From the NCBI GenBank assembly GCA_037447655.1, contig JBBHKE010003324.1, positions 62,001 through 126,000 on the forward strand: a DNA stretch of 64,000 bases. The letters are read 5' to 3'. This stretch comes from Zygnema cylindricum (lineage: Eukaryota > Streptophyta > Zygnematophyceae > Zygnematales > Zygnemataceae). The position numbers and the translations under genes are program-made. This document shows positions 1-64,000 of the stretch, piece by piece. Each line of letters opens with the position of its first letter. Positions within the stretch are counted from its first letter, which is position 1. The notes below the pieces were generated by a model. The model saw nothing but the letters and a program-made list of their open reading frames with translations. It made no database searches and was not told the DNA's origin.

Positions 1-224
1 TTTTTTTGACAAAAGATACGTGATGTACCCGAGGCCTCTGTAATACATAAATTTTGCTGTCCGTATTATTACAGAGACCTCCACGTGTAACCATACCCCA
101 AATAATTAATCATTACAATTTCAGAATTAGTATTTTTTTGTCGGTTACATTTTGCGGCGTCTACATTTAAGTCACGGAACGAAAATCACGGTATTAGACA
201 ATTTGACTTTTTCGGTAAAATAAC

Positions 225-390
225 ATATTATATAAAAAAAAAAATAAAAAAAAATACTATCCATCGCGATATATATCGCGATATTTTATGTTGGTCTCGG
301 TACGATATATCGAGGATCCTGCTCGATCGATATTCAATATATCGAATATCGAGATTATCGCGATATGAATTTACCCGATACCCAACACTA
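225..390. mobile_element. hAT-like transposon, right end only
   Basis: The stretch is dense in ATCGCGAT and ATATCG palindromes and ends in TTACCCGATACCCAACACTA. This closely matches the terminal inverted repeat of the hAT element at 2843-11436, whose right end reads TTACCGATACACAACACTA. No matching left end lies in positions 1-224, so the rest of the element is probably outside the window. Nothing else is recognised in the AT-rich first 224 bases. Confidence 0.5.
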
Positions 391-1758
391 CTAATAGCGA
401 TACACGGTGTACCGATCAACGCGTCATAGTACGGAAACTCACGTGCCAGTTTCAAATGGTTGTTTTCAAGGTTAACTTAGTGCGTGGACTTTAAAATTAT
501 GATTCTGTCTCAGTAGGTTTCGGTTTCATTCAGTGACATACCTGCTGGAAGTTCAATATTCATTGGCAATCTCAATTTCTTCTCTAAATTAAAAAGAAAA
601 AACAACCTAAAGCAAAATAAATAAAAATTGGCAGGAAAGAGCCTACAATATCAAGCAATCGTTCAACAAGCCAGCGTTTAAACCAATGCCATACGCCACA
701 AAGAAACTGGAAAATGCAAGTCTAAGATAATAACATATAAAAATTCAAAAATAAAGACATATACTACAACATCCGCACTTAAAGATATTACTTGAAAACA
801 TAAAAAGCTTTCCAACATAAAAAATGCTTCACATTATGCAACAGTTGAATAAATATCTATGCAATAGAATATTTAGGTATATTAATTAAGTATGTAAGTA
901 CATTATTATTTAATTAATGTTAAAAGTAGGTTGTTAACAAGGATTAGCAGAATAAATAAAACTAAAAACACAGGAGATCATCCTTGTTAACATAAACATC
1001 TGCTAAGTTGTCAGGTTCAATAACATACACCATTCATTTGTTTTGCTAATGCAGGTTTAAAAAAACATATGAAATATGTAAATTCAAGGTTCAAAAACAC
1101 ATACATATTTATAACATAATAAAAATTTATTTGTTTTGCTATGGTATTATTTTTGCTTCACCATCCCCTTTGCTTTAGAAAGTCACGTAGACGCTTGGCT
1201 GAATATAGGAACAACACGATTGTAAGGTTTACTAGACTGACTTAAACTATATATCTTACAGAAAAGAAGATAATTTCTTTTTTTTCTTATCTTCTGTATA
1301 TCTTATCTTACTGTATATCTTGTTAACGTTCTTTATCTAATTAAATAAATAGAATCAAAAGTATCAAACCTTACCTTGATTTCCTGTGACTACATTCTCC
1401 TCATTGATTCCCTTTCTGTCGATTGATTAAGAAATATCTTTTCCTTCCATTTCCTCAAGTCTGCTGACATTAAACGTCTGCTCCTGGAGATTAAGTAAAC
1501 GAGCAACCGTTGCAGTTTTCCTGCGTATAACAAGATTTTCGCCATCTCCACGTGAAAATTTGAGATACCGCCACGTGGCAGGAGTAGCTATCCAAAGATG
1601 TGAACGGCAGCGACAACTTTGAGCAGTTTCTTTCCTCTTTCCATTGCTCCGTATCTCGAGCTAGCGAAACCGCGTGGAAACACTATATCTTGTGAACTCG
1701 TACGTTACTCGTATTATATAAATAATTAAATAATTAAATATTTAAAGTTTTTCCTGAT
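391..1758. other. Non-coding AT-rich interval
   Basis: AT-rich DNA with short homopolymer runs. I see no convincing reading frame, RNA gene or transposon ends here. Confidence 0.5.
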
Positions 1759-1936
1759 AGGGCTCCTGCTCCGTCAGGGGCCAAAGTGGTCATTTCAAGG
1801 CGACTTTCAATGGCTGGGTAGATTATCGCCGTACGATTCTAACGGCATGTAACTTGGACAGTCAGGATTTACCCAATCATTGAAAACGGGCCTTGAAATT
1901 GCCGCTTTTTGGGCCCCCTGATGGAGCGGGAGCCCT
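1759..1936. repeat. Short inverted-repeat element (MITE-like)
   Basis: The first about 45 bases (starting AGGGCTCCTGCTCCGTCAGG) are the imperfect reverse complement of the last about 45 (ending GGAGCGGGAGCCCT). The arms enclose about 90 bases, giving a 178-bp foldback unit. A target duplication is not clear, so the superfamily is unassigned. Confidence 0.6.
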
Positions 1937-2186
1937 TAGGGCTTTCGGGCTTCGGCCCATTGGGCCCCAAAGTATAAAGAGAAAGATTTTATTTCCGAGA
2001 GCTCAATGATTACACCAATTAAATTGATTAAAACAAAGTTTAAATTAAATATAATATTGTTGACGACCGTTAGGTTACAGATGAAAATCCGTACAAACTT
2101 CAAACATAACAAACGCAAAGCAAAACTAAAAATCAAAAACGTGAGGGGTGGGCCCATGTAACTGAAACTATCGTTGCTTTCAACCG

Positions 2187-2298
2187 TGACGGTTGTAAAC
2201 GTGTGTAAACATTGTGACGATTGTAGACGCATGTAAACCTTGTGACGGTGGTAGACGCATGTAAACCTTGTGACGGTTGTAGACGCATGTACACCGTG
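2187..2298. repeat. 28-bp tandem repeat, four copies
   Basis: Four adjacent 28-bp units of the form TGACGGTTGTAGACGCATGT plus eight more bases, with one to four differences per unit and no spacers. It is a minisatellite. Confidence 0.8.
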
Positions 2299-2365
2299 AA
2301 TCGTTATTAGGGTGACGTTCAGGCGAAAAGTGGCGTAGTTTACAGAAATCCGCCACCCTCCGTAC

Positions 2366-2842
2366 CAAATCGTACCGCTTATTTTGTTTTTATACGAAAA
2401 ACAACATTACAAAGAATCTTGCCGATACTCTCAAAATGTCTTGGAGGTAATACTGGCCGTCAGATGTTCATCTGCGAGGAGTTCGCTTCATTTTTTTATG
2501 TAACTGTCAACCCACCTCGAGGAGGTGGGTTGGGAGATACAGAAAAAAAAAATCATGACACGCTGGACGATTAAGCTACGTGTCATGATGGAAAACCAAC
2601 GAAAAATCTTAAGATTTGCACATGACACGCGCTTTCCAAAATACAACCGAAAATAAAAACGAAATTTCGTAACATTCCATCGTCACGCTATTTTCGGTAA
2701 CTTTTGTTCGTCACACTATTTCTCTCAAAGGACCTTCGTTATGTTCGAAAATTGAAACCCTAAAAAACGAGCTGGCGTACAGACTGGCGTCTGCAAAAAG
2801 TATAAAAGTTCACGCAGGTACATGGTACGCAAGTGAAGATTT
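2366..2842 (+). repeat. Dispersed repeat, copy 1, left part
   Basis: This matches, in inverted orientation, the segment at about 32530-32915. Shared landmarks are the GAATCTTGCC block near 2414, a short hairpin (CCCACCTCGAGGAGGTGGG near 2512 here, CTACCTCGCGAGGTA in the other copy), CGTGTCA blocks and an ACGAAATTT block. The hAT element at 2843 splits this copy, which resumes at 11437. Function unknown. Confidence 0.6.
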
Positions 2843-3610
2843 TAGTGTTGTGTATCGGTAAGGATTTGCCGATAACCGATATGGGCCTTTTTTCGGGGAC
2901 CCGATAATCGATATATTGGTACGATATATCGCTATCGGTCTTATCGCCGATAAGTAGCCAATAATATCGGCTACTTATAGGCGATAATGCCGATAATGAT
3001 AACTATCGGCGATAGCTGTACGAGCCATACAAATAAATGTACGGCATGTACACTCAACTGTACGTCTTATCCCCCCTATGCGCCCTATTCACAACCCTCG
3101 AGGTACCTACCAAGCATATCATTTGTAAAAGCCGAAAGTACAGTAGCTGACATAAGATGTGTACGACTTTAGTACGACTCCAGTTAAAACGATGCACCTT
3201 TCACATCCGACGCTGTGGCTTTGTCCCTTTAGCCATTCCGTGATGCCGGCGCTCACGGTGATCGTCCGCTCGTATTTTCTCATTGGATGTCGTCCGTTCG
3301 ATTCCGGCGGCGCGCATAATGTTATTTTGCATCCGTTCTACTTTGTGTTCGCCGTCTTTTTACAGTTCCACGATAATCAGTTTATCGGTACAATTTTGTA
3401 CCTTCCCGTAAAATTTATGTTCAGTTAACCGCCCAAAAAGTACAACGTATTTTTTCGTCAAATTCCGTACATTTCCCGTTAAAAACCGTACATTTCTCGT
3501 AAATTTACCGTTCAGTTTACCGGACAGAAAGCACTCCGGACAGAAAGTACAGAAAGTACAAATATATCGGGACCGCTAACCGTTCGATAACCGATAACTA
3601 TCGGTATCGG

Positions 3611-4578
3611 TGTAACAGTAAAAGCAGATCGAACTTGTTCGTAAAGGGGTATTTAGGTGTTATGAATATAGAGTACTAAATTTGGTGGACGTCCACGAAA
3701 GAATCGCGCGATTTAGAGTCCTATTTCAAAAGATATAGCGATGGGTGTATTTAGGTGACAGCTAGGGGTCAAAATAATAGGTGGGTAACATTGAAACGGG
3801 TTAAGGGTCAAAGTAGACGCGGAATTTAAGGCGTACGTCTATATAAAGTACTAATATTGGTTTGGTACCTATTATGGTTCGTTTCGTACGATTTTTAGTA
3901 CGAAACGTCATAATTCAAATTTGTAAGTTTCGTAGGTAGTTTCGCAAGTTAAATTCGCGACGCACGATCGTGCGAAGTCGCGTTTCGATTTGCGTGCACT
4001 TTTGCACGTAAATGCTACGTAGTAAAATGTAGTGTTTGATTGGTTAGAAAATGCTACGTAGTTAGTGGGAGATTTCGCACACTTTTGCATTGGTCAGTCT
4101 GAGTCTTTGCTGATCAATGATTGGCCCAGGTAAAAGCCTGTTAAAACGGAGCGTTGACTCTGGCCTGGCGAGTCCAGGGCGATGATGGATAAATAGTGAA
4201 GTGTAAGAGGAGAGTAGACATCTTTTATTTTGGAAAAGTTTGTGGAAATTCCGGCTGATCTTGGTCCTGAGCGATTAATACCAAATTGGAGAAAAGGCAT
4301 TTTGCTTTGAAATCTCTTACTAACTAAATAGTGTTTTAGTAGTTAAGAGATAGAATTATTAAGAGTGGAGAGTAGTGGAAAACACTTTAATAAGAAGGGT
4401 TGAGCCACGAGGGCAAGAGACCAAGCTAATGTTATGTGGACAGAAGCTTCTTCTAATTTAAAGTTTATCCTTATGTGAGTGTTGTCAAATGTGGATGTGT
4501 GTTTTCCAATGTGTGGAATGTGTGGTTGGAATTGTTTGTAGTAATGGGATTTTCTGAGAGGTAGGAGATCCTGTTACA
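3611..4578 (+). repeat. Gypsy 5' LTR
   Basis: Bounded by the 8-bp inverted repeat TGTAACAG / CTGTTACA and nearly identical to 10427-11393. Contains direct repeats of the form AAATGCTACGTAGT near 4010-4060. Short reading frames inside it are not taken as genes. Confidence 0.95.
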
Positions 4579-4580
4579 TA

Positions 4581-4592
4581 TGGTATCAAAGC
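4581..4592 (+). other. Gypsy primer-binding site
   Basis: TGGTATCAAAGC, two bases after the 5' LTR. It differs at one base from TGGTATCAGAGC, the complement of the 3' end of plant initiator tRNA-Met. This is the ordinary primer mode, unlike the copia elements in this window. Confidence 0.85.
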
Positions 4593-5368
4593 TTTGGTTA
4601 GAAACCAGGGAGAAGTTTGCTCACTCGAATATCGACTGCCGTGACCGGTGAGGGTGCTCTAACCTGTGTCGGTAGAACCACAATGTGAAGTGGTAGGGGA
4701 TTGGAGGGAAACTGAGTGATCACACTGCCAGCGGCCGCTGGTTAGATGTGGGGCGTGCTCAGGTCATAAAGACTAAGGCGGGGTGGGCAGTGTAGCCACC
4801 GCTGAAACTCACTCCAATTACCTAGAGGCCAAACAAACTTGCCTTCTCCTAGCAATGATTCATGTGTAGAGGGAGGGCTTGAAGCCATGAAAGGTGAGGA
4901 TGTGAGGATTAGAAAAAAAAAAAAAAAAAAAAATCCTGATGTAGTGGGAAGTGGGAAATTTGCTAATGGAGGAGAAGGAAAGTGGAGTACTTTACTTCTT
5001 CAAGAGCAAAGGAGTCCAGAAATGACTCAAAACTTTTCAAACCCTAAATTGTTACCTTTGATTGATTTCAATTTTGCTGTTGCAAAATTTATGGTTAAAT
5101 CTTACCTTTGATAGCGTTCAATTTTTGCTATTGCAAAATTTGTGGGGAAATTCTTACAATTCTGTTTCAATGTTGAGAAATTGAAAATTTGAATTTGTAC
5201 TAACTTATTGTCAATGTCTTTTTAATTTCTCAGATCTTGATCTTTTCAAAGGATTTGTTAAGGAGAAGAAGTTTTGCATTGGAGCAATCTAAGGACTTCA
5301 AACGTGCAGCAAATTTCTTTGGGAAATTATACTCTATCTTTCCTTTTGCTTGATTTAATTGTGTGATA
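4593..5368 (+). other. Gypsy untranslated leader
   Basis: The interval between the primer-binding site and gag, with a poly-A stretch near 4913-4933. A 90-codon reading frame at 4839-5111 has no recognisable domain and I do not call it a gene. Confidence 0.5.
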
Positions 5369-6685
5369 ATGGCAAATTCTGCATGGAAACGTGAAATGGA
5401 GAATGCTTTGAATGTGTTGAAGAAGCGAACTGTGAAATTGGTCAAAAGATTTAATAATCATGCTACCGCTGTGGATAAAACCATTTTCGACTTGAAAAGT
5501 GAATTAAAAGTTGTCAAAGAAAATGGAAATGTTTCAAATGAGAAATTAGATGAACTTATTAACTTAATTCAGACCAAGAATGATATGAATGACCAAAAGG
5601 GTGAGAGTAGTAAAAAGAATGCCAATTTTAGGGAGGATGATCATGATAGACCTAAGAAGATAAGGGATCTGAAATTGTATATTAGTGAGGCACCATCGTT
5701 TGATGGTAAGAGGATTGATGAGTTGGATGCTTGGATTTTTCATATGGAATATTATTTGGAGTCTAGAAATTGCGATCGTGATGATTACACTTCTTTTGCT
5801 GTTAACTGTCTGAAAGGCGATGCTCAGATTTGGTATTATACTCAGAGAAGCTCTAAATTGATTCCTGATAATGCTGATTGGGAAACTTTTAAAACCGCGA
5901 TCAAATCGCGTTTCTTGTCTGTCACTTTTAAATCCAGAATGGAAGAAAAGTGGTTGAATTGTAAGCAGACAAGATCTGTGAAGGATTATATTGTGGAATT
6001 TGACTCATCTAGTATTCATGTCATAGGTTTGACTGATAAAATGGCTAAATTGCATTTCTTGAACTATTTGAATCCTATACTCAAATCAGAACTAAAACAT
6101 CAAAAAATTATTAGTTTGAAGGAATTACAAGATAAGTCATTAGAATTAGAGGATCAGTTGGGGTATAATCGGGAAACTCGATCACTCAGGGGTAATTTAA
6201 ATGAAGTATCACAGTGGGATGAGGAGGAATTTGTTGAAGAGGGTCTGAATGTTGGTCTGGTGAATAGGCAAAATATCTTCAGGGGAAATCAAAGGGGTGG
6301 ACATAGTGTTAATGCAGGAAATAAATTTAACAATAGAGGGGGGTACATTAAAAGTCCTAAACCGAACATTAATGCTCAGAAGCCTAACCCTACCATCCCC
6401 ACATGCACTATTTGTTAGAAAAGGGGTCATAGAGCATTTGAGTGTGCACAATTGAAAAAGATTAACTGTTATAACTGTGGAGAGGAGGGACATTATAGTA
6501 GAGAGTGCACAAAACCCAAAAAGAAAGTCACTTGTTTCAAATGTGGAGGTCCAGATCATTACGCTAAAGACTGTACAGATAAAGGTTCTCTCAAAACAGT
6601 CGATGTAAATGAAGGTCTCCAAGAGGATATTGCATTATATCTAGCTGAGCAGGAAGCCCAGAAGGTGGGAAACGGAAAGGACTAA
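5369..6685 (+). pseudogene. gag: Gypsy gag with three CCHC knuckles, one in-frame stop
   Basis: Gag forms the virus-like particle and binds genomic RNA. The ATG at 5369 opens a basic, coiled-coil-like N-terminus (about residues 5-70), followed by the retrotransposon Gag core around residues 100-260 (motifs ELDAWIFHMEYYL and KGDAQIWYYT). Three CX2CX4HX4C zinc knuckles follow: CTIC...HRAFEC, CYNCGEEGHYSREC and CFKCGGPDHYAKDC. A TAG at 6416-6418 falls inside the first knuckle and the frame continues unchanged to TAA at 6683-6685, so a single substitution explains it. The pol frame lies at -1 relative to gag and is open from about 6682. Confidence 0.85.
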
Positions 6686-9600
6686 CTGAAAGTCCGCAGT
6701 TTAGTCAACCGGATCCAGAAGTTAAAGAGTTAACTTTGGAGGGCAAATTAATGAATGGAAAAGTTACGATAGCTGAATTTATTATGATTCTCACTACACT
6801 GTATAGTTTAAAGAATCCTTCTGATGAAATTCTCAACAACAGACCTATGTTAGGATAGTTAAGTAATGATGACACCAGACACAGTTTGATTAGATTCGAG
6901 TCATTAGTGGAAGGAAAACCGTTGAAAGTAATGGTTGATTCAGGTGCCACACATAATTTTATTTCACATAAGTTTGTAGAGGAAAATAAAATTCCTACTG
7001 TCATAAGGGAAAAGCCTTTACATGTTCAAGTGGCAAATGGTAATAAGTCCACATTAGACTTACAAACTGACACGATAGAAGTTGATATCCAGGGTCATAA
7101 AATGAAAGTTGTGTGTGAAATAATGAATTTGGGAAGTGAAGAACTAATTCTAGGAAAGCCTTGGTTAACAGAACATAATCCTCAAATTAATTGGGAAGTT
7201 AACACCTTAAAAGTGAAGTCTGAAAACGGTTGGAAGGTTTTGCAAGCATTATCTCCTAAAAAATTGCATAGGAATCATATAAATAACATAACCAGATTGG
7301 GAGTAGAAGGTTTGATATCTGCTAAACAATTTAAAAAACACTTAAAAGATAAAACGAATCATGCTTTCTTGTTATTAGTAACTGAGGCAGTTACTGATGA
7401 AGGGGGGGGAGAAAACACTAACATTGATGTCATCCCTAAATCAGACACTACTAAAACTTTCGAAAAACTAAAATCTGATTTTGTAACTGACATTAATACA
7501 TCTGATGTTGTTGTTAAAGATTTGATTTTTGAATTTCGAGATGTTTTTCCAAGTGATTTACCCCCAGGCAGGCCACCTTCCCGAGATGTAGAACATGTTA
7601 TTAACCTTGAACCTGGATGTAATCCTCCTGTCACAGGAATTTATAAGCACAGTTTATTTGAGCAAGAGGAGTTAAAGAAACAGATCAAAGAACTCCTAGA
7701 GAAAGGACATATTCAACCCAGCAAATCACCGTATGGAGCACCACTTCTCTTTGTCAAAAAGAAGGACGGAACGTTGAGAATGTGTGTCGATTATTGTAGT
7801 CTGAACAAGATTATGGTGAAGGATAAGTATCCGTTACCTTTAATTTCTGATTTGATAGATCGTTTAAAAGGTGCTAAAGTATTTTCGTTGATTGACCTGC
7901 GTAGTGGCTTTAATCAGGTGCCAATCAGAACTAAGGATGTTGATAAAACTGCTTTCACGACTAGGGTAGGTCATTTTGAATGGATAGTAATGCCATTCGG
8001 CTTAACGAATGCACCGCCTACTTACCAAAGATTAATGAACCAAACTTTTTCTGATTACATAGATGAGTTTGTTCAGGTGTTTATTGATGATATTCTAATT
8101 TACAGTGAATCTAGAGAACAACATGTAATTCATTTAAGAAAAGTGTTAGAAAGGTTAAAAGAAAGAAAATTATACGGAAAATTGTCAAAATCCAGCTTTC
8201 CTAAAAGTGAACAATTATTTTTGGGACATATAGTTAGTGGGGAAGGTGTTAAAACAGATCCATCCAAAATCACTGCAATCCAAAATTGGAAGCAACCTAC
8301 TAATGTCACGGAAGTTAGATCATTTTTGGGATTGGCCACTTACTACAGGAAATTTACAAAGAATTTCAATATGATCGCTGCACCTTTGACGGATTTACTT
8401 CGGGAAAAGAAGACGTTTGCGTGGGGAGCTGATCAAGAGAGAGCATTCGAGAAACTAAAAGGGAAGTTGACCTCTGCTCCTACACTGGTGTATCCTGACC
8501 CTGCTGGAGAATTTGAAGTTCTGATCACTACAGATACATCTGACAAAGGTCTAGGTGCAGTCATAAGTCAAAAAGTCGACAAACACTTTCATCCTATTGC
8601 TTTTGAGTCCAGAAAATTCAATGATGCTGAAAAAAACTATACAGCACAAGAAAAAGAATTACTTGCAATTGTACATGCATTGGTGAAATGACGATGTTAT
8701 TTGAATAATAAAGAATTTACAGTTCACTGTGATAATAAAGCACTTTCTTATTTGCAGAGATTAAGTGATGCACAGATTATGACTTGCAGACAGGTTAGGT
8801 GGATGCAAAAATTAGCATATTTCAAATTTAATGTCAAACATATTCATGGAAAGACAAATGTAGTTGCAAATCCTTTAAGTAGATGTTTTGAAATAAGTGT
8901 TATGGTTCAGGATGAATTATTTTTAGATACAGTTAGAAATGGTTATGATAAAGATCCATATTTTGTTGTGATTTGCAAGAATATTTCGGGAGGGAATTCT
9001 GACCCATTGAATGAGAGGCATGTCAAAAACTTTAGATTAGAGGATGGTTTACTATATTTGCAAATAGGGGATAGATTATGCATTCCTGAAGTGGGAGACT
9101 TAAGAAAACAAATCTTACGGGAAGCTCATGAGCATTTAGGACATCTAGGTCGAGATAAAACCCTTAGTCGGTTGCAAAGTAGATTGTTTTGGCCTGGGAT
9201 GGCAAAGGAGGTGTCAAAACACGTGGAAAGTTGTGTCCCTTGCCAACAGAGTAAACCTAGTACCCAGAAACCTAAAGGTCTCTTAAAACCTTTGGATATT
9301 CCGGAAAGACCGTGGGAATCTGTCAGTATGGATTTTATTGTCAGGTTGCCTGCTACATCTAAAAGGAATGACAGTATCATGGTCGTAGTCGATAGGTTCA
9401 GTAAAATGGCAATCTTTATCCCTTGCAAAACTACTCATTCAGTTGTAGATATTGCAAAGTTATATTTTGACAACGTGGTCAGACATCATGGAGTTTCCCT
9501 GTCTATAGTCAGTGATAGGGATTCTAAATTTACATCTGCATTTTGGAAAGAATTGCAACAAAATTTAGGTACTGAATTAAAAATGAGTACCTCTTATCAT

Positions 9601-10378
9601 CCTCAGACAGATGGACAAACAGAAAGGATGAATCGTACACTAGAAGAAATGCTTAGGACTGTTTGCAGTGGAGTTCATGGGAATCTAAACTGCCATTAAT
9701 GGAATTTGCATACAATTCATGTAAACATGCTAGTACAGGATTCTCACCGTTTGAAGTTGCATACGGATACCAACCGAGAGAAGCATTGGACTTAATAACA
9801 GGGATCACACAAGAGAATAGGGGTTCAGGAACGGAATTTTGGGAATACATTCAAACGGTTTGGAAAACAGTACGGGATGCATTAGTGGAGGCACAAAGAA
9901 GGCAAGAACTAAATGCTAATCGCAAACGGGGTGATTGGATGGTAAGCACAGGTGACAAGGTTTGGCTTTCAACAACTCACTACAAGTGCAAGATTTAGGG
10001 ACAAGGAGATCATACTGGGAAATTTGCTCCTAAGTACATCGGACCATTTACTGTAATAGAGATGATATCGTCAGTTGCTGCCAAATTGGACTTTCCGCCT
10101 TCAACAAAAATCCATCCAGTGATACATATCAGCCAGTTAAAACCAGCAAATCTTCGACCAACTGAAGGAGAACTGGAATTGGATCCCTCAATTATTATAG
10201 AACCTGCAGTTCACAGATGGGTAATAGATTGGGTTGGTCAACGGTTTAAGGTCGGCAATACTATATTCTGGCAAGTGCATTATCTAGGAGACCAGAAGAT
10301 GAGTTAACTTTAGAAGATAAAATTTTTGAGTTTTTGCAAAGGTATTGGAGGGATAATAATATAGAAGTCTCGTCTTGA
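6682..10378 (+). pseudogene. pol: Gypsy pol (protease, RT, RNase H, integrase, chromodomain-like tail), broken
   Basis: Domains in order: aspartic protease ([11 protein letters not shown] near 6934), reverse transcriptase (about 7640-8330, with FIDDILIYS near 8085 as the catalytic box), RNase H ([14 protein letters not shown] near 8530), and integrase. The integrase has an H-H-C-C zinc region (HEHLGHLG... CVPCQQSK, 9127-9255) and catalytic residues in MDFIV, VSDRDSKF and TDGQTERMN. The tail near 10140-10378 resembles a decayed chromodomain. Breaks: TAG at 6856, TGA at 8689 (a Trp codon is expected), a frameshift near 9660, TAG at 9996 and a frame change near 10300. The gag-pol junction needs a -1 shift, programmed or mutational. 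Confidence 0.88.
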
Positions 10379-10407
10379 GAATGAAAGAGTTTTAACTGAG
10401 GTCAGTT

Positions 10408-10426
10408 AAAAATAAGGAGGGGATGA
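10408..10426 (+). other. Gypsy polypurine tract
   Basis: AAAAATAAGGAGGGGATGATG-type purine-rich stretch abutting the 3' LTR; the plus-strand DNA primer site. Confidence 0.75.
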
Positions 10427-11393
10427 TGTAACAGTAAAAGCAGATCGAACTTGTTCGTAAAGGGGTATTTAGGTGTTATGAATATAGAGTACTAAATTTT
10501 GTGGACGTCCGCGAAAGAATCGCGCGATTTAGAGTCCTATTTCAAAAGATATAGCGATGGGTGTATTTAGGTGACAACTAGGGGTCAAAATAATAGGTGG
10601 GTAACACTGAAACGGGTTAAGGGTCAAAGTAGACGCGGAATTTAAGGCGTACGTCTATATAAAGTATTAATATTGGTTTGGTACCTATTATGGTTCGTTT
10701 CCTACGATTTTTAGTACGAAACGTCATAATTCAAATTTGTAAGTTTCGTAGGTAGTTTCGTAAGTTAAATTCGCGACGCACGATCGTGCGAAGTCGCGTT
10801 TCGATTTGCGTGCACTTTTGCACGTAAATGCTACGTAGTAAAATGTAGTGTTTGATTGGTTAGAAAATGCTACGTAGTTAGTGGGGGATTTCGCACGCTT
10901 TTGCATTGGTCAGTCTGAGTCTTTGCTGATCAATGATTGGCCCAGGTAAAAGCCTGTTAAAACGGAGCGTTGACTCTGGCCTGGCGAGTCCAGGGCGATG
11001 ATGGATAAATAGTGAAGTGTAAGAGGAGAGTAGACATCTTTTCTTTTGGAAAAGTTTGTGGAAATTCCGGCTGATCTTGGTCCTGAGCGATTAATACCAA
11101 ATTGGAGAAAAGGCATTTTGCTTTGAAATCTCTTACTAACTAAATAGTGTTTTAGTAGTTAAGAGATAGAATTATTAAGAGTGGAGAGTAGTGGAAAACA
11201 CTTTAATAAGAAGGGTTGAGCCACGAGGGCAAGAGACCAAGCTAATGTTATGTGGACAGAAACTTCTTCTAATTTAAAGTTTATCCTTATGTGAGTGTTG
11301 TCAAATGTGGATATGTGTTTTCAATGTGTGGAATGAGTGGTTGGAATTGTTTGTAGTAATGGGATTTTCTGAGAGGTAGGAGATCCTGTTACA
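10427..11393 (+). repeat. Gypsy 3' LTR
   Basis: Second copy of the 3611-4578 LTR with the same TGTAACAG / CTGTTACA ends, followed by the ATCGG target duplication. Confidence 0.95.
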
Positions 11394-11436
11394 ATCGGTG
11401 TTATCGCGATAATTTTTTTACCGATACACAACACTA

Positions 11437-11620
11437 GAAGATTTGAAGTTAAGTTTGTCGGTGCTAAAAATCTGAAAGATATTCAGTATCTGCGTGGCGC
11501 CACTCAATTTATAACACGTGTATTACATACTCTACGTGATGGAATTTCGACTGAATCGACCTGGTCTGTGGAGTTGGCCGTACGATTACAGAAACGTATG
11601 ATGGAACTTCACCCTTAGAT
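11437..11620 (+). repeat. Dispersed repeat, copy 1, right part
   Basis: Continuation of the repeat broken at 2842. It matches, inverted, about 32225-32400: TGTAATACACGTGTTA, CGTACGGCCAAC and GAAGTTCCAT blocks are shared on the opposite strand. Confidence 0.6.
11442..11618 (+). CDS. Hypothetical 58-codon open fragment ending in TAG
   Basis: A frame open from about 11442 to a TAG at 11616-11618 encodes a basic peptide with VGAKNLKDIQYLRG near its start and LQKRMMELHP at its end. There is no start codon and a TGA lies just upstream in the reconstructed empty site. The inverted copy at about 32230-32390 does not keep the frame. It could be the last piece of an old transposon gene or chance; I do not recognise it. 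Confidence 0.2.
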   Translation, partial: FEVKFVGAKNLKDIQYLRGATQFITRVLHTLRDGISTESTWSVELAVRLQKRMMELHP

Positions 11621-12522
11621 TATATAAATTATTTGTATCAATAATAAATTAGTGTCATTAATTCTAATTTGTGTATCAATACCATTATGAAAAAAATGTT
11701 TAATTGTAATTTCTCTATAACGTTGAATTAGGTATACAGAATCCGTCGTCATTACATATACGTTAAAATAGGCAGAAGTACAAAATTTGACAATCCGTAC
11801 CACGTTGCGTCCTTTCAGTGTAATTAATCCATAATTCTAATTTGGGTTTGCGAACGCGTTTGTCGCAAACTCGACTCCACGTTTATTCTAAGCGCAGTTT
11901 TGTATGCGACCGACATAAGTTAACTACAATTTCTGTACGATTTTCGTTAATGAAGTACAGTTTTGTACCAGCAAACACATTTCGTACACCACACTATTCA
12001 TGAAATAAGTACCAAAATTCCATTGACGCTAATTCACAAGAACCGTAATTAACGTCAAGGATAAAATAGAATCATTCACTGTATTTCGGGTATCAATGTC
12101 AAAATTTTGGGGCGCCGATATAGAGAATATAAGTCTAATAATGATTCACAGTGTACATCGTGAATTGCTTGCTTATAATGTTAATAACGCTATATCCCCG
12201 ACCCTAAATTTTGACCCTCGAACCTTAAATATAATTAATAATATTGTTTCTTTGCCTTAACATATGTACGGTTTAATTAGCGCCATTGACACTAGTTCAT
12301 GTTTCTATGTGCTACGCTTGGTTTAGCGTATTGTGTCGCATCAGTACCCAATTTCTATGATGTCCTCTGAGCAGCGGACCGCTACGGCTACGTCTCGTGT
12401 TGTACGACATGCAGAGTACGTGTCGCGTTGTACTACTTTTATCTTTTAGATGTGATGAACCGCCATCTTAGGAATGTACCGATATATGGAAAACTTTTTA
12501 TGTATCTATTTGCTAAGCTTGG
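11621..12522. other. Non-coding interval
   Basis: No gene recognised. Positions 12300-12400 (TACCCAATTTCTATGATGTC) resemble 13840-13900, so the ground sequence flanking the next hAT element was duplicated before that element inserted. Confidence 0.45.
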
Positions 12523-12780
12523 CAGAGGTCGCAAACGGTCAACCAAAACCGTGACCGACCGTTAACCGACCGCCCGCGTCGGATCCGGAACGGATTCGGT
12601 TGCCAAATTTTGGGGGTCGGGCGGTTACAGTCGGTAGATTCACCAGGAAAAAAAAACGGTCGGTTACGGTCGGTAAACCAAAAAACCAAAAAAATGAAAA
12701 TTTTGTACTGTCCCTATAATCCAACATTCTTGTACTTTGTACTTTTTGGCATCGTGGAAGTACGTGACATCATGATTACC

Positions 12781-12990
12781 GTCGCAAATCTGACACGGTA
12801 CTGTAGTAAGGTATTTGTTTCGCAAATTAAAGGGAACGCGACTAATCGTCGCAAATTTGATACGGTAGTACACTATTCATTTCGAAAATCTTAGGGAATG
12901 CGACAAAGCTTCGCAACTCTGACACGGTAGTACAATATTCATTTCGCAAATCTTAGGCAACGCGACAAAGCGTCGCAAATTTGACACAGT
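12781..12990. repeat. 62-66-bp tandem repeats inside the hAT element
   Basis: About three units of the form GTCGCAAATTTGACACGG, then TAGTACACTATTCATTTCGC, then AATCTTAGGGAACGCGACAA. Related partial units occur at 13531-13575 and 14170-14240. Confidence 0.75.
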
Positions 12991-12991
12991 A

Positions 12992-13530
12992 CACCGCCAA
13001 TCGCTATTAGCATGTAAGTTTTTTTAGCGTATAAAAATAACTACCGTGGTGTACGCTATTTAAGAAATTGAAAATTTTGGAAAAAATCATACATTCTAAT
13101 TATTTGATTATGGTAATTTGGATCTTTGAAAAAAAAAATGTCGGTCGCAAGCATACTTACACTAATTTAAGTATCCGTACAAATTCTGATAAATTGTACA
13201 CAAATCGCACATTCACACGGTCAAAATGTGGCGGTCGGACAAATATGTGCGAGCGGGATTTTTTACGACCTGGTTTTTTTTCCCTTTTAGAACGCACATT
13301 CGCATGCGTCCGCGGTTACTAAAACTAATTTATTGTAATTTTTAACTTAACAAGGTACATTTATGTACGGTCTGACAGTGACTGTACACCACTCTATTTA
13401 AGAGACAACTTACTGAATATAACCTTAAACAGAATAAAGAAAAAAATAGAATAAACTACACTATTTGAGAATAAAACAAAAAAAAGCGGGACGGAATTAG
13501 TGTACACAACGCTAATAGCCATTGGCGTTG
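12992..13530. mobile_element. MITE (TA target) nested in the tandem array
   Basis: Left end CACCGCCAATCGCTATTAGC and right end GCTAATAGCCATTGGCGTTG form imperfect inverted repeats of about 20 bp, flanked by TA at 12990-12991 and 13531-13532. Removing the element restores GACACAG-TA-GTACACTATTC, the sequence seen in neighbouring repeat units. TA duplication suggests Tc1/mariner-type mobilisation. Confidence 0.8.
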
Positions 13531-13910
13531 TAGTACACTATTCATTTCGCAAATCTTAGGGAACGCGACAAATCGTAATTATTGGCTTATTCCGTCGTAC
13601 ATTGATTAATTTTGTACTTTTTCGGTTACGGGCAGGCACGGTTAGTCGTGAAAAATCATGATTCGGCTATTTTTTTTTTCGTAAACGACGGTCGGTTAAC
13701 GGTTAACAATTTTGGAGCGTGACAAAACTCGGTCGGGCGTCGGTTACTCACATTTTGAAAAAAAAAAGCGGTCGGTTTCGTGTATGATTTTTTTTTACTT
13801 TTGCGACCTCTGAAGCTTGGAAATGCGTATCGCATCGCATTGGTACCCAATTTCGATGATGTCTTTTTGAGAAACAGGCCGCTACGTATTGTCTAGTACG
13901 GGAAGCAAAC

Positions 13911-14260
13911 CAAAGGTCGCAAACGGTTAGCCGAAACTGTGACTGACCGTTAACCGACCGCCCGCGCCGGATCAGTAACGGATCCGGTTGCCAAATTTTG
14001 GGGTCGGGCGGTTACGGTCGGTTTATTCACCAGAAAAAAAAAAGTCAGTTACAGTCGGTCAACCTAAAAACCAAAAAAAATGAAAAAATTTGTACTCTCC
14101 CTATAATCCAACATTCTTGTACTTTGTACTCTTTGGTATCGTGGAAGTACGCGACATCATGATTAGCGTCGCAAATGTGACACGGTACTGTAGTAACACT
14201 ATTCATTTCGCAAATCTTAGAGAACGCGACAAATCGTAATTATTGGCTTATTCATATGTC
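13911..14260. mobile_element. Left end of a related hAT element
   Basis: Starts CAAAGGTCGCAAACGG and follows 12523-12860 almost base for base through the GGTTACGGTCGGT region and the TGGTATCGTGGAAGTACG block. It leads into the decayed hAT transposase at 14.8-16.7 kb, so this may be the larger, formerly autonomous relative. I found no right end. Confidence 0.55.
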
Positions 14261-14819
14261 ATACATTATTGCAAAGTGCTAATTATGCATTTTATACCGT
14301 GTTTCCACAAATATATCATATTATTATGTCAATGTCATGCGATATGTAGTAATAATTGGTTAATAAATCAGTGAAAATCAAACTATTACGTCATTTCCCA
14401 CGACTAATCCTAATTATTTGCTTACTCACATGTGTCAAACAATAAATCGATAAATTGAATTGTTATTTAAGTTAGAGAAACTCGACCACAATTCAAACAA
14501 AACTTAGTCATACACTAAAATGGAGAAAAACATCCTCGCTTCTCTTAAAACTACAATCCAAAACAAACTTCGAAAATAAAAAAATGGTAAAATTGCTCAG
14601 TGTTACCTAGTGAAAGAAAACATGGCCACTTCAAATTGTTGGAAAAAAATTGAACATGTCAAACATCAAACAAATGCACGGTAAAGGGGGCAGGTTTTGT
14701 GGCTTGTAATACATGTTTCATAGTTTATCAATACAAGTCAACAAACGGTACTTCAACAATCAACACTCACACATGTTTAGGTTTGGCCGACATGGATAAT
14801 TCAAGAGGACTTCTTCGTA

Positions 14820-16702
14820 AGTTTCTATCAAAAACGGAGAAGAAAACGAGTGACCGAAAAAAAACTTGCGAAAATGGTGGCGTTGATGTGTTGTGAGGGC
14901 CTTCGACCTTTTTCGATAGTCAACGGTTCAAGTATGATTTATTTTAAATTCTATTTAAGATGGCTTTAGTGTATATGTCATTATAACTTGTTTTATTCAT
15001 ATGTTTATATATTTGAGCTTAGTTTGTCATGATGTTGTTTTTTATTTGTCTTTCCATAAAAAAAAAATAAAATCAATAGAAACCTTCTTTATTAATCATG
15101 GATAGTAATTGTATGATATTTTCTTATTGTTCTTTTTGTTTTTTTCCCTAGGTTTTCAAGCATTTTGTCAAGCATTGTGTGATGTTGGTGTTTTATCCAA
15201 CAAAAGTGTTGACATCGACCAACTACTCCCGTCTGTCTAATCCTTAAAAAACTACATTATACCTTTTGCGAAAGATATTCGTAGTTTGATCATCCCAAAA
15301 CTTAGAGAAAATATTGATAACAATATTTTTGTCGCATTCACGACCGATCTCTGAACCGAGACAATAAAAAGAACCTCATTCATATCAGTAACCGCTCATT
15401 TTATTGACAAATAATTTAAACTTCATGCACGGACGCTTCAAATCGATCATTTTCCGGAGGAAAAACACACCGCGAAAAATGTTTTAACGCCTTTCAAAAA
15501 TTGTTTGACCAACTTTGAAATGTCCAATTTTGATCTCTGCGTTGTTGTTACTGAGAGTGGCTCTAACATGTGTAAGACCGAAGGTCTACGGAGTATGTTT
15601 ACTTGGATACCTTGCGCGGACCATAAAATTGCTACAATTGTGACAACGATCTTGAATAAGAGCGCAACTTAAAAAAAGGGCAAATAGGATGTGGAAGTTC
15701 CTGATTTTTTTATCTAATTGACGCGTGTAAATCATTGGTCATGTTTTTCAAACAAAGTAATTTACAAGATCTTTTGAAAAACACTTTAAAACACAAAAAC
15801 ACAACGCGAAGGAATTCTTTGCTACGAATGTTTAAGAGTATTTACGATGCATTCAATGATATAGGACCAATCGCTCAAGCAAAATAATTAATTGATACTT
15901 TTTGCTTGTATTGATAAGACTTACCTTACCGAACTTATATGATTTTTGGAAAGGTTTCAAAAAGCGACCCTAAAGTTGGAAAATTGAAAGAACCAACTGT
16001 TCATTTGGTTTAGTTTCAACCATCGTCTCTCTATAACCATTGTAAGATAGGAAAGACATCTTACAATGATGGTGAAAAAGAATGCCCCGCCGATTCCCCA
16101 AACTTGCAAAAATTGAAACAACTTTTTGTGAAATTTGCACTACCGAAGTGGGGCCTTCATGAGTATCATATTGTCGCGGCTCTCTTAGATCCCTGACAAA
16201 AACAAAATCTTGAAGTAATTGGGGTATCGAAAACAGAAATTGAAAGCGCAAGGGTCAAACTTCGAGAACTCGCAAACGACCTCGTTGATGACGTTGATTT
16301 CGGTAGTCCTCAACGCATAAAAAAAAAACGAAAAACATCGCAAAGTAATGACGGTTTCCACAATTCTTTTGGTGAGAGCGATGACGAAAATGAGGTTCTT
16401 ATTACCACCGACAAAAAAATGTTCTTTAACGACGAAATGAAACGTTATTTTGATTTAAAATTAACTAACGACCAAAGATTGAACTTTAATATACTTGAAT
16501 GGTGGAAAAAAAATCAAATGTACGTGCGAAAGATGGAGGATTTCCTATTCTAGCCGGTGTTGCTAGATCTATTCTAGCTATTCCGGCTTCTAGCTCCATG
16601 TCTGAATGCAATTTTTCAGATGTCGGGAACACGATAACAAAGAAGAGGAGCTCACTAGCGGCTTCAATCGTTAGTGATCTATTATGTGTTATATCTAACT
16701 GA
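14820..16702 (+). pseudogene. hAT-family transposase, decayed, one intron
   Basis: hAT transposases cut and paste DNA with an RNase-H-like DDE core. Visible pieces are: an RPFSIV-type motif near 14900; after an intron, AFCQALCDVG (15160); a catalytic region with FVAFTTDL (15330) and ISVTAHFID (15383); VVTESGSNM (15545); WIPCADHKIATIV (15607); and at 16497-16700 a C-terminal dimerisation region with PILAGVARSILAIPASS and TKKRSSL. The order and motifs are typical of plant hAT proteins. Several stops (for example after SV near 15238 and after TDL near 15352) and frame changes between about 15700 and 16440 make it non-functional. It probably belonged to the element starting at 13911. Confidence 0.85.
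14932..15151 (+). other. Intron in hAT transposase pseudogene
   Basis: GTATGATTT at the 5' side and TTTTTTCCCTAG at the 3' side. The flanking pieces join in the order expected for hAT proteins, with a Gly-Phe-Gln-Ala-Phe context just after the acceptor. Confidence 0.6.
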
Positions 16703-17529
16703 GATCTTTTAAATGCATAGCTTTTTATTTTGTTTTCTTATTATTGTTATTTTTTTAGTATTAGTTTTCTTGTTTTTTTTTACTGAAATTTTTGTTGTAT
16801 TTCATAATTTTTATAGTGTTAACTTGCTTTTGTTTTTAAACCGGAATGCTTATTTTTATCAAATTACCAAAGCGTCGTATGTATACAAAATTTAGATTTA
16901 TAATTTTTTTTGTACTTTTAAGTTTGAGGTTGAGAATTTGTACAATAGAGTCGAAAATAGAATGAGGTTGTTATTTGTTTATTTCTATATTTGATACTAC
17001 AATGTATTTTATGTTTTTTTTGCTCATCACAATGTTTTTTTTGTCAATTGATTTTCTATGTGAAAACTGTGATTATTTTTTTAAACATACATAATTAAAA
17101 CTTTACCTTTTTTGCATAATTCATAACATAGTATCGTAGTCGAAAGAAATATCGTCCCAAAATTGTAGAGAAAAAGTTAGATTTGCGTGAGAATAAACAT
17201 TAATATAAAGGTTTAAGCATTAATCTAAGAGTTATAGGCAAAATTAGGAACAAATCTATTGAAGGAGGTGATTGTCGAGGAAAAAAACTATTCGTAAAGG
17301 GAGATTGCAAAAAGACAAAATAGTCAAAAGAAGAGGTACACGAGCTGTTTTTTTGCAAAGGGAGATGTACCACTGCACCACTCATTGTTATTAGTATCAA
17401 TAAGTCGCTACTACTTATAGCCAAAAATCACAAAATATAGTTAACAACATTATTTAGATACGTGGACTATAACCTGCCACGTCTCCTTGCATTAAATAGT
17501 ATTATTAATCATAATTTTCCATTAACACT
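16703..17529. other. AT-rich interval after the hAT gene
   Basis: Very T-rich DNA, probably the transposon's 3' region. A 60-codon hydrophobic frame at 16713-16895 is a by-product of T-rich sequence. No right hAT terminus was found. Confidence 0.45.
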
Positions 17530-17690
17530 ACACCACGAATCGTAATTAGCGTTATTAACGCTAATTCCGTCACCACAAATTTTGCCCCAAAAACCTTAAA
17601 AAGAGTAAATAACTCTAAATTTTTCTTTAGATTATTTAAGGTACTCTTTAAATCAGAGTTAACAACTCTAGCATGTTGATTTGAGGCAAC
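17530..17690. mobile_element. MITE fragment, left end
   Basis: TACACCACGAATCGTAATTA at the left matches the ends of the MITE at 51851-52153, and the interior (AGAGTAAATAACTCTAAATT) matches too. The right end is missing. Confidence 0.6.
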
Positions 17691-18430
17691 TGGTGCCACT
17701 GAAGAAGATGAAGAAGCACCGACAGTTGTCATGACAGTCAAACATGCAAAGAGGAAACTCTCATGAAATCCCACAAAAGACCAGCTTCACAATGAAGCCC
17801 CAGGCAAACCAAACTCACACTAGGTCTGCAAATTTGCCACAATATAAAATATACACCAAGGAAACAACATGCAGAATTTCACAAGGTTCTGCCAAAAGAT
17901 CACAATGATATAACTATTCAAAAACACTCAAAAACAGCTTTGCAGTTTTTCATACATAGAAATCCTACTTTCCTAAAATAATCTAAGTCCTATATAGAAA
18001 AGTGAGCCTACATCTGATCACGCCATACCACAACTATGTGGTCCATCGGTACACTACTCTTCATCAACAAACTCACACTTTCGAATGTACATAAATGTTT
18101 TCACCAATCAGATAGCCACTAAAATGAAATTAGTACGCGGTCAAAGTTCGTCCGTTGAAATGACGGTACAGTCAATATTTCTCTTCCAAAAATGACGGCG
18201 GACTTCGTCCGCCTTCCACGTATTCTTGCATCACCAAAGATGAACCTCCACGTGTAAATTCGGTCCTCAATTGAAACTGTAATTCTTCTTCTGGAACAAT
18301 CAATCTTGACTTCCTCACGGATCGACACGTGTGCCTAAAGTGCACCAAAACTGTGTACTCCCTGTGGAGTTACATACTCACTAAATCATGTCCTCTTCAA
18401 TTTATCTTCACACAAATTGACTAAAGTTCA
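17691..18430. other. Unassigned interval
   Basis: No gene recognised. The phrase CTAAGTCCTA near 17985 and TCCACGTGTA near 18248 recall U3 motifs of the copia LTRs, so part may be an old LTR fragment; the match is too weak to call. Confidence 0.3.
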
Positions 18431-18552
18431 GAACACCTTTCTTGCGCAAATTGCTATAGCTGAACACCTTTGTTGCGCAAATTGCTATAGCTGCTATGAC
18501 TATGCTGTGACTGTTATGATTGCTGTGACTGCTATGACTGCTATGACCTGTA
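18431..18552. repeat. Local tandem repeats
   Basis: Two copies of a 31-bp unit containing TTGCGCAAATTGCTATAGCT, then a run of TGCTATGACT/TGCTGTGACT units ending where a solo LTR begins. Confidence 0.7.
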
Positions 18553-19576
18553 TGCAATTCTGTGTCCTCCATTGGACTACAGAATACAAGAAGCCTCTAG
18601 ATAGTTGTTTAACTAGCCCACTTTAACCCACAGCCACTGCTGCCCAAAAAGTCACACAGACAATGTGAATGCACCCCTGTGCAGCGTAGACTCCCCTGAG
18701 CCCGTAGCAAAAAGAATCACTGAAAACGGCCAACCAGTTGATAAGTTATGAGGCAGTAAAAATGCTAATTTGTACAAACTCTCAAAGGGAGAGGTGACTG
18801 CCTACCAAAATTTTCTAAGTCCTGATTTCCTCTAATAACTTCTATCTACTGAAGTACAGACCAATCATATTACTGTACCGTACCAAAAAGTACTACTGCC
18901 GATGTACCTTTTGTACGGCCTATGTACGACAGGACTATTAAGCGGACGCGTGTCTCCTTTTTACTCATCCGTACATTCCTCGGAATTCCTATGACCGAAT
19001 GTCATCTCTCCACGTGGCTCCAGGTCATGCCGCGTCACTAAACGCCGAAGTGACTACTCCGGGATTTCGGCGATGATGTGCGCCGTTGGATTTGCAGCGA
19101 GACGCAATCTTGGCTGTATTAAATACTTGCACGATATCTGTTTCGTTGTCAAAACAAAATGCGTGGTATCCGTTTTGAATTGGTACATTTATAAAACTGT
19201 ATCCATGTACGCCGTACACAGTTTTAGTTAAATGGATTTGCTCCTTCCTAAATCTATATATATCTATCACATACTATAGCATTTAGCATTGGTCGTAGTC
19301 TAGTAGGATAAAGCTGACCACTATCGGCCAGCTTGACGAACCGCAGGTACCGGGATCAAATTCGGGTCCGTCAGGTATATTTTTAGTAGTTATAAAAATA
19401 TCTGCCTGTTGAACTAAGGCAGCCATGGATCAACCTCTCTCTCTATCCTTCAGTGACTACAACAAGTATGCGGGCTAGAGAGAAGAGGTGTAGGCAGGTT
19501 GTCTGTCCTTTTTCTTGTCTTTTTATACTAACATTTTAAACCTAGAAAATACTCTAGATATCTATTAATTTTAACA
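18553..19576 (-). repeat. Solo copia LTR, family 1
   Basis: The minus strand reads TGTTAAAATTAATAG at its start (19576) and ends AATTGCA (18553). It carries the shared modules: long U3 hairpin (19419-19500), antisense tRNA-like block (19295-19384), GTAC cluster, and the leader motif TTCAGTGATTCTTTTTGC with hairpins near 18640-18730. No internal region adjoins it. Flanks CTGTA and GTGTC match at 3 of 5 positions. It is a recombination remnant. Confidence 0.8.
19295..19384 (+). other. tRNA-like block in solo LTR (antisense to LTR)
   Basis: A degenerate A-box-like GTAGGATAAAGCTG, then GGGATCAAATTCGGG, one to two changes from B-box consensus GGTTCRANNCC, then TTTTT at 19380-19384. Function is inferred only. 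Confidence 0.5.
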
Positions 19577-20335
19577 GTGTCAGCGCAGCTGTGATATTAG
19601 AGCAGCGCAACAACGATGTTAGCGCAGCTGTGATATTAGAGTAGAGCAGCTGCGATGTCAAATCATCGTAACATAGCTACATGCGTAGTACTCAAGGTTT
19701 CCAGCTCAGACTTGCGCTGCATGGCAGTATAACAACAAGATATAGAGAGGACTCAAGGTTTCCAAAACAACATAGCATAGTATCATTTTAAATAGTGTGG
19801 CTGACTTACAAAATTGTACTTTATTAACGAAAAAATTTCAAAAAATGATTTAATACATGCCGCTATGATGTACCTGCGTTTTCACAAACAGCGTAGTGCA
19901 AACATCATAATGACGTGAAAATGTACGTTTTGACAAAAAACGTTTTTACAAACCGCGTAGTGAAAACATCATAATACTTTGTACTCTTTGGTATCGTGGA
20001 AGTACGTGACATCTGTTGTAATTTTAAATCTTTATTTCAGTAAATAGGGGTAAAAATAACTTAGAATAGTTTCTAAGTAGTCTACTGTAATACTTACCTT
20101 AATTAGCGTCACAATAACAAAAAGTACAGTAGAGTGTATTGTACTTTTACAAGGACACGTATCGGCAAAAGAATGTTTGCAGGTTTTCCGGAGATGCGCC
20201 GACAGTCAGCTACACGCGTCTCGCAGTTGACAATTTGATTCACAAGATTGGAAGAACGGGATCTAAACCAGGTATTCCGCAAATAAATGGTACAGTTCAA
20301 CGGTACCATCGTCGATTGAATTTGTTCCAAATGAC
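19577..20335. other. Unassigned interval with short repeats
   Basis: Contains two copies of GCGCAGCTGTGATATTAGAG (19583 and 19620), ACTCAAGGTTTCCA twice (19691 and 19751), and a block at 19976-20010 matching the hAT elements at 12730 and 14120. An unrecognised frame at 20139-20335 runs into element A and is not called a gene. Confidence 0.4.
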
Positions 20336-20340
20336 ACGAA

Positions 20341-23300
20341 GTGAAACTTCGATCTCAAGGAACTCCACCAGGGTTTGGAGGAGTGAGGTTATCTGCAGCA
20401 GGATGTGCTCCAACGGAGGAGACAGATGATAGGGACAGCAGTGTGTCCGAAAAAGGAAAGGAGATACCTCTCACTCATATTGCCATGGCACCTAGAGCGG
20501 TAGCCGTGAAGACCGAGGAAAAAAACATTCAGATGTGGGAGTACACCAACATGAATGTAAGGCACTTCATTTTGAGGCACCTCACCCAAGCGTTCGCAAC
20601 TTCTCACCTTCAAACCTTCAAGGCTGAGGAGTTGTGGATGACCTTAGTGGAGATCTATAGAGCTGTCACCATTCAGGAGCTTTAGCTGGCTGAGGAAAGG
20701 CTGATTAGTTACACTTTCAAAGGAGGAAAGATGTTGGACTATTGCACCGATCTCTCTTGTCCATACATGGAGATGGAGAGTGCCGGATCGACAGGCACTA
20801 TGAAGATGAAAGTTAACACTCTCATCATGAAGTTGCCGGAGGAGTATGAAAATATAGTGTACCGAGTGCAACAAATGGATGATAGTGCTTGGAAGTGGAG
20901 CACCGTGGTTCGAATGATACTTGTACAGGAAAACACTATTGAGATCCGAAGAGGAGGAAAGAGCGTGTAAGCTCTAGCTGCCGGAACTGACCGGTGGAGG
21001 AAGGATCCGAAGAAGCCGTACCACAACTTCAAAGGGGAAAAAGATCAATCAGGAAAACTGAGGACTCCAAAGGGCCTTTGTCATTTCTGCAAAAAGCAGG
21101 GGCACTTCATAGCTGATTGCATCAAGCTATCGGAGTTGAGGCTCCAAGAAAATCGTGGAGAAAGTTCTTCCGGAGGGAAGAAGAAAGCACTTGTGGTCAC
21201 ACGAGTGAAAGGAGAGACCGAGGAAGACGAGTCCTCCGAGGAGGAGGATGGGGAGCTCCTTCTTGACGAGAATCTAGAGGGGAAGGAGATCCCTCGAAAA
21301 CAGAAGTGCGCCATTGGAGCCATTCGAGAAGCACCAGAGGAGGGATGGATCATCGACTCAAGTGCATCTATGCATATGTGTCGTGACAGGCACCTCTTCA
21401 CTAAGCTAAGAAAGATCCCTACTGTAGAAATAGAGTATGGGGATGGGAGAGTAGTTACAATAGATCTAGTGGGATCCGTAGATTTGAAAGTCTTAGTGGA
21501 GGGTAAGACCTCTATTCTCACATTTTCAGATGTGCTCTACATTCCTCAGTTGAGTAAGAATCTTGTGTTAACTTCTGTATTAGATGACAAGGACTTTGAT
21601 ACCTTCACTAGAAAAGGAGTCTTTACAGCTAAGTATGGAGATGAAGTCTACTTCACAGCTAGTAAGGGTAGCCAAGGAATGTTTAGGCTTAACCTGAGTA
21701 ATGAAAAGAAGAGTGCTTACTATGGTGGTGTTCCGAGCTTCATGATCTAGCATAAGCGTTTGAGACATGTGCATTTTGATAGACTGAGGAAATTGAAGAA
21801 GCTGGGTGGAGTAGAGGGCATTCAGTTTGGGGATAATGAGATGATGGATGACTGTAGTGGCTCTCCCCAAGGTAAGGCTCACAGACTTCCCTTTCCCAAA
21901 ACTGCCACATATAGAGGTGAGAAAGTACTAGATCTGGTCCACACAGATATCTGCGGACCAGCAAGGGTGCATTCGGTTGGGGGAAAGAGGTATATGTTGA
22001 CTATTACCGATGATTGGTCCAGATATTCCAGAGTCTACTTCCTGAAAACAAAGTCTGAAACACCAAAATACTTTAAAGAATACAAAGCCTGGAGTGAGAA
22101 GTTGCACGGAACCCCCATTAAGAGAATAAGGAGTGATAATAGGGGAGAGTACACCTCTAACTAGTTTGAGGATTATTTGAGAGATGAGAGAGTCCAGCAT
22201 CAGAAAACTTTACCGAATAATCAAGAAAAAAATGGGGTAGCTGAGAGGTTAAACTGGACTTTGTGAGATAGTGTGTGCTGCATGTTGGCAGATAAGAAAA
22301 TAGGAAGAAGATTTTGGGCAGAGGCCACGAATTGTGCTAACTACATTAAGAATAGAGTCCTCACCACAACTGTTAAAAGAATGACCCCTTATGAGAGATG
22401 GGTTGGAAAGAAACGGAATGTTTCTCACTTGAAAGTATTCGGTAGTCAAGTTTAAAGTCTTGACACAAATAAGAAAAACTGGAAACTAGATGCTAAAGGG
22501 AAACCGAGATATTTTGTGGGATATGATGAGGATGTTAAGGGTTATAGAGTCTATGACTTAGCTAAACAAAATATCATTCTGGTAAAGCATCTAGTTATTA
22601 TGGATGAATGGAAGTCTTTTGATCCCTTCAAATACACTAAAAAAATCAAAATCAGCTTTGAGTGCGAGAGTGAGGAGGACTTAGATCTTCCCAAAAGGGA
22701 CACTAGTAAAAACATGATTGCAGATCCAGAGGAGATAAAAGATAGGGGAGATATACCAAAATCTCCTCATATTCCTACACCCTTTGAGGAGAGAGAGGAA
22801 GAGGAGTCAGAACCAGTTCCCATGGATAGCGGAGCTGATGAGATAGTTCGAAGGAATCCAACACTTCCCTCGATTCCAGCTTCAGACTTTGAGGGAGGAC
22901 GGAGGTGCAGCAAAAGGCTTCAAGGAAAACAGGCTGCTTGCAAGGTAACAAAGCTTTCTCATCCAGATGAGCCTTAGTCATACTCGGAGGTAATGGACAG
23001 TCCGGAGAAAGAAAGGTGGGTCAGAGACATAAATGATGAGATGGCTTCAATCATGGAGGCAAATACTTGGGAGCTGGTGGACTGTCCACCAGATAGAAAA
23101 CCCATTGGGTGTAAATGGGTATTTAAATTGAAATTGAATCCAGATAACACCATTGAGGGATTTAAGGCTCGGCTGGTGGAAAAAGGGTTCACTCAAAAAG
23201 AGGGGATAGATTATGAGAAGACCTTTGCTCCGGTAGTTCGATTCCCATCTGTAAGGATTCTCCTTAGTCTAGCAGCAGCGGAAGACATGGAAAATCACCA

Positions 23301-24561
23301 GATGGATATCAAAACCGCCTTCCTCAACGGTCAACTAGAGGAAGAAATCTTCATGCGGCAACCATAAGGTTTTGTAGAGGAAGGAGAGGAAAGCAAAGTC
23401 TGTAGACTTATAAAGTCCTTATTTGGACTAATGCGGGCCCCCAGACAATGGAATAAGAAACAAGATGAGTTTCTTACCAGTCTGGGGTATATTCGGATAA
23501 GTTTTGACCATTCTATTTATATATTTGAGGATGAGAATGGTGTGATTTTTATTGCAATTTATGTGGATGATTTGCTGGTATTGAGTAAGTCTATGGAGAA
23601 GATAAATAAGTTAAAGAAAGATCTAGGAAGTAGATTTGACATGAAGGATTTAGGAGAGGCTAAATATATTCTGGGAATTCAAATGGAAAGAAATAGGGAG
23701 AAGAGGATCATCAGACTTACACAGAAAGAGGCTACAGGAAATATGCTGGAGAAATTCCAGATGGGGAATGCAAACAGTTGTACCACTCCCATGGACTTGA
23801 AGAAAGTAAGTGATGGAAGTGTAGAAGGAGGAGTGATAATGTTAGATGATCAGATGAGTCCAGAAGAGAGGCAGTTTATGAAGTCTATTCCTTACAGACA
23901 GGTTGTAGGACGTTTGATTTAGTTTATGAATTGTACTAAGCCTGACATAGCTGCTGCAGTTGGAGTCCTTAGTAGGAGTCTTAATGATCCTAGAAAGAAA
24001 GACTGGGAGGCAGTCAAGAGGGTAATGAGATACCTGGTGGGAACTAGGGATCTATGGTTGCATTTGGGAGGGGAGTACACTGACATCTCTACTTGGAGTG
24101 ATGCCAGTTATGGTGATGCACCTATGAGAAGATGCACTTCTGGGTATGTATTGTATGTGGGGGAAGGTGCTTGTTGTTCGAGCAGCAAGCAACAAAAGGT
24201 TGTTGCTCAGTCCACTATGGAGGCTGATTACATGGCCTCTTGTTTTACTGTGAAAGAGCTGATGTGGGTGAAGTCCTTTTTGCAAGAATTAGGGTACATG
24301 AAGAAGGGAGTACATGAAGTGTTTTGTGACAATCAGGCTGCAATTGCAATTGCAGCCAATCTAAATCACCATTTCAAAGCTAAGCATATGGATATAAGAT
24401 TGAGCTTTGTGAGGGAAAACGTGGAAAATAAAATTGTGAATTTGGTGTATAAGAATAATGGGGAAATGGTGGCTGATATGATGACAAAGCCTGTGCCGTC
24501 TCCCAAGCTAAAGTATTGTAGAGAAAAATATGGATTAAAAGAGAAATTAAAATTAGACTAG
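20341..24561 (+). pseudogene. gag-pol: Copia A gag-pol, one frame, about nine stops
   Basis: One continuous frame. Gag core 20341-21060; zinc knuckle CHFCKKQGHFIADC (21082-21123); protease DSSASMHM (21356), the family's usual DSGAS altered; integrase zinc region from 21751 with the last cysteine apparently lost (CSGSPQGK), then TDICGP, RSDNRGEY and NGVAERLN; reverse transcriptase 23040-23600 with IYVDDLLVLS (23557); RNase H 24080-24560 with STWSDASYGDAP and MEADYMA, ending TAG at 24559. Stops at 20683, 20968, 21748, 22162, 22264, 22453, 22974, 23365 and 23918; several (CAG to TAG, TGG to TAG, CGA to TGA) look like C-to-T or G-to-A changes. No frameshift was noticed. Confidence 0.9.
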
Positions 24562-24646
24562 AAAATAAGGGGAGTGTTGAAATCACTAGATTTAGGAGAG
24601 GTATTTTCTAGGTCTTAATTAAAATAAAAAGGAAAAGAAAAGCAGA

Positions 24647-24732
24647 GGCAGCTTGCCTCCACCTTCTCTCTCTGACCCCCATACTTGTTGTAGTCACTGA
24701 AGGAGAGAGAGGGCGGTGGAGCCATGGCTGCC
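24647..24732 (+). other. Long U3 hairpin, LTR A
   Basis: GGCAGCTTGCCTCCACC pairs imperfectly with GGTGGAGCCATGGCTGCC, extended by CTCTCTCT against AGAGAGAG. The loop is ATACTTGTTGTAGTCACTGA. Equivalent hairpins with the same loop occur at 19419-19500, 29437-29525, 31751-31838, 41718-41808, 46566-46660, 46777-46890 and 50461-50546. Confidence 0.75.
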
Positions 24733-24779
24733 TTAGCTCCATAGGCAGGGCTTAAGAGTGACCTAAGTCACTCTCAACC

Positions 24780-24858
24780 AAAAAGGTTGAGTCCGGCAAG
24801 ACTCGAACCTCCGACCGGTAGGGCGAGGCATAGCCGTCAACCCTTACCAGTCTGTCGT
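24780..24858 (-). other. tRNA-like block, LTR A (antisense)
   Basis: On the minus strand: CAGACTGGTAAGGGTTGACG (A-box-like), then GGAGGTTCGAGTCTTG containing a B-box match at 24800-24809, then AACCTTTTT, a T5 run typical of RNA polymerase III termination, at 24780-24784. A canonical cloverleaf 5' half is not preserved. Confidence 0.6.
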
Positions 24859-25107
24859 AGTAGTCTGTTAGGATACATAGGGTTCAATAGCTATTTAAAC
24901 AATAGATAGACGACTAATCCGATTAACGAAATTACAAATAGGATACATAGAAACTAGTTGGGAAATTAAGTGCGCACGAAACAAATGTACCGGACATTTG
25001 TTTGAACGGATGGGAATTAAAGCCGACTTAGATCCGACGGCTCACATCATCGGGTAGATCTTGGAATGGCCGCTTTGGCAGCTTACGGATGTAATATAAC
25101 CTGGCGA

Positions 25108-25270
25108 CACGTGGCAATATGTCATTGGGAAGCCCGAATCCCGGGAGCGTGAGGACAAGTCCGGAGGAGACAGGCGTCCACTCCATGGCCTTGTCGTACA
25201 CAGGCCGTACAAAAAGTACATCGGCCATGGTACTTTTCTGTACTATACAATCTTCTAATTGGTCTCGTAC
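25108..25270 (+). promoter_or_regulatory. G-box and GTAC cluster in U3 of LTR A
   Basis: CACGTG at 25108-25113, then GTAC at 25196, 25207, 25216, 25230, 25240 and 25267. G-boxes are bound by bHLH and bZIP factors and GTAC is the core of SBP-box and copper-response sites. The cluster lies about 80-150 bp before the TATA box and recurs in the other LTRs. Confidence 0.5.
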
Positions 25271-25347
25271 TTCAGTAGATAGGGGTTGTGAGAGGGTTTG
25301 GGACTAAGTGGATTGATGAGGTAGGCGCCTCTCTCCCAACAAGCTTG

Positions 25348-25355
25348 TATAAATA
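25348..25355 (+). promoter_or_regulatory. TATA box of LTR A
   Basis: TATAAATA in context GCTTGTATAAATATTGAC; the same string occurs at 51164-51171 in element D, and TATAAATA recurs near 39829 in element E. Confidence 0.6.
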
Positions 25356-25420
25356 TTGACATCTTTGCCGCTTCATTAACTAATCGCATGGTAAGGCGTT
25401 TTCAGTGATTCCTTTTGCTG

Positions 25421-25460
25421 TGGACTCAAGGGAGTCCAGACTGCACAGCGGTGCAGTCTG
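25421..25460 (+). other. Two tandem leader hairpins, LTR A
   Basis: TGGACTC-AAG-GGAGTCCA then CAGACTGCAC-AGCG-GTGCAGTCTG (perfect 10-bp stem), just after the conserved TTCAGTGATTCCTTTTGC. Being downstream of the TATA box, they should lie in the RNA leader. Confidence 0.75.
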
Positions 25461-25570
25461 GTTATCTATTTATCTGCTAGGGTAGCACTTGCTCTCGTTG
25501 AAATTGGGTTAGTAAAAAACTACCTAGAGGCTTCCTCATTCTTGCACCAAATGGAGGACACAAAGTTGCA

Positions 25571-25731
25571 TGTATCGAAGCCAACGGGATTACGGATGGT
25601 GTGACTCGCCTTCCCGTGAGGGGGGGTGTTGGATAGGCACGTGAATGTCGGTTCAATACAGAGTAGAATGTGATATGTCACACTTGAACCCGCCTAAAAG
25701 AAATAGGTACGGACCCGCCAAGCTCTAGATC
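25571..25731. other. Short spacer between elements A and B
   Basis: Includes a G-run followed by TGTTGGATAGG at 25627, which looks like a purine tract plus LTR start, but nothing further supports an LTR. Confidence 0.25.
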
Positions 25732-25804
25732 GAGCTGGTGGCACAGTGGTTAGTGCTCTGACAGCTTAAGTTAAAGGTCCCAGGTTCGAGCCCTGGCCGG
25801 CTCA
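25732..25804 (+). tRNA. tRNA or tRNA-like gene, near-complete cloverleaf
   Basis: 73 nt. The acceptor stem GAGCTGG/CCGGCTC is fully paired with one G-U; the D stem is GCAC/GTGC around AGTGGTTA; the T stem CCAGG/CCTGG encloses TTCGAGC. A-box TGGCACAGTGG and B-box GGTTCGAGCCC match consensus, and TTTT follows at 25806. The anticodon arm CTGAC-AGCTTAA-GTTAA pairs at 4 of 5 positions and has G where U33 is expected. The apparent anticodon would be CTT (Lys). It is either a tRNA pseudogene, a SINE head or a functional outlier. Confidence 0.55.
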
Positions 25805-28536
25805 CTTTTCCCTAGTATAAGACATACCGAATCCCGGATTTCTAGGAGATCCCATCACCCACATATAATACATATCCAGAAGTGGATCTCCTTATCGGAG
25901 CATCACCATAACTGGCATCACTCCAAGTAGTGATATCAGTATTCTCCCCACCCAAATGCAACCATAGATCCCTAGTTCCTATCAAATATCTAACGACTCT
26001 CTTAGCTGCCTCCCTATCCCTCTTAGTGGGAGCATTTAGACTTCTACTCAGCACTCCTACAGCTGCAGCTAAATCCGGCCGGGTACAATTTATAAAATTG
26101 CTTAGACTTCCCACTACTTGCTTGTAAGGAATAATGTGCATGAACTTATGTTTTTCACGAGATAATTCCTCGTCTAAGACTATGAATCCTTCTTCTTCAC
26201 TCCCCTCACTTCCCTTCTTCAACTCCATTGGATTTGTACAACTATTAGCTTTATCCATTTGAAATTTTCAAGCTTGTTCCCTATTGCTTCCTTTTATTCA
26301 ATCTTATAATCTTTCTTTTTCGATCTCTTTCTACTTGAATTCCCAAAATATATTTTGCTTCCCCCATATCCTTTATTTCAAATCTCCCCTTAAGATCGAT
26401 TTTCAGTTTATTAATTTTTTCCATTGATTTACTTAAAACAAGCAAATCATCAACATAAATTGCAATAAATACAAAACCTTCTTTATCTTCGAAAACATAG
26501 ATTGAGTGATCTAAGCTGATCTGGATATATCCCAAACCGGTAAGAAACTCATCAAGCTTCTTTTTCCACTGTCGAGGCGCCTGTTTGAAACCATTAAGAG
26601 ATTTAATCAGCCGGCATACCTTACTCTCCTCTCTTTCCTCCACAAACCCTTCGGGTTGTCGCATGAAGATCTCTTATTCCAATTCTCCATGCAAAAAGGC
26701 TTTCTTGATGTCCATCTGGTGCACTTCCATGTCTTCCGCTGCTGCCAGGCTGAGAAGTATGCGGACGGAGGGAAATCTGACGACCAGGGCAAAGGTTTTC
26801 TCGTTGTCAATTCCCTCCTTTTGTGTAAATCCCTTTGCTACTAATCGGGCCTTGTAGCGTTCGATTGTGTTATCTGGATTCAGTTTTAATTTGAAAACCC
26901 ACTTACAACCGATTGGTTTCCGGTTAGGTGGACAATCCACCAGCTCCCAAGTATCGGCTGCCATAATTGAGGCCATCTTCTCATTGATGGCTGTCTTCCA
27001 CCGGTTTCTTTCTTGACAAGTCATCGCCTCTCCATAAGTCTGAGGTTCATCTATATGAGATAGTTTTGTTACCTTGTTATTAACCTGTTTTTCTTGCAAT
27101 CTTTTGCTACTTCTCCTCCCCCTTCAAAATCTGAGGCCGGAATAGATGGTTTTCGTAAATTCTTTCGAAGAATCTCGGCTTCTCCCCTATCCCTTGATTC
27201 TGAATCAATTTCCACCACGTCTTCCGCTTCGGGTAGAGTTGTCACTGGAGTTTCCACATCCGAGTTTTTTTTGGTCTGATTTGTACCTGCAAGAATGTCA
27301 TCGTCTCTAAAACCTGGATAGTTAGGAAGCTCAAAGTCATCTGAATTTTCTGACTCAAATTTGATTTTTACTCACTTTGTATATTTGAAGGGATCCACAG
27401 ACTTTCCTTCATCCATAACTACTAGATGCTTTACTAAGATTATATCTTCCCTTTTTAGATCATAAACTCTATATCTTTTAACATCCTCATCATATCCTAA
27501 TAAGTATCCCAGTTTTCTTTTAGGATCTAGCTTCCAATTAGACCGATCTGTATCTAGACTGAATACTTGACTACTGTAAACCTTTAAGTGAGATATGTCT
27601 AGTTTTCGGCTTGTCCATCTCTCATAAGGTGTTTGATCTTTTATAGTTGAAGTAAGAACTCTATTTTTGAGGTAATTAGCAAAGTTCATTGCTTCTGCCC
27701 AAAACCTTTTGCGTATCTTCCTATTTGACAACATACTTCTAGCACTATCACTTAGTCTTCTATTTAACCTTTCAGCTACCCCATTCTGTTCCGGGTTTTC
27801 TGGAACTGTCTTTTGGTGTTGGACCCCATCTTCCCTCAAAAAATCCTCAAACTTGTTAGAAGTATACTCTCTACCATTGTCACTCCTTAGTCTCTTGATT
27901 GGAGTTTCATGGAGTTTTTCGCTCCATGTTATATATTGTCTAAAACAATCCTGAGCTTCAGACTTGTTTTTCAAAAAATACACCCGGGAATACCGAGACC
28001 AATCATCAAAGATAGTCATCATAAATCTCTTCCCCCCCAGTGATGGCACTTTAGCCGGTCCCCAAATATCTGTATGTACTAGATCTAGAATTTTTCTCCC
28101 TTATAGGTGGCTGTTTTAGGAAAGGGTAATCTGTGTGCTTTACCTTGAGCATATCCATTACAATCATTTATATTATCACTTTCACTGAACAGAATCCCTT
28201 CCACCACTCCCATCTTTTTCATCTCTCTTAACTTATCTAGATTCAGATGCCCAAGCCTCTTGTGCCACATCATACTATCATGAACACTAGCAAAATAATG
28301 TTTCTTCGTTTAATTACTTTTAAAATCACCCTAAACATCCCATGGCTACCTTTCTCAGCAATGAAATAGACATCCTCCTCAAAACTAGCAGTAAAGACTC
28401 CTTCCCTAGTGCTAGTAAAAAAACCCTTATCATCTAATACAAATGTAGAGATGAGGTTTTTCTTCAGCTTTGGAATAAACAATACATTGGAGAATGTTAC
28501 TATGGATGTCTTTCCTTCTACTAACACTTTCATATG

Positions 28537-29581
28537 TGAAACTCTGAGACCTCCATAAGTCCTTAGAGTGGACAGCTTCCAAGAAGCCTCTAGGATAACC
28601 CTGACCCCTTTGTGTTTCAGCAAAAACAACTGCCACCTTGGCAGACAAAAACTCTGACCACCTTCACCCCTGTGAAGGCAAGACTCCCCTTAGTCGATAG
28701 CAAAAAGAATCTCTGAATTTGCTCCCCTGAGCAGTAAGTTATGGAGGGTCAAAGTTGACCTTTTGTACAGAAGCTCTCTGGGAGAGAGGATCCTATCTCC
28801 TAATTTTTCTAAGTCCTATCTCTCTCACAGACTCTATCTACTGATGTACAGAACTAATCAGATTTCTCCTCCGTACATAAAAGTACAGTCGCCGGTGTAC
28901 TTTATGTACGGAAATTGTACAACATGGCCTTAATGTCGACACATGTCATATCCGGATTCGGTGCCGTAATCTCCGGAGATACCACGATCCAATGTAATCT
29001 CGCCACGTGTCATCGGATGTGGCGATGCCCACAAACCGCCGAATTCTTCTTCCGAGATCTCGGCGCGAATTCCGGCCGTCCGATTAAATTCATGATTGTA
29101 GCCGTAATAAATACATGCGCAGTATTTGTTTTGCTTACGAAATCAATGCGCAGTATTGATTTCTTATCCATACCACAATTCGTACTTTTACACTACCAGA
29201 TCTATGTATCCCGTTAACAGTTACAGTTAAATGATTTATCCTACGAATTAATGTTTAAGTAATTATCGTACTATATAATACGAAAGACTACATCTAGACT
29301 TAACGGCTAAGGCTACCGGCTAATTACTGTCTGTCGGCCGGCAGGTACTAGGATCAAATCCTGTGGCCGGCATATACCTTTTAGTAAATAATCCCTTAAC
29401 TAATATAAGTTTCCCGTAAACCTCAAGATAGCCTAGGTAGGCATGGCTCTAGCTTCCTCTCCAATTTCTCAATGACTGCGACAAGTTTGAGAGTTTGGAG
29501 AGAGAAGTTAGAGGTAGACTGCCTCGACTTCTTTATTTCTATTCAGACCTAGAAAATAATTTAAAACCATTAATTTCTACA
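28537..29581 (-). repeat. Solo LTR (family 2) inserted in copia B
   Basis: The minus strand begins TGTAGAAATTAATGG (29581) and ends AGAGTTTCA (28537), like the 5' LTR of B. It sits between codons for VDL and KVLVEGK of the protease region. The flanking 5-mers GATCT and CATAT agree at 3 of 5 positions, consistent with an aged target duplication. Confidence 0.85.
29296..29382 (+). other. tRNA-like block in solo LTR of B (antisense)
   Basis: GACTTAACGGCTAAGGCTACC (A-box-like), AGGATCAAATCCTG (one change from the B-box) and TTTT at 29379-29382. Confidence 0.55.
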
Positions 29582-30820
29582 AGATCTACCAATCCTACAA
29601 GAGTAGTGGTGACAATCCTCCCATCCCCGTACTCTATCTCTACGGTGGGAATCTTTCTTATCTTAGTGAACAGGTGCCTATCCTTACACATGTGCATGGA
29701 GGCACCTGAATCTACAATCCAACTTGCTTCACCTTTCATTCCACCGTAATCACATTTCTGCCATCGTGGAATTTTGACCTCGTTTTTTGCCTCCAACTCC
29801 TCATCTAAAAAGAGCTTATCGTCCTTGTCCTCGGATTCCGCCTCATGTACGTGTGTCACAAGGGCCTTTTTCTTTCCTCTCAAGGTACCACCGATCAGCC
29901 CCTCCTTTAACCGAAGCTCGGTTAGCTTAGTGCACTCTGCCATATTACAAAAATGACATAAACCTTTGGGAGCCCTTGGTCCGAACTCGTCGGCCTGATT
30001 TTTCTGCTCCCTTCCCTTATAGTTTCCGACCGGTTTTCTAGAATCCTTGTTCCTCCAATCGGTCGCAGTTGCCAAGGCGTGCCCACTCTTTCTTCCCCTT
30101 CGGATCTCAATCGTATTCTCCGGAACGAGAATCATCCCTACCACTAAGTTCCATATCCACCTTGAGTCTGGCAAGTCCTGCACACGGTTGACTATGTTCT
30201 CGAACTCATCGGGTAACTTCATAAGTAAACAGTTAACCTTTTATTTTTCACTAAAATCTTTTCTTGCACTCCCTAGCTCCATGAAGAGTGTAGCAAGCTC
30301 ATTTCAAAAATCCAACATCTTCCCCGCTTTGTTAACATACTCCTTAACTTTCTGATCAGCCAACTGTTGTTGCTGAATCGTACCATTTCGGTATATCTCT
30401 ATGAGAGCCATCTAAAGATCGGAGGCCCTTTCTACCTGCAAATGAGGACATGCAAGTCCTTGAGTGAGATGGCGTAGGATGAAGTGCTTTGCCGCCATAT
30501 CGTTGAAGTCCCAGGTTTCAGTATCATTCTCCTCGTTCCTTGGAATAGGTGACATGAATGCTGAACTAGTTGCTATTAGTGTGGTCGTCTCCTTCTCATT
30601 TCCTTTGTCCACCACCTCTCCTTCCTTTGTTTCCTCCGTTGAAGGTGAATCCTCTTTCCTGCTGAATTTGCTTCCTCCAAACCCTGGAGGGATTCCCAGA
30701 CTTGATGGACGCCCCAACCGTCCACTCACTATCCCCCAAAACCTTTTATCGCATAGAGCTCCTATCATCATACTTTCCCAGCATATGAATCCTGTTCCAT
30801 TAAAGATTGGTACCCTAGAG

Positions 30821-30834
30821 GGTGGGCCCATAAC
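30821..30834 (-). other. Copia B primer-binding site with gag ATG
   Basis: Minus strand GTTATGGGCCCACC: a 14-base match to the complement of the anticodon arm of plant initiator tRNA-Met (GGUGGGCCCAUAACC). The ATG in it is the Gag start. It lies one base from the LTR. Confidence 0.85.
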
Positions 30835-30835
30835 G

Positions 30836-31901
30836 TGAAACTCTGAGACCTCCATAAGTCCTCAGAGTGAATAACTTCTAAGAAGCCTCTAGGATAACTC
30901 TGACCCCTTTGTGTTTCAGCAAGAACAAATGCCACCCTGGTAGACAAAAACTCTGACCACCTTCACCCTTGTGAAGGCAAGACTCCCCTGAGTCGATAGC
31001 AAAAAGAATCTCTGAATTTGCTCCCCTGAGCAGTAAGTTATGGTGGGTCAAAGTTGACCTTTTGTATAGAAGCTCTCTGGGAGAGAGGGTCCTATCTCCT
31101 AATTTTTCTAAGTCCTATATCTCTCACAGACTTTATCTAGTGATGTACGGAGCCAATCAGATTACACTTCCGTGCACAAAAGTACAGCTGCCGGTGTACT
31201 TTGTGTATAGACATTGTACGACATTGCCTAAATGATGACACATGTCATATCCGAATTTGGTGCAGTAATCTCCGAAGATACCACGATCCAATGTAATTTC
31301 GCCACGTGTCATCGATGTGGCGATGACCACAAATTGCCGAAATCCTCTTCCGCGATCTTGACGTTAATTCCGGCCGTCCGATTAAATTCACATTAAATCG
31401 TAGCCGTAATAAATACATGCGCGGTATTCGTTTCGCTAAATAATTAAATGCCCGGTATTCGTTTCGTATCCGTACCGTAATCCGTACTTTTACATTACTG
31501 GATCTATATCTCCCGTAAAACTGTTCCTGTTAAATGAACTATCCTACGTAATAATGTTTAACTAATTATCAAACCCTGTAATACGTAACACTATATCTAG
31601 ACTTAACGGTTAAGGCTACCGGCTATTGGCTGATTACCGTCCGTCAGGTACCAGGATCAAATCCCGAGGTAAACACATATTCTTTTAGTAAATAACCCAA
31701 TGGTAAATAAACCAATATATATATTTCCCGTAAACCTCTGGATAGCCTAGGTAGCCATGGCTCTAGCTTCCTCTCCAACTTCTCAATGACTGCGACAAGT
31801 TTGAGAGTTGGAGAGAGAAGTTAGAGGTAGACTGCCTCGGCTTCTTTCTATATTTCTATTTAGATCTAGAAAATAATTTAAACCGACCATTAATTTCTAC
31901 A
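30836..31901 (-). repeat. Copia B 5' LTR
   Basis: Starts TGTAGAAATTAATGG at 31901, ends AGAGTTTCA at 30836. Long hairpin 31751-31838; antisense tRNA-like block 31598-31686; leader hairpins at 31020-31031 (GCTC/GAGC), 30981-30994 (GACTC/GAGTC) and 30961-30976 (CTTCAC/GTGAAG). Confidence 0.88.
31598..31686 (+). other. tRNA-like block, LTR B (antisense)
   Basis: GACTTAACGGTTAAGGCTACC (A-box-like), CAGGATCAAATCCCG (B-box with one change) and TTTT at 31683-31686. Confidence 0.6.
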
Positions 31902-32224
31902 GGCTCCTTGTCAAGAAGTTCGTGCTTGATTGAAGTACGACTTCAATCAAGCTTTCAATGGCGGATTCAATGGGGGCTTGGATGAATCGTACAAATTTCT
32001 TTTAAACATCGCGAAATTTCCGTACATTATAACCATAACGTACAAATTTTTTTCAAACTTCATGCGCGCAAATGAATAGTCTTTTTTCTAAATTTCCGTT
32101 TATTATAAATGTACGGTTCATCTGTACGTTTATACCGTACGAAAAGTATACGCATTTAACGAAAAATTCAAAATCATAAAAAAAAAACAAAATTTTGTAA
32201 AAATGTCAAAATCCGTACGAATGA
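31902..32224. other. Non-coding interval
   Basis: Contains a short inverted repeat CGTGCTTGATTGAAG...CTTCAATCAAGC near 31921-31954. Otherwise nothing recognised. Confidence 0.4.
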
Positions 32225-32915
32225 GACATCTATACCTAAGGATGAAGTTCCATTAGGACATTCTGTAATTGTACGGCCAACATTACGGAATGCTACAATT
32301 TGAACGAAGTTCCATTGCGCAGAGTTTGTAATACACGTGTTAGCAGAAGTGTGGTGCCACGTCGCTACATATTTGAAAATGAAAATCGTCAAAGATTTTC
32401 ACACCGACCAAAAATCTTCATTTGCGTACCATGTCCGTGCGTACCAAGTCATCGTTCAACACAACTTTTGTCCTCTTTGCAGACGCCTTGCTAGATACCA
32501 CCTCATTTATTTATGGTTTTGTTTTTACACGTGACGAATGAGCGCTGCCAAAAATAATGTGACGATTGGGAGCTAACAAAAATAGCGTGACAAATTGCGT
32601 TCCAAAATTTCGTTTATATTTTCTGTTGGATTTATGAATGCGTATATCGTGTGCGATTTTTTTTGATTTCCGTTGGTTGCCATCTTGACACGTATGCTCA
32701 TTATCCAACGTGTCGCTCAATTTTTTGTGTAATTGCTAGCTACCTCGCGAGGTACATCACCAATTACAGAAAACTTTCGAAGCGAATGCTTCGCGAAAAA
32801 ATATCCAACGGTCATTGTTAACTCTCAGACTTTTGGAGAATATTGGCAAGATTCTCTGCAATGTTATTTTCCACATAAAAACAAAATATGAAGTACACTG
32901 TAGTAGGGAGAGGTC
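32225..32915 (-). repeat. Dispersed repeat, copy 2 (uninterrupted)
   Basis: Inverted counterpart of 2366-2842 plus 11437-11620. It shows what the locus looked like without the hAT element, though the two copies have diverged. Confidence 0.6.
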
Positions 32916-33739
32916 TGAATTTGTGTAAACAACCTCACTTTTTGTCTAATGGAACTTCACCATAATACTTTATTGAATTTTTGTAAATCCCGTCATATAG
33001 ACCATAGTTCAAAAATAGGTGAAAGTAGGCTCATACAATATGCTTATTGTACGCAAAACATACAATATGGTTTTAAGACCCATATTGTAATGGTCGTAAA
33101 ATGAAAAATAATAGTAACAGGGTTGAGTTGCACATTGATCGATAGAGAATTAAACGTCATGTCTAAATTTTGAAAAACATTCGGAAAAGTTTTTATTTTT
33201 TCGTGAGTTTTGAGGTATTTTTTATTTAAACCGTCAGATTGTGACGATCGGACGATCTCTGATCAAAGTAGCGATCTAAGAAGGTCATTGGAAAAGGCCA
33301 TAATACAAGTTACGATAAGACTTACGTCCGCGTTTTCGGGTTTTTTTCTCGCGGAATTTCATCCTACGCCGTGTCAGTTCACTTAAAAAAATCGTCCAGC
33401 GCATGGGCTGTCCTATGATGATACGCCAAATTCGTACGTTCGTACAGAAGTGTGCACAACACACACACATACAGTATGCTTACTCTACGCGAGGTTTTGT
33501 GCCAAGTTTTGTGCGCCTACCAAAGGCCTACCATAAAAACACCTATTTTTAAACTATGATCAAGACACATCGACCAACCTATGCGGGTATGAAACCACTG
33601 GATTTACAAAAATCCAAAAAAATACAAATGTACAGTATCGTCGGATTTTCTATCCTATAAGGTTCGGCAGGCTGAACATTGTTTTATTTTATTTAGCGGG
33701 TTTGGGGTTGCAGATTTATGCCTCATTTCGGTGCCGATT
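32916..33739. other. Non-coding interval
   Basis: No gene, RNA or transposon ends recognised before the copia E boundary at 33740. Confidence 0.4.
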
Positions 33740-34731
<992 letters not shown>

Positions 34732-34869
34732 TGTTGAAAAATGTAATTTATATCTTGTCTCTATTTTATTTTTGTTTCTAACAAGAGAGAGAGAGAGAGA
34801 ATGAAAGATACGCCATGGCTGCCGCGCTATTTAGAAAGGTGGTAGACTAAAGGAGAGGGCATTTTTACC

Positions 34870-34948
34870 AAAATGCCGCCCTTGACCGGATTTGAACCTA
34901 GGTCCTACCAACCACATTTAATGGGACGCCTTAACCATTAAGTCCTCA
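34870..34948 (-). other. tRNA-like block, E 5' LTR (antisense)
   Basis: Minus strand: GACTTAATGGTTAAGGCGTC (A-box-like), then AGGTTCAAATCCGG with an exact B-box match (34888-34898), then TTTT at 34870-34873. Confidence 0.65.
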
Positions 34949-35464
34949 ACGCAACGATGAACTCACTAGATGTGATACGTACTTAAATTGTGACACGACG
35001 GCAAATTCACACCAAACTCACTACGAGACACATGTGAAACAATTCATGCACGAACGCGAATTTGAATCGTGTAAATTTAACTGATCAAAAGGTCGTCGTT
35101 GCAACCGCCACCCAAATGAGCTTTTGGCGGCATTTGGAGATAGCATCACACACTGCCACGTGGCATCACACTATTGGATACCAGAGAAGATGGGAGGAAC
35201 CATGGCTCTCGATTTGACAGGCGTCACCTTGAAGGCCATGTCGTACAATGGTCGTACAACAAGTATATCGGCCACTACCCTTTTTGTACTGTATAGTGTT
35301 CCCAAAGGACTAGGGTTTAGTAATAGGTAGCTGAGAGTAGGCAGACTCGGACTTAGTAATATTTGAGGCGCCTCTCTCTAGGTGACCTTCTGTATCAGTA
35401 GGTTGTTTTTGGCCAGCCATAACTAATTGCTCTAGGGAGCAAATTTAGTGATTTTATTTGCGTT

Positions 35465-35499
35465 GGACTCAAAGGAGTCTTTTCCTCACAAGGGTGAGG
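35465..35499 (+). other. Two tandem leader hairpins, E 5' LTR
   Basis: GGACTC-AAA-GGAGTC(T) and CCTCAC-AAG-GGTGAGG. Stem 1 keeps the GACTC/GAGTC core; stem 2 differs in sequence from element A but still pairs. A third, GCTC-TAGG-GAGC, lies at 35429-35440. Confidence 0.75.
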
Positions 35500-35623
35500 C
35501 TGGTGAGAGTCATTGCCTGCGAGGGTGGCAGTAATTATTTGGAAACCAAAGTGGGTTGATGTTATCCTAGTAGCTACTTATGAACTGTGCATTTTGTGGG
35601 GTAACGGAGCTCACAAAATTTTA

Positions 35624-35638
35624 GGTTATGGTTCCACC
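35624..35638 (+). other. Copia E primer-binding site with gag ATG
   Basis: GGTTATGGTTCCACC directly after the LTR; two changes from GGTTATGGGCCCACC. The ATG (35628) opens the Gag remnant MVPPPMVNI. Confidence 0.75.
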
Positions 35639-38600
35639 ACCTATGGTGAACATAACGGATAGTTTAGGCGTTATCTATAAGGGAAAAAGAGGTGGACAAA
35701 CGAACGAACAAGAAATGGGAGCTCCAAATACAGGCGTTTGTCACTTTTGTAGAACATTGGGACGTTACATGGCTGATTGCACCAGATTGGAAGAATTAAG
35801 TATCAAATACGGAAAGGTTGACAGCACCAATGAGGAGATGTAAGACATTCTCCAAAATATAAAATTAGATAATGAAGTGGAAACACCAAGCAAGCAATAA
35901 TGTGCATTTGGAGGTAAATATGAACCCTCGGAGGAAGAGTGGATCATCGATTCGAGAGCATCTATGCATATGTGCAAAGACAAAAGGTGGTTTACAAAGT
36001 TGAGGAAGATCCCCACTGTTGAGTTAGAATATGGGGATGGTAGAGTTGTGACTACAAACCATGTAGGATCAGTGGATCTAAAGGTCATAGTTGAAGTGAA
36101 AGTCTTTATTGTCACTCTTTCAAATGTGCTATATATACCACAGCTTAGCAAAAATATGATCTCTATAGCTATCTTAGATGAGAAAGATTTTGTTACAAGA
36201 ACTTAGAAAGGAAGGTTCACTGTTAGTTTTGATAGTGTGGTTTATTTCATAGCTGAAAAGGGTAGCCAGCGAATGTTCAGAATTGTATTTTGCAATGAAA
36301 AGAAAGGTGCCCTCTACTCTTGTGTAAGTGATATTATGTTGTGGCATAAGAGACTTTGACATGTGCATCAAAATAGATTAAGAGAAATGAAAACTAAGGG
36401 AATAGTGGATGGGATAAAGTTTGAGTAATCTAAAAATATAGATGATTGTATTGGTTGTGCATAATGGAAGATCCATAGACTTCCTTTCCCAAATGTTACC
36501 ACTTATAGGAGAGAGAAGGTCTTAAGGCTTGTATACACAGATGTGTGGGGACCAACGAGATATCTCTCACACGGAGGGAAAAGGTATATGCTGACCTTCA
36601 CCGATGACTGGTCTAGATATACTAAGGTATACTTCATTAATCATAAGTGTTGCGGTACTTTAAGGAATATAAAGTTTGGAGTTTCACGAGACTTTCCTAA
36701 AAGAAGTAAGAAGTGATAATGGGGGGAGTACACCTCAAATGAGTTTAAAGATTTTTTAATAAACGAAGTAATTCATCATCAAAAAATTGTTCAAGATAAT
36801 CCGGAGCAAAATGGAGTAGCCAAAAGACTAAATAGAACACTTGGTGATATGTCAAGGAGTATGCTAACTGATAAGAGGATAGGCTTGCGGTTTTGGGCGG
36901 AAGCTATGAATTACGCAAACTTCATCAAAAATAGGATTCTAACTTCAGCTAATAAAAATGAAACTCCATATGAGAGGTGGACCGACAGAAAACCACATTT
37001 ATCTAGTGTGAGAGTGTTTGGAAGTCAAGTGTTTAGCTTAGATAATGACAAAAGAAAGTGGAAATTAGAAGGAAGAGGAAAGCATGCGGATATGATGAAG
37101 ATAGCAAAGGATACCGAGTGTATGATCTAAAGAAAAAATATATAATCTTAGCCAAACATATTGTAATTATGGATTAAGTAAAATCCATAGATCCGTTTAA
37201 ATACACCAAAGAAGTTAAAATCAGGATATTCCCGGATCTAGATTTTAATCTTGACCTTGAACTAATTCAGGAAGCACACAAGGAAGAAATTGAATTTGCA
37301 GGAAATTCAAATGAAAAGAAAGTGGAGGAGACACATGATGCTCCACTTCAAACTGAAACTGAAGAAGAACCACAGTCGGCGGATAGGGGAGATGAAGTTG
37401 TACCCAAACGGAATCCGAGGATGCCCTCAATATCGGCATCAGAATTTGAGGGAGGACCGAGAATAACCAAATGTATTCAAGAGAGAATGGCCAATAGTAA
37501 GTTAACCAAGCTGTCCCATCCGGAAGAACCTAAAACATATTTGGAAGCCATAAATAGCTTGGAAGGGGATAGATGGAAAACAACTATTAATGAGGAAATG
37601 AGTTCCATAATGGAGGCAAACACATGGGAGTTAGTAGATTGTCCTCCGGATAGAAAGGCAATTGGTTGTAAATGGGTTTTTAAACTAAAATTGAACCCAG
37701 ATAATTCTATAGAAAGGTACAAGGCTAGATTGGTAGCAAAGGGATACACTCAAAAGGAGGGAATTGATTATGAGGAGACCTTTACACCGGTAGTCACGTT
37801 TTCCTCAGTTAGAATCCTTCTAAGTATAGCTGTAGCGGAAAGCATGGAAATACATCAAATGGACATAAAAGCTGCTTTTCTAAATGGGGAACTAGAAAAA
37901 GAAATTTTCATGAAACAATTGGAGGGATTTATAAAGGAGGGAGAAAAAAGTAAGGTGTGCAGGTTGATTAAATCACTATACGCGCTGAACAAGTGCCCCG
38001 ACAATGGAACATAAAATTGGATGAGTTCCTTACTGGTCTGGGTTACATACGGATCAGCTCAGATCACTCAATTTATCTTTTTGAAGATGAAAATGGTGCA
38101 ATTTTCATTGTAGTGTATGTGGATGATTTGTTTGTCTTGAGTAAATCTATTGAGAAAATAAATCAACTAAAAAGAAGTTTGAGTAGTCGCTTTGATATCA
38201 AAGACTTAGGAGAAGCTAAGTACATTTTGGGAATACAAATGGAAAGGGATAGAGACACGAAAATAATCAGACTAACTCAAAAGGAAGCAATCGCTAATAT
38301 GCTTCAAAAATTTCAGATGGACCAAGCCAATGGTTGCTCTACATCTATGGAACTTAAAAGAGTTAGTGAGGGGGGTGTTGAAGGGGGAGTAATAGTCCTA
38401 GATGATCAGATTACTCTAGGAGAACAAAAATTTATGCACAATATTCTCTATCGACAAATTGTAGGAAGCTTTATCTACATTATCAACTGTACACGTCCAG
38501 ACAAAGCGACTGTTGTACGAGTTCTTAGCAGAAGTCTGAATAATCCGAGAAAGAAAGACTGAGAGGCAGCAAATAGGGTAATGAGATATCTTGTGGGAAC

Positions 38601-39112
38601 AAGGGAATTATGGTTAAATCTGGGAGGGGAGAATACTAACATCACCACTTCGAATGATGCTAGTTATGGAGATGTGCCACTCAGAAGGTCAACTTCTGGA
38701 TATGTTTTGCAAATTCGGCTAGGTGCATGCTGCTGGAGCAGAAAACAACAGAAAGTTGTCGCTCAGTTTACAATGGAGGCTGAGTATATGGTATCATGCG
38801 CAGCTGTGAAAGAATTAATGTGGGTGAAATCTTTGCAACAAGAATTGGGATTTATAAAAAAATAAATTGCAAAACATTTTTTGTGATAACTAGGCAGCAA
38901 TTACAATTGCTGCAAATCCCAAACATCATTTTAAGGCCAAACATATGGACATAAGACTTAGCTTTGTGAGAGAAAAAGTTGAAAATAAAATCATCAAACT
39001 TATGTACAAACTGAATGGGGAAATGTTGGCTGATATGATGACCAAAGCAGTTCCCTCACCAAAATTAGTTTATTGCAGAAATGGTTGTGGGTTGAGAGAA
39101 AGAGAGAGCTAA
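35628..39112 (+). pseudogene. gag-pol: Copia E gag-pol, gag centre deleted
   Basis: About 15 N-terminal Gag residues join directly to the region before the zinc knuckle (CHFCRTLGRYMADC, 35740), so the Gag core is deleted. Protease WIIDSRASMHM (35940; Gly of DSGAS replaced by Arg); integrase pieces 36330-37140 (DRKPHLSSVRVFGSQVFSLD); reverse transcriptase 37560-38150 with VVYVDDLFVLS (38115); RNase H 38640-39112 with ASYGDVPLRRSTSGYV and MEAEYM, ending at TAA. Stops and frame changes occur near 35840, 36205, 36660, 37130, 38014 and 38562. Confidence 0.87.
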
Positions 39113-39125
39113 AAATTAAGGGGAG

Positions 39126-39172
39126 TGTTCAAAAAGGTAATTCATATCTTGTCTCTATTTTTGTTTAGACTC

Positions 39173-39245
<73 letters not shown>

Positions 39246-40059
39246 AAAGACACGTCACGGCTACTCCGCTATTTAGAAGGTGCAGACTAAAGTAGAGGGG
39301 CATTCTACCAAAATTGTGCCTTCTGCTAGATTTGAACCTGTCATCTCTGGATTCTATGTATTCGAACGCCTTAACCATTAAGGCACTCAAGTTGATAAAT
39401 ATAGAGGATTTGATACGTACTTAAACTATGACACAATGGCAAATTTACACTGAAATGACTACTAGACGCATGTGAAACAATTCATGCACGAACGTGAATC
39501 TTAACCGTGTAAATTTAATTGACGGACGGTATTCGTTCCAGCCGCCACCCAGAATGCACTTTTGGCGGCCTTTGGAAATAGCTTCACGCAATGCCACGTG
39601 GCGTCACACTATTTGGATACCACAGAAGATGGGAGGAGGAACCATGGCTCCCAATTTGACAAGCATCACCTTGAAGGCCATGTTGTACAATACTGGTACA
39701 ATAAGTACATCGGCCACTGTACCTTTTGTACTACATAGTGTTCCTATTCGACTATGGTTTAGTAATAGATAGCGAAGAGTAGGCAGACTAGGACTTAGTA
39801 ATATTTGAGGCTCCAAGTGACCTTCTGTATAAATAAGCTGTCTTTGGCCAACCATAACTAATTGCTCAAGAGAGCAAATTCGGTGATTCTTTTTGCGTCG
39901 GACTCGGAGGAGTCATGTACTCACATGAGTGAGGCTGGTGAAAGTCATTGCCTGCGAGGGTGGCACTAATTATCGGGGAAACCAAAGTGGGTTGATGTTA
40001 TCCTAGTGGCTCCTTGTGAACCGTGCATTCTGTGGGGCAACAAAGCCCGCAGAATTTCA
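39126..40059 (+). repeat. Copia E 3' LTR
   Basis: Starts TGTTCAAAAAGG after AAAATTAAGGGGAG, ends AGAATTTCA. (GA)n 39177-39241; tRNA-like block 39310-39387; GTAC motifs 39686-39733; leader hairpins 39901-39933 (GACTCGGAGGAGTC and CTCACATGAGTGAG). Confidence 0.87.
39310..39387 (-). other. tRNA-like block, E 3' LTR (antisense)
   Basis: Minus strand: a D-arm-like GCCT-TAATGGTTA-AGGC hairpin, ACAGGTTCAAATCTAG (B-box), and TTTT at 39310-39313. GTGCCTT and AAGGCAC at the two ends are exact complements 71 nt apart. Confidence 0.65.
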
Positions 40060-40120
40060 GAATTGCCTTTGTATCAACAAATATGCACGACTACAGTACA
40101 GTACCGAATCTTGCGTTTTT

Positions 40121-40379
40121 AGGTGTGAAGGTCGTGTGTGAAGGGGTCCACGTCGCCTTTCACTCCTTTCACTCCAATTTGGCTTTACGACGCCTCGCGC
40201 CGCGCGGCGCGTCGTAAGTATAAATATGCTTATGGTTTTTTTCTCATTTGTGTTTTTTTTATATAAAAAAAACCCAACCAACAACCTTATGACCCTAAAA
40301 ATCTGTGGTACTCGGGCGGTATTTTACAAAGTGTGAAAGGTCATAGTACATTTAGGACCCCTTCACACCCTTCACACCA
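40121..40379. repeat. MITE-like inverted-repeat element with GC-rich core
   Basis: GGTGTGAAGG...GTGTGAAGGGGTCC at the left and GGACCCCTTCACACCCTTCACACC at the right are inverted copies (about 25 bp). Near the centre is a strong hairpin, TTACGACGC...GCGTCGTAA (40185-40217). The superfamily is undetermined. Confidence 0.6.
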
Positions 40380-40413
40380 CGGGCGAGAACACTAACGAAC
40401 CTTACCTGTACAG

Positions 40414-40926
40414 TACACCGCCAATCGCTATCACTATGAGAGTAAATAACGCTAATTCAGTGCCCTATTAAAAAAAAATTAAACCTGAAATACAATCCAT
40501 AATTATATTTTTTTCTTTACGCCTTTTAGGGTGCTATTTTTAGTTAGTGTTAATACGGAAGTACACTGCGATTTTTATCGTGTGGTGTACGGACATGGTT
40601 TTTGCGTACCATAATGAACTTTTTGATATAAAAATGTAAAAAAATCATGTAATGTAATTACGCGCACATGTGAATTTGCACTAAGAAAAGAGACGCAAAC
40701 TCGAATATTCAGATTTTGGTGTACGAATTGTCAGGTCTTGTACGCGTACATATATAGATGTAGACATCGATACAGCGGGTATTTATTATTCGAAAAAAAC
40801 CCAAATTAGAGTTTGTGATTTATAAGTATATATGTTTTTTTATATTTTATTTTTTCCCAATTGACGTTAATAACACTATTTTTTTTTACGCAATTTATTC
40901 CTTTACTCTAATAGTGATTGGCGGTA
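40414..40926. mobile_element. MITE-like element, TACACCGCCAATC family
   Basis: Left TACACCGCCAATCGCTATCA and right ATAGTGATTGGCGGTA are inverted repeats of the family found at 12992-13530. The interior is AT-rich and non-coding. Confidence 0.6.
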
Positions 40927-41149
40927 AATTGCAGTTGCAAATTTAGGTTACGAATTCTGTAACTAACAAAGACTCGAAATGGTTAGGCAAGTTTAGATTA
41001 TGATATGGATTTCGATAGCTTTAAATCGAGATTCGAGTAAAATAGAAAAAACACATGCAATTTTTCGGCCAAAATTATGTGCCTAATGATTAAGTGCCAT
41101 GATTTTGACATTTCGTGCAGTCCAGCTGAAAATTGTGTTGATGTCCAAT
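40927..41149. other. Spacer before element C
   Basis: Nothing recognised. Confidence 0.4.
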
Positions 41150-41873
41150 GACGACTATGAGGAACGAAAACACTCTGACTGACACCCCTATGTAGCCTAG
41201 ACTCCCCTGAGTCTGCAGCAAAAAGAAGAATCACTGAATTTGGTCAACTGAGTTGATAGTTATGGATGGCCAAAGTTTGCCATTTATACAAGGTGCTCTC
41301 TGAGAGAGGCAGCTACCTACTAGAAAAATTCTAAGTCCTAAACCCCTCTCTTAACCCTCTATTTTTGAGGTACGGACAAATCATATTACTATATAGTACA
41401 TAAACGTACAGGTACCGCTCTACCTTTTGTACGGCCAAAACAAATGTCAGATTCATTTGTTTCGTGCGGGATTGAGTCCGCACTGAATTTAACCTGTTCT
41501 ATGATGTTACATTTACATTTCCGTTAATCGGATTACGAGACGTAACATACTTTAAATACGAGTCACACCCTATATACTCCAGCAAACATCTACGACAAAG
41601 TGGTTAGAGCGGACAGCTACGCCACGCTCTACCGGTCGGGGGTTCGAGTCTTGATGGACTCAACCTTTTTGTAGAGAGTGACTTAACGTCACTCTCTAAC
41701 CCTGTCCATGGAGTAGAGGCAGCCATGGCTCCATCACTTTCTCTCTCTCCTTCAGTGACTACAATAAGTATAGGGGTAAGAGAGAAGAGATGAAGACAAG
41801 CTGCCTGCATGTTCTTTTTTCCGCAAATATATTAAAACCTAAAAAATAACAAATAAAACTATTTATTTCAACA
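41150..41873 (-). repeat. Copia C 3' LTR, truncated
   Basis: Begins (minus) TGTTGAAATAAATAG at 41873, adjoining the purine tract GAAAATAAGTGGAG. Long hairpin 41718-41808; tRNA-like block 41588-41670; leader hairpins and GATTCTTCTTTTTGC near 41200-41235. Similarity to the 5' LTR fades near 41150. Confidence 0.8.
41588..41670 (+). other. tRNA-like block, C 3' LTR (antisense)
   Basis: AAGTGGTTAGAGCGGAC (D-loop/A-box-like), GGGGGTTCGAGTCTTG (B-box-like) and TTTTT at 41666-41670. The acceptor stem is not paired. Confidence 0.6.
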
Positions 41874-41889
41874 CTCCACTTATTTTCTA

Positions 41890-44800
41890 GTCTAATTTAA
41901 TTTTTCTTTTAACCCGCATTTTTCTCGACAATTTTTTTAATTTAGGAGAGAGCACAGGTTTCGTCATCATGTCAGCCACCATTTCTTCATCAAGTCTATA
42001 CACAAGATTTAAAATTTTATTTTCAACTTTTTCTCTCACGAAACTTAATTTTATGTCCATATGCTTTGCTTTGAAATGGTGTTTTGGATTGGCTACAATT
42101 GCAACTGCTGCTTGATTATGACAAAAAACTTAATGCATCCCTCCTTCATATTTCCCAGTTCTTGCAACAACGATTTCACCCACATTAGTTTTTCTTTTAC
42201 AGCAGAACAAGTCGCCATATACTCAGCCTCCATAGTAGACTAAGCAACCACCTTTTGTTGCTTATTGCTCCAACAGCAAGCACCTTCCCCCACATTCAAA
42301 ACATATCTAGAAGTGCATCTTCTCATAGGTGCATCCCCATAACTGGCATCACTCCAAATGGTGATATTAGTGTGCTCCCCTCCTAAATGCAACCATAATT
42401 CTTTGGTTCCAACCAGATATCTCATGACTCTCTTGGCTGCCTCCCAATCTCTTTTTCTAGGATCGTTAAGACTCCTACTGCTGCCGCTATGTCCGGCATG
42501 GTACAGTTCATAAAATAGATTAAACTTCCTACGACCTGTCTATAAGGAATAAACTTCATAAACTCTCTCTCCTCAGGACTCATCTGTTCATCTAAGATTA
42601 TCACTCCTCCTTTTACACTCCCATCACTTTATTTTTTGAAGTCCATGGGAGTGGTACAACTGTTAGCTTTCTCCATTTGAAATTTCTCAAGCATAGTTCG
42701 TATTGTTTCTTTCTGAGTGAGTCTTATGATCCTCTTCCCCCTATCTCTTTTCATTTGAATTCCCAAAATATATCTTGCCTCCCCTAAATTTTTCATGTCA
42801 AATCTGCTTTCTAAGATCTTTCTTCAACTTATTGATCTTTTCCAAAGACTTAGTTAACACTAGCAGATTATCCATATAAATTGCAATAAAAATCACAATA
42901 TCCTCATCTTCAAACATATAGATAGAATTTTCATAACTGATCCTGATATATTATAGACTAGTAAGAAACTCATCTAGTTTCTTATTCTACTGTCAGCGAG
43001 CCTGCTTAAGTCCATATAAGGACTTTATGAGCCTGCAGACTTTGGTCTCTTCTCCTTTATCCACGAACCCCTCGGGTTGCCTCATGAAAATTTCTTCCTC
43101 TAACTCACCATTAAGAAAAGCAGTCTTAATGTCCATCTGGAGTATTTTTATATCTTCTGCTGCTGCCAGACTGAGGAGAATCCTTACTGATGGGAACCGA
43201 ACAACTGGAGCAAAGGTCTCCTCATAGTCAATCCCCTCCTTTTGGGTGAACCCCTTTGCTACCAATCGAGCCTTATATCTCTCAATGGTATTATCTGGGT
43301 TTAGTTTTAGATTAAATGCCCAATTACACCCAATGGGTTTTCTGTCTGGAGGACAATCCGCTAGTTCCCAAGTATTTGCTTCCATGATGCAGGCCATTTC
43401 ATCATTTATGGCTCTAATCCATCTTTCTTTCTCCGGACTATTTACTGCCTCCGAGTAAGAATGAGGCTCAACTGGGTGAGATAACTTAGTAACATTTATA
43501 AGCGGCCTGTTTTTCCTATATCCTTTTGCTGCTCTTTGTCCCTCCCTAAAAATCCGAAGCTGGAATGGATGTAAGTCTTCGATTTCTTCTCACGTTCTCA
43601 TCAACTCCTCGTCTACGGAATCGGGTTCTGGCCCCGCTTCTTCTATCTCCTCTAGGTCCATAGGAGTATGTGAGGTTTCCGGTGAGTCTTTGTATCTCGG
43701 ATCTCCCTTGAATCTGCAATCACGGTTTCACTCATGTCCCTTTCGGGAACGACCGAGTTCTCCTCACTTTCGGACTCGAATCTGATTTTTATCTTCTTTG
43801 TATATTTGAAGGGATCAAATGACTTTCCTTCATCCATGACAACTAGGTGTTTGACCAGGATGATATCCTTCTTTGCTAAGTCATAGACTCTATACCCGTT
43901 AACATCCTCATCATATCTCACAAAGTATCCAGGTTTTCCCTTAGCATCTAGTTTCTAGTTTTTCCTATCCGTGTCAAGACTGTAAATTTGGCTACCGAAC
44001 ACTTTAAGGTGTGAAATATCCGGTTTCCTTCCAACCCATCTCTAATAAGGTGTCACTCCCTTTACAGCTTAGGTAATGACTCTATTCTCAATGTAGTTGG
44101 CATAGTAAGTTGCCTCTGCCCAAAATCTCTTTCCTATTTTTTTGTCGGCCAACATACTGCATGCAATATCTCCTAGTGTTCGATTCAACCTCTAAGCTAC
44201 CCCATTTTGTTCCGGTTTATATGGTACAGTTTTTTGGTGGTGTACTCCCTCATTTCTCAAATATTCCTCAAACTGGTTAGAGGTATATCCCCCCCCATTA
44301 TCACTCGTTATCCTCTTAATGGGGGTTTCATGCAACTTCTCACTCCATGCTTTATATTCTTTGAAGTAAGTTGATGCTCAAGACTTTGTTTTTAGAAAAT
44401 ATACTCTAGAGTTTCTAGACTAGTCATCAGTTATTGTCATCATAAAAATTTTTCCTCCTACCGAAGGTACTTTTGCAGGTCCCCAAATATCTGTGTGGAC
44501 CAAATCTAATACTTTCTCACCTTTATATGTGGCGACTTTGGAAAAGAAGAGTCTGTGAGCCTTACCTTAAACACAGCCACTACAATCATCCCTCATTTCA
44601 TTGTCCCCAAACTGAATGCCTTCTACTACCCCAAGTTTTTTCATTTCCCTCAACCTATCAAAAAGTACATGCCCAACCGCTTATGCCAAATCATCAACTT
44701 AGGAACACAAACATAGTAAAAATTCTTCTTTTGATTACTCAGGTTAAGCTTAAATATTCATATGCTACCCTTATCAACCGTGAAGTAAACATCATCCCCA

Positions 44801-45717
44801 TACTTAGGTGTAAAGACTCCGTTTCTAGTGAAGGTATCAAACTCTTTGTCATCTAACATAGATGTAGAGACAAGATTTTTACTCTGCTGAGGAATATAGA
44901 GCACATATAAGAAAGTGTGTATAGCAGTCTTACCCTCCACTAAGACTTTCAAATCTACTGTTCCCACTAGATATGTAGCAACCACTCTCCCATCCCCATA
45001 CTCTATTTCTACAGTAGGGATTTTCCTTAGCTTGGTGAACATGTCCTTGTCACGACACATATGCTTGGATGCACCTAAGTCGATGATCCATCCTTCCTCT
45101 CGAGCTTCTCGAATTGCTCCAAGGGCACAATTTTGTCTCCGAGGGATCTCCTTCTCCACCAGACTCTCGTCAAGAAGAAGCTCCCCATCCTCCTCAGAAG
45201 ACTCATCTTCGGTTTCTCCTGTCACTTTTATGACCACAAGTGTTTTTTTTCTTCCCTCTAGAAGAACCTCCTCCACGGTTATCTTGGAGCCTCAGCTCCG
45301 ACAACTTGACACAATCCGCGATAAAGTGTACGGCTTTTTGCAAAAATGACAAAAGCCCTTTGGGGGCCTTGGTCCTCCACACTGATATCTTTCCCTTTTG
45401 TATGGTTTTTCGGGTCTTTCCCCCATCGGTCCCCTCTTGCAGCTAGAGCTTGAATGCTCTTTCCTCCTTTCGTAATCTCGATAGTGTTTTCCTGCACAAG
45501 TATCATCCGGACCATCATATCCCTCCTTTGCAGAAGCAGTCGCTGCTGCATGAAACCTTACTCCTCCAAATCCTGGCGGAGTTCCTAAAGGTAGACATTT
45601 CACTTGTCCACTAACGATACCCCAGTATCGTTTTTCGCACAAAGCTCTCATCATCATGGCTTCCCAATAGATGAACCCAATTCATTTGAAGGTGGGCACC
45701 CTAGAGGGTGGGCCTAT
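41890..45717 (-). pseudogene. gag-pol: Copia C gag-pol, broken
   Basis: The Gag start codon within the primer site is ATA here (45717-45715). The Gag N-terminus (ALCEKRYWGIVSGQVK) joins through SAKEG directly to the region before the zinc knuckle, lacking the Gag core. Protease is near 45100 (LGASKHM, lacking the catalytic Asp). Integrase fragments 44850-43900; reverse transcriptase 43397-42840 with [19 protein letters not shown]; RNase H 42604-41890 with WSDASYGDAPMRRCTS. Many stops and frameshifts. Confidence 0.85.
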
Positions 45718-45721
45718 AACC
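45707..45721 (-). other. Copia C primer-binding site, ATG mutated to ATA
   Basis: Minus strand GGTTATAGGCCCACC, one change from the 15-base complement of the initiator tRNA-Met anticodon arm; the change destroys the start codon. Confidence 0.8.
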
Positions 45722-46722
45722 GGGTATTTTGTGTCCTCCATTGGACCACAGAATATAGGAAGCCTGTAGATAGTTTTTAACTAACTCACTTCAAGCCACA
45801 ACTAGTGCTGTCCAGGAAGGCAAAATGACAGTTTGAATGCACCTTTATGTAGCTTAGACTCCTGTGAGTGCGTAGCAAAAAGAATCACTGAAAACGGCCA
45901 ATGAGCTGATAAGTTATGAGGCAGTATAAATGCCAATTTGTACAAACTCTCAAAGAGAGAGGTGACTACCTAACAAAATTTTCTAAGTCCGGATTTCCTC
46001 TAATAACTTCTATCTACCAAAGTATAGATTAATCAGATTACCGTATTGTACCAAAAAGTACTACTACCCGTGTACCTTTTGTAGACATATGTACGACAAG
46101 GCTATTAAGTGGACTCGTGTCCGTTTTTCACTCGTCCGTAATTTCCTCGAAATTCCCGTGACCAAATGTCATCTCTCCACGTGGCTCCAGGTCATGCCAC
46201 GTCACAAAATGCCAAAGTGACCATTCTAGAATCTCGGCGAAGACGTATGCCGTTGGATAAGAACCGACATTAAATGTCGTCCATCAAAACTAATGTTAGA
46301 TTCATTTGTTTCGTGCAGGATTTAGTCCGCACTGAATTTAACCTGCTTTATGATGTTTCATTCATATTTCCGTTAATCGGATTACGGGACGTAATATACT
46401 TTAAATATGAGTCACACCCTATATACTGCAACGAACATCTACGACAGACTGGTTAGAGCGGACGACTACGCCACGCTCTATTGGTCGGGGGTTCGACTCC
46501 TATTGGACTCAACCTTTTTGTAGAGAGTGACATAAGGTCACTCTCTAACCCTGTCTATGGAGCTGAGGCAGCCATGGCTCCATCACTCTCTCTCTCTCCT
46601 TCAGTGACTACAACAACTATGGGGGTAAGAGAGAAGAGATGAAGACAAGTTGCATGCATGTTCCATTTTCCGCTAATATATTAAGACCTAGAAAATAACA
46701 AATAAAACTATTTATTTCAACA
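45722..46722 (-). repeat. Copia C 5' LTR
   Basis: Minus strand TGTTGAAATAAATAG at 46722 to about 45722. Carries the long hairpin (46566-46660), tRNA-like block, GTAC cluster (near 46080), and leader hairpins near 45840-45920. Confidence 0.87.
46440..46519 (+). other. tRNA-like block, C 5' LTR (antisense)
   Basis: CAGACTGGTTAGAGCGGACG, then GGGGGTTCGACTCCTA (B-box-like), then TTTTT at 46515-46519. Confidence 0.6.
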
Positions 46723-47737
46723 TAAGGTATTTTCTAGTTCTGAATTTATTAGTAAAAATAGGAAAAGTAAAAGCGCAGGCAGCCTGCCTCCACCTCTTCC
46801 CTCCACCCCCCATACTTGTTCCTCTTCCCTCTACCCCCAATACTTGTTGTAGTCACTGAAGGATAGAGAAGGTGGTGGAGCCATGGCTGCCTTAGCTCCA
46901 TAGGCAGGACTTAAGAGTGACCTAAGTCACTCTCAACAAAAGGTTGAGTCTAGGGACTCGAACCTCCAACCGGCAGAGCGTGGCGTAACCGTCAGCTCTA
47001 ACTGGTCTGTCGTAGAAGTTGGTTACATTGCATGGGAAACGATATTTGTTTAAACATTGAACAGAACACTAATCTGATTAACGTAACTGTGAAAAGGAAA
47101 CATAGAGACATAACAGATTCAGTGCATACATCTAATCCGCCACTCGAAATAAATGAGTCGGACATTTATTTCAACGGCGTACATTAAAAGTCGGTCTTCA
47201 TTCGACGACGCTAATCGTCGCCGAGGTCTTGGAACGGTCACTTTGGCGATTTTCGGACGTGGCGTGACCTAGGGATACATTGTAGGATTAAATTGAGCAG
47301 CGGGGATCCAGGACGACATAAGGACAATTTAGACGGCGACACACGTCCTCTCCATGGCCTTCTCGTACAGAGGTCGTACATAAAGTACATCGGCCACAGT
47401 ACTTTTTGGTACTTTACAGTATTTTGATAAGAGCGTACTTTATTAAATAGGGTTTGTGAGAGGGATGTGGGACTTAGAATATTTTTTAGATAGTCATCTC
47501 TCCCTTGGGAGCTTTCTATAAATTGGCATCTTTGCCGGCTCATAACTAATCGGTTAGTTAGTCGTTTTCAGTGATTCATTTTGCTACGAACTCAGGGGAG
47601 TCTAGGCTGCACAAAGGTGCAATCAAACTGTCAGTTTGCTTTCTTGGGTAGCAGTGGTTGTGGCTTATAGTGGGTTAAGGTTAAAACTATCTAGAGGCTT
47701 TTGTATTCTGTAGTCCAATGGAGGACACATAATTGCA
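46723..47737 (+). repeat. Copia D 5' LTR
   Basis: Starts within the conserved AAGGTATTTTCTAG, ends ATAATTGCA. A partial 30-bp duplication extends the hairpin arm (CCTCTTCCCTC...ATACTTGTT twice, 46793-46855). tRNA-like block 46938-47012 (minus; B-box 46955-46964, T4 at 46938-46941). Confidence 0.85.
46938..47012 (-). other. tRNA-like block, D 5' LTR (antisense)
   Basis: Minus strand CCAGTTAGAGCTGACGG, GGAGGTTCGAGTCCC (B-box-like), TTTT at the end. Confidence 0.6.
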
Positions 47738-47752
47738 GGTTATGGGCACACC
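47738..47752 (+). other. Copia D primer-binding site with gag ATG
   Basis: GGTTATGGGCACACC; one change from GGTTATGGGCCCACC. The ATG at 47742 starts Gag (MGTPSKVPTFNGSGF). Confidence 0.85.
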
Positions 47753-50387
47753 CTCTAAGGTACCCACCTTCAATGGATCTGGGTTCATCTATTCGGAAAC
47801 CATGATGATGGGGGCTTTGTGCGAAAAACGATACTGGGGTATTGTCAGTGGACAAGTGAAATGTCCACCTTCGGGAACTCCGCCAAGATTTGGAGGAGTA
47901 AGGTTTCCTGCAGCAGTGACTGCTTCCGCGAAGGAGGGAGATGATGGTCCGGATGATACTTGTGTACGAAAACACTATCGAGATTACGAGAGTAGGAAAG
48001 AGCATTCAAGCTCTAGTTGTAGGAGGGGACCGATGGGGGAAGGACCCGAAAAATCATACAAAGGGGAAATATATTAGTCTGGAGGACCAAGGCCCCCAAA
48101 GGGCTTTTGTCATTTTTGCAAAAAGTCATGACACTTTATCGCGGATTATGTCAAGTTGTCAGAGCTGAGGCTCCAAGAGAATCGTGGAAGAGGTTCTTCT
48201 GGAGGGAAGAAAAAAACACTTGTGGTCACAAAAGTGACAGGAGAAACCGAGGATGAGTCTTCTGAGGAGGATGGGGAGCTTCTTCTTGACGAGAGTCTGA
48301 GGAAAAAAAGATCCCTCGGAGACAAAAGTGTGCCCTTGGAGCAATCCAGGAAGCTCGAGAGGAAGGATGGATCATCGACTCAGGTGCATCCATGCATATG
48401 TGTCGTGAAAAGGACATGTTCACCAAGCTAGGAAAATCCCTACTGTAGAAATAGAGTATGGGGATGGGAGAGTGGTTACTACAGATGTAGTGGGATCAGT
48501 AGATGTGAAAGTCTTAGTGGAGGGTAAGACTTCTATACTCACTTTCTCAGATGTGCCCTATATTCCTCAACTGAGTAAAAATCTTGTCTCTACATCTATG
48601 TTAGATGACAAAGAGTTTGATACGTTCACTAGAAACGGAGTCTTTACACCTAAGTATGGGGATGATGTTTACTTCACGACTGATAAGGGTAGCATAGGAA
48701 TATTTAAGCTTAACCTGAGTAATGAAATGAAGAATGCTTACTATGTTGGTGTTCTTAAGTTGATAATTTGGCATAAACGATTGGGGCATGTGCATTTTGA
48801 TAGGTTGAGGGAAATGAAAAAGCTTGGAGTAGTAGAAGGAATTCAGTTTGGGGATAATAAAATGATGAATGATTGTAGTGGTTGTGCTCAAGGTAAGGCT
48901 CACAATCTTCCTTTTCCCATAGCTGCCACATATAGGGGTAAGAAAGTACTGGATCCACACAGATATCTGGGGACTTGCAAAAGTGCCTTTTGTTGGAGGA
49001 AACAGGTTTATGTTGACAATAACCGATGACTGGTCTAGATACTCTAGAGTTTACTTCTTAAAAACAACGTCTAAAATACCAACTTACTTCAAAGAATATA
49101 AAGCTTGGAGTGAGAAGGTGCATAGAACCCCCATTAAGAGGATATGCGGTGATAATAGGGGGGAATATACCTCTAACTAGGTTGAGGAATACTTCAGAGA
49201 TGAGGGACTTCATTACCAAAAAACCGTACCATAAAACCCAGAACAAAATGGGGTAGCTGAGAGGTTTAACTAAACACTAGGTGATAGTGCATGTAGTATG
49301 TAAGACGACAAGAAAATAAGAAAGAGATTTTGGGCAAAGGCCATGAAGTGTGCAAACTACATTAAGAATATAGTCCTTACCTCAGCTGTAAAAGGAATGA
49401 CACCTTGTGAGAGATGGGTGGGAAGGAAACTAGATATCTCTCACCTTAAAGTATTCGATAGCCAAGTTAACAGTCTTGACACGGATAAGAAAAACTAGAA
49501 ACTAGATGTGCAGGGAAAACCCGGATACTTTGTAGGATATGATAAGGATGTTAAGGGATATAGAGTCTATGACTTACCAACGAGAGATATCATTTTGGTC
49601 AAACACCTAGCTGTCATGGATGAAGGGAAGTCATTTGACCTTTTTAAATATACCAAAAAGATAAGGATCAGATTTGAGTCAGAAGGTGAGGAGGACTCCA
49701 TCCTTCTCGAAATGGACATGAGTGAAACATGGATTGCAGATTCAGGGGAGATCCAAGACACAGGCAATCCACCGGAAACCTCATATATTCCTATAGACTT
49801 CGAGGAGACAGAAAGGAGGGACCGGAACCAGCTTCCATGGATAGGGGAGCCGATGAGACAGTAAGGAGAAATCTAAGACTTCCTTCCATCCCAACTTCGG
49901 AGTTTGAGGGGGGGGAAAGGAGTAGCAAAAGGATCCAGGAAAAACAGGCGGCTCACAAGGTAACTAAGCTATCTCACCCAGATGAGCCCCAATCATAGTT
50001 GGAGCAGTAAACAATTGAGAGAAAGACAGATGGATTAGAGCCATAAATTATGAGATGGCCTCTATCATGGAAGCAAATTCTTGGGAACTAGCGGATTGTC
50101 CTCTGGACAGAAAATCGATTGGCTATAAATGGTTTTTTAAACTGAAACTGAACCCAGATAATACTATTGAGAGGTATATGGCTTGATTGGTAGCAAAGGG
50201 GTTCATCCAAAAGGAGGGGATTGACTATGAGTTGACTTTTGCTCCAGTTGTTTGGTAACAATCAGTAAGGATTCTCCTCAGTCTGGCAGCAGCGGAAAAC
50301 ATGGAAATACACCAGATGGATATTAAGACTGCTTTAGTTAATGGTGAGTTAGAGGAAGAAATTTTCATGAGGTAACCAGAGGGATTT
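47742..50387 (+). pseudogene. gag-pol: Copia D gag-pol, internally deleted
   Basis: Gag N-terminus MGTPSKVPTFNGSGF... to SAKEGDD, then a deletion and shift into MILVYENTIEIT. The zinc knuckle is damaged (HFCKKS then a TGA near 48128). Protease STQVHPCICV is read in a shifted frame; the proper frame resumes at 48472. Integrase 48750-49650 has HKRLGHVHFDRLREMKK and CSGCAQGKA, with stops near 49180, 49230 and 49270. Reverse transcriptase starts near 50040 and breaks off at EEEIFMR, where the 3' LTR begins. The YVDD box and RNase H are absent. Confidence 0.85.
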
Positions 50388-51386
50388 TGTTGAAATCATT
50401 GGATTTAGGGGAGGTATTTTCTAGGTCTTAATTAGCTAATATAGTTAAAAGAAAAAGCACAGGCAGTCTGCCTCCACCGTTTCTCTCTAGCCCTCATACT
50501 TGTTGTAGTCACTGAAAGAAAGAGAGGGCGGTGGAGCCATGGCTGCCTACGCTCCATAGGCAAGACTAAAGAGTGACCTAAGTCACTCTCAACAAAAAGG
50601 TTGAGTCGGAAGGACTCGAACTTCTGACCGAAAGAACCAGGCATAGCCGTCAACTCTTAATGGTTTGTCGTAGTAGTCCGTTAGGATACATAGGGTTTGA
50701 TAGCTATTTAAACATTAGCTACATCATTAATCCGATTAACGAAAAACCAAATTACGGTCATAGGAACTAGTTGGGTTTTAGTGCGCACGAAACAAATGTA
50801 CTTGACATTTGTTATTTTCAATGGCGAACATTAAAAGCCGGTTTACATCTGACTGCCCGCATCATCACTAGGATCCCGGAATGGCCGTCTCGCCGGTTTT
50901 CGGATGTGACATGACATGTCAACACGTGGCAAGGTATCGTTGGGAAGCGGGAATCCTAGAGAGCAGAAGGACAAGTCCGAAGGAGACAGACGTCTCCTTC
51001 ATGGCCTTGTCGTACACCAGCCGTACAGGAAGTACATCGGCCTTAGTACCTTTCTGTACTAAACAGTATTCTGATTGGTTCGTACATCAGTAGATAGGGG
51101 TTGAGAAAGGGGTTTAGAACTTAGAGGATTGAGGAGGTAGCCGCCTCTCTCCCAACAAGCTTGTATAAATATTGGCATCTTTGCCACTTGATAATTAATT
51201 GCCTGGTTGGGCATATTCAGTGATTCTTTTTGCCGTGGACTCAGAGGAGTCCAGACTGCACAGGGGTGCAGTCAGATTGTCTATTTACCTGCTTGGGTAG
51301 CAGTGATCCAAATTGCAAGAGGGCTAGCCAAAAGCTACCTAGAGGCTTCTTGAATTCAACGATCCGATGGGGGACACAAAATTGCA
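50388..51386 (+). repeat. Copia D 3' LTR
   Basis: Begins TGTTGAAATC, ends AAAATTGCA. Hairpin 50461-50546; tRNA-like block 50594-50670; G-box 50923-50928; GTAC at 51012, 51023, 51032, 51046, 51056, 51082; TATAAATA 51164-51171; leader hairpins 51235-51273. Confidence 0.9.
50594..50670 (-). other. tRNA-like block, D 3' LTR (antisense)
   Basis: Minus strand AAACCATTAAGAGTTGACGG, AGAAGTTCGAGTCCTT (B-box-like), TTTTT at 50594-50598. Confidence 0.55.
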
Positions 51387-51848
51387 GACTAGTCTAGTTT
51401 TTTTATTTTTTATAGGAGGACTGACGCTAGTATTTTTTGTTTTGGTTCTTTGCTCTGATTAGTAATGTTATGGTACGTTTCAGTTTTTACACGTAGCGTC
51501 TTTTTACCCCTTTTGTACATATGGTTTTACCATCGCAATTTTCTACAATAAAGACCTGTTTTATGCAAAGGTAGTAAGTAATCTTCAATAAATACAAAGT
51601 ACCTTTTCGAAGTATCGGTTACATGGGCACACCCCTTTAGGTGGTATTGAAAGTTTTGCTCTGGTGAGTTCTAAGGCCCTCGAGCTAAAGAAACCTGAAG
51701 ATAAGTTAATTCGTCAAGATAAGTCGAAGCGGACCAGTTGCTACAGTGCTATCGATTACTATCAAGACGACTCTAGTCACTTATACGAAAGATGGAAATG
51801 AAAAACTGGCTCCTAAGATTCGCTATCGGACACGCTTGATTCCGATCA
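51387..51848. other. Non-coding interval
   Basis: Nothing recognised between the D 3' LTR and the MITE. Confidence 0.4.
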
Positions 51849-51850
51849 CT

Positions 51851-52153
51851 ACACCGCGAATGGTAATTATAGTAAATAGCGCTAATTCGGTCTCCCTAAA
51901 TTTCGACTCTATCGCCTTAAATAGAGTAAATGATTCTAAATTTTTCATTATACTATTTAAGGTAAGGTTTAATTAGCGTAAAAAATTATAATATAGGCTC
52001 ATATTACATAGTGTGGAATACGGACGACGTCCGACCGTGCAAAATTGTACTTTTATAAGTAAAAAGGTACAAATAATGAATTCATAACTCTAATTGTTTT
52101 TTTTTAGTTTTTTTACTCTAATTTTTTCTTTACTCTAATTACGATTCGTGGTG
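51851..52153. mobile_element. MITE with TA duplication
   Basis: CACCGCGAATGGTAATTATA at the left and TAATTACGATTCGTGGTG at the right are imperfect inverted repeats (about 25 bp with AGTAAA), flanked by TA at 51849-51850 and 52154-52155. The interior has no gene. Same family as 17530-17690. Confidence 0.8.
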
Positions 52154-52265
52154 TACAGTACAGTACTGTACAGTACTGTACTTTACAATACTGTACTTTA
52201 CAGTACAGTACAGTGACGTTTATTCCCGTGTGCGTTTACGTTACTGTTTCGTACTGTACTGTGCA
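52154..52265. repeat. GTAC/CAGTACTG palindromic cluster
   Basis: Repeated ACAGTACTGTACAGTA units form overlapping palindromes. Similar GTAC units occur throughout the window. Confidence 0.6.
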
Positions 52266-53140
52266 CTGTATACGGTATCCGCTGTACTAAAATTTTAGGC
52301 GGCCCTTAACCCCTAACCTACAAGGCTACAGTACATAGCCGCCTACACTGGCAGAAAGACTTTCTCTTTTCGAGGAGCTCTACTTTTAGGGCATTCCTTC
52401 AATTTTTTGAAGGTCCTTCCTTTCTTTTATTTTCTTTGTTTTTTCTTTCCCCTTCCTTCCTTTACCGTATTCCACCTTTTTCTTTAGTTATATTTGTCTT
52501 CCACAGGAGAAGTACTTTGAGGGAGGTTTGGAAGGCTTATCGAGTCAGCAACTCGATTTTTTTGACCTAATCGTACTATCTGTGAGCATTCTCCTCCTTG
52601 TTTTGTCGATTTGTTTTTGCCTCTTATAACTTAACTTCCTCCCTTTTTGTATCTCCATCCTCTCTCTCTCAAGTTCTTCGCTGTTCCTCTTCCTCTACTT
52701 CGGCTCTCCCTTTGCCTTTCTCTGTCCTTCTCCTCGTTCTTCTCCTCCCCCCCTCTCCGTCTCCCTCTCTGTTTCCTCTTCCATTCTTTCTTGCACTTCT
52801 GTTGGCTGACTGACTATTCCCTGCCCTCCGATTCCTCGCCTTCTCCCTCTCTTCCTTCGCCATTTCCTGCCCTCTCATCGTCCATCCTCGCGCTCTGTTT
52901 CACTTCCTCTCACATTGTCTCCTCACGTCCTGTCTTCCCTTTTTATCCCTCTCCCTCCACATTTACTCTCCTCCTCTTCCCCCCCTTTCTCCTGAGAGAA
53001 GGGGGGGGGGGGGAGACCCAGAGGGAGGAGAGGTTACAGTTTTGTAGAGGAAATGACAATCAGCTCAAGCCATGTATACATCCTTCTGTCACCTTTTGCA
53101 GTTTGAACCTGTCCGGCGTAATTGTCTTTGTCTGACAGCC
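52266..53140. promoter_or_regulatory. Pyrimidine-rich region upstream of PABP
   Basis: Long CT-rich stretches (52400-52480, 52640-52990) and a G12 run (53003-53014). It probably includes the PABP promoter and 5' untranslated region, but no TATA box or start site can be fixed. The 162-codon frame at 52647-53135 is a product of CT-rich composition. Confidence 0.4.
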
Positions 53141-53191
53141 TCACCTCTCTCTCTCTCTCTCTCCCTCTCTCTTTCTCTCTCTTTCTCTCTT

Positions 53192-53223
<32 letters not shown>

Positions 53224-53245
53224 TCTCTTTCTCTCTTTCTCTCTT

Positions 53246-53279
<34 letters not shown>

Positions 53280-53312
53280 CCTCTCCCTCTCCCTCTCCCT
53301 CTCCCTCTCCCT

Positions 53313-53404
<92 letters not shown>
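53141..53404. repeat. CT microsatellite with CCCTCT block
   Basis: (CT)n and (CTTT)n-type runs with a (CCCTCT)n stretch at about 53275-53325. A shorter CT-rich block recurs at 53570-53700. Confidence 0.9.
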
Positions 53405-53409
<5 letters not shown>

Positions 53410-53412
53410 TTT

Positions 53413-53555
53413 ACATACGCCTTCGCAATAGATGCCCCACTTCTAATGTTTTTCTCACTTTTCTGTCTTTTCCTTTATCTTTTCTTGTCCCTTTTTTTGT
53501 TGGATCCCTTCTGGTCTGACAGATAGCATGCCCTAGCCAGCAGTAGGACGAACCT
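53413..53555 (+). pseudogene. Decayed duplicate of PABP exon-1 edge
   Basis: ACATACGCCTTCGCAATAGA...TTCTAATG...GACAG-ATAGCATGCCCTAGCCAG parallels 53790-53890, ACACACGCCTATGCAACAGG...TTCTAATG...AGCAG-ATGGCGGGTCCTGGCCAG. The start codon is ATA and an in-frame TAG follows, so it is non-coding. It implies a tandem duplication of about 375 bp at the 5' end of the PABP gene. Confidence 0.65.
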
Positions 53556-53835
53556 CTCTTACTACCCTCTCTATTCTTCTCCCTCTCTCTCTCTCTCTTC
53601 TCTCTCTCACTCTCTCCTCCCCTCCCCCTTCCCTCTCCCTCGCCAACTCCCCCCCTCCCCCTCCCCCTCCCCCTCTTTCGCCCTCTTCCTCTCTCTCTCC
53701 TCCCCCCTTTCTCCTCCTTTCTCACCAATCACTCTCATGCGCGCTCTCTCTCCCTCCCTTTTCTCGTCCCGTTTTCTCTCTTTGCCTTAACACACGCCTA
53801 TGCAACAGGATTTTCTAATGTATCCTCCTTTTGTT

Positions 53836-53862
53836 TTCCTTTTCCTGGATCTGTATTAGCAG
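53836..53862 (+). other. Probable 5' UTR intron acceptor of PABP
   Basis: A pyrimidine-rich tract then TGTATTAGCAG immediately before the ATG. The matching donor is not identified. Confidence 0.4.
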
Positions 53863-56800
53863 ATGGCGGGTCCTGGCCAGCAGCAGCAGCCTCCTCTTCA
53901 AGTGGGACCCCCTCCTGGAAACCCTCAGTTCAGCACTACATCTCTCTATGTCGGGGATTTGGAGGGCAATGTGTCCGAGGCTCAATTGTATGAAATTTTC
54001 AGCCAAGTTGGACCGGTTGTATCAATTCGAGTTTGCCGGGATCTTATAACTCGACGATCCCTTGGTTATGCTTATGTTAATTACAACAGTGCTCAGGATG
54101 GTAAGTTTGAGTTTATTTTTTGGTTTGTGTTTTGAATGCAACTTTGCAAACTGTGTTAGGGTTTATGCTATCTGTCGTTATGCTTCATGACATTTCACGG
54201 ATTTTGTATAGGTATTTGAAGTGTGATATAAGGTTTTCTGATTAGTATGCTTTTGAAGATCAGTTTTTCTGCTGAGTTTCTGTTAGTTTGTTGGACTCTG
54301 TTTCTGTATTGTAATTAGCAGGATATGTTTTGATTGTACTCTCTTGTTGCAGTTATAGTTGATTCTTTATTTTTTTTAGGATGGTTTTCTTTCTTTTTTG
54401 AACTGAACATAAGTCCGTTTTTAAATAATTATGTTTGCTGATACCTGTTTTAGGTCTTTTATTTGCAAGATTTTGACTTCCTTGATTGTCAGTGTTCTGT
54501 TTTGTTCATATGACCAGCATCACACACGAGTTCTTTGGATAGTTTAGAAATTAGTTTGTTTAAATTGTCATCACATAGGAGTTCACTAAATTTCCATGTC
54601 TAATAAAACAACTTTTATTAATGTTGAGTCTCCCACTCTCTATTTTCTTCTGTACAGCAAGCCGTGCAATTGAGCATCTCAACTTTACTGGAATTAATGG
54701 AAAAGCTATTCGTATAATGTTTTCTCACCGAGATCCAAGTCTTCGGAAGAGTGGGACAGCAAATATTTTCATTAAGGTCTGTTGAGTTCCTTGCTGTGTC
54801 TTTTACAGTCCAATTGTCGTGTTTAGATGTCTTATGTTTCTATTAGTCAATGAATATATCAATGCAGGGTGTTTGATTGCAGGAGTTTATTGTTGGGGTT
54901 TTCCCTTAGTCACCTGATTTACGTTTCACATATTTCAAGTGGGATGAAGGTATAGTTTTGGATATCAAGAAAATGGAGGTTTTTTTCTGTAGTATTCATA
55001 TGTAGGTTTATCTTTCAAAAATTTTAAGCACTCAGGTGATGTGGATTTTGGCGTGAAAATATGTCACCATGTGACCAATGTTAAATAATGGTGGAATTAG
55101 CGCTTTTGAAAATCTCAACTTTGTTGAATGAACATTGTTTCTGAACTGGCTTTTCCGTCATTTGTTTTGATTGCTGACATTAATTCTCTTTTCATTTAAC
55201 AGCTTACATTTAACTGTTTTACACAATGTCATTTATCATATGGATTTGTTGTCCTTGTGCATCTTTTTATGAGGCTAGGCAAAGATTCTTGTAAAATGCA
55301 TCAAAATCTGATTTCTGTAAGAGATGTTTTGTGACGCAGAATTTGGACAAAGGAATTGATAATAAGGCACTCCATGATACTTTTTCCGCTTTTGGCCCAA
55401 TCTTGTCTTGCAAAGTGGCAACAGATGGGACAGGCCAATCCAAAGGATATGGATTTGTGCAATTTGAGCAAGAAGAGGCTGCCCAGGCAGCAATTGAAAA
55501 AGTTAATGGTATGCTATTGAATGAGAAACAGGTTTTTGTAGGTCCTTTTGTGAGGCGACAGGAGAGAGATTTACTTTCGGGAAATTCCAAGTTTAGCAAT
55601 GTGTATGTGAAGAATCTTGGCGATGGTTCTGGAGAGGAAGAATTAAGGAAGGTATTTGCTGAATTTGGGCCGATAAGCAGTGTAGTAGTAATGAAGGATG
55701 CTGATGGAAAGTCGAAAGGTTTCGGTTTTGTTAATTTTGAGAATGCCGATGATGCTTACAAAGCTACGGAGGCTTTGAATGGAAAGAAGATTGATGATAA
55801 AGAATGGTACGTCGGTAGAGCCCAGAAAAAGTCAGAGCGAGAGCAAGAATTAAGGACAAAATTTGAGCAAGACAGGAAGGAAAGGATTGAGAAATATCAA
55901 GGTGTGAATTTGTATTTGAAGAATTTGGATGATACTGTTGATGATGAGAAGCTGCGTGAACTCTTTGTGGAGTTTGGCACAATCACATCGTGTAAGGTAT
56001 GTTCATTAATCTGCTTCATATAACTATGTGCAAAGATCCCATTTTTTTTAGGTGGGGTTTTTGTTAGAAAAGGAAACTATTCTGCAGGATGTGGTTTGAT
56101 TTCGGATCTGAAAGAAACGGCAGCTTTGCAGTTTTTCATTTGCCAGCTTGTTTCACTCATGACACAGTTGTATCAATATGCTGCTGAAGTTTATTTGGTC
56201 GTTACCTGGGAATGAAAGTGTTCAGTTAGATATTCATTTGTTTTCAGGGCTAGCATAAGAGTTAAATCACTACAGCTGTTATTATCGTGGTTTAGTCTTT
56301 TTTACTGGCTGATGTTTCAATCTTTAATATTCATCTGTCTTTGATAGTGTTGTGATTGACAGGATGAGTTATTGTTTTTGGTTTTTTATTTATTCAGGTT
56401 ATGCGAGACCCTTCGGGTCAAAGCAAAGGAGCTGGTTTTGTTGCATTTGCTTCTCCAGAAGAAGCAACTCGTGCGGTGAGTTGTCTTCAGAAGTCTTTAG
56501 AGACTTCGTTGGCTATTTGTGACGTTGGGGTTTTTGTTTATGTCGCTATTGAGGGAGAGTGGCACATGCATGGCAACAAAGAGTAGCATGAAGGAAGTTG
56601 GCTGGATAGGAAAATACAAGGTTTTCCCGTATGGTGTAATTTGGAAATTTATGTTAGCGGAACAATATTTCTATGTTTACTCAGTAAATTGTGCTCTAAC
56701 AGATGCCTGACATCTGAAATTTTTTCAGGTCACAGAGATGAATGGAAGGATGATTTTTTCAAAGCCTCTCTATGTTGCCTTGGCACAACGTAAGGAGGAG

Positions 56801-59800
56801 CGAAGAGCCCGTCTTCAGGTATATTTTTGAATCCTATTTGCTCTTTTTTTCTCTCTAATTTTAGTTGAAGGTCTTTCTAAGATAACAGGCTTCTTGAGTA
56901 TTTCGTTACATGTGGTATTTTCAGCTTTGGTTGGGAACTCCACTCGTGCTGTATGGAGAAGCATTTCTCTTGTTTGTGAAGGTGTCACTGAGGTTTTAGA
57001 ACTTGGTAATTTCTCGAATTGTGGATATTTGTCTTCAGAACGAGAGAGGAAGACAAGGATGTCACTGATCGCTGGTCCATGACATCAGCATCAGGAAGAC
57101 TCTTGTTCTGACATGAAAAACATTGAACAAAGGGGACTGTGACTAAAGGAGAGAGGGAGGGTGAAAGGGAGGGACAGGGGAAGAGGCGGAGAGTGGGGTA
57201 GTTGGGGGAGAGGGAGAGCAGGAGAGGGAGAGGAAAAGGGAAAGAGAGGGGGAGAGAGGGCCAGAGGGAGTGTGGGGGGGAAGAGACACTGGCATGGAGA
57301 CAATCAGACAATGACAGAGACAGCCTGTAGTTTATTCAAAACGAATGAGACATGAAATTCTTTTTACGTTCTTAGTGCACTACTCATAGCTGTTGAAGCT
57401 AACCTTCTTTGGAGTAGTCGAAAGTCGTTTATCTCTTTAACCCATCTTCAGATTGACTTTGTCCCGGAAACTATCTCTCTTATTGCAATGGACATTGTAA
57501 CAATCTCTCTTCATTGTTATCATGAAGTACACAAAAGGCCCAGTGAGAATAAAAAAACACAATTTTTACCATAACAGTGCCTGTGACTTTTCTCTAACTG
57601 AAGGGACACATGAAAGTCTGTCTGTCGTTCTCTGGAATTGTAGCACATTACTGAAGGAACAACAAGAAAAATTAGCTACAATCCCCCATAGCTGTGACTG
57701 ATCGAAGTCCTAAAGATGGGACACTTCGATACAAGTCTCTCTGTTCCACCTGCTTGAGGCATTTATCTTCCTCTGTACCTAATGAAGTCTGAACAATAGA
57801 GATCTTTCTTGTTGCCACTTGTCTCTTTATGACAGGCCCAGTTCCAGCAGAGAGTGGCTCCAGTGGGGGTCGGTGCGGCTGCGCCTGCGAATGTGCCCAT
57901 GTACCATCCAGGTGCTCCTGGAATGGGGCAACAGATCTTCTACGGCCAGCCCCCCCCCGGCCTCATGCCACCTCAGGTATGGCCTAGAGAGGGAAGAATG
58001 CCGAGTATAACCTAGACACCACTCCCGTCGTTGTTTAATCAATATTTTACTGTTCTTGTTTTTTTATATTTCTCGTTACTTGTAGTTCCTGTTATGTATT
58101 GTTCTCACTGCTTACTGTTCCCACTATTCATTGACTTTGTTATTTATTGTTCTTATTACCTTTCCTAGTTTATTGTTCTCATTATCCACTTTTCTTGTTA
58201 TTGCGTTTTCCTGCACTTAAATTGTTCGTGCTGTGTTCATTGTTCTTGTTCTGTTGCGTGCTGTTTATCTCCCTCTGTTTACTGTGCATTCTTTAGGCTC
58301 CCATTGTGGTTTTTTTTGCCCTGTATTTATTGTTTTTGCTCATTTATTGTCTTCTACTCCTTGTTCTCTACTTGTCGAGCTATGTTTCTTTTAGACTGTT
58401 TGGGTTTGTGATTTATTATCTGGTATTTTTTTGTATTACTCGTATTTCGTTATTTAAATGGTGGTTATATTTTGGAGTGTTCTGACTCATACAATATAAT
58501 TGTGACTTAAATTACTATTTTTGCTTGGTAAGTGAAGCTTTTGCCGTGGGTATTCAAAACCTCTACTACATTAGGATTTGCAAGATGACCGGTTCTTGTT
58601 GTATGCAAATGTGAGCTTCTGGATTGAGTTTATTGAACAATGCTATATTGTGCCTTTGTGAAAGAGTATTTTGTGGATTTATCCTCCCCCCTCACTTTTT
58701 TTTGAATGGTGATTGCAGCCCGCTGGCTTTGGTTATCAACAGCAAATGATCAACATTCGGCCGGGAGGAGCTCAGATGCCAAACTACTTTGTGCCACTTG
58801 TTCCTCGACAGGGAAATCAAGTACACAGGATAGCAAATAGGAGGACTGGTCCTCAACCTCAGCAGCAACAGCAGCAACAGGTAGGAGATTCTGAGATTTT
58901 GCTCACTTGTTGTGCTCGTTTTTAAATCGGGGAGTGCTGACATCAAATGCTGGAACAAGCCTGAATGTTTTTTGCATTTATGGGTACAGATTCTGCAAAT
59001 CATACTGTTTTTTTTTTGGATGATTCTGTATGTGAAGCTAGAAACTTATGTGAGTGGCCCTATGGGCCTAAAAACTTGTATGGAAATTGTGGCTGTGTCG
59101 ATTGCAAAAGTTGTGTAATACTCCTGTGTATAACAAAATCCATGTTCAAATGCTTCATCGGGACAGCTCATACGAATAAAGTTTTATGGATGGTCGGCTT
59201 GTACACCCCCTCCAATATGCTTAGTACAAGAATTACAACCATGTCGCATGAATGCCGTATCCTCAAGTATCAAGGCTGTATGATCTTGTAGAATTGTCAT
59301 ACCTTATATGAAGGTATCATTTCAACCTGTTTCCAGTATTCTGAAACAATTTCTCGCCCATTTTTTTTTTTTGTGGAAATCCACTTTCCTATTGCAGATG
59401 TTGCCTCAAAGAGGGGGAAACCGAGGTAACTTTCGATATGCCCCGAATGTGAGAAATGCCCCTGAGGGTCCGCAGGGACAAGGCATGCCTCAGGGTATGC
59501 CTCTCGCCCCTATGGCGCCTGGGGCCATGGACGGTCCTCAGGGACCCGAGGGAGCGTCTCAACCAGTTCAAGCTAGCACATTGGCTTCTGCCTTAGCTTT
59601 GGCTCCTCCAGAACAGCAACGCGCGGTACGTTTTTGAATCGTTTGAAATTCTGTTTTTAGAATTGTTACCCTGTATCGGTTAAGGGCTGAAAAAAGGGTG
59701 TGTAGGTTCTGCTTTAGTTTTGGCTTCTCTCTAAAGCAGCAATGGTCGTAATAGGGTAATTACACATGGATGGCATTAATTGCAGTAATTGCACAGAAAA

Positions 59801-60521
59801 TGTATGTTCTGTACATTTCTATACGATTTCTGCGATCACTTGCTAATTACGCCAACTTGTAGTCAACTTGTACAAGTATGTGCCCTGTATTGGATAATGC
59901 CCGAGGGAAAGGTGGGTAGAACGAATCGACTGTATCAAGCAAGAAAAAGTCCACAAGCTGAGTCGTTGTGGTTTGAGTGGGGCTCTGGAAATGAACTGGA
60001 GACGAAGGAAAGGAAAAAAGGACAGATTGTGATTAGGAAATAGAGCTTAGAAGTTTAGTATTTCAGTAGGATTATTGGAATGTGGGCAACTGACAAATGG
60101 GATAAATAGGAAAGTTGCTGAAATTGACTACAGATTCAGTCTTGGTTGTCACAGAAGCTGAGACTTTTTTCTGGTGCATTCGTCTCTCATTTCTGACTGG
60201 TTTGAGTTCTCACTCTGCTTTTACTGCGAGGTGGTTAAGATCCTAAATGATTTTGAAATGTGGGTGTCTGGAAAAACATGGTAACAGATGCTGGGAGAGC
60301 AGCTCTACCCGCTGGTGGACATGCTCGAACATGACCACGCGGGAAAAGTCACCGGAATGTTACTGGAAATGGATCAGACTGAAGTTTTACATCTCATTGA
60401 GTCTCCTGACGCCCTTAAGGCAAAGGTCAATGAGGCAATGGAAGTCCTGCGAATGGCGTCTGGCCCCAGCGGGGCCGCTGCGGATCAGCTCGCAGGATTA
60501 ACTTTAAATGAGACCGCTTGA
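53863..60521 (+). CDS. PABP: Poly(A)-binding protein (cytoplasmic PABP), 9 coding exons
   Basis: Binds mRNA poly(A) tails in the cytoplasm, promoting translation via eIF4G and protecting mRNA. Coding exons: 53863-54100, 54658-54776, 55340-55996, 56398-56475, 56729-56818, 57836-57976, 58719-58880, 59398-59625 and 60288-60521; all introns are GT-AG and the joined frame is 648 codons, normal for plant PABPs. RRM1 is about residues 27-104 ([14 protein letters not shown]), RRM2 115-193 ([14 protein letters not shown]), RRM3 206-283 ([14 protein letters not shown]), RRM4 308-385 ([14 protein letters not shown]). A Pro/Gln/Met-rich linker with a Gln run ending at residue 495 follows, then an MLLE domain at about 553-630 ([11 protein letters not shown]). 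CAG directly before the ATG suggests a 5' UTR intron acceptor. No defects seen. Confidence 0.96.
57130..57290 (+). repeat. Purine-rich block in PABP intron 5
   Basis: GGGAGAGGGAGAG-type repeats within the longest intron (56819-57835, 1017 bp). Reading frames across it are compositional artefacts. Confidence 0.75.
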
Positions 60522-61499
60522 GGATGAGTGAAAACGGGTTTCGTGTCCTCGACCCTCGTGGTTCTTCTATTACAATTTTCTCATTCGTGTCTTACACAAG
60601 ATGGAAGAGAAATGTGAGCAGTTTAGTAGATTCTTTTCTAAGGCATGGCTCTGGTGGCTCATGGGTTCAAATTGGCAAAGGAGATTGGTCACGAATAGCC
60701 CTATCAACGGCAAATTTTGGATGCAAAGCTATGTGACGAGCTGAAGTATGAGACAGTATTGTGCTCGTGCTATGAAGCTTAATGGTTATTCGGTGATTTG
60801 ACGTGCTGAATTTCAATTTATAATAGCAGAAGATTTGCTAGTGAGGTTTTGCTTTTTGCGGTGATGCTGCTACTTTAGGTTTACAACATGTTGACTTTTT
60901 GGGTTGTAGTTTGAAGCTGTTTGCAAGGAATTCTTCATTCGAGTTCAATGAAAGACCTTGGGTGAGCGATTGAAAGGTGGAACTCTTCGTTGGACTAGTT
61001 TTCTAACGTCTTGTTCATTAGTTACGACATGCTTCACTTGGAAGCCTAACTATTTCGAAGATTCTCAATTGGAATGTTCAAGGCGTTCTTAGCCTTGGAC
61101 CGGTGGATAAAACCCTTGTTTATGTACGGCATCGATGTTCTTCTGTTGACAGTTCTAATATCACCTGGTGTCGCATCCAGTTCTCATGCTCTCTCGGAAA
61201 TGTGAGGTGTGTATTCGTTGATTGTTTACATTTCATGAGGGTTTATATCAAATCATGTGTGAGTTTATGTCAGCAAAAACTGAAGCTGCCATATTTGTGG
61301 TGTGCCTTTTTTGTTTTCTGTTATTGGACACTTTCTCTTGCCTGATCAAAGATTATTATGGCTATTTAGGATGTAATCATTTGTGCCGAGAACGAAATGT
61401 GATCCCAAATGTATATAACAGACAAGAATCTGCTTAAGGAATCTGTTACAGAACTGTTGACGAGTGTCTAATTGCTTAATAAAACATCGTGCACAAAAA
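60522..61499 (+). other. PABP 3' untranslated region and putative poly(A) signal
   Basis: The sequence after the TGA at 60519-60521 has no domain-bearing frame. AATAAA at 61479-61484 is a plausible polyadenylation signal, giving a 3' UTR near 0.98 kb unless an earlier plant-type signal is used. Confidence 0.45.
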
Positions 61500-64000
61500 A
61501 ACTTGGGAATGCCATAAAATGCCGAAGAAAAAATTTCAATTAATGGAGTCCCTTGACGCCGCTCAAAACCTGTGGAACAGTTTTTGTCAAATGATATCAG
61601 CAGCAAAAATCGGTGTGGTACTGTACAGCAAAAGGTACATGTTTCTGTGTGTCAAACAGTGAAACATGAAGATTTTCCCATGTACCTGCTTGGCCTGAAA
61701 TGGTCTTAGTTGTTTTTTAGCTATGTTTGTATCTTGACCTGTCTTTTCTCCTATGAATTGCTGCTTGTGAGAATTTGAAATTTCTTCCTGCCGATGAATG
61801 CAAAAACGTCTACTTTCCCTTAGTCTGCAACCTTGATGGTAAAGTTTTTCTAAGTCACATGTCAGCATCCCATTTGTAGAATCCAATCATTCCGATACGA
61901 TTTTGATTCTCAATCTTCTCGCAAGGGAGCCAATTTTTTGTCCTGTGTTAGAATTTTGCATCAGTTGTGCAGAGAAACACTGAATGGTGGCAGTTGTATA
62001 TATGAATATTGGATTTCAGAAGAAGGGGCTGTAAAGGGCTACAACACACATCAACAGGTGGAAAATTTATTGCCCACAATTAAAGTGTGATTTTGTTTGG
62101 CATCTTTATGGGTCAAATGGGGTTGAAGTTGGCACGTGTCAGCCCTAGTTTCTTGATTCTGCTCTTCAGGTTGATTTGTTCCTCGTGGTCGATTTCCCCA
62201 ACCTTGTTCACTCTCAAGCGACTTAGGCTCTTTTGATGAGGTGTTTCACTCACTGCCCCTCCTACCTCATTCGCATTCCCCTCCCACTTCTACATTTGTC
62301 TTGTCCCTTTCCAGCTTCGCTGATCGCCTCATGGACATCATCCGCACTTTATTGGGCTGTGGGATTTCGGCACAATTCTGAGCCTGAGGCCCGCATTTGG
62401 CGTTCCTTCTCGTCTCTGCGAGGGGATTGGTTGAGTATCTACGGTCCGTGTGGCGCCTACTGCTTGCCTGGAGAGTGGTGCCTTACTGCCTCCATATTTG
62501 TCTCTCACTTTTTGGCTGGGGAACTGCTTTTCTGCTTTTCGATCTGCCATTGCTGTTACGGATTGCCGGTGTGTTCCAAAACTTCTCCAGAGTGCTCCGC
62601 CGAGCCTTAGGGATTTAAGAGGTTACTTTTCGTAGTTTTTAAGCTACGTTGGAGCTCGGTTATAAAGTTTTTGTTTTCGGTGCGCTATTGTTGTTGTTGT
62701 TGTTGGGCTTATTATCCCTTCAATGTCTTTCGCTGGTTTGCACTTATTAGTGTGTTGGTTTCTTTCCTTCAACCTGTTCATCCTTTTGGTTTGTTTCCAC
62801 CTGCATTTAATTTTTCAGTTCCGTTTTTGTCTTTCCTGTTTGTTTCCATGAAAATGGTTTATTTTATTGGTTGCATGCTTTCTTAATAAAGTCGGTATAC
62901 TTTTAATGACCCAACGGACATAAATGCATGTAAACAAAGGGTTAACATATGTTGTGAAGAATACTCTGCTTTGTCATATTTACGTTGAAGATTATGTCGC
63001 AAGCTCAAAGGTTGGACATTGGGAATAACTATTTTGGTGTTGATATGTAAACAAAAATCCATTCCTAATTCTCTCTGTGATCTCAATTTTGTACTTATGT
63101 GCTTATTTTCAGTTTAGCATGAATTGCAATATAGACCATGTACAATATAACAGCACATTAAACCCGTGAAAGCAATGACTGGAGGTTATTTGAAACCCAC
63201 TATTGATAGTCTGAATTATGTCCTTCGTACACCACTCACATATATAACAACAATGAACACAAGTCAGTTCATTTGAGAATAACTGTCTGGGAGTTTTGCG
63301 CACATGTATGTAAGATCAGAGGGTATTTTGGGTGTAAAAAAATTATCCTGTTAACAAGAGTGACACAAGAATACTACTGATTGCAAAAGCATTGCGACTA
63401 TTTGATAAACCATTTTGGGAAGTGGACAGTTGTTGAGGCGATATAGCAGGCTGCAAAATAGCCATGCTAATAAATACCGCTTATGTTAACCATCCTGAAA
63501 ATTCATTAAAAACTCGATATTGCCAACCAACCTTGATGACCTTCATGACCCGGCAATGTCCCTGCTCGATGGTAAACTATCGAAGTACAGGGATGGAATA
63601 AAAGGCCAATAATAGTTAAACTACAAAAAACCAAGAACACTGAAATGATAAGTGAAAAGGACAACCTAAAAACGCGAATAAAAACTAAAAAAAACAAAAC
63701 ATCAAAACCAAACGTAAATACCAACCCAACCCTAAACATAACTACGCTCCGCGCAGAATAAGTTACAGCTAGTAAAAATATTCGTGACATTTGGTTACAC
63801 TGCTGTTGACAGTCAGGCTACACAATACACTAAACTTCTGAATGAACTCTTCTCCAATCATATTTTAGCAGAAACAAAAATCAACACTAAATAGTGTGTC
63901 CTCTTCCACACACTCAAAAATTACGGGCTATACATGATGAAACTGACTGTCATTCGGTTTATGTGCCATAAGGCCATTATGGTTTTTTTCTGATGGGCAA
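61500..64000. other. Downstream interval, no recognised gene
   Basis: A somewhat GC-richer patch at 62220-62630 contains overlapping frames (for example 62233-62610) rich in Cys, Leu and Ser without a recognisable domain. A GTTGTT run lies at 62687-62704. No transposon ends or RNA genes recognised; part of a neighbouring transcription unit cannot be excluded. Confidence 0.4.

Follow-up and report, generated by a model that had tools for sequence, protein, structure and literature searches.

Several described retroelements approach the arrangement analysed here. Plant Copia lineages with 1/2tRNA-Met primer sites include Osser, Bryco and part of Gymco-II (Neumann et al. 2019, PMC6317226), and priming at the anticodon region of a tRNA is described for Drosophila copia, yeast Ty5 and fungal Copia-28_PHord, the latter being named as a tRNA-iMet user (PMC10886601, citing Kikuchi 1986 and Ke 1999). 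Priming by half of tRNA-iMet as such is already known, from Drosophila copia, Ty5, Osser and Bryco. In the cited passages, the tRNA-iMet primer site of yeast Ty1 lies inside the GAG ORF (PMC4974528), and retroviruses have a U5-IR loop at the genome 5' end (PMC3601003).

The window analysed here is a 64,000-nt stretch of Zygnema cylindricum (GCA_037447655.1, contig JBBHKE010003324.1, positions 62,001-126,000, forward strand). When up to 3 mismatches were allowed, it held exactly four primer sites, compared with 0.66 expected from shuffles; these are the sites that a sequence-only reading of this DNA had assigned to elements B, C, D and E, including the ATA in place of ATG in element C (Table 1). 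Hereafter, AUG1 is the in-frame ATG in the LTR end and AUG2 the ATG inside the primer site. The window copies are decayed, and the identities of their LTR pairs mark B and E as old.

Table 1 Features of elements B, C, D and E, in window coordinates.
Feature	Position	Strand	Remarks
Element B primer site, CGTTATGGGCCCACC	30821-30835	-	1 mismatch; ATG 30829-30831
Element B AUG1 in LTR end	30853-30855	-	frame open: MEVSEFHV-MGPPSRVPIFN
Element B LTR-end hairpin	30840-30868	-	predicted; columns 9-37 of alignment A1, AUG1 in apical loop; placed by offset from primer site
Element B 5' LTR	30836-31901	-	partner 28536-29581, 86.2% identical; BLAST match begins at 30835
Element E primer site, GGTTATGGTTCCACC	35624-35638	+	2 mismatches; ATG 35628-35630
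Element E AUG1 position	35604-35606	+	reads ACG; TAG 35622-35624 closes frame
Element E 5' LTR as matched	34784-35621	+	partner 39226-40057, 81.2% identical
Element E RVT_2 (PF07727)	37322-38011		E 6.1e-46
Element C primer site	45707-45721	-	1 mismatch; ATA replaces ATG at 45715-45717
Element C AUG1	45739-45741	-	frame open: MEDTKYPV-IGPPSRVPTFK
Element D primer site, GGTTATGGGCACACC	47738-47752	+	1 mismatch; ATG 47742-47744
Element D AUG1	47718-47720	+	MEDT, then in-frame TAA 47730-47732
Element D LTR-end hairpin	47705-47733	+	predicted; placed by offset from primer site

The family is a Copia LTR retrotransposon, with Copia-type Gag, RT and paired LTRs all present. The Gag of copy L037 matches Pfam PF14223 (Retrotran_gag_2; E 9.1e-12, 45.2 bits vs a cut-off of 27), element E encodes an RVT_2 domain, which we take to be a Copia-type RT, and in 13 of 20 long loci a partner LTR could be matched up to a point no more than 10 nt from the LTR end, at 90.5-99.7% identity (two of the 13 matches are partial, at 80 and 474 nt). 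The family is very abundant and includes some young copies. Allowing at most one mismatch, the primer 15-mer GGTTATGGGCCCACC was found at 10,444 sites of the 353-Mb genome, compared with 17 for the reversed control (5237 + 5207 vs 8 + 9 on the two strands). In the search for relatives in other species, a 17-mer had 0 matches in viral contigs. The exact 15-mer was also present in 30/30 copies found through Gag rather than through the primer site, all from one subfamily.

This 15-mer is the exact complement of canonical nt 26-40, in the anticodon arm, of the host initiator-type tRNA-Met, as the sequence-only reading had proposed: GTGGGCCCATAACCCACAGGTC occurs at six genomic loci, all inside genes called tRNA-Met(CAT), a tRNA that, judged by its sequence, is probably the initiator. 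In co-folds, site and tRNA form a 15-bp duplex. The site directly follows the terminal CA of the LTR, confirming the adjacency read earlier. Given this complementarity to the anticodon arm, the minus strand is probably primed by the 5' half of initiator tRNA-Met. A CAU anticodon makes an ATG unavoidable in a primer site of this kind; the element's own contribution is to hold that ATG in frame with its Copia-type Gag, M-(7 to 9 residues)-F[ND]G being read from it in 58 of the 64 listed sites. Sites substituted at the ATG (GGTTATH) number 502, a count of the ATG side alone that gives no measure of extra constraint on the ATG.

The sequence-only reading had taken AUG2 as the first codon of Gag, with no leader before it. 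Full-length relatives carry a different conserved in-frame ATG, AUG1, within the last 20 bases of the LTR and 24 nt upstream, an outcome that the sequence-only reading had itself named as a refutation. AUG2 is therefore doubtful as the first codon, although it may be a start besides AUG1. The further claim that the next ATGs lie beyond the FNG motif does not hold generally: F[ND]G is preceded by a further ATG both in E (MVPPPM) and in the subfamilies with MGPPSRVPMFDG. AUG1 is present in 59/64 listed exact-site loci and in 29/30 Gag-anchored copies, with the frame open in all 29. Among 150 listed Gag matches, a frame of 1440 aa or more is present in 31, and 30 of these exceed the 1444-aa frame of the single copy with a TAA after AUG1, which fits frames that run through AUG1 (six of them read directly, the others judged by frame length). 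A TATAAA or TACAAA box stands at -236 to -215 in 71/94 loci (strict TATAAA in 38/94); the transcript start itself is a predicted one. AUG1 is the first ATG after the box in 53 of the 71 loci that have one, and in 26/30 Gag-anchored loci. Between -195 and -21, no ATG occurs in 66/94 loci (some ATG in 28/94), nor in 27/30 Gag-anchored copies. A gapped-pattern search for a second clade lacking AUG1, of the type of copy L050, matched only L050 itself.

An 11-bp hairpin at the LTR end, covarying across subfamilies, carries AUG1 in its apical loop. Of 647 alignment cells, 90.4% are paired, compared with 21.9-51.0% when the hairpin is slid; double-change cells number 95 vs 36.3 in shuffles, and the covariation score is 0.432 vs 0.195 +/- 0.013. 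Three of five measures exceeded every shuffle and two did not: the number of pairs with a double change (7 vs 5.9, reached by 118/500 shuffles) and that of further pair types (19 vs 16.7, reached by 41/500) are not unusual. Single folds gave z from -0.23 to -3.08, beyond -2 in only 2/5, and RNAalifold retains no more of the stem than its top 3 bp. On the alignment measures, the U5 stem-loop beside the primer site has a covarying stem. In four folded leaders, AUG1 is open (0.89-1.0 unpaired); of AUG2, the G is mostly paired (0.00-0.24 unpaired) and the A and U range from 0 to 1.

We consider it somewhat better than an even bet that this family is organized like Ty1, with Gag starting at AUG1 in the LTR-end hairpin, a primer site inside the Gag frame, and half of tRNA-iMet as primer. 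The 5' half of initiator tRNA-Met would prime the minus strand at the site abutting the LTR, and Gag translation would begin at AUG1, displayed in the apical loop of the U5 hairpin. The primer site would supply Gag codons 8-12 (V-M-G-P-P), so that AUG2 would be an internal Met and possibly a second start reached by leaky scanning. In retroviruses, the tRNA can itself serve as template for a portion of the primer site in a new copy; were the same to apply here, the host tRNA would rewrite Gag codons 8-12, AUG2 included, at each round. We tentatively entertain, as a fuller version that is possible and on balance unlikely, that whole initiator tRNA-Met starts Gag at one or two AUGs while its 5' half, lying over AUG2, starts DNA synthesis and shuts that start, with this rewriting at each round. 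A switch between translation and replication at the primer site, raised by the sequence-only reading, is something that we only infer.

The strongest competing explanation is that AUG2 is the main Gag start: ribosomes would for the most part scan past AUG1, which is weak, or, in TAA copies, re-initiate once the 4-codon ORF has been translated, and the annealed half-tRNA would block translation and act as the switch. The start contexts fit this proposal. AUG1 has a pyrimidine at -3 in 49/59 loci, whereas at AUG2 both -3 and +4 are G in all exact sites (GGTTATGG), and its context is, as predicted from these bases, the stronger one. Constraint is likewise seen after the primer site and not before it: pN/pS is 0.58 for the five codons after the site and 0.33 from FNG onward, compared with 1.16 in frame over the first five codons behind AUG1, where the other two frames give 0.71 and 0.93. 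The purifying selection proposed as a check on the ATG frame was thus found downstream of the site and not in the upstream codons; by this measure the extension after AUG1 appears free of protein-level constraint, in a test that hairpin covariation confounds. The open stretch between AUG1 and AUG2 was rejected as a sign of coding, being open in 52/59 loci in frame vs 46/59 and 59/59 in the other frames.

The TAA copies also speak for a start at AUG2. TAA closes the AUG1 frame in 126 5' LTR ends and 198 other ends, vs 627 and 1218 with GAA, that is, in 126/753 subfamily-1 5' LTR ends matching either exact pattern, and one such copy, L046, whose 701-bp LTR match is 99.7% identical, keeps its 1444-aa frame. 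The possibility that TAA arises in the 5' LTR alone, as a change templated by the inverted TTATG within the primer site, was considered and rejected: GG follows 126/324 TAA ends and 627/1845 GAA ends (odds ratio 1.24, P 0.09), so TAA is not limited to 5' LTRs. As to whether TAA is inherited, the few LTR pairs spaced about 5.35-5.39 kb apart among the matches listed, judged by eye, are of every kind: 5'TAA/3'GAA (C1, C109), 5'GAA/3'TAA (C143, C339) and TAA/TAA (C565, and also C109 with one shared LTR). Against a main start at AUG2 stand the conservation of AUG1 and its usual place as first ATG after the box, the openness of AUG1 and pairing of the G of AUG2 in the folded leaders, and the rarity of the TAA kind among full-length frames, 1/31 vs 126/753 5' LTR ends (binomial P 0.025, the samples being drawn differently). 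On this evidence, we regard AUG2 as a possible main start, and a rather unlikely one.

We give appreciably less credence to a proposal in which AUG1 is no functional start: its loop AUGG would dock the anticodon loop of tRNA-iMet (CCAU) and help to place the primer, the in-frame ATG being a by-product. The loop bases ATGGAG do rank with the least variable positions of the LTR end (60-63/64 per base), 5/8 co-folds place the hairpin flush against the primer duplex, and the retroviral U5-IR loop, in the passage cited above, offers a parallel. However, only four bases would pair by our reading in this putative interaction, and docking leaves it unexplained why the Gag-anchored copies have almost no other leader ATGs. 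Finally, a degenerate repeat that matches a tRNA by chance, which the age of the window copies might suggest (LTR pairs B 86% and E 81% identical), is refuted by the excess of primer sites over the reversed control and by the exact site in every Gag-anchored copy, and is scarcely credible.

It has long been asked how a single retroelement RNA is shared out between translation and reverse transcription. In this abundant family, which includes young copies, the likely Gag start, the primer site and the covarying hairpin of the LTR end all fit into about 60 nt, so that small leader reporters could address the question. In addition, some of the codons for a structural protein are antisense matches to the anticodon arm of a tRNA of the host. 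Osser, Bryco and Gymco-II share with the Zygnema family the Copia superfamily and a primer site complementary to a tRNA-Met half-molecule, but the cited part of their account does not mention the Gag-frame overlap or LTR-end hairpin present here (PMC6317226). The site for priming at the anticodon region is shared with Drosophila copia, Ty5 and Copia-28_PHord, according to the passage cited (PMC10886601). The retroviral U5-IR loop is, as described there, likewise a stem-loop of the genome 5' end involving U5 (PMC3601003), but the loop of the Zygnema hairpin bears an in-frame AUG, and its role in priming is putative. As in the cited description of Ty1 (PMC4974528), the primer site lies within the Gag ORF, here with an in-frame AUG upstream in the LTR. 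Ty1, however, pairs with the 3' acceptor end of its tRNA, whereas the Zygnema family uses the anticodon arm, so that the primer site itself brings an ATG.

A scan of the window at no more than three mismatches found four primer sites, against 0.66 expected by shuffling, at the places where the sequence-only reading had put them, with no matches besides those of the decayed Copia copies B, C, D and E. Genome-wide, the 15-mer GGTTATGGGCCCACC occurs 10,444 times at no more than one mismatch in 352.8 Mb, compared with 17 occurrences for the reversed letters. Its complementary arm, GTGGGCCCATAACCCACAGGTC, lies at six genomic loci, each within a called tRNA-Met(CAT) gene, confirming the earlier proposal that the site is complementary to the tRNA-Met anticodon arm. 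Judging from the sequence of GTGGGCCCATAACCCACAGGTC and from that of plant initiator tRNA, the tRNA in question is initiator tRNA-Met. The 15-mer pairs with canonical nucleotides 26-40 (our own numbering), equivalent to linear nucleotides 25-39 of the 72-nt tRNA gene, and abuts the final CA of the LTR with zero spacer. The exact 15-mer is present in 30/30 Gag-anchored copies, a sample chosen without regard to the primer site and all of one subfamily. Since the CAU anticodon forces an ATG, its presence in such a site needs no explanation; the part that calls for one is that this ATG is in frame with Gag.

Features of the window and of related loci in the same genome (G000), with the state of the upstream ATG (AUG1) for the four window elements.
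Feature	Location	Strand	Observation
Element B, primer site	window 30821-30835	-	AUG1 frame kept open
Element C, primer site	window 45707-45721	-	AUG1 frame kept open
Element D, primer site	window 47738-47752	+	TAA after MEDT in AUG1 frame
Element E, primer site	window 35624-35638	+	ACG at AUG1 position, plus TAG
LTR pair	window 3611-11393		98.6% identical (968 bp), flanking long ORFs, presumably a Ty3/gypsy-type polyprotein
tRNA-Lys (CTT) gene	window 25732-25805		retroelement pieces on both sides
Long low-complexity repeats	window 33791-34175 and 53139-53781		alike in inverted orientation; the first, within an ORF, reads as a run of serine and leucine
ORF with three RRM stretches	window 55331-56023		probably belongs to a host gene of the poly(A)-binding type (our guess)
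Apparent tandem LTR-internal-LTR-internal-LTR	contig C109:55498-66210		three LTR ends ~5346 bases apart, GG after the first two
Apparent tandem, same order	locus L062		second LTR followed directly by TTATGGGC, as happens ahead of a primer site
Orphan copy	locus L050:660-760		same primer site; LTR end of another kind, lacking the hairpin; Gag frame reads MGPPPWLPIFDGSNYHY up to a stop; two nearby upstream ATGs out of frame

All element counts come from one genome. Sixty of the 100 listed exact sites were fetched and, with four further loci, 64 of the 100 were read; because the listing runs in contig order (C1-C46), these loci sample the exact sites and not all 10,444 occurrences. Leader counts cover 94 loci, the 64 listed plus the 30 Gag-anchored. 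Of 20 long loci, 13 yielded a second copy of the LTR, 90.5-99.7% identical and with the match reaching to 10 nt or less from the LTR end, so some copies are young; those in the window are old. The Gag piece matches Pfam Retrotran_gag_2, and, counted by eye, 31 of 150 listed Gag matches (11,942 candidates in all) have frames of 1440 aa or more. The primer-site ATG (AUG2) had been proposed as the first Gag codon. It is indeed in frame with Gag, reading M-(7 to 9 residues)-F[ND]G in 58 of the 64 listed loci, but it is not the earliest possible start: a second ATG, AUG1, lies 24 nt upstream in the same frame in 59 of them.

AUG1 sits within the final 20 nt of the LTR, which read ATGGAG-(12 nt)-CA in the sampled relatives. 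Its frame is open in 52 of the 59 loci, and AUG1 is found in 29 of the 30 Gag-anchored loci, with all 29 frames open. This openness is not special, since the other two frames of the AUG1-AUG2 stretch are open in 46 and 59 of 59. Subfamilies read MEDTELQV-, MEVSEFQV-, MEPIEFQV- or METTEFQV-, followed by MGPPSRVP.F[ND]G. Further upstream, a box at -236 to -215 reads TATAAA in 38/94 loci and TACAAA alone in 33/94; AUG1 is the first ATG past it in 53 of the 71 box-bearing loci (26 of the 30 Gag-anchored), and positions -195 to -21 are free of ATG in 66/94. If the box marks the promoter, a scanning ribosome would meet AUG1 first in most of these loci.

AUG1 also falls in a putative hairpin, aligned over 59 of the 60 distinct LTR ends among the 94 loci (all except that of L050, which is of a different type). 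Its stem joins columns 9-20 to columns 27-37 and leaves a six-base apical loop, N-AUGGA. Paired cells amount to 90.4% of 647, against 21.9-51.0% with one arm slid. The alignment has 95 cells changed on both sides where shuffles give 36.3, and covariation scores 0.432 versus 0.195 +/- 0.013, comparisons inflated by the structure having been drawn from the tested sequences and by their mutual relatedness. Against the hairpin, two measures out of five are unremarkable (double-changed pairs, 7 versus 5.9; further pair types, 19 versus 16.7). From the same alignment RNAalifold retains just three pairs, those at the top of the stem, and among five single folds just two have a z-score beyond -2. We propose the hairpin because of its many double changes (columns 10-36, T-A/C-G; 15-31, T-A/A-T; 18-29, T-A/A-T/G-C). 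It survives co-folding with the half-tRNA on the primer site and lies flush with that duplex in 5/8 leaders, L050 with no such hairpin being among the eight. Separately, GGGC of the primer site could base-pair with Gag codons further downstream (GTG CCC; e.g. L068), which would partly hide AUG2 in free RNA; the tRNA dictates the sequence of one arm of this pairing, leaving no room for covariation there.

A natural TAA variant shuts the AUG1 frame at 126/753 5' LTR ends (one subfamily, ends matching either exact pattern) but in just 1/31 full-length frames (P 0.025 against 126/753, the two samples being drawn differently); in the other 30, AUG1 is open, as read directly in 6 and deduced from frame length in 24. 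TAA also occurs at 198/1416 other LTR ends, a similar share, which rules it out as a 5'-only event. It arises by G to T at LTR position -8 (alignment column 34; e.g. L046:693, window 47730), an unusually variable position (44 G, 11 A, 6 T and 3 C in 64 loci), at both 5' and other ends, and the two LTRs of one element can differ there (L045, L046; contigs C143 and C339 by coordinates).

Taken together, leader order, conservation, full-length copies and loop accessibility in folded leaders make AUG1 somewhat the likelier main start of Gag. A main start at AUG2 is possible, if rather doubtful: a pyrimidine stands at -3 of AUG1 in 49/59 loci, and the AUG2 context, GGTTATGG, speaks for it as well. 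We calculated pN/pS on 20 representatives drawn from 74 of the 94 loci, the other 20 having failed a filter on frame and motif. The ratio is 1.16 in frame over the five codons after AUG1 (other frames, 0.71 and 0.93), 0.58 over the first five past the primer site (83 and 1.26) and 0.33 from the FNG motif onward (1.42 and 0.86). Only past the primer site, then, is protein-level selection seen; upstream, the test is blurred because the hairpin binds that stretch. Use of both AUGs would be compatible with everything seen.

In the portions of the open-licence literature searched, we found no description of an ATG that lies both in the primer site and in the Gag frame, nor of a Gag AUG displayed by a hairpin in the LTR. 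Related systems are published: half-tRNA-Met priming for Osser, Bryco and part of Gymco-II (PMC6317226), anticodon-loop priming for copia and Ty5 (cited in PMC10886601), a primer site within Gag for Ty1 (PMC4974528) and, for HIV-1, work on how the choice of primer is linked to translation and encapsidation (PMC1797187).
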